Of a stretch of 41,915 nucleotides of DNA, positions 1-41,915 are shown piece by piece; the stretch's first letter is position 1; each line of letters starts with the position of its first letter. The notes beneath the pieces were generated by a model. It was not told where the DNA came from. It was given only the letters and a program-made list of their open reading frames with translations, and made no database searches. This stretch comes from a virus. Both the position numbers and the translations under genes were made by a program. Where the stretch lies: the IMG/VR virus record IMGVR_UViG_3300028384_000793, positions 1 to 41,915 of that record. One strand, written 5' to 3'.

Positions 1-107
1 TTCTCAACGCTCGAACGTGACAAGTGCATCTTATCAGCCGCTTGATCAATCGAGTCACCATGTGCAACGTGTTTGAGTGCTTCTATATCTTTTTTCATAG
101 TCTTCAT
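1..107 (-). CDS. LuxR/GerE-type helix-turn-helix protein, 3' end cut by window edge
   Basis: This short leftward reading frame runs off the left edge. It starts at an ATG at 107, or at a second in-frame ATG at 98; neither has a convincing Shine-Dalgarno site. The visible 35 residues read MKTMKKDIEALKHVAHGD and then SIDQAADKMHLSRSSVE. This fits the first helices of a GerE/LuxR DNA-binding domain: an aLxxvAxG start, IxxAA, then LSxSSVE as the recognition helix. It overlaps the 3' end of the Cys-rich gene at 55-360 by about 50 bases, in another frame. It is the last visible gene of the leftward operon and is probably driven by the promoter near 564-592 as well as from 7983. A DNA-binding regulator is likely from the motif. 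The targets and full length cannot be seen. Confidence 0.6.
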   Translation of the reverse strand, partial: MKTMKKDIEALKHVAHGDSIDQAADKMHLSRSSVE

Positions 108-360
108 CACTTGGTAATTTCTCACTGTTAACACACCATACAGTTGAACCGCTTCGGTGTGGGTAGTGTAACCCGTCACAGTGACACGTGTTGTACACAC
201 CTGCACGGGTTTTCCATTCTTTACGACGGTGATTGTCAACACGCCAATCAGTCGACCCACAGTGGCACACGGGCGGTCTGACGTATTCCCACAATTCACG
301 GTTCAGTCGCCGAGCATGACGACATGAACCGCAACGGTAGAAGTTAGGCGATTGCTGCAC
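55..360 (-). CDS. Small Cys-rich zinc-ribbon-like phage protein
   Basis: The product is 101 aa. Cysteine pairs are arranged as RCGSC near residue 10, CHCG near residue 32, CHC near residue 58 and WC near residue 75, which suggests one or two structural zinc sites. Trp and Arg are frequent, as in small phage nucleic-acid-associated proteins, but no named family is recognised. The start is a GTG at 360 that overlaps the end of the upstream gene (344-526) by 17 bases. The Shine-Dalgarno sequence is weak, so translation is probably coupled to the upstream gene. It belongs to the distal end of the leftward replication operon. Confidence 0.6.
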   Translation of the reverse strand: MQQSPNFYRCGSCRHARRLNRELWEYVRPPVCHCGSTDWRVDNHRRKEWKTRAGVYNTCHCDGLHYPHRSGSTVWCVNSEKLPSDEDYEKRYRSTQTRCTW

Positions 361-526
361 GACGTGGCAACACTATGAGTTGTTTAACCGTCCAACCTGC
401 ATTACACAAGTCAACAGCGTTCACCCATCCGTAATTGGGGACACAGCACTCAACACATTTTACCAACCAAGGTTTGTGCTTCATCACCGTGTTAAAGTTT
501 CTAACGGTTTGATTGTTTAACAACAT
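344..526 (-). CDS. Small hypothetical protein with CVECC motif
   Basis: The product is 60 aa. I chose the ATG at 526 because GAGG lies 8 bases upstream; the GTG at 535 is itself part of that Shine-Dalgarno region. The protein carries CVECC near residue 25 and a third Cys near residue 40, and ends in a hydrophobic and basic tail. No family is recognised. It is the first gene after the internal leftward promoter at 564-592 and overlaps the next gene by 17 bases. Confidence 0.55.
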   Translation of the reverse strand: MLLNNQTVRNFNTVMKHKPWLVKCVECCVPNYGWVNAVDLCNAGWTVKQLIVLPRRAAIA

Positions 527-563
527 ACCATTCACCTCGTATTAATTTGTTGTTGACTCAATT

Positions 564-592
564 AGTATCGTTTAATTTGACGGTGTTGTCAA
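564..592 (-). promoter_or_regulatory. Leftward sigma70-like promoter with TGAC-N6-GTCA operator
   Basis: On the minus strand TTGACA (592-587) is followed after 17 bases by GATACT (569-564). The palindrome TGAC-GGTGTT-GTCA (578-591) covers the -35 box and also the stop codon of the HNH gene. It is placed to drive the three leftmost small genes independently of the main promoter at 7983. The operator matches the copies listed elsewhere in the window. Confidence 0.6.
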
Positions 593-981
593 CAAAGGCG
601 TAATTGTATTTGTTCATTATTTTCGCAATCAAAAAGGTCGTACTGTTCGAAAGGATGATCAGGCCACCACTTATTCGACTTGCTCATGTTCGAACCGGCG
701 TCAATAATTTCGAGATTCCACGGGACATGTAGTCCACATACAAGGTCTGATATTATTGGCACTATGTGGTCGACGTGTACATTATGACCTTGTTTTCTTA
801 GTGATTTGGCTCGATCATATATTTCTTTGAACCTGTGGTCGTTAGCATATTGGTCAGGCCAAGCAGTGTAAAGTTGCTTGTAGTATTTGACAGACCTTTT
901 GTAATTTTTATTAAGGTTCGGGTCGTTAACGTCTTGTTGACTCAACCAATTTGGTGAACATTTCCGCAACGGTGTACTCAT
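589..981 (-). CDS. HNH endonuclease
   Basis: The product is 130 aa, starting at the ATG at 981 with GAGG 8 bases upstream. The ATGA overlaps the polymerase stop codon. The C-terminal half carries HVDHIVPI, then VCGLHVPWNLEII and N-x3-KSN, the bba-metal pattern of phage HNH nucleases (His-Asp-His, Asn, and a final Lys/Asn). The N-terminal half is rich in Tyr and Lys. Linkage to the polymerase suggests either a role in DNA processing or a homing endonuclease fixed in the operon. The HNH signature is clear; the biological role is inferred. Confidence 0.85.
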   Translation of the reverse strand: MSTPLRKCSPNWLSQQDVNDPNLNKNYKRSVKYYKQLYTAWPDQYANDHRFKEIYDRAKSLRKQGHNVHVDHIVPIISDLVCGLHVPWNLEIIDAGSNMSKSNKWWPDHPFEQYDLFDCENNEQIQLRLC

Positions 982-3248
982 GAACAATTCCTCAATGGTT
1001 TGACTATTTTTTCAGCTTCGGAAATATAGTACTCATAGTTCAACGTCGAACGGTCGAAGTCGTCCAAGTTTGAACAGTCGGTACACAACCAACCAACGCT
1101 AATACCCATCTTGCGTTCTTCGTGTTTCGACTTGTTCTTCGTGTGAATGCGTTCGTCATGTGGCAAACCCGTACTGTCTACAATCACCTTTTCGCCATCT
1201 TTCATGACATGCCATTCCTCAGACCAGTTACCGACTGTGCAACCCAGATTGGTAACTGGTGTTCCTACTATTTCTGGACGGTGTACGATTTCTAAACCTT
1301 CTATCTCTTTTTGTATCTCACGAATGACGCCTTGGTATACATCGTCGGGAACTTTAGGTTTGCGTTTCCACGATCCCGGTACACCCGTGGGTGGTGCAAG
1401 TTTGAACAATGACCCGCCGTCCACCGACACGTAATATCGAATGATATTGTTCAACTCGATTTGTATGTCTAATTCAGACCAACGCATGACCAATGTATTC
1501 GAACGCGGAACCTTTGCACGCAAGTAGAAATCACGATCAATCGGGTGATTCATGATAAATTCTCGAATATCTTTACCGTGAACCAGTGCGGCTTCTGCTG
1601 CTTTGGGAATGACCAACGCCGACCAATCCTTGTTGTATGGTACTTCACGTGTACCAGGCTTTTCCTCGGCCGTCTCATACGCATAGCAACCAATTCGCTT
1701 AACACCGCCACCTTGGTAAACGGCCATGTATGAGTTAACATCGCGAATAAACATCGAATCGTATAACACTTCCTCAAGTTCCAAACACGTCAACCCTTCC
1801 CACCACTTACAAATTGCTCGACTGTGGTCTAAATACTCGTGTGGGCAATAGAACGTCACACCGTCGGTATTGGCTTGAACCATCGACAATCCTGGTATCT
1901 TGATCAACTGTTCAACTAACATGCACAGTAATAATTGACCGTTGATGGTGATGCTCATTGTGTAAAACGGATCGTAAAACGGACTGTACTTGTTATTCGA
2001 ACCACCATATGCACCGTTCAACGCGAGTTTGAACGCACCGTTCTCCATTGGATGTGTCTTCTTGTTGTACTGTTTACGTGTTTCATATACCGACAAATAC
2101 GCATCACAAAACTGTGTACCAAGGTGTGCGGGATAAAGTTTGTTCACAATACCCATGTTCGGATAGAACGACGCAACGTCCACGTCGACCAATTGATGTG
2201 CGTCATTCGAATGTATCGATGTTGATTCAACCGACGCGTGGATACCACCAGTGCCAAACGCGTATTTTAACCCGTCAACTTGTGCGACTAAACCTGTGAA
2301 AACACCTTTAGTCTCTGCGATTGTTTGACTTGCTAAGTGTGCACGGATTCTTTCGAATTCAGGGTGTTCGAACTTAACATATGGAAAAATAACATCACCG
2401 AGGTTGATACTGTGTCGCCACGTCTGTTTTTTGGCTTTACGACCGTTGACGTACTCGAAACATTCGATACCGTTTTTCTGCATTTCAGTGATCAGAACTT
2501 GTTCGCCCATTTTCACATCTGACATGTTGATGAAATTCTGGTTGAACTTTTTACCCAACGTTTCACGCAGTCTTATCATGTCAAGCGTACGAACATAGAA
2601 CATCGCCGTTGCATCACAGTCATGCAAGTTGTAATTGTGCAGCACGTCCATTTGATCGTGTGTCAATTCTTGACCGACAGGGAATGGCAAGTCTTCAACA
2701 CTGTGCATGTTCATGCAGAATTCTAACGACTTCAAACTCGTCATCTTTGCCGCGTTGTCAAAGTGGTGAATTTTGAACAGGTCGACTTGTTGGAATATTT
2801 GGTCACGATCCCAAACCAAGAAACCAAATTTGTCACCCGCTTTCATTGACTCAATGATACGCATCGCATAGTTGTAAATCTGGTCAACCGTACACCCTGG
2901 GTTGTGAATCATCCAATGTACGACAGGATAGTCGAACCCTAAGTTGTTGAAACCGACACCACGTGCACCACTGTGACCAAGACCACGAACGAACTCGGCA
3001 AACTCGGCATATTGATCGACGCGTGTTGATATTTCAAATTTCCATTTCTTGCCCGTGGCGACATGAATCACGCAACATGTGAAAATATTAGGGTACGTTT
3101 CAATGTCGTACACATAGTCACGCGGGTCGACGGGCGCCATTACGGTGAACATTTGAGGCAGTTTGCAATAAGGACAATCACCAAGGTCGGAAGGAAATGT
3201 TTTATCACAACCACCTTGACTACTGTCACAACGGGACAGGTAAAACAT
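978..3248 (-). CDS. Family B DNA polymerase with N-terminal zinc ribbon
   Basis: This 756 aa protein is the replicative polymerase. The start is the ATG at 3248, preceded by GAGGAGG; a longer frame to 3290 lacks an RBS. The 3'-5' exonuclease motifs are YDIET (Asp48, Glu50), GFNNLGFD (about 99-106) and NLHDCDAT (about 207-214). Polymerase motif A is DVASFYPNMG near 357, motif B is K-x3-NGAYGG near 407-416, and motif C is QANTDGV near 458-464. Motif C is Asn-Thr-Asp-Gly rather than the usual DTDS, a form I know from other phage polymerases. Residues 7-28 hold four Cys (RC, GGC, CPYC), a zinc-ribbon-like addition. The C-terminus carries LPHDERIH and a CTDC pair; LPHDERIH echoes the LPWDERIH motif of the gene at 6939-7919. 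Confidence 0.93.
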   Translation of the reverse strand: MFYLSRCDSSQGGCDKTFPSDLGDCPYCKLPQMFTVMAPVDPRDYVYDIETYPNIFTCCVIHVATGKKWKFEISTRVDQYAEFAEFVRGLGHSGARGVGFNNLGFDYPVVHWMIHNPGCTVDQIYNYAMRIIESMKAGDKFGFLVWDRDQIFQQVDLFKIHHFDNAAKMTSLKSLEFCMNMHSVEDLPFPVGQELTHDQMDVLHNYNLHDCDATAMFYVRTLDMIRLRETLGKKFNQNFINMSDVKMGEQVLITEMQKNGIECFEYVNGRKAKKQTWRHSINLGDVIFPYVKFEHPEFERIRAHLASQTIAETKGVFTGLVAQVDGLKYAFGTGGIHASVESTSIHSNDAHQLVDVDVASFYPNMGIVNKLYPAHLGTQFCDAYLSVYETRKQYNKKTHPMENGAFKLALNGAYGGSNNKYSPFYDPFYTMSITINGQLLLCMLVEQLIKIPGLSMVQANTDGVTFYCPHEYLDHSRAICKWWEGLTCLELEEVLYDSMFIRDVNSYMAVYQGGGVKRIGCYAYETAEEKPGTREVPYNKDWSALVIPKAAEAALVHGKDIREFIMNHPIDRDFYLRAKVPRSNTLVMRWSELDIQIELNNIIRYYVSVDGGSLFKLAPPTGVPGSWKRKPKVPDDVYQGVIREIQKEIEGLEIVHRPEIVGTPVTNLGCTVGNWSEEWHVMKDGEKVIVDSTGLPHDERIHTKNKSKHEERKMGISVGWLCTDCSNLDDFDRSTLNYEYYISEAEKIVKPLRNCS

Positions 3249-3250
3249 GA

Positions 3251-3472
3251 TTAAACCTCCTCGATGGTATCGAGTTTCCAAGGTAACCACATTCCACTTT
3301 TACATTGAACCCTTGGGATTCGTGAGTAACGCATGACACCGCCTTCCTCACGACAAGCGTAATTTTGCAATTCTTGATTGAACGTCAGAAAATCGTCATC
3401 CGATTTAAAATAATCGAAAGTCGAGCAACCAGTGGTCATAGTGACTAACAGTGCAATGAGTATAATTTTCAT
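3251..3472 (-). CDS. Small predicted lipoprotein
   Basis: The product is 73 aa. The ATG at 3472 follows GAGG at a spacing of about 10 bases. The N-terminus is a lipoprotein signal: MK, a run of Ile/Leu/Ala, then a TTGC lipobox near residues 13-16, after which the chain becomes polar. The mature part has two further Cys. It lies 2 bases upstream of the polymerase start, inside the replication operon, which is an odd place for an envelope protein. Superinfection exclusion or an outer spanin are possible roles, but nothing in the sequence decides between them. Confidence 0.65.
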   Translation of the reverse strand: MKIILIALLVTMTTGCSTFDYFKSDDDFLTFNQELQNYACREEGGVMRYSRIPRVQCKSGMWLPWKLDTIEEV

Positions 3473-3489
3473 GATGATTAAACCTCGTG

Positions 3490-3675
3490 CTATGGGTATG
3501 TCCACTCTAACAAACCGAGAATCAATTCGTCGGTGGATTCTATTTTATATTCGATCAAGTCGGTTTTACGTTCGATGTAGCTGGTACGGACGGCGCGAGT
3601 TAACACGCCGTCCAACATGACCAACAACGAACAACCGACAGGTGGAAGGATTGAAGGACTGTTCAATTGAATCAT
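3490..3675 (-). CDS. Small hypothetical protein
   Basis: The product is 61 aa. The start ATG overlaps the dUTPase stop codon (TAATG), so translation is likely coupled. The sequence begins with a polar/Pro-rich segment (NSPSILPPVG), has an amphipathic middle and ends in EWTYP. No family is recognised. Its tight packing in the operon supports it being real. Confidence 0.55.
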   Translation of the reverse strand: MIQLNSPSILPPVGCSLLVMLDGVLTRAVRTSYIERKTDLIEYKIESTDELILGLLEWTYP

Positions 3676-4148
3676 TACTTTACACCACTCGATCCAAAAC
3701 CGCCTTTCCGTTCACCGAGTGATTCAAGATTAACGCGGTTCACTTGGACAATCTCACCTTGTGCGATTCGATCCCCATGATTAATGACAAACGGTTGATT
3801 AGACGAGTTGTATAGGATCACGAACGTTTCGTCTTTGTAGTCACTATCAATCGTGGCTGGTGCGTTTAAAACAGTAATCCCGTGTTTCCACGCTAAACCA
3901 CTACGAGGGTTGATTTTCATTTGGTAACCATCGGGAATGTGGAAAGTAAAACCCGTAGGAATCAAATATCGCTTGCCAGGGTTCAAAACCATTTCACCGT
4001 CAATACAGTTGATTCCTAATGACCCTCCTGAACCTTGACACACTCGATAAAGTATGTCAGCACGAAGATCGAAACAAGCGGCATTATCAGTTCCGTACGT
4101 CGGTGATTGTGCGGTGTCTGAAACCGGTTCAAGCCTAAGATCAATCAT
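3675..4148 (-). CDS. dut: dUTP diphosphatase (dUTPase)
   Basis: The product is 157 aa and hydrolyses dUTP to dUMP and pyrophosphate, which keeps uracil out of phage DNA and supplies dTMP precursor. All five trimeric dUTPase motifs are visible: DLRAD near 28, PRSGLA near 82, the uridine-pocket motif GITVLNAPATIDSDYKDE near 90-107, GDRIAQ near 124 and the C-terminal RKGGFGSSG. Length is normal for the family. The start overlaps the upstream exonuclease stop as ATGA, which indicates translational coupling. Confidence 0.95.
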   Translation of the reverse strand: MIDLRLEPVSDTAQSPTYGTDNAACFDLRADILYRVCQGSGGSLGINCIDGEMVLNPGKRYLIPTGFTFHIPDGYQMKINPRSGLAWKHGITVLNAPATIDSDYKDETFVILYNSSNQPFVINHGDRIAQGEIVQVNRVNLESLGERKGGFGSSGVK

Positions 4149-4687
4149 AATAGTAACCCTTGTGTAATGAATGAAACATATCGCGCTTGGTGCTTGGCGT
4201 CGTCAAGCGCGACGTGTGGTGTACCTTCGAACGGTACGTCGTCTTTGTTGAAACCTTTCATTTTGCCCAATTTAACGACAGTGCGAACGTCACAAATGTT
4301 ATAGTATTCCCAAGGCGGTTTCATACCGTAACACTTGAAACAATCTTCGAGCATAGAAATATCGAACGTCGCACCATTGCCCCACGGTTCGACCGTCTTA
4401 ATACTTGAATTATCACGGATGAATCGGAACAACCCTTGTAAAGCTTCGTACATTTCTTGTTTACCGCGAACAACTTTAGCTTGTGCATCGTCGGACTGTT
4501 TCAACCACCACTTAATTGTGGAAGCGGACGGCGTGCGACGTTCACATGCTGATTCGAAATCGATTGTTGCGCTAAATTCCGCACCGAGTTCACCGGTTTG
4601 TGGATCGAAAAACACCGCACCGATTGCCACAATTGGCGCAGTCGGGTCAGTTCCTAATGTTTCCAAGTCGATCATTAAATGGTTCAT
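4145..4687 (-). CDS. DEDDh 3'-5' exonuclease (Rv2179c-like)
   Basis: The product is 180 aa. The N-terminus MIDLETLG supplies the first acidic pair (Asp7, Glu9). WGNGATFDISML near residue 100 and ALDDAKHQARY near 160 supply the remaining Asp/His/Asp positions of a DEDDh nuclease. TPSASTIKWWLKQSD near 52-66 is typical of the Rv2179c-like phage exonucleases. It overlaps both neighbours by ATGA. A role in proofreading, RNA processing or nucleotide recycling during replication is likely; the substrate cannot be read from the sequence. Confidence 0.85.
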   Translation of the reverse strand: MNHLMIDLETLGTDPTAPIVAIGAVFFDPQTGELGAEFSATIDFESACERRTPSASTIKWWLKQSDDAQAKVVRGKQEMYEALQGLFRFIRDNSSIKTVEPWGNGATFDISMLEDCFKCYGMKPPWEYYNICDVRTVVKLGKMKGFNKDDVPFEGTPHVALDDAKHQARYVSFITQGLLL

Positions 4688-4860
4688 GACTCCACCTTGC
4701 GAATCAAGTTTAATAATTTTTTCACCGTGTCGTGCATGTCAGACACGCGTGCTGGTGACGGCACCGTAGGGTCGGGTGCGTGTTTCTTGATGAACTTTTC
4801 CAAGTTGACAAGTTCATCCATCGATAGTTCTAGTACGACACTTCCTGTTTTAATGTTCAT
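4684..4860 (-). CDS. Small helical hypothetical protein
   Basis: A 58 aa frame starts at the ATG at 4860, with GAGG about 11 bases upstream. It ends by ATGA overlap with the exonuclease gene. The sequence is charged and mostly helical (ELSMDELVNLEKFIKKH, then a Pro-rich turn, then VKKLLNLIRKV). No family is recognised. Codon use and exact coupling to the downstream gene make it a credible gene. Confidence 0.6.
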   Translation of the reverse strand: MNIKTGSVVLELSMDELVNLEKFIKKHAPDPTVPSPARVSDMHDTVKKLLNLIRKVES

Positions 4861-4916
4861 AACTTAATAACCTCGTGAAAGTTGGGACGACGTTAAAACC
4901 GTCCCGTGTTGATGAT

Positions 4917-5762
4917 TTACACCGCCGTCATTGTTGCGAAATGTGCTTCCGTATAACCAGCGGCAACCAATGCTGATTTCGTGTAAACATTACCGTTTAC
5001 GTTGTAACTTGGCTCGGTTGGTGCTGGTGGCGGTGTCACTACTGGTGGCGGTGTTGTGTTAGCACCAGGCTGAACCAAGTCGTGCGCCGGTGTCACTGGC
5101 GGTGTGTTCGCTGCTGGCGGTGTGTTCGCTGCTGGCGGTGTTTCACCACCTGTAACACCAGCGAACGCGCTCGCCGCGTCAAATGCGTTTTCACTGATAA
5201 TCTGCTCACCTTTACGCATGTACACCACGCCGCGTGGGTTCAGATAAACACCTGGCGACTGTGAAGGTTGACCGTTCTTGTCGGTGTTGTCAGCGACGTT
5301 GATACAGACAGTGTAATAATCACCAGTGTGAACGTCGTTTTCACCAGTAATACGATCAAACGGGCTATACTTTCCACAAGGGTAAACAGGCACATCCAAT
5401 TGTGTTGAGCATTTGATGATCCAATGACCAGGATGACCGGTTGTTTCACTGTTTTTACGGTTGTTTTTGTTCGGCACAGTGGAGTCACCGTCTTCAACTT
5501 TCCACGCGAAATCGTGACGTGTGGTCATGTCTTTGTATGCGGCAAGACCGATTGCATAAATTTCTTGACCCCAAGTGGTCTGCTTCCAATCTGTTTCCGC
5601 ACCTTTTGGAACCGCTAACGAAAAGTACACTTGTGTAACAGGTGTCACTTTATCAGCGGCCATAACCGGTTGATTTTGGTTGTCCGTTTTAGGGAAACGC
5701 TTTAGCGGGTGACCCATTACGATTCGACCTTCGATATTAATGTCTTTGCTTGAAATTGGCAT
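4917..5762 (-). CDS. Phage single-stranded DNA-binding protein (DUF2815/Enc34-like)
   Basis: The product is 281 aa. The ATG at 5762 follows GAGG. The N-terminal two thirds fit the Enc34/DUF2815 ssDNA-binding fold: GRIVMGHPLKRFPK, YFSLAVPKG near 48, GHWIIKCST near 113, DYYTVCINVADN near 149 and GVYLNPRGVVYM near 172. The C-terminus (about 205-250) is a Pro/Ala linker with duplicated AANTPP units. It ends in a short domain (YNVNGNVYTKSALVAAGYTE). A flexible Pro-rich tail is common in SSB-like proteins and may recruit partners. It lies between nuclease and exonuclease genes, as expected for a replication or recombination function. Confidence 0.8.
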   Translation of the reverse strand: MPISSKDINIEGRIVMGHPLKRFPKTDNQNQPVMAADKVTPVTQVYFSLAVPKGAETDWKQTTWGQEIYAIGLAAYKDMTTRHDFAWKVEDGDSTVPNKNNRKNSETTGHPGHWIIKCSTQLDVPVYPCGKYSPFDRITGENDVHTGDYYTVCINVADNTDKNGQPSQSPGVYLNPRGVVYMRKGEQIISENAFDAASAFAGVTGGETPPAANTPPAANTPPVTPAHDLVQPGANTTPPPVVTPPPAPTEPSYNVNGNVYTKSALVAAGYTEAHFATMTAV

Positions 5763-5776
5763 ATCTTTTTACCTCG

Positions 5777-6937
5777 TTATTTAACGTTAAACATCATTTT
5801 AATTCGGTCAGTAGTGGCAGTTGCCAACTTCCATCCCGTCTTAGGTTTTTCACTGTATTCATTTATGACGGACTCGTCAACACCTTTTTTCAAAACTTGT
5901 GTTGGTGTTGCTAATTCGCGCGGTTTACGAAGGTCTACACCTAGTAAATCACCCATGCTGATCACTTCGTTTTGGTCAATGTCTTTCCTCCAACGTAGTC
6001 GTCCGAATGTTTCTTCCGCGATTAATGCTGGTAACGACTCACCCTGGCGACTGTACACGATAGCTGATTCTTCCAACGCTTTTAAACGCGCTTCTAACTG
6101 GTCTTTGATGTTCCGTAATTGGACAATCTCGACAGACAAGTTTATACCACGTAACTCGTTTCCCACGGACGAACCGACATAATCCATACCATCATATACT
6201 TGACGCTGGAAAAGTTCACACGTACGACGACACGACGCGTTATAGCAGTGTGAACCTGTCTTACATGAACCACCTTGTAATGATTTTTGAGCGGCAAGAA
6301 TCATTATGTTTTCATAGTTACGAAGTTCATCACTTGTCACGATCCATGACCGACAAATACCGTCGCGGTGAAATCCGCGCGGTTGGAACACTCGCAAGTC
6401 AAACGTCCAACCAGACCGTTCGACGTTCGGTATCTGATTAATCAGACCGATTGCATAAGCCAACAATTGCCAACATTCGAACACTTCCACAATAGATCGA
6501 CCATATTTAGCATCCCATACAGTGATGGTTCGTTTTGATGGGTTCACAACCCAACAGTCAGCAATTGAGTACGCACCGTCTTCAAACACATCCAAATTGA
6601 TCCGTTCTTCGACATGAAGTTCACGAGACGATCCGGCGTTGTTGTAAACGGAAGCGATGTCGTTCACATACTCGCGAGCGTGATCATACATGTCATCGTC
6701 AAACGGCATACCGTGTGCCGACAATTTGCCGACAAACGTATCACGGTGTAACGTGTCGTCAGATTGATCATAAATGGCGGTCAAAATACGTTGCGCGATT
6801 TCATGAAAGGCCAAACCTTCCAACGCGGCCTCACTTCTTTCTTCACCTTCGATGAACGGTTTGGGGTGTTGAGATTGTAGCGACAAAGCGCCGCTACAAT
6901 TCACCCACACATTCGCATTGTGTGCGGTTATACGCAT
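5777..6937 (-). CDS. PD-(D/E)XK nuclease, DUF2800 (RecB/Cas4-like exonuclease)
   Basis: The product is 386 aa, starting at the ATG at 6937 just after GAGGTG and one base after the upstream stop. A conserved AFHEIAQRIL segment lies near residue 55. The core VWDAKYGRSIVEV near 160 supplies the Asp and the D-x-K-like catalytic residues, followed by CWQLLAYAIGL, as in DUF2800. Four Cys in the order C, HC, C, C lie near 233-248 (SCKTGSHCYNASC, then RRTC), resembling the iron-sulfur clasp of AddB/Cas4 nucleases. The role is probably DNA-end processing in phage recombination, with the neighbouring ssDNA-binding protein as a partner. Family is firm; the Fe-S cluster is inferred. Confidence 0.85.
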   Translation of the reverse strand: MRITAHNANVWVNCSGALSLQSQHPKPFIEGEERSEAALEGLAFHEIAQRILTAIYDQSDDTLHRDTFVGKLSAHGMPFDDDMYDHAREYVNDIASVYNNAGSSRELHVEERINLDVFEDGAYSIADCWVVNPSKRTITVWDAKYGRSIVEVFECWQLLAYAIGLINQIPNVERSGWTFDLRVFQPRGFHRDGICRSWIVTSDELRNYENIMILAAQKSLQGGSCKTGSHCYNASCRRTCELFQRQVYDGMDYVGSSVGNELRGINLSVEIVQLRNIKDQLEARLKALEESAIVYSRQGESLPALIAEETFGRLRWRKDIDQNEVISMGDLLGVDLRKPRELATPTQVLKKGVDESVINEYSEKPKTGWKLATATTDRIKMMFNVK

Positions 6938-6938
6938 G

Positions 6939-7919
6939 TTACACCTCGACGCTGTTAAGGAACTCGGCAACCTGTGGAATTAGTTCAGGACGTTTTGCCA
7001 ATGCTGTGAATTCAACATCGTATTTCGCTTTAACCATATCTTTGATTGTTGCAGACTTGGTTGAATCGCCAGCACATTTTGCTGACAACATTTTCACCAA
7101 TCCGACAAAATTAACAACCTCGACACCGACCTGTGTAGACCCAACATGTGCAGGGTTTGGTGCGGGTGGTGGTGGTGTCTGGTCGTCTTGCTCTAACTTT
7201 GGGGTGTCCACCACTGGTGGTGGTGGTGGCGTGATGTCAGGCTGCGAGGCAGTAACATCCGCTTGCTGAGTCTCTACATTCTTCGCATCCGCTGGTGACT
7301 TTGGGGTGTCCACCACTGGTTGTTCGTCTTTAAACTCTGTTTCAATTGTATCGACACGAAGTTCGTTGAACAATTCTTCACTGATCAAATCAATGATTTC
7401 ACCGTGACCACCATTTGTGATCTGCTCATACTCTTCATCATTTCGGATGATTCCGACTTCGTCACTCCCGTTATAACGCCAGTATAAAGGGTAATCGCTT
7501 GAAGGAGTTTCAACAGGAATAGACATCAACGTTGTCAATTCTGCTTCAACTTGTTTGATGAATTCAGCCCATTGGTCAGCGGACATGTCTTTTGGCTTCT
7601 TGCGCTTTTTCCACGAACCGTCCGCGTTTTGCGTTTTGTTACCACTGTGAATACGTTCATCCCACGGTAATTGTGGTTCGTCGGTAACAGTTTGGTCAGC
7701 TTTTGCAAGTACTTCCTCAAACCCTTTAATATCGACAGATTGTTCGTCAACACCATGCGTAAGCAGTTCCGATCGACCTACTTGTTGAGCAGTTGACGCT
7801 TCACTGTGTGTAACGGTTTCAACGTACCCGCGAGCCTTTGCCATGTTGACCAATGCTTCACCCAAGTATTGTTGAGCAATTAAGTCGTCTTCGTTGAATT
7901 CTAATTTGATAGTAGCCAC
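6939..7919 (-). CDS. Hypothetical protein with LPWDERIH motif and Pro-rich linker
   Basis: This is the first gene of the leftward operon, 326 aa. I chose the GTG at 7919 because GAGGAA lies 8-9 bases upstream; the ATG at 7955 lies inside the operator and has no RBS. Near residue 90 the chain reads LPWDERIH, then NADGSWKKRKKPKD. I know this motif from many phage proteins of uncertain function. Two copies of VVDTPK flank poly-Pro stretches near 205-250. The C-terminal 75 residues form a separate helical domain (LVKMLSAKCAGDSTKSATIK). A role in replication is inferred from position only. Confidence 0.75.
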   Translation of the reverse strand: MATIKLEFNEDDLIAQQYLGEALVNMAKARGYVETVTHSEASTAQQVGRSELLTHGVDEQSVDIKGFEEVLAKADQTVTDEPQLPWDERIHSGNKTQNADGSWKKRKKPKDMSADQWAEFIKQVEAELTTLMSIPVETPSSDYPLYWRYNGSDEVGIIRNDEEYEQITNGGHGEIIDLISEELFNELRVDTIETEFKDEQPVVDTPKSPADAKNVETQQADVTASQPDITPPPPPVVDTPKLEQDDQTPPPPAPNPAHVGSTQVGVEVVNFVGLVKMLSAKCAGDSTKSATIKDMVKAKYDVEFTALAKRPELIPQVAEFLNSVEV

Positions 7920-7939
7920 TGTTTTATTCCTCGTTTCGT

Positions 7940-7983
7940 TTGACAGTGTGGTCATATTAATTGTATAGTGACGCCATTGTCAA
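7940..7983. promoter_or_regulatory. Symmetric divergent promoter with two TGAC-N6-GTCA operators
   Basis: Rightward: TTGACA (7940-7945), an 18-base spacer and TATAGT (7964-7969). Leftward: TTGACA (7983-7978), an 18-base spacer and TAATAT. Operators TGAC-N6-GTCA lie at 7941-7954 and 7969-7982, exactly 28 bp apart. Each operator covers the -35 box of one promoter and sits directly downstream of the -10 box of the other. One regulator occupying both sites could control the two early operons together. Confidence 0.8.
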
Positions 7984-8005
7984 CACTTGAAGGAAATAAA
8001 TAATC

Positions 8006-8032
8006 ATGAGTATTAAAGAAGGTACTAAATAA
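8006..8032 (+). CDS. Eight-codon leader peptide upstream of helicase
   Basis: The mini-ORF MSIKEGTK starts at the ATG at 8006, preceded by GAAGGA. Its TAA stop overlaps the helicase ATG (TAATG). Its own RBS and the exact stop/start overlap suggest that translating it delivers ribosomes to the helicase start. It could equally be chance, because AAGG inside the mini-ORF can serve the helicase ATG directly. Confidence 0.4.
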   Translation: MSIKEGTK

Positions 8033-9972
8033 TGCTTAGACCGTACCAATTAGAAGCCACTGACAACGTGTTCAACGCGTGGCAACAATACCGAACCGCT
8101 ATGTTGGTAATGGCAACAGGTATGGGCAAGACTTACACTTTTGTTCACATCATAGCACAAGCTGACGTACCAGCCTGTGCGATCGCTCACCGTTCGGAAT
8201 TAGTAGAACAAATGGCAATGTCACTTGCTCGGTACGGTGTTGAACATCGTGTCATTGCACCTGAACCACTTGTTCGTAAAATCATCAAATTGCAGACCGA
8301 GGAATTTGGACGATCATTTGTCCGACCCGATGCTCGTGTTGCTGCGGCCAGTGTTCAGACCATCATGGCACGTAATGGAACCGGTGTTGATGGTGACACG
8401 TATTACCAAGAATTGCCGGATGGAACGTTTCGTGAGTATTACCGCGAATCGGGTAAGTGGGTGACAGTGGGTGACACGTTTCAGAAGTCGAACCCGAAGG
8501 CGTTACGTGGAACCAAGCCACCAAAAAACATGGCGCTCGACTTGAAACGTTACACACAACAGGTTCAACTTTGGGTTGGTGACGAAGGTCATCACTATTT
8601 AAAAATGAACTTGTGGGGAAAAGCTGTATCACTTTTTACACACCCACAGTGTAAAGGATTACTTGTCACTGCCACACCTCGTCGTGGTGATCGTCGTGGT
8701 CTTGGTTCGAAGTACGATGGTCTTGCTGACGTAATGATCAAAGCGCCAAGTATGGCTTGGGCGATTAAAGAAGGTTTCTTGACCGATTATCGAGTTGTTG
8801 CGCCACCGGTTGAATTGGATTTCTCGCATTTGAAAGTGTCCAAAACGACGGGTGATTATAGTGATAAAGCTGTTGCAGAAGTGACCCGGAACAGTTCGTT
8901 AGTAGTAGCAACCGAACATGACGGCAAGTCTGTCATGGGTGATGTGGTGTCTACTTATTTGAAATTTGCGAAAGGCTTGCTGACAATCGTGTTCGCACCG
9001 TCACTCGATATTTGTGACAGTCTGTGTGAGCAATACAACGCCCAAGGTGTGAAAGCAATCGTATTGCGTGGTGACACGGACAGTTTTGAACGATTCAGAG
9101 CGTTGAAAGCGTTCGCACGTAGAGGATACGACGTGATTCTAAACGTTGGTTTGTTCGGCGAAGGGTTCGACTGCCCGGCGGTTGAATGTGTGCAAATGGT
9201 TCGTCGTACAGAATCGTTGTCGTTGTACCTTCAACAGGTTGGACGCATGTTACGTCCTTCACCCGGTAAAACACACGGTTTGTTGATTGACCACGTTGGT
9301 AACTTCATTCGACACGGCGCACCAGATAAAGAACATGATTGGTCACTTGAACCTAGTGACGATCCGTCTGGTGGTTCAAGTGATTCGATCCCAATGCGAG
9401 TGTGTCTTGCTGACGATTGTTATCAGCCATATGAAGCGTATTTGAAAGTCTGCAAACACTGTGGTTCACCACCGTTGACAAATTGTACCAACCCAGCCGA
9501 GGAGCTAGATTGCCCACCGTACGACAAGACGTTAGAAGAATGCCCAACTTGCGGACATTCTGCACCGTCACGAACGGTTGAACAAATGGATGGTGATTTA
9601 ACCGAACTATCACCAGAAGTGTTGGCCGAATTGCGTGGCAAGGTTGAACAGGTTGACAAACCGGTTGAAGCGGCAATCGAGGAATACCGTAAACACTTAA
9701 TCGCTCGACACGTCAAACCAATGTACATGGGTAAAATGATTAATAATTTCGCAGACAAACACGTCTCGGTTCAGAATGCTCTTGTGGGATTACGTGACTC
9801 AATGGCATGGTGGGCTGGTGCGTTACGTTCACACGGGTTGAAAGATGCCGAGATTTTCAAACGGTTTTATTTAGAATTCGGTCATGACTGGTACACATCA
9901 CAGACGTTAGACGCGAACAGCATGAACGAATTAAACGAACAGGTGGTTGTAAAACTGGCCGACTTGATCTAA
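8032..9972 (+). CDS. SF2 DEAD/DEAH-type DNA helicase
   Basis: This 646 aa ATP-dependent helicase has a RecA-like domain 1 with motif Ia/Q region MLRPYQ at the start, Walker A ATGMGKT (28-34), DEGH (184-187) as motif II and LLVTATP near 210 as motif III. Domain 2 carries ILNVGLFGEGFDCP, then QQVGRMLRP (motif VI), then LLIDHVGNF. After this a Cys-rich insert near 455-510 (CLADDC, CKHCG, C, CPTCG) looks like a zinc-binding element, followed by a helical tail. It is the first gene of the rightward early operon and probably serves phage replication or recombination. The Phe-Gly-Glu-Gly-Phe-Asp-Cys-Pro segment is typical of ResIII-like phage helicases. Confidence 0.92.
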   Translation: MLRPYQLEATDNVFNAWQQYRTAMLVMATGMGKTYTFVHIIAQADVPACAIAHRSELVEQMAMSLARYGVEHRVIAPEPLVRKIIKLQTEEFGRSFVRPDARVAAASVQTIMARNGTGVDGDTYYQELPDGTFREYYRESGKWVTVGDTFQKSNPKALRGTKPPKNMALDLKRYTQQVQLWVGDEGHHYLKMNLWGKAVSLFTHPQCKGLLVTATPRRGDRRGLGSKYDGLADVMIKAPSMAWAIKEGFLTDYRVVAPPVELDFSHLKVSKTTGDYSDKAVAEVTRNSSLVVATEHDGKSVMGDVVSTYLKFAKGLLTIVFAPSLDICDSLCEQYNAQGVKAIVLRGDTDSFERFRALKAFARRGYDVILNVGLFGEGFDCPAVECVQMVRRTESLSLYLQQVGRMLRPSPGKTHGLLIDHVGNFIRHGAPDKEHDWSLEPSDDPSGGSSDSIPMRVCLADDCYQPYEAYLKVCKHCGSPPLTNCTNPAEELDCPPYDKTLEECPTCGHSAPSRTVEQMDGDLTELSPEVLAELRGKVEQVDKPVEAAIEEYRKHLIARHVKPMYMGKMINNFADKHVSVQNALVGLRDSMAWWAGALRSHGLKDAEIFKRFYLEFGHDWYTSQTLDANSMNELNEQVVVKLADLI

Positions 9973-9988
9973 TATGACGAAACAGTCA
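9946..9988 (+). promoter_or_regulatory. Rightward promoter with downstream TGAC-N6-GTCA operator
   Basis: A possible -35 box TTGTAA (9947-9952) is followed after 17 bases by TAATAT (9970-9975). The palindrome TGAC-GAAACA-GTCA occupies 9975-9988, directly after the -10 box. TAATATGAC is identical to the -10/operator junction at 11521-11529 and to the leftward one at 7983-7940. The promoter overlaps the end of the helicase gene and would drive the block from 10010. Confidence 0.55.
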
Positions 9989-10009
9989 AATAAAACGAGG
10001 TGAAATATC

Positions 10010-10279
10010 ATGGCTAAATTGGAAATGAAGTTGGACACAAAAGAGATACAACCATTGTTATGTGTTTGCCGATTGCAAGCAGAAATCATTGCAGAGTTCG
10101 CACACTTGGTTGATTCGGACAAAATCGACAAACTTCAACAAATGTTCAAATCAGTAAACCTTGATGAACCGTTGCGGGAAGTTCAGTACGAGGCGTTCGC
10201 GGCTGGTGCTGTTAGTAATTGTACTGATTATCAAGACGTCGATATAGCGTTTGCCGAGTGGGTGAAAGACAATGATTAG
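10010..10279 (+). CDS. Hypothetical protein
   Basis: The product is 89 aa, with ATG at 10010 after GAGGTG. It is acidic and probably helical throughout, with two Cys near residue 18-20 (CVC). No family is recognised. It is the first gene after the operator promoter near 9975, and its end overlaps the next gene by 8 bases, so it likely belongs to a coupled set of early genes. Confidence 0.65.
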   Translation: MAKLEMKLDTKEIQPLLCVCRLQAEIIAEFAHLVDSDKIDKLQQMFKSVNLDEPLREVQYEAFAAGAVSNCTDYQDVDIAFAEWVKDND

Positions 10280-10670
10280 TTTGACACAATGGGCAATCCG
10301 TCACGGTGTATCACATGTTGCGCTTGCTGAATTGCAAGGGTTGTTGCGTGGTGAAGGTGACGAATTACCGGTCACGTCGGGTGACTCGCTAAGTGAGAGT
10401 TACATTCAAAGTGCGGTACGCTTAGAAGCGAACGAATCGAAGGAAATGAACAAACGAATCAAGTCGGCCGACACGGTTGGTATCAAACAAGTGTTAATCA
10501 CACAAGAAATGGTTGGTTCAATCATTGGTCAATTTGCTGGTTATGAAATCAAAGAATCGGAATGGTCGTATAGTGGCAGTGATCACGAGAAGGCACAACA
10601 ACGATGGGGTTCTAAAGTGATCAGTATGGGTGGTGATTTCAAATTCGTGAACAAGGTGGGCATGTTATGA
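10272..10670 (+). CDS. VRR-NUC-like nuclease protein lacking the usual central segment
   Basis: The product is 132 aa. The C-terminal half matches phage VRR-NUC proteins: NESKEMNKRIKSAD (about 55-68), VLITQEMVGSIIGQF, YEIKESEW (the E-x-K pair) and AQQRWGSKVISMGG. The N-terminal AVRLEA (about 48-53) is also typical. From family knowledge I expect about 30 residues between AVRLEA and NESK, including a conserved RLWRNNVG block. Here the two are directly adjacent. The SAD and E-x-K residues remain, so activity could be altered rather than lost. The family functions as a structure-specific or replication-associated nuclease. ATGA overlap joins it to the next gene. Confidence 0.75.
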   Translation: MISLTQWAIRHGVSHVALAELQGLLRGEGDELPVTSGDSLSESYIQSAVRLEANESKEMNKRIKSADTVGIKQVLITQEMVGSIIGQFAGYEIKESEWSYSGSDHEKAQQRWGSKVISMGGDFKFVNKVGML

Positions 10671-10855
10671 AAACTAAACTAATCCAAGAACTTGTTGGGC
10701 TTTGTGTTGAGAAGGGGTTGGATTTTAAATACTCGGTGGATATGGACACTTTTGTGGTTCGTAACTTGATGGATATTTATTATCTCGGTGGCATCAAAGA
10801 GAAAGACGCACCCGACCAACTACAGGCGGCAATTGATAAGGTGAAAGGGTTATAA
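10667..10855 (+). CDS. Small hypothetical protein
   Basis: The product is 62 aa and starts inside the stop codon of the VRR-NUC-like gene (ATGA). It is amphipathic and contains DMDTFVVRNLMDIYYLGG, then a helical end. No family is recognised. Tight coupling and codon use like its neighbours support it. Confidence 0.6.
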   Translation: MKTKLIQELVGLCVEKGLDFKYSVDMDTFVVRNLMDIYYLGGIKEKDAPDQLQAAIDKVKGL

Positions 10856-10856
10856 G

Positions 10857-11087
10857 ATGAACAATCGAAATGTTTTATCAGCTTCTTGCTGCCATTGCGA
10901 TAGAAACATAGAACTATCAAGAGACCTATCTAATGCAGTAATTAAGGGTTTGATTCCAGCATGTAAGCATTGTGAAAAACCGTTAGAAATAAATTTCGGT
11001 AACATTTGCCGCTTTCACGGTGAGAGCCTTATCAAAGGTTACTGTAGCGCTTGTGCTAACGACGAATTAAAGGACAATAATTTATGA
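10857..11087 (+). CDS. Small zinc-ribbon-like protein
   Basis: The product is 76 aa with three Cys pairs: CCHC near residue 11-14, CKHC near 36-39 and CSAC near 63-66, plus CRFH. This suggests one or two zinc sites. The DNA here uses codons such as AGA, ATA and GCT more than the flanking genes, which hints at a separate origin. It starts one base after the previous stop and overlaps the next gene by ATGA. Function unknown. Confidence 0.6.
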   Translation: MNNRNVLSASCCHCDRNIELSRDLSNAVIKGLIPACKHCEKPLEINFGNICRFHGESLIKGYCSACANDELKDNNL

Positions 11088-11206
11088 AAACCCTAAAAAT
11101 AAAATACCAAATTTGGGCGGCTAATCGTTTGGCCGATAAACTGACGGCTAAGCTAGTTCGAGGTCAAAAACACTTTGTTACGGTGATCAAGGGGAAGGTG
11201 TTATAA
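11084..11206 (+). CDS. Very small basic protein (40 aa)
   Basis: A 40 aa frame begins at the ATG that overlaps the previous stop codon (TTATGA) and ends with TAA at 11204-11206. The product is Lys-rich and amphipathic (KYQIWAANRLADKLTAKL). It has no recognisable family. Its exact start/stop overlap and the next gene's Shine-Dalgarno inside its end indicate an operon member. Confidence 0.5.
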   Translation: MKTLKIKYQIWAANRLADKLTAKLVRGQKHFVTVIKGKVL

Positions 11207-11207
11207 A

Positions 11208-11495
11208 GTGAAAAACGAAAAGCAAGTATTAGAAGAAATGAGCGAAACCGGATGCGATGCTTTTGACATCCTAATGGATGCAGACCCTAAGCTAGCGGAA
11301 AGATTTCGCAAGATCGACAAGCAGTTAATTAAGCTGCTAAGCGATGTTAAGAGACACTTCCCAGACGCGTGCTATTACACTGCAAGCGGTGGCTTTAATT
11401 TGATGTTAGGTAACAGTCATGATGACAGCGATTTACCACAACAAGAGCTTTTAGCAATGTATGGGTCTGCGAGTATATCTGACGGGGATTTTTGA
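11208..11495 (+). CDS. Hypothetical protein
   Basis: The product is 95 aa and starts at GTG 11208; AAGGTG 7 bases upstream supports this start. The sequence is acidic and helical at first (KQVLEEMSETGCDAFDIL), then has CYYTASGGFNLML and an acidic tail. I recognise no family. It closes the block of atypical small genes before the operator promoter at 11497. Confidence 0.6.
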   Translation: MKNEKQVLEEMSETGCDAFDILMDADPKLAERFRKIDKQLIKLLSDVKRHFPDACYYTASGGFNLMLGNSHDDSDLPQQELLAMYGSASISDGDF

Positions 11496-11496
11496 C

Positions 11497-11539
11497 TTGA
11501 CACTGTTGTCAATTGTGACTTAATATGACGACTTAGTCA
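11497..11539 (+). promoter_or_regulatory. Promoter flanked by two TGAC-N6-GTCA operators (TetR-like gene)
   Basis: TTGACA (11497-11502), an 18-base spacer and TAATAT (11521-11526). Operators TGAC-ACTGTT-GTCA (11498-11511) and TGAC-GACTTA-GTCA (11526-11539) are 28 bp apart. One covers the -35 box, the other follows the -10 box. This is a classic arrangement for autorepression, and the gene immediately downstream encodes an HTH protein. Confidence 0.75.
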
Positions 11540-11562
11540 TTTATCATTCAGGATTATTTATC

Positions 11563-11883
11563 ATGCTACAAGAACGAAAAACACGAGAAACCACCGAGGC
11601 AAAGCGTATCGAGCTTTTGAACGAAGGTTTGAAACACGCCATTTCGATCGGTTGGGAAAATTTCACACGTGAGTCATTTTGTACTCATATGGGTATTGCT
11701 GTTGGTTCAATCAATTACCACTTCAAAGATATGACAGGTTTCCGTCGTGCTATTATGCGAAAAGCCATTGCAAAACGTGAGGTGGCAATTGTGGCCGGCG
11801 GGATTGAGTCACGTTGTCCAGTTGCCAAATCCGCACCGGAGTCACTAAAGAAACAAGCAATTGCATACATGATGGAAAACTAA
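11563..11883 (+). CDS. TetR-type HTH transcriptional regulator, HTH-only length
   Basis: The product is 106 aa, with the ATG at 11563 preceded by AGGA. Residues about 17-65 fit a TetR N-terminal DNA-binding domain: a first helix ending in GW, then FTRESFCTHMGIAVGSINYHF, where GSINYHF corresponds to the gt-YxHF signature that follows the recognition helix, then FRRAIMRKAIA. The usual C-terminal ligand/dimer domain of TetR proteins is missing; only a 40-residue tail follows. The gene lies directly behind a promoter bracketed by two palindromic operators, so it is my leading candidate for the protein that binds TGAC-N6-GTCA. The HTH is well supported; the binding site assignment is inference. 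Confidence 0.8.
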   Translation: MLQERKTRETTEAKRIELLNEGLKHAISIGWENFTRESFCTHMGIAVGSINYHFKDMTGFRRAIMRKAIAKREVAIVAGGIESRCPVAKSAPESLKKQAIAYMMEN

Positions 11884-11907
11884 AAACAAGTTGTATCGAG
11901 GTTTAAC

Positions 11908-14262
11908 ATGCAAAAATTACCAAGTGCGCTAGAACCGCTGAGCGCGTGGGATCAATTCGTCTGTTGGAAACCTGTCCCCAGCAAGACAAGACCGGGCAAA
12001 ATCGACAAATTCCCGTGCACAAAAAACGGTAAAATCATCGATGCACACGATTCATCACATTGGTTGTCAGCATCAGAAGCCTGTGCAAGTGGTTTAGATA
12101 TTGGGTTCGTGTTCACTTCTAACGATCCGTTCTTCTTTCTCGACATCGATGATGCGTATGACGGCGCGGCATGGTCAACCCTTGCAACACAACTTTGTAC
12201 TGACTTTGCTGGTGCGGCGGTCGAGGTGTCTCATTCTGGAACCGGTTTACATATTATCGGTCGATACGATGGTGATGAACCGGATCACGCTTGTAAAAAC
12301 ATTCCTTTGCATTTAGAACTTTACACGTCCGGTCGATTCGCTGCTCTGACGGGTAGTGGTGCTACCGGTGACGCATCAGTTGTTAAAGACTTGACCGCTG
12401 TTATAAACGGATACTTCCCCAAGTCGGCCGACACCGAACGACCTAACGCAGAATGGACGACGACGCACGTTGAAGGTGCTTATCCTATTGCGGACGACAA
12501 ATCACTCATTGCAAAGGCGTGTGAGTCCACCAGCATGTTTGGCCAAAGCGCACCGTTTAAAGCATTATGGGCGGGTGACGGTGAAACACTAAGTCAGTTC
12601 TACCCAGACGACGGCGGTCAGGAACGTGCATATGATGCAAGTAGTGCGGACGCCGCCCTTGCTCAACACCTTAGTTGGTGGACTGGCGGGGATTGTGAAC
12701 GTATTGACCGTTTGATGCGTTCCAGCGGTCTTGCCCGTTCCAAGTGGGACAACCACAAGTCGTACATGCAACGCACCATTCTAAACGCCACCGCACGCAC
12801 GAAAAGTTATTATGACAAAGGTAAACCAGTCGAAGTAGTAGAAGCCATTGGGAACAAGCCTACGTTGAAAGACTTGAATCAATTTGTACCAGTTGACCAA
12901 CAAGAAAGCATGTTCGAAGGTTGTGTGTACGTGTGCGATATTCACCGTGTCTTTACGCCTCGTGGTACGTTGATGAAGAAAGAACAGTTTAACAGCATGT
13001 ACGGCGGTTATCGCTTTAGCACCGATCATGACAACACCAAGACAACATCGAGCGCGTGGGACGCCCTTGTCGAATCACAGGTGTTCACCTGGCCGAAGGT
13101 CGAGTCGTCGTGCTTCCGTCCAGACTTACCGAGTGGGCATATCATTGAGAAAGAAGGTGTGCGTTACGTCAACGTCTATGTACCACTTGATATTAAGTAT
13201 ACCCGTGAAGACGTCACTCCATTTATGAATCACCTCAAAAAGCTTTTACCAGACGAACGTGATCAAACGATCCTACTGTCTTACATGGCCGCGTGCATTC
13301 AATACAAAGGTTATAAAATTCAATGGGCGCCACTGATCCAAGGTGTCGAGGGTAACGGTAAAACATTATTTACTCGCTGTTTGAAATACGCGATTGGTGA
13401 TAAGTATTCCCACATGCCCAAGGCGTCTAAGATTGACAGTGAGTTCAACGGGTGGTTGCTCAACAAGTTGTTTATTGGTGTAGAAGATATTTACGTCCCT
13501 GAACATCGCCGTGAAATTCTCGAAACTTTAAAACCTATGATCACGGGTGGTGACGGTTTAGAGATTCAATTGAAAGGTGTTGACCAGGTGACTCGTGACA
13601 TTTGTGCTAATTTCATGCTGAACTCGAACCACAAAGACGCAATCAAGAAGACACTAAACGACCGTCGATACTGTGTGTTTTACACGGCGCAACAAGACGC
13701 GTTGCACGTCATTCGTGACGGTATGACTGGTGAGTATTTTCAAAAGTTGTACGATTGGTTGAACAACGGTGGGTATGCGGCTGTTGCTGGCATGTTGGAA
13801 GACTACATTATCCCTGCTGAGTTCAACCCAACCGGTGAATGCCAGCGTGCACCGACCACATCGTCCACCAGCGAAGCGGTATCACAAGGTATGGGTAGTG
13901 TTGAACAAGAAATACTCGAAGCTATTGACGAAGAACGGACTGGGTTTGCTGGTGGTTGGGTGTCAAGTTTGGCACTAGATAACCTTATTCGTGACCTACG
14001 CAAAGACAGCATGTTACCACGCAACAAACGCCGTGAAGTGATGAAATCGTTAGGTTATGACTACCACCCGAATTTGAAAGACGGGCGAGTGAATAACGGC
14101 ATACCAATCGACGGAATGAAAAAACCGCGACTGTATATTCGTGACGGACACCTAGCGTTGAACTTAACGAAACCTGTGGAAATCGCTCAACAGTACGCAC
14201 ACGATCAAGGTGACAATCTTGCATCGAATATTTTAGTTGACAGCACCGTCAAACAAGTGTAA
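11908..14262 (+). CDS. Primase-helicase (prim-pol-like N-terminus, SF3/DUF5906-type helicase)
   Basis: This 784 aa protein probably primes and unwinds DNA at the fork. The N-terminal part resembles bifunctional primase/DUF3987-type proteins (FVCWKPVP, then DIGFVFT and FFFLDIDDA near 70, SHSGTGLHIIG near 110, LELYTSGRF near 135). The LDIDDA acidic cluster is a likely metal site. The C-terminal helicase has Walker A GVEGNGKT near 480, LFIGVEDIY near 520 as Walker B, and FMLNSNH near 570 as sensor 1. The ATG at 11908 is preceded by CGAGG. The last codons overlap the next operator promoter. Family is clear at the helicase end; the primase assignment rests on weaker similarity. Confidence 0.85.
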   Translation: MQKLPSALEPLSAWDQFVCWKPVPSKTRPGKIDKFPCTKNGKIIDAHDSSHWLSASEACASGLDIGFVFTSNDPFFFLDIDDAYDGAAWSTLATQLCTDFAGAAVEVSHSGTGLHIIGRYDGDEPDHACKNIPLHLELYTSGRFAALTGSGATGDASVVKDLTAVINGYFPKSADTERPNAEWTTTHVEGAYPIADDKSLIAKACESTSMFGQSAPFKALWAGDGETLSQFYPDDGGQERAYDASSADAALAQHLSWWTGGDCERIDRLMRSSGLARSKWDNHKSYMQRTILNATARTKSYYDKGKPVEVVEAIGNKPTLKDLNQFVPVDQQESMFEGCVYVCDIHRVFTPRGTLMKKEQFNSMYGGYRFSTDHDNTKTTSSAWDALVESQVFTWPKVESSCFRPDLPSGHIIEKEGVRYVNVYVPLDIKYTREDVTPFMNHLKKLLPDERDQTILLSYMAACIQYKGYKIQWAPLIQGVEGNGKTLFTRCLKYAIGDKYSHMPKASKIDSEFNGWLLNKLFIGVEDIYVPEHRREILETLKPMITGGDGLEIQLKGVDQVTRDICANFMLNSNHKDAIKKTLNDRRYCVFYTAQQDALHVIRDGMTGEYFQKLYDWLNNGGYAAVAGMLEDYIIPAEFNPTGECQRAPTTSSTSEAVSQGMGSVEQEILEAIDEERTGFAGGWVSSLALDNLIRDLRKDSMLPRNKRREVMKSLGYDYHPNLKDGRVNNGIPIDGMKKPRLYIRDGHLALNLTKPVEIAQQYAHDQGDNLASNILVDSTVKQV

Positions 14263-14279
14263 TTTTGACGGTGTTACTT
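14237..14279 (+). promoter_or_regulatory. Promoter/operator, also a 10-bp inverted repeat
   Basis: TTGACA (14237-14242) is followed after 17 bases by TAATTT (14260-14265). A full operator TGAC-AGCACC-GTCA lies at 14238-14251. A half site TGAC follows at 14266, again 28 bp downstream. In addition, CACCGTCAAA and TTTGACGGTG form a 10-bp inverted repeat with an 11-base loop, which could fold as a hairpin in RNA. It spans the primase-helicase stop codon and could both attenuate upstream and start downstream transcription. Confidence 0.5.
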
Positions 14280-14301
14280 TAATCAATCGAGGGTTTGAAT
14301 A

Positions 14302-14823
14302 ATGAAATACGCGTACGCAAACAAACGAGTAAAAATCGAAAGCAAGGAACACCTTAACCACGTTATCAAATTGACGGGCATGGTTATTAATAACAAGTCG
14401 ACACTAGAACGCACATTCGAAAAAGCAGGTCATAAGTTATATTTATTTTTTGGCAAAAGCTTTGACGATGAAAAAGAGCACTGGTTTTACGGTCACAGTG
14501 TGTCATTCGAAGGTACACACGAGTTCGAAGAAATCTTTATTCCTTTACCTGACTCGACCCTAAAAGACGAACATTGGAATGGTGTCACGTCGTTACGCGT
14601 CGGTCATATTGTACACGGTGGTGAAGTTGTTGCTGTCGGTGATGGTCAAGTGTGTATCATCAATGAATACGGTGCGTTACGTGTGCACCTGTTGCGTGAT
14701 GTGAAACCCGCTAAAAGTAAGGCAGAACAAGTGGCTGAGGAATACTGGGACTTGAACGACGGTGCAGTAGATCTCACCGCTTACACTCAATGGTTGATTG
14801 ACAATGACAAATTGCAAAGCTAA
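14302..14823 (+). CDS. Hypothetical protein
   Basis: The product is 173 aa, with ATG at 14302 after CGAGGG. It is a mixed alpha/beta protein with many aromatic residues (LYLFFGKSF, HWFYGHSVSF) and a compact repeated His/Gly turn (RVGHIVHGGEVVAVGDGQV). The C-terminal 35 residues are acidic (EEYWDLNDGAVDLTAY). I recognise no family. It is the first gene after the operator promoter at 14237 and overlaps the next gene by 20 bases. Confidence 0.7.
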   Translation: MKYAYANKRVKIESKEHLNHVIKLTGMVINNKSTLERTFEKAGHKLYLFFGKSFDDEKEHWFYGHSVSFEGTHEFEEIFIPLPDSTLKDEHWNGVTSLRVGHIVHGGEVVAVGDGQVCIINEYGALRVHLLRDVKPAKSKAEQVAEEYWDLNDGAVDLTAYTQWLIDNDKLQS

Positions 14824-14968
14824 ACAAAGCCGTGGTGAATGGGTGTGTGTGCAATGTGGTTTGGTGTGGTCAGTGCGTGACACTGATCGACCCACTTGCA
14901 CACCGCGTAAATATGGTGAACTAATGTTGGAGCGTATACGATGCGAGCTACTATTAAAGAAAGGTTGA
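14804..14968 (+). CDS. Small CxxC zinc-ribbon protein
   Basis: A 54 aa frame begins at the ATG at 14804 inside the previous gene and ends inside the next one. It contains EWVCVQCGLVWS and then a third Cys (PTCTPRKYGE), an arrangement like half of a zinc ribbon. The fourth ligand may be Cys4 or Cys47. Overlaps on both sides (20 and 28 bases) fit dense phage packing. No function can be named. Confidence 0.55.
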   Translation: MTNCKAKQSRGEWVCVQCGLVWSVRDTDRPTCTPRKYGELMLERIRCELLLKKG

Positions 14969-15186
14969 AGCGGTTAGAGCTCGGCGAAGACGTATTGCTT
15001 CCTGCTGGTACAAGTCGAGAAGAGGTTGAACGTGTGTGGTATGTTGACCTTGGTCATGATGAAGAGATCGACATTGTGTGCACCGACCTGGGCGTGACAG
15101 CCCACATGGTTGACAGTGACAATTTTGATAATATATTAATGGTGACGATAGCAATATGTTTAATCTTGATAGTCTTGATCGTTTAG
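14941..15186 (+). CDS. Small protein with C-terminal membrane segment
   Basis: The product is 81 aa, with the ATG at 14941 preceded by GGAG. The N-terminal half (KERLKRLELGEDVLLPAG, then TSREEVERVWYVDLGH) resembles short phage proteins often annotated as HTH-like. The last 18 residues are Ile/Leu/Val rich (MVTIAICLILIVLIV) and form a likely membrane anchor. Cytoplasmic-membrane location is inferred. The tail overlaps the next gene by 31 bases. Confidence 0.55.
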   Translation: MRATIKERLKRLELGEDVLLPAGTSREEVERVWYVDLGHDEEIDIVCTDLGVTAHMVDSDNFDNILMVTIAICLILIVLIV

Positions 15187-15545
15187 TATTTGGAACCACA
15201 ACCAAGCCGACCAAAAAATACACGCCCCGACGTATTGAACGTTCGGGGCGTTTTTGGAATACGGGCAATGACGATGTGTTGCGCCACTGGTTCAAAGTTC
15301 GCAAGTTCAGTGTCAAAGAGTGTGCAAGTCGCAGCGGTTACAGTGAACGGTGTATTCGTCAACAATTGGAGCGTCTCGACCTGACTGTCAGACAGTTTGA
15401 GCATTGGACGGGCAAAGATGACAAAGTGTTACGCGAACTGTGGTCACGTCGTCCGAATGGCTCATGGTGTGCACGTGAAATGAATAAGGTCGGACGAACT
15501 GTCAGAAAACGGATCAAAGAATTGGGATTAAAAAAGCCGTCCTAG
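15156..15545 (+). CDS. DNA-binding protein with two tandem HTH domains
   Basis: The product is 129 aa. After a basic N-terminal arm of about 30 residues come two similar helix-turn-helix units. The first is WNTGNDDVLRHWFKVRKFS, then VKECASRSGYSERCIRQQL. The second is WTGKDDKVLRELWSRRPNG, then WCAREMNKVGRTVRKRIKEL. Each has the W-x3-DDxxLRxxW pattern followed by a recognition helix, as in GcrA/SANT-like repeats. It is the last gene of the rightward early operon. A strong terminator hairpin lies inside its 5' part, so expression may depend on attenuation or antitermination. Its stop codon lies in the terminator of the convergent gene. Confidence 0.7.
   Translation: MFNLDSLDRLVFGTTTKPTKKYTPRRIERSGRFWNTGNDDVLRHWFKVRKFSVKECASRSGYSERCIRQQLERLDLTVRQFEHWTGKDDKVLRELWSRRPNGSWCAREMNKVGRTVRKRIKELGLKKPS
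15222..15255 (+). terminator. Rho-independent terminator inside the double-HTH gene
   Basis: ACGCCCCGA (15222-15230) pairs with TCGGGGCGT (15243-15251) across a 12-base loop. The right arm runs straight into TTTTT. A 9-bp GC-rich stem plus U-tract is a textbook terminator, yet it lies 66-100 bases inside the 15156-15545 coding frame. Confidence 0.7.
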
Positions 15546-15551
15546 GACGGC
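15530..15551 (-). terminator. Terminator for the leftward tandem-Cys gene
   Basis: GCCGTC, a CTAG loop and GACGGC (15536-15551) form a perfect hairpin. On the minus strand it is followed by six T (15535-15530). It ends transcripts of the gene at 15591-16703. It also contains the stop codon of the plus-strand HTH gene. Confidence 0.75.
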
Positions 15552-15590
15552 GAGTGGTGCACGAGGTTTGAAACCCAAGATTATAACAAT

Positions 15591-16703
15591 TTAACACCCT
15601 TTACAAGCACCATTGTTCACGCGCTTCAACGAAATCGTACCGCATTTTTTACATGGTTTATTCGGCATATACCATTCATCACCGTTCTTGATTGCTTCCT
15701 GTCTTGGTGACAAACCTTTCTTATGTGTTCTAAGAGGTTTGCATGTAGTACATTGAGACGTCTTTGCCACCCTCTCATATGATCCACAGACTTTACACTC
15801 TCTCTCTGACATATATGTTAGGTCTTTGTTGCTTAAAGCTTGTTGTCGTGGTGACTTCTTAGGTGTGCCAGCACACCCCTTGCAGTAGCCGTTGGCTACT
15901 GAACGATCAGACAATGTATTGCACTTTTCACAAGGTTTGTTAGGTGTATACCATCTCTCGCCGTTCCTGATGGCTTCTTGTCGTGGTGACAAACCGTCAG
16001 CGTGCGACCTGATAGGATGACACGTTATACATGCTGACGTTTTCGTACGACGCTCCATACCTCTGCAGGAGTGACACTTTTTAGTCGATATATATGTTGG
16101 TTGGTTGTCTCGTTGTGCTTCTTGTCGTGGTGACAAACCGTCAGCGTGCGACCTGATAGGATGGCATATGACACACTCCGACGTTTTCGTATGTCGTTCC
16201 GTACTGTCACAGGTGGTGCACTTTTTAGTTGATATATATGTTGGCTGGTTATCTCGTTGTGCTATTTTCCTAGGTGAGTTTTTCGCCATTTGCTGACAGT
16301 AGTAGCAAGCGCCTGTAGGTGTCTTGATTTTAATGTGTGAGTGTCTTTCGCAGGCTTCGAAAGTGGGTGTCAGTGATGGATCATCGTTCAGCATCATAGC
16401 AGTTTCAATCACTCGTTCCCATACGTCATCTGGAAGTTTCCACGGTTTCGCGCACTTAGTGACATTAGGAGAAACCCAAATTTCTTGTGTTTCCCAACTG
16501 ACGTGGTCGTTCTCACCTTCCAAACATTTCATCATTATAATCGTAGCAGTGGCTTCTTTCGTAATGCACGATTTGCATTTATCGTCTGTCACATATCGTT
16601 TATGTGCATACGCGTTGCACACGTTGCACGGTTCAGAAACATAATACAACGGTATATTTTTTTCTATTGCGTGGTTTTTATTAGTTGGAAATATAATAGC
16701 CAT
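15591..16703 (-). CDS. Protein of tandem Cys4 (treble-clef/zinc-ribbon) modules
   Basis: The product is 370 aa. The second half is five consecutive units of about 40-48 residues. Each starts SPRQEA or a close variant, then a Tyr, CxxC, an Arg-rich turn and a second CxxC. The third and fourth units are nearly identical, also in DNA. The N-terminus (YYVSEPC, CNVC, then RYVTDDKC, CKSC) resembles the first 45 residues of the two HNH endonucleases at 25394 and 28147 (YYTGKPC / YFTGKPC and a following CxxC). No HNH or other nuclease motif is visible here. The gene stands alone: minus strand, own terminator, large AT-rich gap upstream. DNA or RNA binding through a zinc-module array is the natural inference. 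I know no characterised member. Confidence 0.75.
   Translation of the reverse strand: MAIIFPTNKNHAIEKNIPLYYVSEPCNVCNAYAHKRYVTDDKCKSCITKEATATIIMMKCLEGENDHVSWETQEIWVSPNVTKCAKPWKLPDDVWERVIETAMMLNDDPSLTPTFEACERHSHIKIKTPTGACYYCQQMAKNSPRKIAQRDNQPTYISTKKCTTCDSTERHTKTSECVICHPIRSHADGLSPRQEAQRDNQPTYISTKKCHSCRGMERRTKTSACITCHPIRSHADGLSPRQEAIRNGERWYTPNKPCEKCNTLSDRSVANGYCKGCAGTPKKSPRQQALSNKDLTYMSERECKVCGSYERVAKTSQCTTCKPLRTHKKGLSPRQEAIKNGDEWYMPNKPCKKCGTISLKRVNNGACKGC
15973..16163. repeat. Direct 47-bp repeat inside the tandem-Cys gene
   Basis: The same 47 bases occur at 15973-16019 and 16117-16163, offset by 144 bases (48 codons, one module). They start GCTTCTTGTCG and end GATAGGATG. Near-perfect DNA identity, rather than only protein similarity, points to a recent module duplication or gene conversion. 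Confidence 0.9.
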
Positions 16704-17149
16704 GATAATTTCTCGCTGTTGAATGAATGTTGAATTGTGTAATATTCATTATATTTAGTCAACAACTGACCATATTTAATCAACATTGCAAATACACCCC
16801 AGAAAAAGCTATTTCCATAGGGGTGTATGTAACCCAGTGGTAGCGCGGCTTTAGGCGATTTTACCCAAATTTTAAGGATAGACTCTACTGGAGAATTACA
16901 TTAGTCAAATAATACGGCGTAATGCTATTATTAGTATATATTATCATTTGTATAATATACGATACTGTTTTATATATGCGTACTGTATATATTGTATATG
17001 ATGTATGTATTATATGTATGTACTATTTATTACTAACTGTATATATTGGGGTATTGGGGTATATAGTAATAAAAGGTATATAAAACAGTAGTTTAGAAGT
17101 ACCCCTAATACTAGGGTATTGACGGGGTTTTTAATGGGGTAAGGGACGT
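16704..17149. other. AT-rich intergenic region with hairpin and G-runs
   Basis: No convincing gene is seen in this stretch between the tandem-Cys gene and the terminase promoter. It holds two direct copies of TTGAYTAAATAT on the minus strand near 16751-16785. It also holds a 9-bp inverted repeat ATACACCCC / GGGGTGTAT (16792-16800 and 16820-16828). A very TA-rich tract runs from about 16900 to 17100, with two tandem TTGGGGTA units at 17046-17061. Four G-runs follow at 17114-17116, 17124-17127, 17136-17139 and 17143-17145, which could form a G-quadruplex. Its place just before the terminase genes fits a packaging (cos/pac) site or a replication origin; neither is proven. Confidence 0.5.
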
Positions 17150-17194
17150 TTGGCAAACACTGTGAAGGTGGTGCATAATGTGACAATTGAGTCA
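17150..17194 (+). promoter_or_regulatory. Late promoter of the terminase operon with operator
   Basis: TTGGCA (17150-17155), an 18-base spacer and CATAAT (17174-17179). The palindrome TGAC-AATTGA-GTCA lies at 17181-17194, directly downstream of the -10 box, as at 11526 and 7969. It precedes the first late gene. Confidence 0.6.
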
Positions 17195-17213
17195 TGTGAT
17201 TGGAGTAGATGAA

Positions 17214-17828
17214 ATGACACCCGAACAACAGAAAGCCATTGACGCTTTGCCAAGATTGGCGAGGGATGTGGTATTAGAGCGAATTAACGATCCGTTGTGT
17301 TCTCAAAGTGAATGTTATCGTCGTGCTGGTGGTGATGCTAAATCACCGAGCGGTATTAGTTCCGGTGCGTCGGAAATCCTGAACCATCCTGACGTTAAGG
17401 TCATACTTGAAAGTTTTAGAATTCCTGTCGACGATGAACGCATTGCCGGACGTGAGGAAATTTTGCGAGACTTGACAGCGTTGACGCGCATGTCAGTGTT
17501 CGACTTTTTGGACTTGATCAGCGCCGATGATGAACTTGTGGAAATGAACAGCGGTAACGTCATCACTGGCAAGACCGGAATTATCATTCGTTCAAAACAC
17601 GACATCCCTGAACACCTTCATAAGTTCATCAAATCGATCAAGCCGAAAAAAGACGGTTTAGAAATTGAGTTCCAAGACGCCGTCAAAGCGCGTCAAATGC
17701 TCGTTGACATTCAAGGCTTGGCCGAACCATCAAAAGTTGAACACAGCGGCGTCGTGGCGACACGTGAGACGTCAGACGATGAATTCTTCGAAATGTTGAA
17801 CGGTTTGGGTATCAATGCGGACAAGTGA
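17214..17828 (+). CDS. terS: Small terminase subunit (Terminase_2-like)
   Basis: The product is 204 aa. I chose the ATG at 17214, which has GGAG 9 bases upstream; the longer frame begins inside the operator. The N-terminal half contains an HTH-like DNA-recognition region (SECYRRAGGDAKSPSG, then SEILNHPDVK), typical of Terminase_2 small subunits. The middle is FDFLDLISADDELVEM. A Lys-rich segment (IKSIKPKKDG) and an acidic tail follow. It recognises the packaging site and loads the large subunit. It lies directly upstream of the large subunit with a 14-base overlap and next to the AT-rich region that may hold the recognition site. Confidence 0.8.
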   Translation: MTPEQQKAIDALPRLARDVVLERINDPLCSQSECYRRAGGDAKSPSGISSGASEILNHPDVKVILESFRIPVDDERIAGREEILRDLTALTRMSVFDFLDLISADDELVEMNSGNVITGKTGIIIRSKHDIPEHLHKFIKSIKPKKDGLEIEFQDAVKARQMLVDIQGLAEPSKVEHSGVVATRETSDDEFFEMLNGLGINADK

Positions 17829-19335
17829 GGATTTTGAAAAGGCGATTCGTGCGGTCATCGACTCAAACGTGATGACCAACAGCGCCAAAATTGAATACGT
17901 TGAAGAATTGCGCGTCCGTCAAGCACGTATCGATTTTTACGCGTACCGTCGTTATATTCACCCGAAAAATAAGGACGGTTGGTGGCAGCGTGACGTTGCG
18001 AGAGTCTTACAAGAATTCTATGACGACCTAGTCGCTGGCAAACGTCCCAAGCTTGTCATCGAAGCACCACCACAGCACGGTAAGAGTGTTCAGATTGTTG
18101 ATTTTATTGCTTGGCTTAGTGGTAAGCACCCAAGCAATCGGACGATTTATGCGAGCTTCTCGGAACGTCTCGGCATACGTGCCAACTTAACACTGCAACG
18201 AACGTTTGCCAGTTCTCGACACCGTAGAGTGTTTCCCGACTTTGCAATCCCGCTCAAAAACTCGGTGACAATCAGTTCGCAGAAATTGAGAAACCGTGAA
18301 ATTATCGAGTTCAGCAACGATGATGGCTATTTTCGCAATACGACCGTCGAAGGTTCAATCACGGGTGAATCACTCGACCTCGGCGTCATCGATGACCCGT
18401 TGAAAGGTCGTAAAGCGGCAAACAGTATCACTACTCGTAACAGTGCGTGGGATTGGTTCACCGACGATTTCTTCACACGATTCAGTGAGGACGCCGGTTT
18501 ACTTTGTATTTTGACACGCTGGCACATGGATGATCCGATTGGACGATTGATAGAGCGTTACCCAAACACAAAAGTGTGCAAGTACCCAGCATTGTCCGAC
18601 GACGACGCCAAGTTGTCAGAAGGTGACCCACGAACACCTGGTTCGTGTGAAGCGTTATTTCCTGAACACAAATCTGTCGAATTCTTGCTCGAACGTAAGT
18701 CAATGATGGATACGAACAGTTGGGTATCACTTTACCAGCAGTCACCACGTGTTGCGGGTGGTGAAATTATCAAAGGCGCATGGTTCGGTCGTTACTCGAT
18801 GTTGCCTAAACTCAAATGGCGCGCCATTTTTGGTGATACGGCACAGAAGGCCAAGACGTCAAACGATTACCAGGTTGCGGGTTGTTACGGGCTTGGTGAA
18901 GACGGTAAATTGTACATCAGTGACATGTTGCGTGATCGGTTCGAGGGTTACGAATTAGAGCGACGGTTCCCTGATTTCTGGAACAAACATCGTAAAGCCG
19001 ACACGGGGCGTTTGCGTTATTTTGGCATTGAGGACAAGGCGTCCGGTACAGTGTTGATTCAGAAAATGCAAAAAGTGATCAAGCCGAAAATACCAGTCAA
19101 ACCGATACCACGAAACATTGATAAATACACACGAGTGACTGATGTACTTGGTTTCATTGAAAACGGTTACATCATGTTACCTGAAAATGCGCCTTGGGTT
19201 CAGGACTTCATCGACGAGTGTGAAGCGTTCACAGCGGACGACGCACACGATCATGATGACCAGATCGATACACTATGTGACGCCATTGAACACATGCTGT
19301 TCTCGTCAAGACCGTCAGTGCGTGATATGATGTGA
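17815..19335 (+). CDS. terL: Large terminase subunit
   Basis: This 506 aa ATP-driven DNA-packaging motor and nuclease has Walker A APPQHGKS at 84-91, followed by a coupling region. Walker B is in LDLGVIDDPL near 187. WFTDDFFTRF and LCILTRWHMDDP come next. The C-terminal RNase H-like nuclease starts at AIFGDTAQKAK near 340 (first Asp). It continues with YFGIEDKASG near 400 and ends at HDHDDQIDTLCDA near 480-492 (metal-binding Asp). Length is normal. The start ATG lies inside the small-subunit gene and has no strong RBS, which suggests coupling. Confidence 0.93.
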   Translation: MRTSEDFEKAIRAVIDSNVMTNSAKIEYVEELRVRQARIDFYAYRRYIHPKNKDGWWQRDVARVLQEFYDDLVAGKRPKLVIEAPPQHGKSVQIVDFIAWLSGKHPSNRTIYASFSERLGIRANLTLQRTFASSRHRRVFPDFAIPLKNSVTISSQKLRNREIIEFSNDDGYFRNTTVEGSITGESLDLGVIDDPLKGRKAANSITTRNSAWDWFTDDFFTRFSEDAGLLCILTRWHMDDPIGRLIERYPNTKVCKYPALSDDDAKLSEGDPRTPGSCEALFPEHKSVEFLLERKSMMDTNSWVSLYQQSPRVAGGEIIKGAWFGRYSMLPKLKWRAIFGDTAQKAKTSNDYQVAGCYGLGEDGKLYISDMLRDRFEGYELERRFPDFWNKHRKADTGRLRYFGIEDKASGTVLIQKMQKVIKPKIPVKPIPRNIDKYTRVTDVLGFIENGYIMLPENAPWVQDFIDECEAFTADDAHDHDDQIDTLCDAIEHMLFSSRPSVRDMM

Positions 19336-19365
19336 TCAATTAACCAATTTTAACGAGTTCTAAAC

Positions 19366-20916
19366 ATGACAAATAGCAAACCGAATGTAAGAGTCAAAGT
19401 GACGAATGACGGCCTTGTGAACGTCATGTCGGGACTTGGTACGTCCAAATCGAAGAACAGTCATAACACGTGGCAACTTGGAATTGTTGGTGGTGACCGT
19501 GGTTCGTTGGAGTCGGCATACCAATCAAATTGGATTGCTCAAAAGATCGTTGATTGTCGTGCGGAAGATGAAACACGCAATTGGCGTCGCATCAAATCGG
19601 AAGGTGCGGAAGAAATCGCCGCACTGGAAGGCAAATTGAACGTTTCAACTGTTACGCAGGAGGCGCGAAAATGGGCGCGTTTGTTCGGTGGTGCTGGTAT
19701 CTTGATGGTGACAGACCAACCATTCGACCAACCGCTTGACTATAACAAGATCAAAAAAGACTCTTTGAAATCGTTGATCGTGTTTGACCGTTGGGATTTG
19801 CACGGGCAAGACTTCAACCTATTCGATTTCATGTCGCCAAATTACCAGCGTCCAACATATTACACACTTGGTACAACCAACGCGGCGGCACAGCGTATCC
19901 ACCATAGTCACATTGTACGACATGAAGGCATTCAACTTCCTCGCCGTTTACGTCATCTTGCCCAAGGTTGGGGTGACTCCGTACTGAACCGTTGTATTGA
20001 CGACGTGTCTGAAATGGTTGCAGCTAAGTCCGGTATTGCTAACTTGCTACAAGAAGCTAATGTCGACGTGATCAACCGTGAAGGATTGACCGAGGAACTG
20101 GCAAGCGGTGAAGACGGTGCAATCATTGATCGATACGCTTTGTTTGCTCGAATGAAATCAATCATCAACATGGCGTTGCTTGACAGTGAAGAACAGTACA
20201 GTCGGCAAACGTTAAACCTTACCGGTGTTGCACCGATTCTCGAACAAATGCTCACGTACATTAGTGGTGCGGCTGACACGCCTGTTACACGCATGTTCGG
20301 CACGAGCGCGAAGGGTATGAACGCTACTGGCGAGGGTGATTTAAACAATTATTACGATTCCATCACAGCATCACAGTCGTCTAAGTTGACCGAGCCAATG
20401 CGTCACTTAGACGAAGTACTTGTTCGGTCTGCTTTGGGTTATTGGCCTGACTCGTTCGACTACGTGTGGAACCCGCTCGGCACGCCTGACGACGTTCAGA
20501 TTGCACAAGCTCAACTGTTGCAAGCACAGAAAAGCGCCTTGTATTTACAAGATCAAATTGTCACCAAGGCGCAAGTTATGCGCGAATTGCAAGGATCGGA
20601 AGAATACCAGTTCGACGATGACAAGATTACCGAACTGGAAAATGACGAAGACTTGTTCAAAGACTTGCCACCTGTTGAAGGTGTTGAAGGCGTTGGGGGC
20701 GTTGAAGGCGTTGAAGGCGAATCAAACGTTGTCTTGAATGGTGCACAAGTTACCAGTTTGGCAGGGTTGGCGGCACAAGTCGCAACGAAGCAATTGACGC
20801 TCGAACAAGGTATCGAACTAATTGTTAACGCTTTCCCGATTGACCGAGAGACTGCGAAAATAATCCTTGGTAACGGTAAGGCTAACGAGAACGCAGAGAC
20901 ACCTACCAATGAATAA
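19366..20916 (+). CDS. Portal protein (DUF1073 family)
   Basis: This 516 aa protein forms the dodecameric portal at the capsid vertex. DUF1073 features are WQLGIVGG near 36, AYQSNWIAQKIVDCRAEDETRNWR near 50-75 (typical opening), a GAGILMV strand near 107 and the RHEGIQLPRRL segment near 185. TPVTRMFGTSAKGMNATGEGD near 303-323 is also typical. The tail has repeated VEGVEG units near 445-456, followed by a helical end. It follows the terminase gene as usual. The last 8 bases overlap the next gene. Confidence 0.9.
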   Translation: MTNSKPNVRVKVTNDGLVNVMSGLGTSKSKNSHNTWQLGIVGGDRGSLESAYQSNWIAQKIVDCRAEDETRNWRRIKSEGAEEIAALEGKLNVSTVTQEARKWARLFGGAGILMVTDQPFDQPLDYNKIKKDSLKSLIVFDRWDLHGQDFNLFDFMSPNYQRPTYYTLGTTNAAAQRIHHSHIVRHEGIQLPRRLRHLAQGWGDSVLNRCIDDVSEMVAAKSGIANLLQEANVDVINREGLTEELASGEDGAIIDRYALFARMKSIINMALLDSEEQYSRQTLNLTGVAPILEQMLTYISGAADTPVTRMFGTSAKGMNATGEGDLNNYYDSITASQSSKLTEPMRHLDEVLVRSALGYWPDSFDYVWNPLGTPDDVQIAQAQLLQAQKSALYLQDQIVTKAQVMRELQGSEEYQFDDDKITELENDEDLFKDLPPVEGVEGVGGVEGVEGESNVVLNGAQVTSLAGLAAQVATKQLTLEQGIELIVNAFPIDRETAKIILGNGKANENAETPTNE

Positions 20917-21805
20917 CGATTGGCGACAAGAATTACTCAACGAACAGATTGAACAGGCTGGTGTGAAGCGTAAGCCGAATTCTGTGAAAGTACCCGTAAT
21001 GAACGAAAATGAGTACCGTGTCGCGTTGGGTAAGCTTGTTCGAGAAGTTCGGAAGGACATCAACGAACAAATCATCCCAATCGTTAAATCCATCGAAACC
21101 CAATACACGGCCGACGCTGTTAGTTGGGTTGACTTGTTGACGTCCACAATTGATCGAGTCATTGCAAAATGGCAGTCACCAGAGTTCAACCAACTGGCAC
21201 AATTGCTTGCATCACGATTTGTACAGACCACTGCTGACATCACACGTGGTCGGTTTGAACGTTCTATGAAGTCGGTCGGTCTGAACATTTATGGTGACTC
21301 ACCAGCTATTCAAGGTTACATCGACGCTTCGATTTACGACAACGTGGGTTTGATTAAGTCAATCCCTGATCAATACCTAGAACGTGTACGAAGTATTGTC
21401 AACACGAACGTTCGTGCTGGTCTTCGTCCAAGTGCTATGATCCCACAACTGGTGAATCAGTTTGGTGTCACAGAACGTCGTGCAAAATTCATTGCCCGTG
21501 ACCAAACGGCAAAGGTTAATGGTGACTTGGCCGAGAAACGTCAAATCAATGCAGGGTTTCCATATTTCCAGTGGGACGATTCAGACGATGAACGTGTGCG
21601 ACATTCACATGAAGAATTGGCGAATCGTGTCACAGCATACGGTAAGGGTGTTTATCGTTGGGATAATTTACCACTCGGTAAAGACGGTAAACCCATTAAA
21701 CCAGGGTATGAGTACGGGTGTCGCTGTGTTGCACGACCTGTTGATCAAAGAGAGGTTGACGCGAACGTAAAAGCCGGACGCGTCAATAAATCGGTCAAAC
21801 GTTAA
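20909..21805 (+). CDS. Minor head / SPP1 gp7-like morphogenesis protein (Phage_Mu_F)
   Basis: The product is 298 aa. The ATG at 20909 overlaps the portal stop; a longer frame from 20867 lies inside the portal gene. The C-terminal Mu gpF-like domain is clear: ARDQTAKVNGDLAEKRQ near 210, FPYFQWDDSDDERVRHSHEE near 230-250, then PGYEYGCRCVARP near 275. The N-terminal part is helical and charged, as in proteins that bind the portal inside the procapsid. Its role is head assembly and possibly ejection with the DNA. Confidence 0.88.
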   Translation: MNNDWRQELLNEQIEQAGVKRKPNSVKVPVMNENEYRVALGKLVREVRKDINEQIIPIVKSIETQYTADAVSWVDLLTSTIDRVIAKWQSPEFNQLAQLLASRFVQTTADITRGRFERSMKSVGLNIYGDSPAIQGYIDASIYDNVGLIKSIPDQYLERVRSIVNTNVRAGLRPSAMIPQLVNQFGVTERRAKFIARDQTAKVNGDLAEKRQINAGFPYFQWDDSDDERVRHSHEELANRVTAYGKGVYRWDNLPLGKDGKPIKPGYEYGCRCVARPVDQREVDANVKAGRVNKSVKR

Positions 21806-22113
21806 GCTGTTGGTTTGAATCGTAAGAACCCGAAACGGTTAGACACCATTTCACCTTCATCATTCATGAAAATTAGTCGACTGTTAGGTTCGAACATTCT
21901 GGCCCATTTGAAAGCTGTCTTGATTGTTCGAATTTGCCAAAACTTGTATTTCGTCAACGGTTCCACTTCGTCAACAGTGATTCGTAAGATGAACACCCAC
22001 AAATAAGCCCACCGCTGACAAAACATGACGGTTCTTAAAATTAACGGTGTCACAAAATAACAGTGTGCGAGACACGACGTTATCACCAGATACCACGCTA
22101 AATATTCAATCAT
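21802..22113 (-). CDS. Small membrane protein in minus-strand cassette
   Basis: The product is 103 aa, with ATG at 22113 after AAGGA. The first 30 residues are hydrophobic (YLAWYLVITSCLAHCYFVT) and a second hydrophobic stretch follows (WAYLWVFILRITV), so one or two membrane segments are likely. The C-terminal half is basic and cytoplasm-like. It is the last gene of a three-gene leftward cassette that interrupts the late operon. No family is recognised. Confidence 0.6.
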   Translation of the reverse strand: MIEYLAWYLVITSCLAHCYFVTPLILRTVMFCQRWAYLWVFILRITVDEVEPLTKYKFWQIRTIKTAFKWARMFEPNSRLIFMNDEGEMVSNRFGFLRFKPTA

Positions 22114-22280
22114 GCTGCTTTTTCCTTAGTTTTCCAATCGTCAATACGTTTCACGGTTGCGTCGTATTCATCGAACAACCGTTGTGCGTCATCTTGTCGA
22201 CCTTGTTCAAGTGCTAATTGGTACGCTTCGTAAAACCCGTCTCGTACCGCTTCCAACCATTTCAAATTACCGCTTGTCAT
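22110..22280 (-). CDS. Small acidic helical protein
   Basis: A 56 aa frame starts at the ATG at 22280 and ends by ATGA overlap with the next gene. It reads as one long amphipathic helix (WLEAVRDGFYEAYQLALEQ, then DDAQRLFDEYDATVKRIDDW). It overlaps the upstream gene by 14 bases. No family is recognised. A coupled three-gene arrangement supports reality. Confidence 0.6.
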   Translation of the reverse strand: MTSGNLKWLEAVRDGFYEAYQLALEQGRQDDAQRLFDEYDATVKRIDDWKTKEKAA

Positions 22281-22641
22281 TACTTAGTTCCTCAATCATC
22301 CATTGTGCAAATTTAATCGTATTAGGGTGAATTTGACGAGTGGAACCTAATACATCACGACTGAACCGTTCGGCCATTTCCTTACCTGTTTCATGAAATG
22401 GTTCGTTGTCACGCACTGCAATCGCCCAATCAATTTCAGAAATGAACCCATATACTTCATGGTGAAGACTAGGTTCCCACATTCCGTTAACGTCTTTTAA
22501 TGTCCACAACCAACCGTTCGGTGTCGGGTGTCCACCTGTTTTAGTCGGCCAATCTTTGATATTGTCAGTGAGCCACTGTAACGCTTCATCACGATTGAGC
22601 TTCTGAACATTGGCGTGTGTCACACCTTCTGGAATTTTCAT
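22267..22641 (-). CDS. Hypothetical protein, first gene of minus-strand cassette
   Basis: The product is 124 aa. I chose the ATG at 22641 with GAGG upstream; the frame to 22674 reaches into the operator. Features are ALQWLTDNIKDWPT near 20-33, a Trp/Gly/Pro-rich middle (HPTPNGWLWTLKDVNGMW), then a helical end. It is transcribed leftward from the divergent promoter at 22659-22716. Function unknown. Confidence 0.65.
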   Translation of the reverse strand: MKIPEGVTHANVQKLNRDEALQWLTDNIKDWPTKTGGHPTPNGWLWTLKDVNGMWEPSLHHEVYGFISEIDWAIAVRDNEPFHETGKEMAERFSRDVLGSTRQIHPNTIKFAQWMIEELSNDKR

Positions 22642-22658
22642 AATTTTGACCTCGTTTG

Positions 22659-22716
22659 TTGACGTGAGCGTCACACATTATACAGTGTTGCACCACTTGT
22701 CAACATCATTTATACT
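22659..22716. promoter_or_regulatory. Divergent promoter region with TGAC-N6-GTCA operator
   Basis: A full operator TGAC-GTGAGC-GTCA lies at 22660-22673; a degenerate partner ending in GTCA lies at 22689-22702. Rightward: TTGCAC (22688-22693), 17 bases, TATACT (22711-22716), only 6 bases before the ATG at 22723. Leftward: TTGACA (22703-22698) and TATAAT (22682-22677) with a short 15-base spacer. It serves the minus-strand cassette and restarts the late operon. Confidence 0.65.
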
Positions 22717-22722
22717 GATCGT

Positions 22723-23832
22723 ATGAAAAAATTCACGATAGACAAAGCAGGGTACACACCGTCCAGTCGAGAATATCTTGACAACGGTTTCCTGAAAATT
22801 AAAGGTTACGCCGCACGGACGGGGATATACGATTATCTCGCGTCCGAACTTGGTTTGAAAGACCGTAACCCTAACGACATTATCAAAGTGATGCGACCAC
22901 CGGAAGAGGTGTTCGACAGTGAATCACTCGATTCATATTCCCATGTGGACGTTACAGACAATCACCCGTCCGAGTTGGTCACCGCTGAAACGTTCAAGAA
23001 AGTCGTGACAGGTACGGTAACCACACCAGGAACACAAGACGGTGAATTCGTGGCGTTCGAAGCAATCATCAAAGACGCCGACACGATCAAAGCTGTTGAG
23101 TCCGGCAAAGTTCAGGTATCACCAGGTTACACGGCGATATATGATGAAGCGCCAGAAGGTGCTGAGTACGATTTCGTACAACGTGAAATTCGAATCAATC
23201 ATTTGGCAATTGTGCCATTCGGTCGAGGTGGATCACACGTTAAGATTTTCGACAACAACGGAGTACAGAAAATGGTAAAAGTAACGCTTGATAGCGGTAA
23301 ATCTGTGGAAGTCAACGACGAGGCAACCGCCACGCTATTGACCGACACTTTTGACCGTTTAAATAAACGTGCGATGGATGCTGAATCCAAAGCTGACAAA
23401 ATGGAAGCAGAGAAAGACGCTAAAGACGAAGAATTGGAGGAAGCTAAAAAAGCATCGTCCGACGAAGCGATTGCCGAGCGTGTAGAATCTGTAACACGTG
23501 CTGCACTTGATGCGAAACGTGTAGCTGGTAAAGACTTCACCTGTGACAGTATGGACGAAGTAGCAATCAAACGTGCTGCGCTTGCTGTTCGTTTCCCGAA
23601 ACGTGAATGGGCTGATAAGTCGGCTGATTATGTGCGTGCTTCTTTTGACATGGAAATGGACAAAGAAGAAACGGAAGACGAAGACGCTGAAAAAGTCAAA
23701 GAACAGCAAAAGAAAGCTGCTTCTGACGCCGCAACCAGCGTGAGTGTCCCGACCAAAGACGGTCAACCCGTGTTAAACGGTATGCAAAAACTTCAACAAT
23801 CACGCGCGCAAGCCGCGAACGGAGGTAAATAA
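22723..23832 (+). CDS. DUF2213 capsid maturation protease-like / scaffold protein
   Basis: The product is 369 aa. The N-terminal about 180 residues match DUF2213 phage head proteins: FLKIKGYAARTGIYDY near 24-39, MRPPEEVFDSESLDSY near 57, VDVTDNHPSE near 76, VQVSPGYTA near 130 and HLAIVPFGRGGSHV near 160. In this family the domain is associated with capsid assembly and probable proteolysis. The C-terminal half is a highly charged helical region (KADKMEAEKDAKDEELEEA), as in scaffolds. The ATG lies 6 bases after a TATACT -10 box, with no room for a Shine-Dalgarno site, so the mRNA may be leaderless. An internal start may give the scaffold separately. Confidence 0.82.
   Translation: MKKFTIDKAGYTPSSREYLDNGFLKIKGYAARTGIYDYLASELGLKDRNPNDIIKVMRPPEEVFDSESLDSYSHVDVTDNHPSELVTAETFKKVVTGTVTTPGTQDGEFVAFEAIIKDADTIKAVESGKVQVSPGYTAIYDEAPEGAEYDFVQREIRINHLAIVPFGRGGSHVKIFDNNGVQKMVKVTLDSGKSVEVNDEATATLLTDTFDRLNKRAMDAESKADKMEAEKDAKDEELEEAKKASSDEAIAERVESVTRAALDAKRVAGKDFTCDSMDEVAIKRAALAVRFPKREWADKSADYVRASFDMEMDKEETEDEDAEKVKEQQKKAASDAATSVSVPTKDGQPVLNGMQKLQQSRAQAANGGK
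23272..23832 (+). CDS. Possible nested scaffold product of the DUF2213 gene
   Basis: An in-frame ATG at 23272 (codon 184) is preceded by GGAG at an 8-base spacing. It lies exactly between the DUF2213 domain and the charged helical half. Translation from here would give a 186 aa scaffold, as lambda Nu3 is made from within gene C. The RBS and position are seen; the product is inferred. Confidence 0.4.
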   Translation: MVKVTLDSGKSVEVNDEATATLLTDTFDRLNKRAMDAESKADKMEAEKDAKDEELEEAKKASSDEAIAERVESVTRAALDAKRVAGKDFTCDSMDEVAIKRAALAVRFPKREWADKSADYVRASFDMEMDKEETEDEDAEKVKEQQKKAASDAATSVSVPTKDGQPVLNGMQKLQQSRAQAANGGK

Positions 23833-23834
23833 TT

Positions 23835-24323
23835 ATGCCTGTTATCGGTGGTAATTCAATCGATCACGGCGTCGCGTACGCTGGTATGATCGCAGACGGT
23901 CAACTGTCTAACAAGGTGACCCGTTTAAACACGTCTAACGACTCTATCGCATTCGGTAAAGGTGTCGTCACTGACACAGTGAACGAAGGTGGTGCAATCT
24001 TGCCGACGGCTACGTCTACAGCGGCACAGTTCAACGGTATCGTGAAACGCGAACTAAACCGTGCACACGAAGATGGTGATGACGGTGCAATCGCTGGTTA
24101 TGACATGACTGTCGTGACTGAGGGTGTTGTGTGGGTAACCGTACTTGATACTGTTGCTAAGGACGCACCTGTTTACCTACGCGTGGGCGCGACAGGTGCT
24201 GGTGATTTTTCCGGTATCGTCGGCACTGGTGCGACACTTGGCGTGTTAATCAGTAATGCAAAATTCTTGACCGCTGGTGACGCTGGCGATCTTGTCAAAG
24301 TTTCACTAGGATTAGGTGGTTAA
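23835..24323 (+). CDS. Head decoration / capsid cement protein (DUF2190-like)
   Basis: The product is 162 aa, with ATG at 23835 after GGAGG. It is a beta-rich, Gly/Ala/Thr/Val-rich protein with almost no long helices (GAILPTATSTAAQFNGIV, then VVTEGVVWVTVLDTVAKDAP, then GATGAGDFSGIVGTGA). Proteins of this size and composition between the scaffold and the major capsid gene are usually decoration or cement proteins that stabilise the capsid. Identification rests mainly on position and composition. Confidence 0.7.
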   Translation: MPVIGGNSIDHGVAYAGMIADGQLSNKVTRLNTSNDSIAFGKGVVTDTVNEGGAILPTATSTAAQFNGIVKRELNRAHEDGDDGAIAGYDMTVVTEGVVWVTVLDTVAKDAPVYLRVGATGAGDFSGIVGTGATLGVLISNAKFLTAGDAGDLVKVSLGLGG

Positions 24324-24324
24324 T

Positions 24325-25341
24325 ATGAAACATACAGTAACACTTGACGCGGATTTCGCGTTTGCTACACCAGGTATTCAAGCCGGTGTTCAACTGGCGT
24401 TCAATGACGGTATTCCGACAATGGATGACGGTCTTGCGTTCTACATTTCGCAACTTGCTGGTCTTGAGTCCAAAATTTACGAAGCGAAATACACGAACAT
24501 CAATTTTGCTGAACTTGTGCCGATTAAAGGTGACGTTCCAGAATGGGCAGACACTTGGGAATACTTGTCTTATGATGCTGTAACACTTGGTAAGTTTATC
24601 GGTTCATCTGCTGACGACCTACCAAAGGTTGCGTTCAACGCGAACAAATCCAATGTGCCAATCGGTTATGCTGGTGTGTCTTATGATTATTCACTTGATG
24701 AATTGCGTAAGTCTCAACAATTGCGTATGCCGATCGACAGCACTAAGGCAAAAGTCGCGTTTCGTGGTTCACAAGAACACACTCAACGTGTAGCTTACTT
24801 CGGTGACGCTGGTCGCAACATGACAGGCTTGTTCAACAACGGTAACGTTGCATTGGATAACTCTGTTGTCGATTGGTCGACAGCAACAGGTCAAGAGATC
24901 ATCGACGACATGAATGGTCTGGGTATCAAAGTTTGGACTGATTCAGCGAACGTACACGTGCCTAACACTTGGGTCATCGATTCAACTCGTTTTGCACAAA
25001 TCAGTTCGAAACGTATGGCTGACGGTACTGACACGACTGTGCTTGAGTTCTTCTTGAAAAACAACATTTACACGTCTTTGACTGGTCAGACTCCACGTGT
25101 TGTGCCACGTTTACAGCTTACCGCTGCTGAACTTGCTGCAAACGGTGTGTCGAACAGCAACAAAGATCGTATGATGGCGTACGAAATGAATGAAGAAAAC
25201 TTGGCAATGGCTAACCCTATTCCATTCCGTCCATTACCGCCACAGTCGCAAGGCTTGAATGTGTATGTACCGTGTGAATACAAGGTAAGTGGCACCGAAT
25301 TCCGCTTTGTATTCGCTGCTGCATACCGCGATCACCTGTAA
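24325..25341 (+). CDS. Major capsid protein (DUF2184 family)
   Basis: The product is 338 aa. The ATG at 24325 has AGGTGG upstream; an earlier GTG in frame is part of that site. Typical DUF2184 features are LAFYISQLAGLESKIYEAKY near 40, LVPIKGDVPEWADTWEY near 67-83, a VSYDYSLDEL segment near 118, GDAGRNMTGLFN near 155 and the C-terminal PCEYKVSGTEFRF. It forms the HK97-fold shell. A strong terminator follows directly, as expected for a highly expressed capsid gene. Confidence 0.9.
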   Translation: MKHTVTLDADFAFATPGIQAGVQLAFNDGIPTMDDGLAFYISQLAGLESKIYEAKYTNINFAELVPIKGDVPEWADTWEYLSYDAVTLGKFIGSSADDLPKVAFNANKSNVPIGYAGVSYDYSLDELRKSQQLRMPIDSTKAKVAFRGSQEHTQRVAYFGDAGRNMTGLFNNGNVALDNSVVDWSTATGQEIIDDMNGLGIKVWTDSANVHVPNTWVIDSTRFAQISSKRMADGTDTTVLEFFLKNNIYTSLTGQTPRVVPRLQLTAAELAANGVSNSNKDRMMAYEMNEENLAMANPIPFRPLPPQSQGLNVYVPCEYKVSGTEFRFVFAAAYRDHL

Positions 25342-25366
25342 TGGTTAATCGTTGTTGAATGATGTA

Positions 25367-25395
25367 AAGCCCTCTTAACTGAGGGCTTTTTTTTT
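25367..25395 (+). terminator. Rho-independent terminator after the major capsid gene
   Basis: AAGCCCTC (25367-25374) pairs with GAGGGCTT (25381-25388) over a 6-base loop. A run of nine T ends at 25395. Strong stem and long T-run. It separates the capsid gene from the convergent HNH gene. Confidence 0.9.
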
Positions 25396-26206
25396 AACCT
25401 ATGAAACGGTTTCCTTTCGAAAGATTGTCGAACGCCCATAGGGGTTGAAGGTTGTCGAGCGAGTTGATAATTGCAGGGTCGGTAACACCCGAATTAATCA
25501 TCGTACTGACTGGGACTATATGATCAATGTGCCATTCACCGTAATTGTCCCAACTCATACCGTCTTTGAATTGTTTCTCGATATGAGTCATTAAATCATC
25601 ACTCGTATAACCCAATAGTTCTACGGTTCTTACAATCTTACTTTCATAAGTTCTAGTTAAAACACGACCCACCATGTTTCGCATATACGTTTGCATCTTG
25701 AATTTGTTGTCGTTCTCGCGTCTTTTTCGATAGTATTCGTTTATTCGTTCTCTGTTCTTCTTGCGGTAAACCTTGTTACTAGCACCTCGTTTCTCTTTGT
25801 GTTTGGCGTAATCAGCACGCTTTTCCGCTCTCATCTTTTCAATGTTCCGGTGATAGTGGTCTTTTTTCATCGTTCTCACACGGTCTTTATTTGCTTCACG
25901 CCATTCACGGTGTTTGTCTGAATACTTCCCTCTGCGACTCTCGTTTATACGATCTCTGTTTTCTTCGCGATACTTCGACGCTTTTTTCAGGCGTTCATCA
26001 CGGTGTTTGATGTGAGAAAGCCTGTCAGATTCTTTCTTCTTTTCAGGATTGTTTATTCGTCGTCTGTTAACCCGTTCTCTAATGCACGCAACACACTTTC
26101 CGTCGTTTACATAACGTTCCGAATCGTGACCGTGTTTGCATGGTTTTCCAGTGTAATAATGAGTGAGGGATTGTTCTTTCGCGTGGGTGCGTGAAATGAT
26201 TTCCAT
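25394..26206 (-). CDS. HNH homing-type endonuclease (copy 1)
   Basis: The product is 270 aa. I chose the ATG at 26206, with AAGGA upstream; longer frames lack an RBS. The first 45 residues form a Cys4 treble-clef module (YYTGKPC, GHDSERYV, KCVAC). A long Lys/Arg/Glu-rich helical linker follows. The C-terminal HNH domain reads MSWDNYGEWHIDHIVPVS, then LDNLQPLWAFDNLSKGN. It is minus-strand, free-standing, between capsid and connector genes, as homing endonucleases commonly are. It is paralogous to 28147-28839. A self-spreading role is inferred. Confidence 0.88.
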   Translation of the reverse strand: MEIISRTHAKEQSLTHYYTGKPCKHGHDSERYVNDGKCVACIRERVNRRRINNPEKKKESDRLSHIKHRDERLKKASKYREENRDRINESRRGKYSDKHREWREANKDRVRTMKKDHYHRNIEKMRAEKRADYAKHKEKRGASNKVYRKKNRERINEYYRKRRENDNKFKMQTYMRNMVGRVLTRTYESKIVRTVELLGYTSDDLMTHIEKQFKDGMSWDNYGEWHIDHIVPVSTMINSGVTDPAIINSLDNLQPLWAFDNLSKGNRFIG

Positions 26207-26308
26207 GATGTGATCCTTGTCAAAGGTAGTCATGATGATTTGTGGCGGTCGTTGACTAGACGATGTTCCCCCGCTAAAGGTAGCCACAAAGCAAACTCTA
26301 TCAAGTTA

Positions 26309-26370
26309 TGACCTGATTGTCAAATTATTACCGACTATGACGTGCGTGTCAACATTTAATTTTATATACT
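26309..26370. promoter_or_regulatory. Divergent late promoter with two TGAC-N6-GTCA operators
   Basis: Operators TGAC-CTGATT-GTCA (26309-26322) and TGAC-GTGCGT-GTCA (26338-26351) are 29 bp apart. Rightward: TATACT (26365-26370) starts 13 bases after the second operator, with no normal -35 box. The same 13-base spacing is seen at 28898 and 30758. Leftward TTGACA boxes are supplied by the reverse of each operator. It restarts the late operon after the HNH gene. Confidence 0.65.
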
Positions 26371-26402
26371 CAAATATCAATCAATCAATGAGGTTTACGA
26401 AA

Positions 26403-26756
26403 ATGGCAACACTAAAGAACATGGATAAACGCTTAATCACGATCAACCACGGCGGCAAGCGTTACGACATCAAATGTGGTAATAACCCAGCGGTCGAAGT
26501 ACCGGACGAAGCGTGCAAGAGTGACTTTGTAAAACACTTGATCGAAACTGGCAAACTTGTTTCAACTGGTGCAACTACAACCACGGCAACCGACCCAAGT
26601 ATTACCGAGGGTGGTGATGTTGACGCTGAAATGCGTGCAGAATTCGAAGCGATGACCGTCAAAGAATTGGAAGAACACGCCAAAATGTTAGACTTGGAAG
26701 GTTATTCGAGCATGAACAAAGCCGAGTTGGTTGGATTCATTTTAGAAAATTCTTAA
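26403..26756 (+). CDS. Small protein with C-terminal SAP/HeH-like helix domain
   Basis: The product is 117 aa. The ATG at 26403 has GAGG upstream; the longer frame begins within the promoter. The N-terminal half (ITINHGGKRYDIKCG, then VEVPDEACKSDFV) looks like small head-completion proteins. A Thr-rich linker follows. The final 35 residues (MTVKELEEHAKMLDLEGYSS, then MNKAELVGFIL) fit a HeH/SAP-type helix-extension-helix motif. This arrangement is common in small phage head-tail region proteins. Own terminator downstream. Function is inferred from context. Confidence 0.7.
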   Translation: MATLKNMDKRLITINHGGKRYDIKCGNNPAVEVPDEACKSDFVKHLIETGKLVSTGATTTTATDPSITEGGDVDAEMRAEFEAMTVKELEEHAKMLDLEGYSSMNKAELVGFILENS

Positions 26757-26766
26757 CACCTGGTAT

Positions 26767-26813
26767 ATCCCGCCACGCCTATCGAAGAAGCGTAACCTTG
26801 GCGGGATTTTTTT
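26767..26813 (+). terminator. Rho-independent terminator
   Basis: ATCCCGCCA (26767-26775) pairs with TGGCGGGAT (26799-26807). An inner ACGC/GCGT pair stabilises the loop. The stem is followed by seven T. It ends the short transcript of 26403-26756. Confidence 0.85.
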
Positions 26814-26858
26814 ATTGGGTCATGTTATACTGGTTGTTATTTGATCGAGATTATTACT

Positions 26859-27740
26859 ATGATTGTGAAATTAACAGGTGGTGAATTCGTCGACTTGTAC
26901 GACGCAACAGGTGTTGCTGTCGGTACACAGTTAATCGTTACGAATGTCACGACGAGTGATGTTCGACTTTTTGCAACCGAAACCACCCCCGACCCAAGTA
27001 CTGACAACAGTTTCCCATGCATATTCGGCGGGTCGAGTGTGATCAATAACCCAGGTGACAGTGGTGCTTGGGTTATTAGTCCGAGCAATGGTGCGGTTCT
27101 CGTCACTTCGTTGGACGGTTCAGGTTTCAAACCGCTCGACGTGAGCATACTCACGAACCTTGTCACTTCGTTGGACGGAAACGGTCGAATTAAAGTTGAT
27201 TCACAACAATCAAGCTTTGAACAAAACACACAGTTTCGATTCTTTGAAGACGTATCTGACCAAACTGAATATGGTGGTGATGATTTGTCTGTGCCTGCAG
27301 CGAATGTGTTGGTGTATGAATTCAACGCAGTCAATCCGGTCAATATTCAAACACGTATCATTAATCAGTGGTCTGGTGGTCGTAAATACTTGGTGTTTCC
27401 GACCACGGGTGCGACTATCACGGGCGGCACGTGGGAAGACGTATCCGACCAACTGTATATCATAAACGGTAATAAGAACCCCTACATCGACGCGCTACCG
27501 ACAACAGAGGTAACCGTCCGTCGTCGTGTTGCCACTTCGTTCGTCACGAGTGAGAAAGCGCGTACAGGTACAGCCGCCGTCACCGAATCGCAAGGCAATA
27601 GGCAGTCTAGCGAGTATTCACCAGACAGTTCGCGGTCAGGTGTTGCAGGGAACCAGGGGTTTTATCTGGTGTTTTTCGACTTGGATGGTGCGAACCCTTC
27701 CGAGTTTTTATTCACTGTTGCATACGAGGAACGTTTCTAA
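26859..27740 (+). CDS. Probable virion structural protein
   Basis: The product is 293 aa. I chose the ATG at 26859; the frame could begin at a TTG at 26841. A TATACT box lies at 26826-26831. The sequence is beta-rich, with two copies of VTSLDG (near 82 and 102). It ends in an FYLVFFDLDGANPSEFLFTVAYEERF-like strand region. No Cys pairs or enzyme motifs. Its place between capsid and DUF4054 connector genes suggests a head fibre or decoration role. No family recognised. Confidence 0.65.
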   Translation: MIVKLTGGEFVDLYDATGVAVGTQLIVTNVTTSDVRLFATETTPDPSTDNSFPCIFGGSSVINNPGDSGAWVISPSNGAVLVTSLDGSGFKPLDVSILTNLVTSLDGNGRIKVDSQQSSFEQNTQFRFFEDVSDQTEYGGDDLSVPAANVLVYEFNAVNPVNIQTRIINQWSGGRKYLVFPTTGATITGGTWEDVSDQLYIINGNKNPYIDALPTTEVTVRRRVATSFVTSEKARTGTAAVTESQGNRQSSEYSPDSSRSGVAGNQGFYLVFFDLDGANPSEFLFTVAYEERF

Positions 27741-28150
27741 TGGATATTACACAAGAAATGATCGACCTATTCCGCACGCGTCAGCGAGCGTTTGAAAGTG
27801 ACACAACGTGGTCGGACGACACGATCGAACAAGCCCTTTGTGAAGGTGACGCCGAAACAGGTGGTAAAGGTTGGGGGTTGTATGACACACCCTGTCAGAA
27901 CTTTAAACAACGAGGCATGTTTTTATATGCTGCTCATTACATCGCGTCGATGTATCCGAAAGGTGACGCTGGCAGTGTGTCAGGTGGGTCGAAAGGTTCT
28001 ACAGCTTCCAAGTCTGTCGGTGACGAATCAATCTCGTACGCGCGCGCAACCGTACTGACACAGGGTGACGAGTGGTTAGGTAGTACCGCGTTTGGTCAAC
28101 AGTTCATGCGACTTAGACGTCGTGCTGGGTTCGGTGCTAGAGCGGTTTAA
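27740..28150 (+). CDS. Head-tail connector protein (DUF4054)
   Basis: The product is 136 aa and starts in the stop codon of the preceding gene (TAATG). It has the usual DUF4054 order: ITQEMIDLFRTRQRAF, WSDDTIEQALCEGDAETG, a KQRGMFLYAAHYIA helix near 53-67, a Gly/Ser-rich loop and the C-terminal GDEWLGSTAFGQQFMRLRRR. Such proteins form the ring below the portal. Its 3' end overlaps the convergent HNH gene by 4 bases. Confidence 0.85.
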   Translation: MDITQEMIDLFRTRQRAFESDTTWSDDTIEQALCEGDAETGGKGWGLYDTPCQNFKQRGMFLYAAHYIASMYPKGDAGSVSGGSKGSTASKSVGDESISYARATVLTQGDEWLGSTAFGQQFMRLRRRAGFGARAV

Positions 28151-28839
28151 CCTTCGTACCTGTCCTTTTTCGACATGTTATCGAAAGCCCATAATGGTTG
28201 AAGGTTGTTGAGGTTATTGATCACCCTATGATCTCTTACACCACGTCGTATCATTAACGCCACGGGAACAATATGGTCGACGTGCCACTCCCCGTGGTTT
28301 CCCCAACTCATGCCGTCTTTGAATTGCTTCTCGATGTGCTGTCTAAACTGATCTAATGAAAAACCCATCATTGTCTTGACTGATCCGGATTTTCGTTGTT
28401 TGGTCTTAGCCAGTACCTTTCGCAACATTGTTCGACAAGTGATGTTCAACCTGTAATTCACATCGCCCGTATATCTTCGTGTGTGACGAATTCTTCTACG
28501 TTGTTTATATCTGTCTAATTTCTGGTATTCCCTCCTGTACTTTCTGTATTTCTCACTTTTCTGGTATTCTCTCTTTTTAATTCGGTGTTCTTCGTTATTC
28601 CTTCTTTCTCGTTCTAATCGGTTTGCTCGTTCTCTATTGTCGTGTACTGACATATACTTTCTTTTGTATTCTTTATTTTTACCGTTCGCTGACCTCTTTT
28701 TTTGAGCGTGATAATGACACTCCACGCATTTTCTCCCTGACACCATTCGTTCGGACACATGGCCTTTACTACACGGTTTCCCTGTGAAGTACCTTTTAGC
28801 GCCCGTTTCTTTCGCTTGTTTTATAGTTACCAATTCCAT
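28147..28839 (-). CDS. HNH homing-type endonuclease (copy 2)
   Basis: The product is 230 aa, with ATG at 28839 after GAGGAG. The N-terminal Cys4 module (YFTGKPC, GHVSERMV, KCVEC), very basic helical linker and C-terminal HNH (MSWGNHGEWHVDHIVPVA, then LNNLQPLWAFDNMSKKD) follow the same plan as 25394-26206. The HNH ends are alike even in DNA. It is inserted, on the minus strand, between connector and tail-completion genes. A homing role is inferred. Confidence 0.88.
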   Translation of the reverse strand: MELVTIKQAKETGAKRYFTGKPCSKGHVSERMVSGRKCVECHYHAQKKRSANGKNKEYKRKYMSVHDNRERANRLERERRNNEEHRIKKREYQKSEKYRKYRREYQKLDRYKQRRRIRHTRRYTGDVNYRLNITCRTMLRKVLAKTKQRKSGSVKTMMGFSLDQFRQHIEKQFKDGMSWGNHGEWHVDHIVPVALMIRRGVRDHRVINNLNNLQPLWAFDNMSKKDRYEG

Positions 28840-28883
28840 AACCCACTCCTCAGTGTATTTCACATTAATTCAGGAATGGGAGC

Positions 28884-28930
28884 ATCATAAAATTTAACGA
28901 CGTGCGCGTCAACGTTTAATAACATATAAT
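28884..28930. promoter_or_regulatory. Divergent late promoter with near-operator
   Basis: CGAC-GTGCGC-GTCA (28898-28911) is one mismatch from the operator. Rightward: TATAAT (28925-28930), 13 bases after the palindrome. Leftward: TTGACG (28912-28907), 17-base spacer and TTATGA/TATGAT near 28884-28890, serving the HNH gene. Confidence 0.6.
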
Positions 28931-28958
28931 TTTAAAATAATTTACTAACGGTGAATGT

Positions 28959-29555
28959 ATGATTAAAACAACGGTCACGGGTGCTGATAAGGCACTCGGT
29001 GAATTGAACAAAGCGTTGCAAGAATTCATGACTGACAAAGTCGTGACCGTCGGCATACATGAAGATGAAAACGCTCGTGACAGCGGGACGATCACAAATG
29101 CTCAACTCGGTGCTGTTCATGAATTCGGTGCTGACATAGATCACCCTGGTGGTACGTCGTACGGTTACGCAACGAAAGCGGCCGCAGACAAAGGACAAGT
29201 TAGGTTCTTGAAAAAGGGTGAAGGATACGCCGAACTTGGTGTCACTGACCCGCACAAGATTGTGATACCGGCTAGACCGTGGTTATTACCCGGTGTGCAA
29301 TCTGGTAACGCAGAGTATTTGAAAGTCATTAAAGATACTGTTGAAGACGGTGGGACGCTTGAACAAGCGTTGAATAAAGTCGGCGTTGTGGCGGTGTCGA
29401 AAGTTCAAGAATACATGACGAAATTGCGATCACCAGCAAACGCAGCGTCAACCATCGCAAGAAAAGGATCGTCAAACCCGTTGATTGATTCGGGTAACTT
29501 GCGACAATCAGTAGATTACAAAATACAACCGACCAAACCAAACGAGGGTTTATAA
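28959..29555 (+). CDS. Tail completion protein (HK97 gp10 / Mu gpG-like)
   Basis: The product is 198 aa. KVVTVGIHEDENARD near 27-41, then NAQLGAVHEFGADIDHPGG near 47-65, then IPARPWLLPGVQ near 103, then NPLIDSGNLRQSVDYKI near 172-188 are characteristic of this family of head-tail joining/tail completion proteins. It is the first gene after the promoter at 28898. Stop overlaps the next start (TAATG). Confidence 0.82.
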   Translation: MIKTTVTGADKALGELNKALQEFMTDKVVTVGIHEDENARDSGTITNAQLGAVHEFGADIDHPGGTSYGYATKAAADKGQVRFLKKGEGYAELGVTDPHKIVIPARPWLLPGVQSGNAEYLKVIKDTVEDGGTLEQALNKVGVVAVSKVQEYMTKLRSPANAASTIARKGSSNPLIDSGNLRQSVDYKIQPTKPNEGL

Positions 29556-29920
29556 TGTCATTAGATATGGAAGGACACATCGACGACGTGTTCGAATCAT
29601 TTGTTGCAACTCGATATTCATTTGTTGCCGGATACCGTGATGCGGACGGCGTGTGGATAGAAGGAACAACAAACCCAACACCTCACTCGGTGACCGCACA
29701 ACCTGTTTCGGATCGTGAATTTGCATCACTGTCGAACGGCAACGAACGAATTCAAGACACCAGAAATTTGTGGATTAATGACGGTATTGACCCAAGTATT
29801 CAAGAAGCGGACGAATGGGAATTCGAAGGACAACGCTGGCGGTGCATGAAATTGGACAACCGCCCACGTCGGAACTATTGCAAAGTAACGGTCACTCGTC
29901 TGGACGTTCAACCAGAATGA
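29555..29920 (+). CDS. Head-tail joining / tail protein, unassigned family
   Basis: The product is 121 aa, coupled to the previous gene. It contains FVAGYRDADGVWIEG, then NPTPHSVTAQPVSDREF, then ADEWEFEGQRWRCMKLDNRP. Small proteins of this type sit between gp10-like and tail terminator genes in related myoviruses. I assign it to the neck region from position. The 3' end overlaps a minus-strand small gene by 29 bases. Confidence 0.65.
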   Translation: MSLDMEGHIDDVFESFVATRYSFVAGYRDADGVWIEGTTNPTPHSVTAQPVSDREFASLSNGNERIQDTRNLWINDGIDPSIQEADEWEFEGQRWRCMKLDNRPRRNYCKVTVTRLDVQPE

Positions 29921-30056
29921 GTATTAATGCCACCAGCAAACCAACCAAACCAGCATACCCACAAAGTACCAGCCATGTTGTTAACGCTTGGTTTACTGGT
30001 TCGACGATGTTTAACGTGTCGATAATTACCTGTGAAAGTTGATTAGGCCAAAACAT
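29892..30056 (-). CDS. Small one-TM membrane protein (54 aa)
   Basis: The ATG at 30056 lies 14 bases inside the upstream gene; stop TGA at 29894-29892. The N-terminal half is polar (FWPNQLSQVIIDTLNIVEP). Residues about 27-49 are hydrophobic (TTWLVLCGYAGLVGLLVALI), followed by VERPDE. This is a single membrane span with a charged tail, the shape of small holins, antiholins or inhibitors of lysis. It is the last gene of a minus-strand cassette. Function is inferred only from shape. Confidence 0.5.
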   Translation of the reverse strand: MFWPNQLSQVIIDTLNIVEPVNQALTTWLVLCGYAGLVGLLVALILILVERPDE

Positions 30057-30192
30057 AATAAATTGATCCCATGATTGAAAGTTGAACGATTGCTAGTTTC
30101 AGCCAAAATTGAAGCGCAGTTTTAGACACTGGCGAAACAATCATCATTGCTGTAATTTGGCTGAAAAAATAAATAACAATAAACTGAATCAT
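30043..30192 (-). CDS. Small membrane protein (49 aa)
   Basis: The ATG at 30192 overlaps the upstream stop codon (ATGA). The product has two hydrophobic stretches (IQFIVIYFFSQITAMMIV and LKLAIVQLSIMGSIYYVL), separated by a short polar turn. This suggests a two-span hairpin. It overlaps the next small membrane gene by 14 bases. The pair could be a holin/antiholin-like or exclusion system; no family is recognised. Confidence 0.5.
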   Translation of the reverse strand: MIQFIVIYFFSQITAMMIVSPVSKTALQFWLKLAIVQLSIMGSIYYVLA

Positions 30193-30431
30193 AACCCGTA
30201 CCTTGTTAAACACTCATTGAAAGACACCACACCAGCCTCGTAAACCGCGCTTTTGATTTCCTGTTCAGTGAACAAGCGATCTTTACGAACTTCTTGCAAC
30301 ACTGGCAACTTGTAATAAAAGTCATCACTGATCGCCAATATTTCTTGCGTCCCTGTTGTTCCGTAGTGTCTCGCTTCGACACCTTCTTGCACTGTTTCTG
30401 ACAACGCAATACACCATGCAATGATGATCAT
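30189..30431 (-). CDS. Small hypothetical protein
   Basis: The product is 80 aa, with ATG at 30431 after GAGGTG. The first residues are hydrophobic (MIIIAWCIAL). The rest is soluble and amphipathic (EILAISDDFYYKLPVLQEV, then FTEQEIKSAVYEAGV). No family is recognised. It lies between the Lar-like gene and the two membrane genes in one leftward unit. Confidence 0.6.
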   Translation of the reverse strand: MIIIAWCIALSETVQEGVEARHYGTTGTQEILAISDDFYYKLPVLQEVRKDRLFTEQEIKSAVYEAGVVSFNECLTRYGL

Positions 30432-30433
30432 TT

Positions 30434-30709
30434 TTACACCTCACCTCGTTCGATTTTGTCAGCTCTGTTCTGCATTGACATATAAATGAATTTGTCGTCA
30501 ATAAAGCTTTGTTCGGAGCATTCACGCACTGCACCGGCTTTGATTTTGTTGACATCAAACAATAGATTCCAGTTATTGATAGCCGCCTGTCTCGTGGAGT
30601 GCTCGTCAAGCGTTCTAACTTCACAGTTATAGCAAACCACCAAACACCCTACGTCGTCTTCTTGTATTTCCATTCCACCACAAGGACACGGATTTAATTT
30701 TTCACACAT
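30434..30709 (-). CDS. Lar-like restriction alleviation protein (zinc-ribbon)
   Basis: The product is 91 aa. I chose the ATG at 30709, with GAGG 10 bases upstream. The first 50 residues read LNPCPCGG, then VVCYNCEV, then AAINNWN. This is the pattern of Lar-family proteins (PCPfCGg, CxxC, Ai-WN), which in E. coli Rac prophage alter type I restriction. Many phage members have no tested function. First gene of the 30709-29892 leftward cassette. Confidence 0.7.
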   Translation of the reverse strand: MCEKLNPCPCGGMEIQEDDVGCLVVCYNCEVRTLDEHSTRQAAINNWNLLFDVNKIKAGAVRECSEQSFIDDKFIYMSMQNRADKIERGEV

Positions 30710-30742
30710 CGCTGAGTTACCTCGTTCGTTCAATATGGAATC

Positions 30743-30790
30743 ATTCTAGTATTATCATGACGTGCGTGTCAAACTTTAATTGCATATAAT
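30743..30790. promoter_or_regulatory. Divergent late promoter with TGAC-N6-GTCA operator
   Basis: TGAC-GTGCGT-GTCA lies at 30758-30771. Leftward: TTGACA (30772-30767), an 18-base spacer and TAGAAT (30748-30743), for the Lar-like cassette. Rightward: TATAAT (30785-30790), 13 bases after the palindrome and 9 bases before the ATG at 30800. Confidence 0.7.
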
Positions 30791-30799
30791 TGGTAAATT

Positions 30800-31333
30800 A
30801 TGGACAGAATTGAACTTTTCAGACATTTGTCAGGCATAGTGAAACTTGCAACCGGTGTTCCGATTTGCACACCAGCCGATGACAACAACCCCGCACCAAG
30901 CGGTTCGTATGCTTCAATTGAACCATACAGTAATGTTGCGTCTCGTGGTCAAGCGAACATTAGTACAACCGGTGTTGATGGTGGGATGAATGTTAGTACC
31001 ATTGTCAAGCGTCAATTACTTGTTACCGCGTCAATTAATTTTTACCGTGACAACGCCAAGCTTTACGCTGCTAAATTGATCGATGGGAACAAGAACCCGA
31101 ACGTGTCAAAGCTGTTGCGTGATGCGGGTATCGGTTGGAGTCGTACTAGCGCGGTGAACGATTTGGACGCGTTACAGTCTGCAAAAATTGAACAACGGTC
31201 GCAAATTTCACTCATGTTTTGGATGGAACTTGTCGACGATCCGGTCGTGTATAACGCGATTAATCAAGTTGAACTCGAAGTGCAAAACTCGAAAGGTGAC
31301 GTGCTTCAAACTAGCAATTACACAGGAGAATAA
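30800..31333 (+). CDS. Tail terminator / neck protein (gp12-like)
   Basis: The product is 177 aa. It starts 9 bases after a TATAAT box with no Shine-Dalgarno, so it is probably translated from a leaderless mRNA. LFRHLSGIVKLATGVP, then SGSYASIEPYSNVAS, then KRQLLVTASINFYRDNAKLY fit the neck/tail-terminator group found directly upstream of sheath genes in myoviruses. It would cap the tail tube and join it to the head. Family assignment is moderate; position supports it. Confidence 0.7.
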   Translation: MDRIELFRHLSGIVKLATGVPICTPADDNNPAPSGSYASIEPYSNVASRGQANISTTGVDGGMNVSTIVKRQLLVTASINFYRDNAKLYAAKLIDGNKNPNVSKLLRDAGIGWSRTSAVNDLDALQSAKIEQRSQISLMFWMELVDDPVVYNAINQVELEVQNSKGDVLQTSNYTGE

Positions 31334-31337
31334 AACT

Positions 31338-32489
31338 GTGACCGCATATAACGTAAATAACATCATTCCGATTACGACGACGATTAGTCCGACGGGTTTG
31401 GCGTTTGCAAATTTCGCGAAAGCGTTCATGTTTGCACCTGAATCTGAATTGCCGGTCGGTTTCAACGTCGATGAAATTCGTACTTATACAAGTTTGTCGG
31501 GTTTGTCCGCTGACTTTGACAGTACAACTGAAACGTACAAAGCGTTGTCGAAATGGCTCGGTGGTATCCCAGCACAGTCAAGTGTGACAGTGTTTGGTGT
31601 CGACTCAACAGACGCTAACATCACCGACACATTGAACAAGGCGCGAAACCTTCACGGGTGGTGGTACTGGTCATTCTTTACGGAAGACGTTTACGCTGAT
31701 GTGACCGGTGACGTGCTTGAAATTGCGGCATGGTCGGACGCAAACGACGCGTTCTTCATGAACTGTCAAACTGGTGTAAGCTGTACAGCTATCCGTAACG
31801 CGAGCCTTGATACAGACGTTGCCAGTGTGTTGACCAACTTAGGCTATCGTCACACTATGACGTTCGCGCACTTCACTGATCCATACGCGGGTATTGCGTT
31901 AACCAAGTGGTACGCTGCTGTGAATTACTCGGCGACAAACTCAACCATTACCGGTTTCGGTAAGAAGTTGAGCGGTGTTGCTGCTGAAACGTTGACAGGT
32001 ACAGAGTATTCGACAATGGAACTCGACACCAAAATTGCAGCGTTTTATACCGTGGTGGACTTGCAAGGTTCCACTGACAACGGCCGAGTGATTAACACCA
32101 AAACACACAGCTCGTTCGGTGAATACGGTGACGACATTGTGAACTTGGACGCGTTCCTTAATGCTATTAAAGTAGCACTGTACAATGTCATTGTGAACCA
32201 AACGAAAAAGCTTGGTCAAACGTCACGCGGTCAGGCAGTGATTAACTCGACAGCACGTTCGGTGTGTCAGACGTATGTATCAAACGGTTATCTTGGTGAA
32301 CGGAATTACATTGACCCAGACGACGGAGTCGAGAAGTACACGCCAGGGTTCGAAATTTTGACAGACCCTATTGAAATTTTAGACTTGTCCGACTCTGATC
32401 GTGACGCCCGTAAATCTGCTACGGTTAAAATTCGTATTTTCCGAGCTGGTGCAATCGAAAGCGCCCCTGTTGACATCGAGGTATATTAA
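31338..32489 (+). CDS. Tail sheath-like protein (DUF3383)
   Basis: The product is 383 aa. I chose GTG 31338, with CAGGAGA about 9 bases upstream; the open frame extends to 31188 but that part overlaps the previous gene. DUF3383 features are SGLSADFDSTTETYKALSKW near 52-72, NLHGWWYWSFFTED near 104, GYRHTMTFAHF near 169, EYSTMELDTKIAAFY near 222 and the C-terminal SDRDARKSATVKIRIFRAGAI. It forms the contractile sheath and so establishes a myovirus. Confidence 0.9.
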   Translation: MTAYNVNNIIPITTTISPTGLAFANFAKAFMFAPESELPVGFNVDEIRTYTSLSGLSADFDSTTETYKALSKWLGGIPAQSSVTVFGVDSTDANITDTLNKARNLHGWWYWSFFTEDVYADVTGDVLEIAAWSDANDAFFMNCQTGVSCTAIRNASLDTDVASVLTNLGYRHTMTFAHFTDPYAGIALTKWYAAVNYSATNSTITGFGKKLSGVAAETLTGTEYSTMELDTKIAAFYTVVDLQGSTDNGRVINTKTHSSFGEYGDDIVNLDAFLNAIKVALYNVIVNQTKKLGQTSRGQAVINSTARSVCQTYVSNGYLGERNYIDPDDGVEKYTPGFEILTDPIEILDLSDSDRDARKSATVKIRIFRAGAIESAPVDIEVY

Positions 32490-32491
32490 TC

Positions 32492-32905
32492 ATGGCTTTA
32501 TCAGATTTTAGTACAGAAAGTGCGGTCGTTGTGATCAACGGCCGTGAAATTACAGATTGGGGTGAGACGGCGACACCGTACACGTCAGACCCTATCGACC
32601 CTAAATCGTTGTTACGTCGAGGTCAGGGTGGTCGTGCGGTTCGAATGGATCGCATCAACCCAGGTCGTGCAATTGCTGTTTACCTTAGCCCAGGTAGTGC
32701 GGACAGTGCATACATGCAAGGGTTAATGAACAGTAAAGCGACGATCACTCTTGGTTACACTCAAATTGGTTCGCTCGAAGTTGAAGCGGCTAGCGAAGGT
32801 GTAATCACGAACGACGCATCAAAAGGTCGTGCCGGTTCAACCATTACTGACGACCAGTACATCATGGAATTCAACATTCATAACCAAACGAAAGGTGGTG
32901 AATAA
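32492..32905 (+). CDS. Tail tube protein
   Basis: The product is 137 aa. It follows the sheath gene by 2 bases. It is beta-rich: SAVVVINGREITDWGE, RGQGGRAVRMDRINPGRAI, YLSPGSADSAYMQGLMN and DDQYIMEFNIHN. This matches the phage tube proteins that follow DUF3383 sheaths (DUF3277-like). The stop codon overlaps the next start (TAATG). Confidence 0.85.
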   Translation: MALSDFSTESAVVVINGREITDWGETATPYTSDPIDPKSLLRRGQGGRAVRMDRINPGRAIAVYLSPGSADSAYMQGLMNSKATITLGYTQIGSLEVEAASEGVITNDASKGRAGSTITDDQYIMEFNIHNQTKGGE

Positions 32906-33288
32906 TGAAACAGGTCGTCATAGGTGAAAAAACGTTTGCCGTCAGTCATACTGACGCGCAATCTCAAAAGAAATTGTTGACTTTGCTTGGTTCTCGATTA
33001 GCACTGGTTGTCTCTAGTGCTAAGGTTGATGAAGTCGATGTTCCGTTGTTGGTCGGCAACTTGGTGTCACTCGAAGAAAGCAAACTCGACCAGGTCGCAT
33101 CACTGGCGTTAAAGCGAACACGTGTTGTCGGGTCGGAAGAACCTATCGATGTAAAACTTTTTCAGAATCACATGACCGATTATTTCAAATTAATCGCGGA
33201 GGCAGTGAAACTGAACATGGATGATTTTTTTACGTTTGTTCTCGAAGACCTCGCGGCGCAAAACGCGACACAGGACGGGAACGGGTAG
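32905..33288 (+). CDS. Tail assembly chaperone, short (0-frame) product
   Basis: The product is 127 aa and starts in the tube stop codon. It is a soluble alpha/beta protein: TFAVSHTDAQSQKKLLTLLG, LVVSSAKVDEVDVPLLVGNL, and FKLIAEAVKLNMDDFFTFVL at the end. It stops just before a second open stretch in the -1 frame. This is the classical arrangement of tail assembly chaperones between tube and tape measure genes (lambda G / G-T). The heptamer T-TTT-TTT at 33225-33231, at codons for FF in MDDFF, is in the correct phase for -1 slipping. Confidence 0.8.
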   Translation: MKQVVIGEKTFAVSHTDAQSQKKLLTLLGSRLALVVSSAKVDEVDVPLLVGNLVSLEESKLDQVASLALKRTRVVGSEEPIDVKLFQNHMTDYFKLIAEAVKLNMDDFFTFVLEDLAAQNATQDGNG

Positions 33289-33464
33289 TCGACGACGGTG
33301 TTGATTGGTATTTCATGCGCCCGTGCGTAGGTATACCACCTTTGCAAATACCACCTTTGTGTAAGTACCATGAAACGTTAGACGGTACTTACACATTAGC
33401 TGATATTGAGCGTTTTCATATTACACTTGATAAGTGGGTTGAGCGGATTTTAAATCATGGCTAA
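33225..33464 (+). CDS. -1 frame extension of the tail assembly chaperone
   Basis: The -1 frame is open from 33225 to a TAA at 33462-33464, overlapping the tape measure start. The clearly protein-like part starts after the 0-frame stop: VDDGVDWYFMRPCVGIPP, then LDGTYTLADIERFHITLDKW. The D/GxxWxFMRPC and LDGTYxLADI pattern is what I expect of the C-terminal half of myovirus tail chaperones. No RBS precedes its only internal ATG (33315), so frameshifting is the likely way of expression. A shift later than 33231, nearer the stop, cannot be excluded because the frame between 33232 and 33284 reads unlike a protein. Confidence 0.65.
   Translation, partial: FFYVCSRRPRGAKRDTGRERVVDDGVDWYFMRPCVGIPPLQIPPLCKYHETLDGTYTLADIERFHITLDKWVERILNHG
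33333..33394. repeat. Direct repeat and strong hairpin before the tape measure gene
   Basis: ATACCACCTTTG occurs at 33333-33344 and 33348-33359. GTGTAAGTACC (33359-33369) and GGTACTTACAC (33384-33394) form a perfect 11-bp inverted repeat with a 14-base loop. It lies in the -1 frame extension. No T-run follows, so it is not a simple terminator; it may slow ribosomes or affect RNA processing. Confidence 0.7.
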
Positions 33465-34761
33465 CACGATCACGAACTTTCTTGTTGGCGTCGGTTTCGA
33501 TTATGACCAAAAAGGTCAAAAGGAAATCGGTTCCGGTATTGACAATCTAAAGTCTAAAGCATTACAGCTTGGTTCCGTCGTGGCTGGTGCGTTCGGTGTC
33601 AAAGCATTGACGTCTGATTTTGCCAAGTCACGTGATGAAATCGGGAAGTTTTCAGACACGTTCGGTGTGTTGCCTGATGACGTTTTCGCGCTCGGTAAAG
33701 CATTAGAACACGAGGGTGGTTCGGTTGATGCGTTCATGTCACAACTTGCCAATCTTGAAAAAATGCGTGCTGGCATTCTCGCCGGTGACGCATCATTCAT
33801 TTCAGCAGCGGGTCGTGCCGGCATCACTGATACATCGATCATTACCAACGCAGAGAACGCAACGGAAGCATATATCGCGTTGGGTGACGTATTCGAAGGG
33901 TTGAGTCAACAAGAACGCTTGAACGCGGCCGAGGCGCTAGGTTTTGACGAGTCAAGTATTCGATTGTTGTCGAACGGTTCGGACGCTGTGTCGCATCTTG
34001 TGAGCAGACAAAAGGAAATCCGCACTGTCACAAAGGAAATGACTCAACAAGCCGCACTGTTCAACGACGAAATGCAAGACTTGTTTGGCAATATTGGTGG
34101 GTTTGCTGACAATATCAGTATGAAAGCATTGCCAGAAATAAACAAATTGATCGGTGGTATGAACGGTTGGATCGATGTAAACCGTGAATTGATTGATCAA
34201 AACATGAATGACGTGCTAGACGGAATGGGTGATCATCTTGCCGGTATTGGCGCGGCTGGTGGACTGTTGGCAAGCGGTGGACTGTTGGCGGGTCTGGCAG
34301 GAATGGCGAAACACATTCCGGTGATCGGTAAAGGAATGGGCGTGGCAGCAAGTGCGGCTGCGAAAATAACGACACTTGGCGCGGGCGCCATGATCGGCAA
34401 CGAGATTTTGAAAATCGATGGTAAAGCAGCGTTGAAAAAATTCGGAATTGATGCACCCGATTGGCTCACTAAACCTATTCGAGAATTAGAATGGTCTGAC
34501 TTCGGAATCGGGAACGACGATCCTACCGAGAAGATTGATTATTCACCTGGTTCACATTACAGTCCGAGTGACTTACCATCAACACCAGATCAATTCCCAG
34601 ACTTACCGTCGTTTGGGTCAACCAATACGCAGACGACCAGCACGCAAGTGACGGTTAATATGACGCTAGACGGCCAAGTATTAGACAAACGAATTGTGAA
34701 TGTCGTTGATGGTCAGGCCGAACTAGCGTACCAAGATATTAAATCAAACGTGGCGAATTAA
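33457..34761 (+). CDS. Tape measure protein (short)
   Basis: The product is 434 aa, following the chaperone as tape measures do. It starts with NTITNFLVGVGFDYDQKGQK, then IDNLKSKALQLGSVVAGAFG. A helical middle follows, then a Gly/Ala-rich hydrophobic stretch near 255-310 (AAGGLLASGGLLAGLAGMAK) that may insert in the host membrane. The end is a Pro/Ser-rich tail. At roughly 0.15 nm per residue the tail would be about 65 nm, short for a myovirus. Identification rests on position and these features. Confidence 0.8.
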   Translation: MANTITNFLVGVGFDYDQKGQKEIGSGIDNLKSKALQLGSVVAGAFGVKALTSDFAKSRDEIGKFSDTFGVLPDDVFALGKALEHEGGSVDAFMSQLANLEKMRAGILAGDASFISAAGRAGITDTSIITNAENATEAYIALGDVFEGLSQQERLNAAEALGFDESSIRLLSNGSDAVSHLVSRQKEIRTVTKEMTQQAALFNDEMQDLFGNIGGFADNISMKALPEINKLIGGMNGWIDVNRELIDQNMNDVLDGMGDHLAGIGAAGGLLASGGLLAGLAGMAKHIPVIGKGMGVAASAAAKITTLGAGAMIGNEILKIDGKAALKKFGIDAPDWLTKPIRELEWSDFGIGNDDPTEKIDYSPGSHYSPSDLPSTPDQFPDLPSFGSTNTQTTSTQVTVNMTLDGQVLDKRIVNVVDGQAELAYQDIKSNVAN

Positions 34762-34763
34762 TC

Positions 34764-35411
34764 ATGGCAATTGTGAACATATTGACGCGTGAAGCACCAA
34801 CCATCAACGGTTACGAGTTCGACGCAGTGTTAGAAGACACACTGGAAATCAGCAACGAGTTAACGGGTTTTCCGATTGAACTCGGCGCACGTGCGTCTGA
34901 TCATGCGATTACGAATCCGTTTCGTTGGTCGTTGATTGTTGGGATCAGCAATAACCCCGTGAGTGTTTCCACGACTGATTTTGTTGGTGCTGCATCATAT
35001 GTTGATACAGACAGTGGAACATTGGCAAACGTCACGGGTTTGTCGGCCGGTTACTTGTCGGGAAGTTCCGAAACACGCGCTAAATCAGCATTAGAATTCT
35101 TAATCAAATTAGCGACCGAAAAAACACGGTTCGATATTTCCGCTGGTGACATTGATCTAACTGGAATGATGGTTGGCAAAATCACTCGGCAGAAAACAGC
35201 CGAGAACGAAGACGGTCTGATTGCTAATGTTGAACTTCAACAAGTTGGTACACTTGGTACAGTTATTGCTTTGAACCAACCGTCAATTTCACAGTTGAAC
35301 AGTGAAGACCCGTCGTACGCTTCCAACGCTGCTACTGTGAACAAGGGCGAAGTGATCGGTGGAACCGTGTCAGAGTCGGATCAATCACTTGTTAATGAGG
35401 TGCTAGGATGA
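34764..35411 (+). CDS. Baseplate distal-tail (Dit-like) protein
   Basis: The product is 215 aa. The opening VNILTREAPTINGYEFDAVLE, the segment ELGARASDHAITNPFRWSLI near 45-65 and EFLIKLATEKTRFDISAG near 114 match the Dit-like proteins encoded after short tape measures in Pam3-like tails. It would form the ring joining tube to hub. A polar C-terminal tail follows. It overlaps the next gene by ATGA. Confidence 0.75.
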   Translation: MAIVNILTREAPTINGYEFDAVLEDTLEISNELTGFPIELGARASDHAITNPFRWSLIVGISNNPVSVSTTDFVGAASYVDTDSGTLANVTGLSAGYLSGSSETRAKSALEFLIKLATEKTRFDISAGDIDLTGMMVGKITRQKTAENEDGLIANVELQQVGTLGTVIALNQPSISQLNSEDPSYASNAATVNKGEVIGGTVSESDQSLVNEVLG

Positions 35412-35704
35412 TCACTATACCGTTGAGTAATGGCGCGGTGAACGCACACCCTGTTTTTGAAATTGAACTAGGTGATAACACGGTCGAGTTTCGAATAAAT
35501 TGGAACACGACCGAACAATATTGGTCAGCCGATTTATATGTTGAAGGTGAATTGAAGTGTGCTGGTGTCATATTACTGGTTGGTGATGAATTAATCAGTG
35601 CGTATAACGCTGGGCTTGGTAAGCTTGTGATGGTTGGTATTGATCCGACTCTTGACAATCTTGGTGTCGACAATCGATTGATTTGGATACCCGACAATGA
35701 GTGA
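35408..35704 (+). CDS. Baseplate plug protein (Pam3 gp18-like)
   Basis: The product is 98 aa. ITIPLSNGAVNAHPVFEIEL at the start, EFRINWNTTEQYWSADLYVE near 26-45 and VGIDPTLDNLG near 76 match the small plug protein of the cyanophage Pam3 type baseplate. It has an all-beta composition. It overlaps both neighbours, as in the related gene order Dit, plug, hub. Confidence 0.8.
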   Translation: MITIPLSNGAVNAHPVFEIELGDNTVEFRINWNTTEQYWSADLYVEGELKCAGVILLVGDELISAYNAGLGKLVMVGIDPTLDNLGVDNRLIWIPDNE

Positions 35705-36545
35705 GTATTTCGGAAGATTGTTCGAATTGGACGTGAACGGTTCGACACTTATTGAACGAACCACAGGTCGACAGTTCAAAATACAATTTGAAATCATTAT
35801 CGACTTTGGTGGTTCGAACTCGTACGCTAGTATTGCGATTTACAATTTGAGTAATGACACGGCAAACAAGGTTTTAAAATCGGGCGAGAACGTCACATTC
35901 AAAGCGGGTTACGTTGACACCGTCGACACGATTTTCACTGGTAAAATTCAGAACGTTTTACGCGAGCGCCAGGGTGCTAATACCATCACTCGATTGATCT
36001 GTCGATCCGAGTCGGTCACCAGTACAATCAATCAATCATACGGTGCAGGTGTTGACGTCGTGACACTGATTCGTGCTGTCTCGGAAGCAATAGGGTACAC
36101 CGTCGTATTGGATGAATCACAGTTTTCAGACGTACCGACGTACGTGCGCGGGTACACGTTAAGCGGTGATCCGCGCGTGATACTCGACTCACTTGCTCGT
36201 ACTCACGGGTTCAGTCATGTTGTCGAGAATGGTCGACGGGTGATTGTTCGTGACGGGTTTGAACGAAACACAACACCGTTCGAAGTGTCGCAATTTACAG
36301 GTATGGAAGGGATACCGGAAATCACCGAAATCGGATGCAATGTGACGGTACGTTTGAACCCTAAAATTCGAATCGGCGGTCAAATGGACATTAAATCAAC
36401 ACTGTCAACGTTCAACTTTAGTGATTTGTATTATCAAAATATTCCTGAATCAGCGGGACAAGGCGTTTACAGGGTGCAGAAAATCACACATTCGGGCGAT
36501 AGTTACGGTGACACATGGAGTACGAAGATTGAAGGAATTAGGTAA
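35697..36545 (+). CDS. Baseplate hub protein (gp27-like)
   Basis: The product is 282 aa. Features are an opening GRLFELDVNG, FEIIIDFGGSNSYASIAIYN near 32, VLKSGENVTFKAGYVD near 60 and ETVTS-like RSESVTSTIN near 102. Typical hub strands follow (VTLIRAVSEAIGYTVVLDES, then LARTHGFSHVVENGR). The C-terminus HSGDSYGDTWSTKIEGI is typical of hub proteins that carry the spike. It belongs to the coupled baseplate set. Confidence 0.82.
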   Translation: MSEYFGRLFELDVNGSTLIERTTGRQFKIQFEIIIDFGGSNSYASIAIYNLSNDTANKVLKSGENVTFKAGYVDTVDTIFTGKIQNVLRERQGANTITRLICRSESVTSTINQSYGAGVDVVTLIRAVSEAIGYTVVLDESQFSDVPTYVRGYTLSGDPRVILDSLARTHGFSHVVENGRRVIVRDGFERNTTPFEVSQFTGMEGIPEITEIGCNVTVRLNPKIRIGGQMDIKSTLSTFNFSDLYYQNIPESAGQGVYRVQKITHSGDSYGDTWSTKIEGIR

Positions 36546-36554
36546 GATATTCGC

Positions 36555-36821
36555 TTGGACGCTTCACAGCGTGTCAGCCGGACGGTTACGAACCCGCCTC
36601 ATGTTATCGTGGATCACCTCCGGCTATTGAAGTGTCCGAACACCGACACAGGTGTTTTGAAAATACCACTCAAGAGGCGCAGCCCTAACCTCTATATAGT
36701 GTCAACGTCGTGCACAACGTGTCGTTCTCATCGGGCATCTATTCAGTGGTATCATCAAAACATCCGTAAAAAGCGCAACGGCCTAAAACATTATACCTAT
36801 GTCACCGCCTGGTTAAAATAA
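36555..36821 (+). CDS. Possible small CxxC protein without a normal start
   Basis: An 88-codon frame follows the hub stop in the same frame. Only TTG or rarer starts are available and the RBS is weak. The second half looks like real protein: LKCPNTDTGVLKIPLKRRSP, then CTTCRSHRASIQWYHQNIRK. Cys near 26 and the CxxC pair could form a partial zinc site. It may be a gene with TTG start, a remnant of an HNH-type insertion, or a product of hub stop-codon readthrough. No family recognised. Confidence 0.4.
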   Translation: MDASQRVSRTVTNPPHVIVDHLRLLKCPNTDTGVLKIPLKRRSPNLYIVSTSCTTCRSHRASIQWYHQNIRKKRNGLKHYTYVTAWLK

Positions 36822-36838
36822 GTGTTACCGTTGCGCTT
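36771..36838. repeat. 11-bp inverted repeat AAGCGCAACGG / CCGTTGCGCTT
   Basis: The arms lie at 36771-36781 and 36828-36838 with a 46-base loop that contains the end of the 36555 frame. Long loop and no T-run argue against a simple terminator, though it could end transcription with a factor or stabilise the 3' end. The next 100 bases are noncoding up to the promoter at 36938. Confidence 0.6.
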
Positions 36839-36937
36839 CTCGTTAATGCTTACTGACGAGTTTCGGTCTCGTTAAACCATCGAAAATATTACATATCATC
36901 CACCTATATAACGCAAGGGTTGATCGTATATCGTAAT

Positions 36938-36992
36938 TGACGATGTAGTCACTTTATTACAGCGTGACAAACGGGTCAAGTGCTTTTATAAT
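36938..36992 (+). promoter_or_regulatory. Baseplate promoter with two TGAC-N6-GTCA operators
   Basis: Operators TGAC-GATGTA-GTCA (36938-36951) and TGAC-AAACGG-GTCA (36965-36978) are 27 bp apart. GTGACA (36964-36969), a 17-base spacer and TATAAT (36987-36992) form the promoter; the ATG follows 6 bases later. The second operator covers the -35 box and spacer. Confidence 0.7.
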
Positions 36993-36998
36993 AAAAAC

Positions 36999-37580
36999 AT
37001 GAAAAAATTATCCGCGTCCGAATACTCACGTAAAACGTTCATCGAAATGATGAAGGACGTCGCGACGTCTACAGTCGGACATATTTTGGCGTTTGACCCA
37101 AGCACCCAACTTGCACAAGTTCAGATTGGCATACTTCGAAAAGACATTAACGGTGTCACGTTCGAACCGGCACCCATTGTGGAAGTGCCCGTTTATTTTG
37201 CTGGTGGTAGTGAATGGTTTGTTGAACACCAGATTGACCCGCTCGACGAAGGTGTTGTGATGTTTTCACAACGGTGTATTGATGGTTGGGTGACAAACGG
37301 CGGTGTAGCAACGAACCCTATTGACCGATTTCATGATTTTCAAGATGCTATGTTTTTACCTGGTATGCGTTCACAACCTAACAAGATTAACGACTTTCAA
37401 AACGACGGTATCAGACTGCGTAACAAGTCCGGCACGTCGTACATTTGGTTGAAATCGGACGGTGTTGAAATCGTGTCACCGTCGCTCACCCACAACGGGG
37501 TGAACATTGGCGATACTCACACGCATGCGTACACGTGGACAGACCCAGCCGGATCGGGAAACACTGAGGTTCCGCAATGA
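36999..37580 (+). CDS. Baseplate spike protein (Gp138 N-terminal domain)
   Basis: The product is 193 aa. The start lies 6 bases after a TATAAT box without a Shine-Dalgarno, so the mRNA is probably leaderless. SEYSRKTFIEMMKDVATS, VGHILAFDPSTQLAQVQIG and PVYFAGGSEWFVEHQIDPLDEGVV-type strands fit the OB-fold Gp138_N/gpV-like spike base. TSYIWLKSDGVEIVSPS comes from the beta-helix. The C-terminal DTHTHAY contains His-x-His, which in gpV-type spikes binds iron at the tip. It punctures the outer membrane. Confidence 0.82.
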   Translation: MKKLSASEYSRKTFIEMMKDVATSTVGHILAFDPSTQLAQVQIGILRKDINGVTFEPAPIVEVPVYFAGGSEWFVEHQIDPLDEGVVMFSQRCIDGWVTNGGVATNPIDRFHDFQDAMFLPGMRSQPNKINDFQNDGIRLRNKSGTSYIWLKSDGVEIVSPSLTHNGVNIGDTHTHAYTWTDPAGSGNTEVPQ

Positions 37581-37930
37581 CAGTTAGACGATTGGACGAA
37601 AACGGCGACATCACGACAAGTGGTGTACAATTCATTACCGGAACTGACGAGATCGCTCAAACGATTAAAACGCGCTTGCGGTTGTATCTTGGTGAGTATT
37701 TTCGAGACATCACAGACGGTACACCGTGGTTTCAATCGATACTCGGTAAAGGAACAAGTTTGAACAACAAAGAAGCACTGTTAAGAAACCGAATTATTCA
37801 AACCGACGGTGTACACGAAATAACGAAATTTGAGACAGAGTTCGACAATGATAGTCGTACTTATTCGATCACTGTGAATGTATTAACAGACGACGGTGCT
37901 GTTGAATTGGGGTTATCTAACAATGGCTAG
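37577..37930 (+). CDS. Baseplate wedge protein (gp25/gpW-like)
   Basis: The product is 117 aa and overlaps the spike stop by ATGA. GVQFITGTDEIAQTIKTRLR near 16-36, LGEYFRDITDGTPWFQSILG near 39-58, then LLRNRIIQTDGVHEI are typical of gp25-like/DUF2634 wedge proteins that start sheath assembly on the baseplate. It overlaps the next gene by 8 bases. Confidence 0.85.
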   Translation: MTVRRLDENGDITTSGVQFITGTDEIAQTIKTRLRLYLGEYFRDITDGTPWFQSILGKGTSLNNKEALLRNRIIQTDGVHEITKFETEFDNDSRTYSITVNVLTDDGAVELGLSNNG

Positions 37931-39131
37931 CATAGACGACAAAACGGGCTACTTGCTCAAAACACAAAATGAATGGTTTGCAGAAGAACGCGACCTTTAT
38001 TTAGACATCGACAGTGATTGGAACCTTGACCCGTCCACACCGGACGGTCTGAAAATGGCTTCCGACGCTGAAACGTTTGCTAACCTTGACGAAACATTGC
38101 AAGCAGCTTACAACTCGAAAGACCCAGCAAAGGCGACTAAAACGGACTTGGACACGATTTGTAAAATCACCGGAACAGTTCGAGAAGACGGAACACCATC
38201 AAGCGTCACTGTCACACTGGGTGGTGTGTCCGGCACGTTGGTTCCAGCAGGCAAGACGATCAAGTCGACATATGACGACACACTGTGGACGATTGATTCA
38301 GACTCGACAATCGGTGTTGGTGGTACAGTGTCAACAACCGCCACGTGCACCACAGTAGGTGCAACCGAAGCGAGTATCGGAACAATCACAAAGATTGTGG
38401 ACGTGGTCGGTGGTTGGCAAACTGTCACGAACACCACAGTTGCCACGCTTGGTACGGACGAACAGTCCGACGCGTCGTTGCGTCTTGAACGTCAGTTGTC
38501 TGTTGCTCGATCCGGCAACTATCAAATCGACAATATGATTGCGGGTATTTACGCCGTTGATGACGTTCGTCGTGTTCTAGTGAATGACAATGATACAGAC
38601 TCGACAGATTCGAACGGTGTTCCAGCACATAACACATACGCTATTGTTGACGGTGGAACAGATGAAGACGTTGCACTTGCTATTTATTTGAGAAAGGGTG
38701 CCGGTACACCGTTATATCACGCCGCCACACCTGTGACGGTGACGGTGACAAGTCCAACGTATCCAACAAACACAAAAGACATTAAATTTTCACGACCTAT
38801 TTATGACGATATGATCGTCGGTGTCACTGTTGAGAATGGTTCGTCACTACCAAGCGACGCGGAAGACGCTATCGCGGAAGCTATTGTCGCATACGCGAAC
38901 GGTGAATCAGACATTTCAACATCAAGCGGTTTCAACTTGCTTGGTTTTGGCATAGGTGAAGACGTTGCACCAGGTCGACTATACACACCCGTCAATCAGT
39001 ACATCGGTCAATATGGTGACGCGTATTGTTCGGGTATTGTGATCGACGGAAGTACTGGTATTCGATCGATTGATTTCAATGCGTTAAGTCGTTGGTCTAC
39101 TGCAAACATCACGGTGGTGATAAATGAGTAA
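37923..39131 (+). CDS. Baseplate J-like protein
   Basis: The product is 402 aa. I chose the ATG at 37923 (MASIDDKTGYLLK); the frame could extend to 37896 within the previous gene. The Mu gp47/P2 gpJ-like order is visible: YLDIDSDWNLDPSTPDGLKM near 29-48, LDTICKITGTVREDGTPS near 78, VTVTLGGVSGTLVPAGKTI near 97-115, LRLERQLSVARSGNYQIDN near 188 and VRRVLVNDNDTD near 216. It forms the baseplate wedge periphery. Confidence 0.88.
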   Translation: MASIDDKTGYLLKTQNEWFAEERDLYLDIDSDWNLDPSTPDGLKMASDAETFANLDETLQAAYNSKDPAKATKTDLDTICKITGTVREDGTPSSVTVTLGGVSGTLVPAGKTIKSTYDDTLWTIDSDSTIGVGGTVSTTATCTTVGATEASIGTITKIVDVVGGWQTVTNTTVATLGTDEQSDASLRLERQLSVARSGNYQIDNMIAGIYAVDDVRRVLVNDNDTDSTDSNGVPAHNTYAIVDGGTDEDVALAIYLRKGAGTPLYHAATPVTVTVTSPTYPTNTKDIKFSRPIYDDMIVGVTVENGSSLPSDAEDAIAEAIVAYANGESDISTSSGFNLLGFGIGEDVAPGRLYTPVNQYIGQYGDAYCSGIVIDGSTGIRSIDFNALSRWSTANITVVINE

Positions 39132-39753
39132 TAGAAGTTACGCACAATATGCAGACAAACCAAAAATCACGCAGTGGTTGGACATTGTACCGACTATGTC
39201 ACTGCAATTGGTCGACACCGTTCAACTTGTAAGAACCAGTTATGACATAGACACGGCAACAACTCATGAACTTGACATCATTGGTCGTATTGTTGCACAG
39301 TCGCGAGACTTTGAATCTTATATTAGTGCTGACTCATTATATCTCGGATCGAGCAATGCAAATTTAGGTGGTATGAACGCACAATTAAAACCGGCGACGT
39401 CAAGAATTTCACAATCTGTGTCGAACGATATTTACCGTACTTTGATCAAAGCCAAGATTGCGAAAAACAATTCAGACGGAACAATTGAATCCGTACTTGC
39501 AAGTATTAACTTCATCACTGGCGTGGAAATATTGAGCGTTACGGAAGGTGACATGAGTTTCGGTATCAACTTTGCTGACGGAATAGGTGAATTGGCTCGA
39601 TTCCTGTTAACCACTTTTGATGTAATACCAAAAAACCAAGGTGTTCGATTCTTGGGTTTCACAGAAGAACCATTCGTAACACGATTAGGACGGAATCAGT
39701 TGAAAACACCTTCACCATTTGAAAGAAACACACAGTTGACAGGAGCATTTTAA
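39124..39753 (+). CDS. Baseplate protein (DUF2612, tail protein I-like)
   Basis: The product is 209 aa and overlaps baseplate J by 8 bases. TTHELDIIGRIVAQSRDF near 45-62 and VSNDIYRTLIKAKIAKNNSD near 99-118 are characteristic of DUF2612. GTIESVLASINFITG follows. This protein joins the wedge to the tail fibre. The gene order J, DUF2612, fibre is the usual one. Confidence 0.85.
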   Translation: MSNRSYAQYADKPKITQWLDIVPTMSLQLVDTVQLVRTSYDIDTATTHELDIIGRIVAQSRDFESYISADSLYLGSSNANLGGMNAQLKPATSRISQSVSNDIYRTLIKAKIAKNNSDGTIESVLASINFITGVEILSVTEGDMSFGINFADGIGELARFLLTTFDVIPKNQGVRFLGFTEEPFVTRLGRNQLKTPSPFERNTQLTGAF

Positions 39754-40674
39754 ATGTTAAATATTTATAGTAAATATGCACCGAACGCGAACGTTGCTAA
39801 CACCAATTACCCACACGGGAGTGGTAAAGACGAATCAGCGAGCGGTACGAATGACGGAACACCACTCGAAATGGACTGGTATAACGACATGCTTGGTTAT
39901 AGTGAGGCGTTACTCGCCGAGGCAGGTGTCGAACCAAGTGGAAACGCTGACACGGCTGTGAACTCGGATCGAATGAAAGCTTTTCGTATTGCCGCAATAC
40001 GTGTCGAAACGGCTGTTGCGTACTCAGGTGGTGACGTGTCAACAGTAGGTGTGATTGCACTTGTCACTGGTGAAGATGTCACCAATTACAGTCACATTGT
40101 CGATGGTGATTCACTGACTCGTTGGTCAGTTGGTTCAGTCACCGGAACATTTGCGGGTGATTTCAATCCTAGTAATGGCATCGATAGTGGTTTAAGCGGT
40201 GCGCTTGTTCAGGTTTCAATAGGTACAGCGGCACAACAAAACCTAACTAATGGTGGAGCGGCTGGCGATGTGTTCCATGATGGCGATGTGGCTAGCTCGG
40301 CTGAAATAACAGCTGGGGTTTCTGGGAAAGTTATAGTTGACAACGAGTTAAAAGGCAGTGAGTACTCATTCCTAGTTGATCAAGAGTTAATAGACCTATC
40401 TGGTACAAGAACGATAGGAGGCACCGTTACAAACACTAGTGGAAAGGCGCGCTGGTGTAGTGTTACTCTGTCACACGGCATAGGTAACAGTCAGACAATC
40501 GCTACAGTAACTAATTCGTCTGGGAGTGTACAAATAGAAAGCTCAAAAACAACAAACGCAGTTGGAGTAGAAGCTACGGTAACTTTCCTTGTCCCTAACG
40601 GAGAGCAATACACTGTTACTTCAGACACTTCAAGTGGTACGTTAGTAAAATGGATAGAAACGGAGAATAAATGA
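39754..40674 (+). CDS. Tail fibre / receptor-binding protein
   Basis: The product is 306 aa and follows DUF2612 directly. The N-terminal 80 residues are polar and conserved-looking (IYSKYAPNANVANTNYPHGS, then DGTPLEMDWYNDMLGYSEAL), as in fibres that attach to DUF2612 baseplates. From about residue 150 the codon choice changes (more GCT, AGC, CTA) and the protein becomes Gly/Ser/Thr-rich beta structure. This points to a recombined C-terminal receptor-binding part. Confidence 0.78.
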   Translation: MLNIYSKYAPNANVANTNYPHGSGKDESASGTNDGTPLEMDWYNDMLGYSEALLAEAGVEPSGNADTAVNSDRMKAFRIAAIRVETAVAYSGGDVSTVGVIALVTGEDVTNYSHIVDGDSLTRWSVGSVTGTFAGDFNPSNGIDSGLSGALVQVSIGTAAQQNLTNGGAAGDVFHDGDVASSAEITAGVSGKVIVDNELKGSEYSFLVDQELIDLSGTRTIGGTVTNTSGKARWCSVTLSHGIGNSQTIATVTNSSGSVQIESSKTTNAVGVEATVTFLVPNGEQYTVTSDTSSGTLVKWIETENK

Positions 40675-41039
40675 TGCGATATTTTACAGATAACGGAATA
40701 ACATACCAGCTCGATAGCGGTCAGTATACGCAAGACGAAAAGCAGTCGTTAATTGACGGTGCTAAGAATAATGATCAGCTAGCACAAGCAAACGCTATCA
40801 TTGCTTGTGCGCCTGCTGGTTCTATTCAGTTAACAGACGAGCAGATAGAGCATCACAAAACAGGGTTGTACGAGTGGGTAGATGGCAAGCAGGTTTTAAA
40901 GCCAACCGACAACACGGTAGAAATTGCAGCACTTGAGGCAAGTATTACAGCTAGACGCTGGCGAGAAGCTTTACTAGGTAATGAAGAATCAATCGCATTC
41001 ATTGCAGAAGTTGAAGCCAAGATAGAGGTCTTACGATGA
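40671..41039 (+). CDS. Putative tail fibre assembly / fibre-associated protein
   Basis: The product is 122 aa and overlaps the fibre stop by ATGA. RYFTDNGITYQLDSGQYTQD at the start, ACAPAGSIQLTDEQIEHHKT near 45, then LEASITARRWREALLG near 84 and the acidic end resemble fibre assembly/DUF4376-like proteins (ARRWxxE). It shares the atypical codon use of the fibre C-terminus, so the two were probably acquired together. It may chaperone fibre folding. Confidence 0.65.
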   Translation: MMRYFTDNGITYQLDSGQYTQDEKQSLIDGAKNNDQLAQANAIIACAPAGSIQLTDEQIEHHKTGLYEWVDGKQVLKPTDNTVEIAALEASITARRWREALLGNEESIAFIAEVEAKIEVLR

Positions 41040-41416
41040 TTAAAACAAAGAATTTCAATCCGAACACCGATCCAAAGCTATTATGCACTTGTGGTCATCC
41101 AGAATGCGACAAACGAAGTGTTGATCAAGACACGTTGGACAAGGCACAAATTGGGCGTGAAATACTAGGTCACGCTTTAACTGTAACAAGTGGTGGTCGT
41201 TGCGGTCATCATCCGAATGAAGTACACCGAACCACACCGGCCGACCATCAAAAGTGTAAAGGTATCGACGTGTCGGTGAACGGTGCGACACGGGGCAATG
41301 TGGTGAAAGCGGGCATTGATGCAGGGTTTAATGCGATCGGTGTTGCAAAAACGTTCGTCCATTGGGGGTATCGTCCAGAACTTCCAACCGGACATGTGAC
41401 AATGTGGGTGTATTGA
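41036..41416 (+). CDS. Peptidase M15 endolysin
   Basis: The product is 126 aa, coupled by ATGA. LTVTSGGRCGHHPNE near 48-62, HQKCKGIDVSV near 71-81 (His and Asp zinc ligands) and IGVAKTFVHWGY near 101-112 (second His) fit the M15_3 family of L-alanyl-D-glutamate/DD-peptidases. The N-terminus has CTCGHPEC, an extra Cys cluster. The product would cut peptidoglycan cross-links at lysis. HVD, usual in this family, is HWG here. Confidence 0.85.
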   Translation: MIKTKNFNPNTDPKLLCTCGHPECDKRSVDQDTLDKAQIGREILGHALTVTSGGRCGHHPNEVHRTTPADHQKCKGIDVSVNGATRGNVVKAGIDAGFNAIGVAKTFVHWGYRPELPTGHVTMWVY

Positions 41417-41417
41417 T

Positions 41418-41534
41418 ATGGGTATTTTAAGTGTTTTGGGTGGTCTAGTATCACCCATTGCGAACGCGTACAAAGCCAAAAACAAAACGGTGAAACACAG
41501 CACGTACTTAATGTTGACCAATGGGAAGCGTTGA
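41418..41534 (+). CDS. Holin N-terminal part (first frame)
   Basis: The ATG at 41418 follows the endolysin stop by one base. This frame gives 38 residues (GILSVLGGLVSPIANAYKAK, then NKTVKHSTYLM) and stops with TGA at 41532-41534. The first 20 residues fit the usual start of GTA/3TM-type phage holins. The continuation of that protein family is found in the -1 frame; see the next entry. It is either the first half of a frameshifted holin or a short separate peptide whose stop overlaps the next start (TTGA). Confidence 0.5.
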   Translation: MGILSVLGGLVSPIANAYKAKNKTVKHSTYLMLTNGKR

Positions 41535-41776
41535 GCAAGCAAGCCGAGAACGGAACATGGAAAGACGAATATGTGACAATAGTCATCACATCGCCGTTCG
41601 TGTTGTTGTTCGTCGCTTCGATTTGGAGTGGTGTCACTGGCGATTCGACTTTTGTTGGTGCCGTAAACCTCGGTATTGAGAACCTTAAAAACTTAGGTGT
41701 CGACTTGGGTTATTTGATGGGTGTTGTTGTACTGGCTGCCGTTGGTATAAAAGGCGTAAAGTCTGTCATCAAATAA
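41531..41776 (+). CDS. Holin, 3TM-type C-terminal part (second frame)
   Basis: An 81-codon frame reads from TTG 41531. The frame is open further upstream (to 41417) and reads GETQHVLNVDQWEALSKQAE, which looks like genuine holin sequence. WKDEYVTIVITSPFVLLFVA is the first membrane span with the WKDE hallmark I know from phage 3TM holins. A second span is DLGYLMGVVVLAAVGIKGV. A full-length product of about 119 aa needs a -1 change in or near AAAAACAAAACGG (41478-41490). Programmed shift, natural mutation and sequence error are all possible. Confidence 0.65.
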   Translation: MSKQAENGTWKDEYVTIVITSPFVLLFVASIWSGVTGDSTFVGAVNLGIENLKNLGVDLGYLMGVVVLAAVGIKGVKSVIK

Positions 41777-41785
41777 CAAAAGTAC

Positions 41786-41908
41786 GTGATTACACAATTG
41801 ATCGTTACATTGATTGGGTTCAATATGTTATGTATCATTGTAGACATCATTGGATTAAATAATGGAATGTACCTTGGCAGACGTATCGAAACAACTAGAA
41901 GCGATTGA
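41786..41908 (+). CDS. Possible small one-TM protein (40 aa)
   Basis: The frame starts at GTG 41786 without a clear RBS and ends at TGA 41906-41908. The first 25 residues are hydrophobic (QLIVTLIGFNMLCIIVDIIG), the rest is basic. It follows the holin and overlaps the next frame. It could be a lysis accessory such as a spanin component, but it could also be a chance ORF. Confidence 0.35.
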   Translation: MITQLIVTLIGFNMLCIIVDIIGLNNGMYLGRRIETTRSD

Positions 41909-41915
41909 GAAGCGC
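41862..41915 (+). CDS. Start of a coding frame cut by the right edge
   Basis: The ATG at 41862 is preceded by TTGGA at about 8 bases. The visible residues are MECTLADVSKQLEAIEKR, a coiled-coil-like opening with no stop before the window ends. It is probably the next gene of the lysis region. Identity unknown. Confidence 0.4.
   Translation, partial: MECTLADVSKQLEAIEKR

Follow-up and report, generated by a model that had tools for sequence, protein, structure and literature searches.

A tandem Cys4-module protein beside the phage terminase genes is probably a tamed, nuclease-free DNA-binding regulator

In this analysis, a 41,915-nt stretch of DNA from a tailed phage (IMG/VR record IMGVR_UViG_3300028384_000793, positions 1 to 41,915; hereafter, the window) was found to encode an array of Cys4 modules in a single protein. 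This protein is probably a tamed DNA-binding regulator, because the cutting part of homing-type proteins is never present at the place that the array occupies in phage genomes (the seat). The array gene, its modules, and its terminator are located as follows.

15591..16703, minus strand: array gene, an ORF with an ATG start encoding 370 aa, tandem Cys4 modules and no nuclease
16566..16682, minus strand: module M1, residues 8-46, from the module profile
16296..16373, minus strand: module M2, divergent, about residues 111-136, with its C-x4-H...CxxC motif at about 118-136, from comparison with the homologue of Shewanella phage SppYZU01
16164..16277, minus strand: module M3, residues 143-180, from the module profile/HMM
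16020..16133, minus strand: module M4, a tandem DNA copy of M3, residues 191-228, from the repeat search and profile
15873..15989, minus strand: module M5, residues 239-277, from the module profile
15741..15854, minus strand: module M6, residues 284-321, from the module profile
15594..15710, minus strand: module M7, residues 332-370, from the module profile
15536..15551, minus strand: intrinsic terminator of the array gene, a GCCGTCC-TAGG-ACGGC-TTTTTT-like hairpin

A preliminary description of this DNA had counted five or more Cys4 modules, and the protein indeed contains six clear ones (CxxC-x11..13-CxxC) together with a seventh, divergent C/H module. The 370 aa include 29 cysteines, and basic residues predominate in the core array (44 K+R versus 20 D+E). 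The module profile matched the window protein with an E value of 5e-95, its training set having included the window's own modules, and the best reversed-protein control gave 0.08; M2 reached only a marginal score in the module HMM. No match at all was obtained for the window protein in the Pfam search, and the motif search detected no HNH/nuclease catalytic motif in it, in agreement with the earlier statement that such a motif is absent. As also described before, the gene is alone on the minus strand, with its own terminator and an AT-rich gap of 483 nt toward the terminase small subunit gene (terS) (32% GC versus 45%). Its convergent neighbor (window 15156-15545, plus strand) encodes a 129-aa protein with two HTH/D5-like repeats, which showed a weak match to PHROG 323 (E 4e-4).

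The direct-repeat search showed that positions 15973-16116 and 16117-16260 form a 144-nt tandem copy with 83% identity, and that a second repeat in the array gene (128 nt, 279-nt spacing) is 70% identical. Two modules had been called nearly identical at the DNA level; the tandem copy is real, but the wording was somewhat too strong, since the best DNA copy reaches 83%. These data are consistent with a stepwise growth of the array, in which a module pair would have been duplicated first and a single module later. M7 is the window module closest to the single core module that ends the shorter homologues.

The AlphaFold2 model of the array, built with 17 family sequences, had a mean pLDDT of 84 and a pTM of 0.45; as predicted, the array is a row of well-formed beads with no fixed overall arrangement. 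No PDB entry was matched by sequence, and no PDB fold matched the array model at E 0.001, and fold matches among predicted viral proteins included one Yokohamavirus homologue, one Jedunavirus homologue, and a protein annotated as recombination endonuclease VII. The Cys4 sites would be expected to bind zinc, with which the invariant cysteines and the confident helix-strand model are consistent.

The window encodes two further proteins with a module of this type.

25394..26287, minus strand: HNH/endonuclease VII-like protein with one N-terminal module, from PHROG and the held-out HMM (E 5e-5)
28147..28863, minus strand: HNH/endonuclease VII-like protein with one N-terminal module, from PHROG and the held-out HMM (E 0.002)

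Because the first module HMM contained the HNH modules of the window, the test to trust is the held-out HMM, which was trained on CxxC array modules only, with no HNH protein in the training set. In this search, both HNH proteins of the window were recovered right behind the array and above all controls (reversed proteins), indicating that the module is common to homing-type nucleases. The resemblance to the HNH proteins had been ascribed to the N-terminal module of the array; the resemblance stood, but it is common to all modules and not to the N-terminal one alone. PHROG 1081 connects the HNH proteins of the window with other arrays. By these profile comparisons, the window protein is built from modules common to homing-type proteins, but the absence of the nuclease places it outside the homing endonucleases. 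We infer that the array module binds DNA.

The window protein matched PHROG 29682 (E 5e-33, four stretches) and PHROG 20468 (E 2e-26, three stretches), two families whose function is not known. These profile matches and the conserved locus opposite terS place the protein in the same family as the members of PHROG 29682 (Yokohamavirus) and PHROG 20468 (Jedunavirus/Peatvirus), which have one core module versus five in the window. Array homologues were found in Klebsiella (Jedunavirus), Pectobacterium (Peatvirus), Edwardsiella (Yokohamavirus), Shewanella, and Stenotrophomonas phages and at 21 loci in IMG/VR. Among annotated phages, no close DNA relatives of the window phage were found; viral-contig scans with single proteins and with the array of Stenotrophomonas phage B2 gave no matches, and the open-access literature search returned no paper on the array family. 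The homologues have a variable first and second module, followed by one to five core modules with the consensus SPRQxAIxxGxxWYxPxxPCxxC....RxVxNGxCxxC, and some end in a C-x3-H module resembling those of HNH proteins. The suggestion that the repeat number may change was borne out by the 1 to 6 modules per protein at the terminase-side locus (profile detection), by two phages of one metagenome with 4 and 3 core modules, respectively, and by the tandem DNA copies. Among close homologues, dN/dS was 0.04-0.10, indicating strong purifying selection. Judged from these sequences, the array gene is neither a relic nor a one-off.

The seat is defined by its divergent neighbor.

17187..17828, plus strand: terminase small subunit, divergent neighbor of the array gene and first gene of the late block, PHROG 51, E 2.5e-11

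In nearly all homologues, the array gene is opposite in strand to the terminase and primase genes and lies directly upstream of terS or its counterpart, between the replication block and the late block. We sampled 80 contigs by primase, so that the array itself did not drive the sampling. Most of the contigs reaching the seat encode one to five modules in a gene at that place, and this gene adjoins the conserved element described below where the element is found. An HNH motif was present in none of the 39 module proteins at the locus, compared with 7 of 13 elsewhere (Fisher p 1.3e-5; counts by motif regex), a contrast that is conservative because some of the genes counted as elsewhere are truncated or near the locus. 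The motif was likewise found in 0 of 13 module proteins on contigs ending before the terminase. The view of the protein as a recognition array freed from its nuclease is thus well supported.

Other nuclease-free proteins can occupy the same seat. In Stenotrophomonas phage B2 (40949-41797, plus strand), it encodes four HNH-type C-x3-H/CxxC modules and no nuclease; this array is annotated as "ICEA protein", which is misleading. In L073 (3870-5036, minus strand), the seat holds a 388-aa protein without a nuclease; this protein contains AP2-like repeats, and the PHROG families it matches are those of HNH endonucleases. In Acinetobacter phage Scuro, the seat is occupied by a different Cys/His protein.

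Between the array gene and terS lies a conserved element, with the following features in the window.

16704..17186, no strand assigned: conserved divergent control element, AT-rich, from alignment and nhmmer
17048..17061, plus strand: two GGGGTA (17048, 17056), where the minus strand reads TACCCCaaTACCCC; central direct repeat of the element
17100..17105, minus strand: GGGGTA site, from the motif search
17136..17141, plus strand: GGGGTA site facing terS, from the motif search
17150..17179, plus strand: promoter-like site toward terS, TTGGCA-18-CATAAT, from a consensus scan only
16734..16762, minus strand: promoter-like site toward the array gene, TTGACT-17-CACAAT, from a consensus scan only

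Across phages, the element is 0.3-0.5 kb long and rich in (C)GGGGTA, and the gaps toward the late gene are alignable among very different phages. Scuro, B2, and the second copies of KpV52, PEAT2, and MSW-3 lie outside the element training alignment, and most others lie inside it. The most enriched 6-mers in the gaps were CGGGGT and GGGGTA, the latter with 44 occurrences versus 7.4 expected, in 13 of 14 gaps. Four of the five GGGGTA copies in the window fall inside the element; in some other genomes, GGGGTA is also common outside it. An ACCC direct repeat with a period of 8-9 was detected in 11 of 19 gaps (0.6 in shuffled sequences), and TAAgTnnnTGwT in 12 of 19 (0.3 in shuffled sequences). In several phages, although not in the window, the latter motif overlaps with matches to the IHF consensus. 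Across 21 gaps, the IHF consensus had 12 perfect matches versus 0.8 expected, and the window gap contains none. In 8 of 19 gaps, compared with a shuffled mean of 0.18, an extended -10 directed at the late genes is preceded by GGGTW at a distance of 25-27 nt, a placement that would be suitable for an activator or a repressor. The window counterpart has a spacing of 32 and a -10 without the extension.

The DNA searches showed that most Jedunavirus records have the element at more than one place. Second copies were located within the structural cluster in KpV52 (13985-14389), PEAT2 (34169-34559), and MSW-3 (13620-13917), and apparently in most Jedunaviruses, ahead of a neck-type gene. In six Jedunavirus records with the second copy before such a gene, a small divergent gene flanks it on the other side. 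In KpV52, the gene divergent from the second element, kpv52_24 (13346-13984, minus strand), encodes an HTH and a D5-like regulator domain, with a C-terminal CRKGH...CNEC motif of similar C/H type. The AT-rich center is common to both element copies in KpV52, and likewise in SCNJ1-Y, which suggests occasional gene conversion between the copies. Edwardsiella phage MSW-3 also contains a short tandem repeat (GGTACTTCCGGCGCTGCTACG...) at 33350-33546, within a coding region.

The element and the array do not always occur together. A module gene beside the element was missing in 9 of the 32 element-positive contigs with a terminase; Scuro keeps the element with another protein at the seat, and in Enterobacter Mulvp2, the element is degenerate and the first 50 kb lack a module gene. 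Strict coupling of element and array is ruled out by Scuro, Mulvp2, and these 9 primase-sampled contigs. Because the element is found with a different gene or with none, the array is not needed for it, and because the element exists without the array, the array is not its sole reader and may not read it at all. Another candidate reader is a TetR-type HTH protein encoded before the primase (window 11563-11883, plus strand; PHROG 8723), which was present in 7 of the 8 element-bearing full genomes checked and absent from Mulvp2. A weaker TetR-like match was obtained in Agrobacterium phage 7-7-1, which has neither element nor array.

We favor a regulatory role, which is plausible given that the gene keeps a fixed locus facing a conserved control region. 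Further support comes from the related DNA-binding proteins that take the same seat (B2 and L073) or stand at the second element in Klebsiella phages (kpv52_24). The array would have been built by tandem repetition of the Cys4 module found at the N-terminus of HNH/endonuclease VII-type (homing-like) phage proteins, and its gene is transcribed away from the late genes, through the divergent control region of 0.3-0.5 kb. The protein would most likely bind double-stranded DNA in or near the (C)GGGGTA control region, and would tune the switch from replication to late transcription and/or its own expression. For this whole chain, a domesticated, nuclease-free DNA-binding protein acting as a regulator at the junction of the late and replication blocks, we see about even chances. 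Unlikely, by comparison, is an expandable modular reader of phage origin, resembling TALE or zinc-finger proteins, in which each Cys4 module would aid recognition, tandem duplication would set the module number, the late switch would be set at the fixed seat, and homing modules (Cys4 and AP2-like) would have been recruited repeatedly. One module per DNA site was rejected as a simple rule, as the GGGTA count is unrelated to the module number.

Several other explanations were weighed against the regulator. The array could be accessory cargo, with the divergent promoter of the element expressing any gene placed there and the array acting on the host (takeover, anti-restriction, or other anti-defense). 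The seat holds different genes or none while the element stays, and a sigma70-like promoter faces the array gene; however, the occupants are no random mix but mostly DNA-binding modules of a single type, and many phages use the same seat, whereas cargo usually turns over faster. We consider this account rather unlikely, and the anti-defense role named in the preliminary description was not specifically supported. The element might instead be a replication origin or another DNA-processing site, bound by the array as an accessory replication or packaging factor. Its AT-rich core, direct repeats, excess of IHF matches, and position between the replication block and terS agree with this, as does the similar primase of the element-bearing phages tested. 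Against it, many phages have two copies per genome, the second before a neck gene; the window gap contains no IHF match and shows no turn in GC skew, whose minimum is at 7863, so that an origin by GC skew was rejected. Both the element and the array are retained with two unrelated types of terminase, so the element is not a terminase site; this and the second copy elsewhere in many genomes rule out a cos/pac or terminase-binding site. We regard the origin or processing account as unlikely.

Basic tandem zinc-type modules can bind RNA, and the place before the late block fits antitermination, so the array could also act on late transcripts as an antiterminator, RNA chaperone, or the like. Relatives at the seat have domains of AP2-like and HTH type, both of which bind double-stranded DNA, and RNA binding appears very unlikely. 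Most improbable of all, the array could be a homing endonuclease, decayed or parasitic, whose nuclease has been lost and which survives at a homing hot spot upstream of the terminase. The modules are common to HNH proteins, and regions upstream of the terminase are hot spots of homing-like nucleases (PMC10448857); however, the strong purifying selection, the wide conservation, the lack of any nuclease-bearing version among the 39 proteins at the seat, and the growth rather than decay of the arrays argue against it. The fixed locus and low dN/dS also argue against recent mobility into an allelic site, and the suggestion that the array controls homing found no support, given the strong purifying selection, the fixed locus, and its presence in phages with unrelated terminases.

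The tamed regulator can be compared with known systems. The HNH/endonuclease VII-type nucleases of PHROG 1035 and 1081 have a homologous N-terminal Cys module, whereas the array has no catalytic motif, carries its modules in tandem, and keeps to a fixed locus; in endonuclease VII itself, the cysteines of the zinc site are spaced differently from those of the array module. Among homing enzymes, F-CphI carries the endonuclease VII motif (PMC6083498). Domestication of homing enzymes into regulators is already known. WhiA, a transcription factor derived by domestication from a LAGLIDADG homing endonuclease (PMC3781837), is likewise a homing-enzyme protein that lost its catalytic activity and became a resident regulator, but it has an unrelated fold, is bacterial, and has a proven regulon, whereas regulation by the array is only inferred. 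The homing endonuclease I-TevI also uses its DNA-binding part to act as an autorepressor (PMC2988022); the notion that such a homing-type region represses the promoter of its own gene is similar, but I-TevI keeps its nuclease, and its domains are unrelated to those of the array. The HK97-type HNH protein, a nuclease taken into packaging upstream of the terminase/cos (PMC10448857), also adjoins the terminase, but it helps cos cleavage, whereas the array has no nuclease, lies on the opposite strand, and has an element that is kept with unrelated terminases.

The array would be a concrete and widespread example of phages taming the modules of homing-type nucleases, and at this locus the change can be traced over many genomes. 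It points to an uncharacterized late-gene control region in a group with many Klebsiella phages, and if each module does read DNA, bacterial viruses would have supplied a new modular scaffold for DNA binding. In Klebsiella phage FZ14 (GenBank MK521906), the array gene at 5536-6129 (plus strand) was left unannotated. Away from the terminase locus, Escherichia phage HelliStehle_Bas95 (519-1562, plus strand) encodes an array of four modules joined to another type of C-terminal domain, and the gene is one of a series of small genes on the same strand.

Follow-up and report, generated by a model that had tools for sequence, protein, structure and literature searches.

Putative cargo slots with a common dyad operator in the late operon of dwarf myoviruses

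Accessory genes in virion operons are usually regarded as scattered morons whose arrival is unexplained. Four minus-strand cassettes inside the late operon of a virus (IMG/VR record IMGVR_UViG_3300028384_000793, analyzed over its full 41,915 nucleotides and referred to here as the window) raise the question of whether such genes bring their promoters with them, and allow one to ask how phages avoid the collision of backward early genes with a late operon. Judging from sequence comparison with relatives, we consider it probable that these phages possess fixed cargo slots with a common dyad operator, and that a TetR-like protein represses early and backward cargo genes.

Cassettes, dyads and predicted promoters in the window

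Cassette 1 (21802-22641, minus strand) lies between a MuF-like head gene and the gene for a DUF2213-type protease and comprises two or three small genes. Those at 21802-22113 and 22267-22641 match no Pfam family, and the second has a weak PHROG match of no assigned function. Cassette 2 (25394-26206, minus strand; MCP/HeH slot) encodes an HNH/endonuclease VII-type endonuclease (phrog_1035, 4.8e-26; Pfam HNH match of 0.02, below the cut-off), and cassette 3 (28147-28839, minus strand; DUF4054/Neck1 slot) an endonuclease VII-type endonuclease (phrog_1035, 8e-19); both display the HNH/endonuclease VII-type domain (phrog_1035) of homing HNH enzymes. Cassette 4 (29925-30709, minus strand; HC/tail completion slot) holds small genes, including 30189-30431 and a gene for a Lar-like restriction-alleviation protein (30434-30709, minus strand; phrog_599, 1.2e-5; Lar_restr_allev, 1.5e-4, below the curated cut-off). 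No tRNA genes or Rfam families were found in the window.

As the preliminary description had noted, each of the four cassettes is followed by a divergent promoter region with a palindrome; this is the dyad TGAC-N6-GTCA, imperfect in one copy. The putative operators, identified from sequence and carrying no strand, are TGACGTGAGCGTCA at slot 1 (22660-22673); TGACCTGATTGTCA (26309-26322) and TGACGTGCGTGTCA (26338-26351), the left and right members of a tandem pair 29 bases apart at slot 2; CGACGTGCGCGTCA at slot 3 (28898-28911), with one outer base off; and TGACGTGCGTGTCA again at slot 4 (30758-30771). A further tandem pair (7941 and 7969; 7941-7982) is located outside the late operon in an early divergent intergenic region and belongs to the same operator class. 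The window contains 18 strict sites, whereas 200 Markov simulations gave a mean of 1.57 and never more than 5. The hand-listed coding sequences cover all but 9% of the window, and 11 of the 18 sites are centered outside them. Allowing up to three mismatches, the extended pattern GACGTGCGYGTCAANNTTTAAT has three matches in the window versus 0.03 expected.

By consensus, leftward -35 and -10 boxes are predicted at all four cassettes. At slot 1, TTGACA-15-TATAAT (22677-22703, minus strand) lies directly upstream of the dyad. At slot 2, dyad 26338 supplies TTGACA (26347-26352), with AATAAT at 26324-26329 (minus strand), and the dyads of slots 3 and 4 serve as the -35 boxes of TTGACG-17-TATGAT (28912 to 28884) and TTGACA-18-TAGAAT (30772 to 30743), both on the minus strand. 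The minus-strand promoters in which dyads 26309, 26338, 28898 and 30758 act as TTGAC(A/G) -35 boxes, with -10 boxes at 17, 17, 17 and 18 bases, respectively, head the list from a promoter scan of 21001-33000, in which two other sites also scored 10/12 and the total of 21 sites compares with 18.4 expected.

On the plus strand, dyads 26338, 28898 and 30758 are each followed, after exactly 13 bases, by TATACT (26365-26370), TATAAT (28925-28930) and TATAAT (30785-30790), with no -35 box at 16-18 bases; the shared spacing described earlier was confirmed. A divergent promoter at every cassette likewise stood, except that the rightward promoter at dyad 22660, in front of the protease gene, does not follow the dyad-13-TATAMT arrangement and reads TTGCAC-17-TATACT (22688-22716, plus strand; from consensus). 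Activation of the three rightward promoters lacking a -35 box is possible, and late transcription could restart there because a predicted rightward -10 box lies beyond the dyad. One strong plus-strand intrinsic terminator (25366-25389; nine pairs followed by a T run) occurs 3′ of the major capsid gene, at the left of slot 2, and no clear terminator was found to the left of the other cassettes.

Dyads and inserts across relatives

Relatives were gathered through proteins rather than nucleotide searches, since IMG/VR contained no match to an exact pattern of 23 bases from the window's rightward promoter and a megablast of 16 kb of the window against the phages collection found nothing. A scan of genome contigs returned 362 pattern stretches with no relative among them. 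Among deduplicated junctions of the window and its relatives, those with a minus-strand insert have the dyad in 70 of 91 cases, those with a plus-strand insert in 4 of 44 and those that are insert-free in 9 of 376, which bears out the association of cassette and operator; Fisher's test for minus versus plus inserts gives 2e-14. Without the window's own rows, the figures are 67/88, 4/43 and 9/367. When each clade and junction is given one vote (clade labels assigned by hand), the dyad is present in at least half of the members in 27 of 42 minus cells versus 3 of 23 plus cells. These counts rely on a longest-frame ORF picker, hence some strand calls are wrong, on gaps measured between tblastn match ends rather than annotated genes, and on a 250-base threshold and deduplication rule of our own choice. 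The window's own DUF4054/Neck1 slot was miscounted as plus without dyad because the stop of the HNH gene overlaps the neighboring gene and the dyad has one mismatch.

The strict dyad is absent from 21 of the 91 minus inserts, including several relatives' HNH cassettes at MCP/HeH and all six minus inserts at MuF/protease in the L021 clade. In the held-out phage KpV52, dyads accompany all four late minus-strand cassettes between the terminase and tail genes and also occur at the early divergence and before the TetR gene; in phiPLPE, a one-base variant of the dyad, with a TGCC arm, is found at three cassettes and before the TetR gene.

Could the dyad be no operator at all? It might instead form an RNA hairpin, terminate transcription or provide two -35 boxes arranged symmetrically. 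TTGAC does act as a predicted -35 box, RNA from the dyad could form a short stem, and the scan lists dyad 28898 as terminator-like on the minus strand. However, the enrichment is limited to one spacing: among 256 N6 dyads compared, TGAC occurs in 70 gaps and the next best in 11, and spacers other than N6 (from 2 to 12) yield at most 6 gaps. With the dyad as -35 box, 43 of 80 unique sites have their leftward -10 box exactly 17 bases away (1-12 sites at any other leftward spacing), but the rightward peak at 17 bases expected of a symmetric pair is lacking in the same 80 (14 sites). Tandem copies 27-29 bases apart recur, and the dyad co-occurs with a TetR homologue, all of which makes this explanation highly improbable.

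The proposal that a promoter comes along with each cassette corresponds to self-contained morons, which travel with their own operator and promoter. The operator does co-occur with minus-strand cargo. At most slots, insert-free relatives have no operator and only a few bases between the flanking genes, such short gaps being seen at HC/TC, DUF4054/Neck1 and portal/MuF. The operator block is also nearly duplicated within one genome, at three slots of the window and at two of L004, and the GC content of the cassettes is 0.41-0.43 versus 0.45-0.48 in the late core genes.

However, the observation set out in advance as refuting this proposal was made: some relatives lack the cassette and yet have the promoter at that junction, at MCP/HeH and, in L006, at portal/MuF. 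Cassette-free CP-T1, 24 and Rostov M3 share the rightward promoter of 138 at MCP/HeH, and in 138 the HNH cassette adjoins this common promoter and brought no operator with it. Six relatives (L017-L020, L029 and L037) have the palindrome at MCP/HeH, where their gap measures only some 115 bases. At portal/MuF, L006 lacks the cargo of L004 and still has the rightward promoter, with an operator decayed by one base (L006 versus L004: cargo loss between 14-base near-repeats, 94% identity). Moreover, 32 of 109 slot pairs share an operator/promoter block in front of different, unrelated cargo. The claim that cassettes carry the promoter is not supported by this evidence, and self-contained morons, weakened by L006 and the CP-T1/138 pair, appear unlikely. 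What the comparison shows, at the level of sequence, is an operator/promoter block that forms a fixed frame behind which cargo is exchanged. The dyad was also considered as an exclusive mark of cassettes and rejected, because it occurs at early genes and at the six empty MCP/HeH junctions.

A second suggestion, that a restart of late transcription is required for an insertion to survive, did not generalize. Of the unique sites outside the window, 12 lie near the start of the rightward gene, and a leftward -10 box is present at 11 of them. For dyads that touch a start codon, a rightward promoter on their left side was considered and rejected, as a positional scan left of the dyad detected no rightward promoter signal and the only signal there (11/12) was the leftward -10 box read from the opposite strand.

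In the reading we favor, the late operon of "dwarf" myoviruses (CP-T1/phiPLPE/Jedunavirus-like) would hold fixed cargo slots, each the space between two conserved virion genes with the operator at its right end. This operator, a dyad TTGAC(R)-N4-(Y)GTCAA, would provide in its TTGAC arm the -35 box for a sigma70-type promoter directed leftward. Cargo (HNH endonucleases, a Lar-like protein and many small proteins of no assigned function) would sit backward to the left of the operator and be exchanged, gained or lost while the block stays in place. The same operator is also present at early promoters and ahead of the phage's own small TetR-like gene.

A TetR-like protein as the candidate binder

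The proposed binder is a 106-residue protein (11563-11883, plus strand) with a TetR-like helix-turn-helix, preceded by tandem dyads (11498 and 11526, 28 bases apart; 11498-11539) that flank a promoter, TTGACA-17-TTAATA, and would mediate autoregulation. In the window, and in 12 of 15 fetched regions, the 150 bases preceding the TetR gene contain dyads; 138 and Rostov M3 (relatives of CP-T1) and L006 have only imperfect ones. TetR_N matches 17 of 17 family members (E up to 1, best 1.3e-9), and the window's member alone scores 0.15, below the cut-off. The profile's best PDB match (2.1e-10) is a TetR protein, and the structural model (pLDDT 92.8) has TetR-family repressors as its top Foldseek matches, at E 0.02 or worse and a TM of about 0.5. 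The protein shares the TetR_N helix-turn-helix and, by prediction, the TetR fold with the TetR family; the full-length ligand/dimer domain of the proteins of about 200 residues is absent, and the open frames of 95-147 residues represent a short form.

A record-wise search of 43 records placed a TetR homologue in 18, all of which have 11-20 pattern hits, and the 15 records of at least 39 kb without a homologue have 0-2 hits, with the caveat that the TetR-less records fall into about three lineages of related, nonindependent phages. When the TetR-like protein was the sole query, a viral scan retrieved no homologue. The expectation that every TetR-bearing phage has the dyad was rejected: 6 of 8 additional phages (AeroV_348, PD0307, 367.14, SppYZU01, R9Y2 and CKB-S1) have 0-2 pattern hits, none near the TetR gene, so a TetR homologue alone does not imply a dyad operator.

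Other binders were weighed. The window encodes a D5-like regulator (15156-15545; 4.4e-4), and host TetR-family proteins with TTGAC arms offer a further candidate, such as RutR, the TTGAC/GTCAA arms of whose box resemble the dyad arms; the literature searched yielded no statement of these arms. Operator and TetR homologue co-occur genome-wide, the operator lies before the TetR gene and the hosts vary widely (Vibrio, Edwardsiella, Klebsiella and Iodobacter); these points argue against both, and we regard another binder as quite unlikely. The TetR-like protein of 11563-11883 is likely the one that binds the dyads. Most likely made early, it would cover the -35 box and thereby repress its own gene, the early genes and every slot with backward cargo; leftward cargo transcription would thus stop before or during rightward reading of the late operon. 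At three window slots, the -10 box thirteen bases beyond the dyad might then restart late transcription.

An extension of this reading is that the dyad-bound protein is a two-faced early-to-late switch at every slot, repressing leftward cargo and activating a rightward late promoter that lacks a -35 box. Exactly 12 bases separate GTCAA from TATAMT at three window slots, and the same 12 bases lead to TAAAAT, TACAAT and TAAAAT at three slots of phiPLPE, which belongs to another genus. A TetR-type protein with both roles is known, as Vibrio harveyi LuxR activates and represses according to the available part of PMC2628434. Nevertheless, outside these slots the 80 unique sites seldom show a rightward -10 box at that spacing, many slots have a dyad touching the start codon with no room for a -10 box, and within each phage the three copies are alike, perhaps through duplication. 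We consider such a switch doubtful. If it were true, any gene dropped backward into a slot would become an early gene silenced at the start of the capsid operon, and virion operons would contain, in their slots, a general docking system for genes of host takeover and counter-defense.

One sequence signature marks the location, strand and probably the expression time of accessory genes in the virion operons of Vibrio, Edwardsiella, Klebsiella, Iodobacter and uncultured phages, and the dyad provides a simple handle for finding cargo, including possible counter-defense genes.

Comparison with known systems

The cassettes resemble the morons of lambdoid and Mu-like phages, which, in the available portion of PMC4378225, are variable accessory genes between conserved neighbors with their own promoter and a different GC content. 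Cassette genes do lie between genes that are adjacent in relatives, with their own promoter (from consensus) and a different base composition. In contrast to morons, slots of the window type hold up to seven backward genes, the operator is common to slots and early genes, and the promoter/operator is a fixed slot element instead of a traveling part of the inserted unit, persisting as cargo changes or leaves. The regions of genomic plasticity of Pseudomonas aeruginosa Mu-like phages likewise swap accessory genes at fixed places; for these, the same portion of PMC4378225 describes no recognizable common flank suggesting a recombinase target, whereas the present slots have a common operator at the right flank.

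One phage regulator acting at many genome-wide sites recalls the stoperators of cluster A mycobacteriophages, as far as the available text of PMC9283540 describes them. Stoperator repressors bind asymmetric DNA and stop elongation, whereas the sites here are dyads at promoters, over -35 boxes, and pair with a TetR-like protein. Late promoters lacking a -35 box with a protein site upstream are found with phi29 p4, Mu C and P1 Lpa, and phi29 p4 also represses an early promoter. Protein families and spacings differ from those of the present phages, in which activation is only a possibility.

A search of the literature, covering parts of the sources, returned no prior description of such a slot/operator system. 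The closest precedent is the account of phiPLPE-like dwarf myoviruses (PMC3391216), the phage group of the window, whose main text does not contain the terms "promoter", "palindrom", "inverted repeat", "terminator" or "moron" and whose available part holds no description of a regulon or slots. A tetR-like gene was already noted there, in 2012, in phiPLPE, CP-T1 and 138, and the repression of early and backward cargo genes set out above would give that unexplained gene a job.

The dyad and the leftward genes

The 41.9-kb record represents a myovirus of the CP-T1/phiPLPE group, with a major capsid protein ~75% identical to those of Vibrio phages CP-T1, 24, 138, and Rostov M3; identity to its IMG/VR relatives is mostly 52–76%. 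Four short leftward blocks interrupt the rightward late genes. Blocks 2 and 3 encode endonuclease VII/HNH-type proteins, the fourth includes a weak Lar-like restriction-alleviation match, and the remaining proteins have no function assigned. A 370-aa protein encoded at 15591–16703 (−), built of several similar zinc-ribbon-like repeats (SPRQEA...CxxC), shows weak likeness to PHROGs that also match endonuclease VII cassettes. The palindromes reported in the preliminary description, with the consensus TGAC-N6-GTCA (the dyad), are present at the right ends of all four blocks. The window holds 18 strict dyads, whereas 200 simulated sequences averaged 1.57 and never exceeded 5; 11 of the 18 are centered inside the 9% that lies outside a hand-made gene list. 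Tandem pairs recur 27–29 bases apart, at window positions 7941/7969, 11498/11526, 26309/26338, and 36938/36965, upstream of the TetR gene in relatives L094–L096, and at 34519/34548 in relative L090; in some cases a promoter lies between the two dyads. A further dyad, TTGACGGTGTTGTCAA (578–591), lies at the left end by an HNH-like gene (589–987) and the DNA polymerase gene.

Sixteen late genes were placed in relatives' loci by tblastn and every gap was measured, yielding 915 junctions (523 after deduplication). Cargo strand is predictive of operator presence at these slots: the dyad occurs in 70 of 91 minus-strand inserts, 4 of 44 plus-strand inserts, and 9 of 376 junctions without insert, as well as in 3 of 7 mixed and 2 of 5 unclear cases. 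Leaving out the window's own rows gives 67/88, 4/43, and 9/367, and using only loci with at least one junction dyad gives 70/84, 4/25, and 9/147. When each clade-and-junction cell counts once, at least half the members have the dyad in 27 of 42 minus-strand and 3 of 23 plus-strand cells. The runner-up among the 256 possible N6 dyads reached 11 minus-strand inserts, and dyads with other spacers (2 to 12 tried) reached 6 at most. Compact relatives (L046 to L077 except L047, plus L086) have few minus-strand inserts and no dyad in gaps of >250 bases. At the MuF–protease slot, plus-strand HNH genes of the same family adjoin backward cargo (7426–8343 (+) in L004 and 6800–7462 (+) in its sister L006).

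Promoters at the dyad

At 43 of 80 unique sites, the minus strand has a hexamer whose second base is A and sixth base T, at a distance of exactly 17 bases downstream from the outer arm of the dyad; other leftward spacings give 1–12 sites, and the plus strand gives 14 at 17 bases. This leftward −10 signal argues that the dyad is first of all a putative operator of the backward cargo. Leftward (−) boxes in the window read TTGACA-17-AATAAT, TTGACA-17-TAGAGT, TTGACG-17-TATGAT, and TTGACA-18-TAGAAT, with TTGACA-15-TATAAT before the first dyad. The rightward −10 box described earlier at 13 bases holds for three window slots and also for three in phiPLPE, but is not general, with few others among the 80 sites. 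The three window promoters of this kind lack a −35 box and may be activated. Twelve unique non-window dyad sites are near the start of the rightward gene. Several slots lacking the 13-base arrangement (portal–MuF in L004, slots of L022 and L082, and window 22698–22716) share another kind of rightward promoter, which reads GTGTCAA-N6-TTATACT or nearly so and in which a half-site precedes the −10.

Klebsiella phage KpV52 (Jedunavirus) was held out and had no part in defining the motif. Its 14 dyads include one at each of the four backward blocks lying between the portal and tape-measure genes, and others in the early divergent region and in the stretch preceding the TetR gene; the depositors' promoter features at 4542–4570, 14016–14044, 35487–35515, and 38157–38185 overlap dyads. 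No dyad occurs at its plus-strand homing endonuclease (MCP–HeH) or its backward lysis block. In phiPLPE the strict dyad occurs once, within a gene; the variant TGCC-N6-GTCA (either orientation) occurs at three backward blocks and again ahead of the TetR gene, at a distance of 17 bases, and two other backward blocks have neither form.

Cargo exchange at a resident block

The preliminary description proposed checking in relatives whether the promoter disappears along with the cassette. The idea that cassettes carry their promoter with them is not supported at MCP–HeH, where CP-T1, 24, and Rostov M3 lack the cassette and have the block TTTTGTACACCGTCGTCAACTGATGTATTATTGG, as does cassette-bearing 138. 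The gap measures 124 bases in the former three and 916 with the HNH gene in 138, whose cassette brought no dyad along. Six further relatives (L017–L020, L029, and L037) have a dyad in a cassette-free gap of ~115 bases. In several clades (L004, L006, L016, L022, L026, L040, L041, and L045) this gap contains, after the capsid gene, a recurring long inverted repeat built around GGCCCGCC or a comparable sequence; AACTCGTTACGG...CCGTAACGAGTT is one example.

At portal–MuF, L004 has two backward genes, bounded by near-repeats GTCTCGGGGCGTTT and GTCTCGCTCCGTTT, and L006 has none; both flanks are 94% identical. The rightward promoter GTGTCAAGCGGTGTTATACT persists in L006, where the dyad reads GCCA in place of the GTCA of L004. 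Operator decay following cargo loss, the direction we infer, would fit an operator serving cargo. Most insert-free relatives have gaps of a few bases at HC–TC (tail completion) and DUF4054–Neck1, too short for either a promoter or an operator to fit.

Among 109 same-slot pairs with blocks at least 80% identical, which are not independent of one another, 32 have <10% of cargo 12-mers in common and 43 more than half. The clearest swap is CP-T1 versus 138 at DUF4054–Neck1 (block 98%, common 12-mer fraction not above 0.00). The HNH genes of the window and of 138 have a leader in common (CTTGTCAAAGGTAGTCA...TTGACTAGA; window 26207–26280, L010 12751–12830), although the slot in 138 has no operator; the leader, unlike the operator, thus seems to be part of the HNH unit.

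A TetR-like candidate binder

The candidate is a 106-aa window protein (11563–11883 (+)) that has a TetR-type helix-turn-helix and is 31% identical to a CP-T1 homologue annotated as TetR. All 17 aligned homologues match TetR_N, a profile search of the PDB retrieved TetR proteins from 2.1e-10, and the structure model (pLDDT 92.8) matches TetR repressors at weak E-values. Among 43 records, made up of the window plus 42 relatives' loci, 18 have a homologue, and these contain 11–20 matches of TTGAC-N6-GTCA (both strands counted). The 15 records of at least 39 kb without a homologue contain 0–2, and ten shorter ones 0–14, the top being the 32-kb L004 fragment, whose sister L006 has the gene. TetR-less phages fall in about three separate lineages of a five-protein tree. 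A strict dyad lies within 150 bases upstream of the gene in 12 of 15 fetched regions, the window having two, 28 bases apart; the other three (L006's genome, 138, and Rostov M3) have imperfect dyads there. Against this assignment, six of eight additional phages with a homologue have none of these sites near the gene and 0–2 genome-wide.

The comparisons establish the slots, their strand bias, an operator at the leftward −35, cargo exchange behind a resident block, and co-occurrence with the small TetR-like gene. The TetR-like protein would bind the dyad and repress, so that cargo would be early and would not collide with late transcription. A tetR-like gene was already reported in phiPLPE, CP-T1, and 138, and a co-opted bacterial regulator was suggested (PMC3391216); the terms promoter, palindrom, inverted repeat, terminator, and moron are all absent from the main text of that paper. 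No earlier description of the dyad operator or the slots was found in the literature covered, which takes in only a minority of subscription journals. The nearest concepts are morons and regions of genomic plasticity (PMC4378225).
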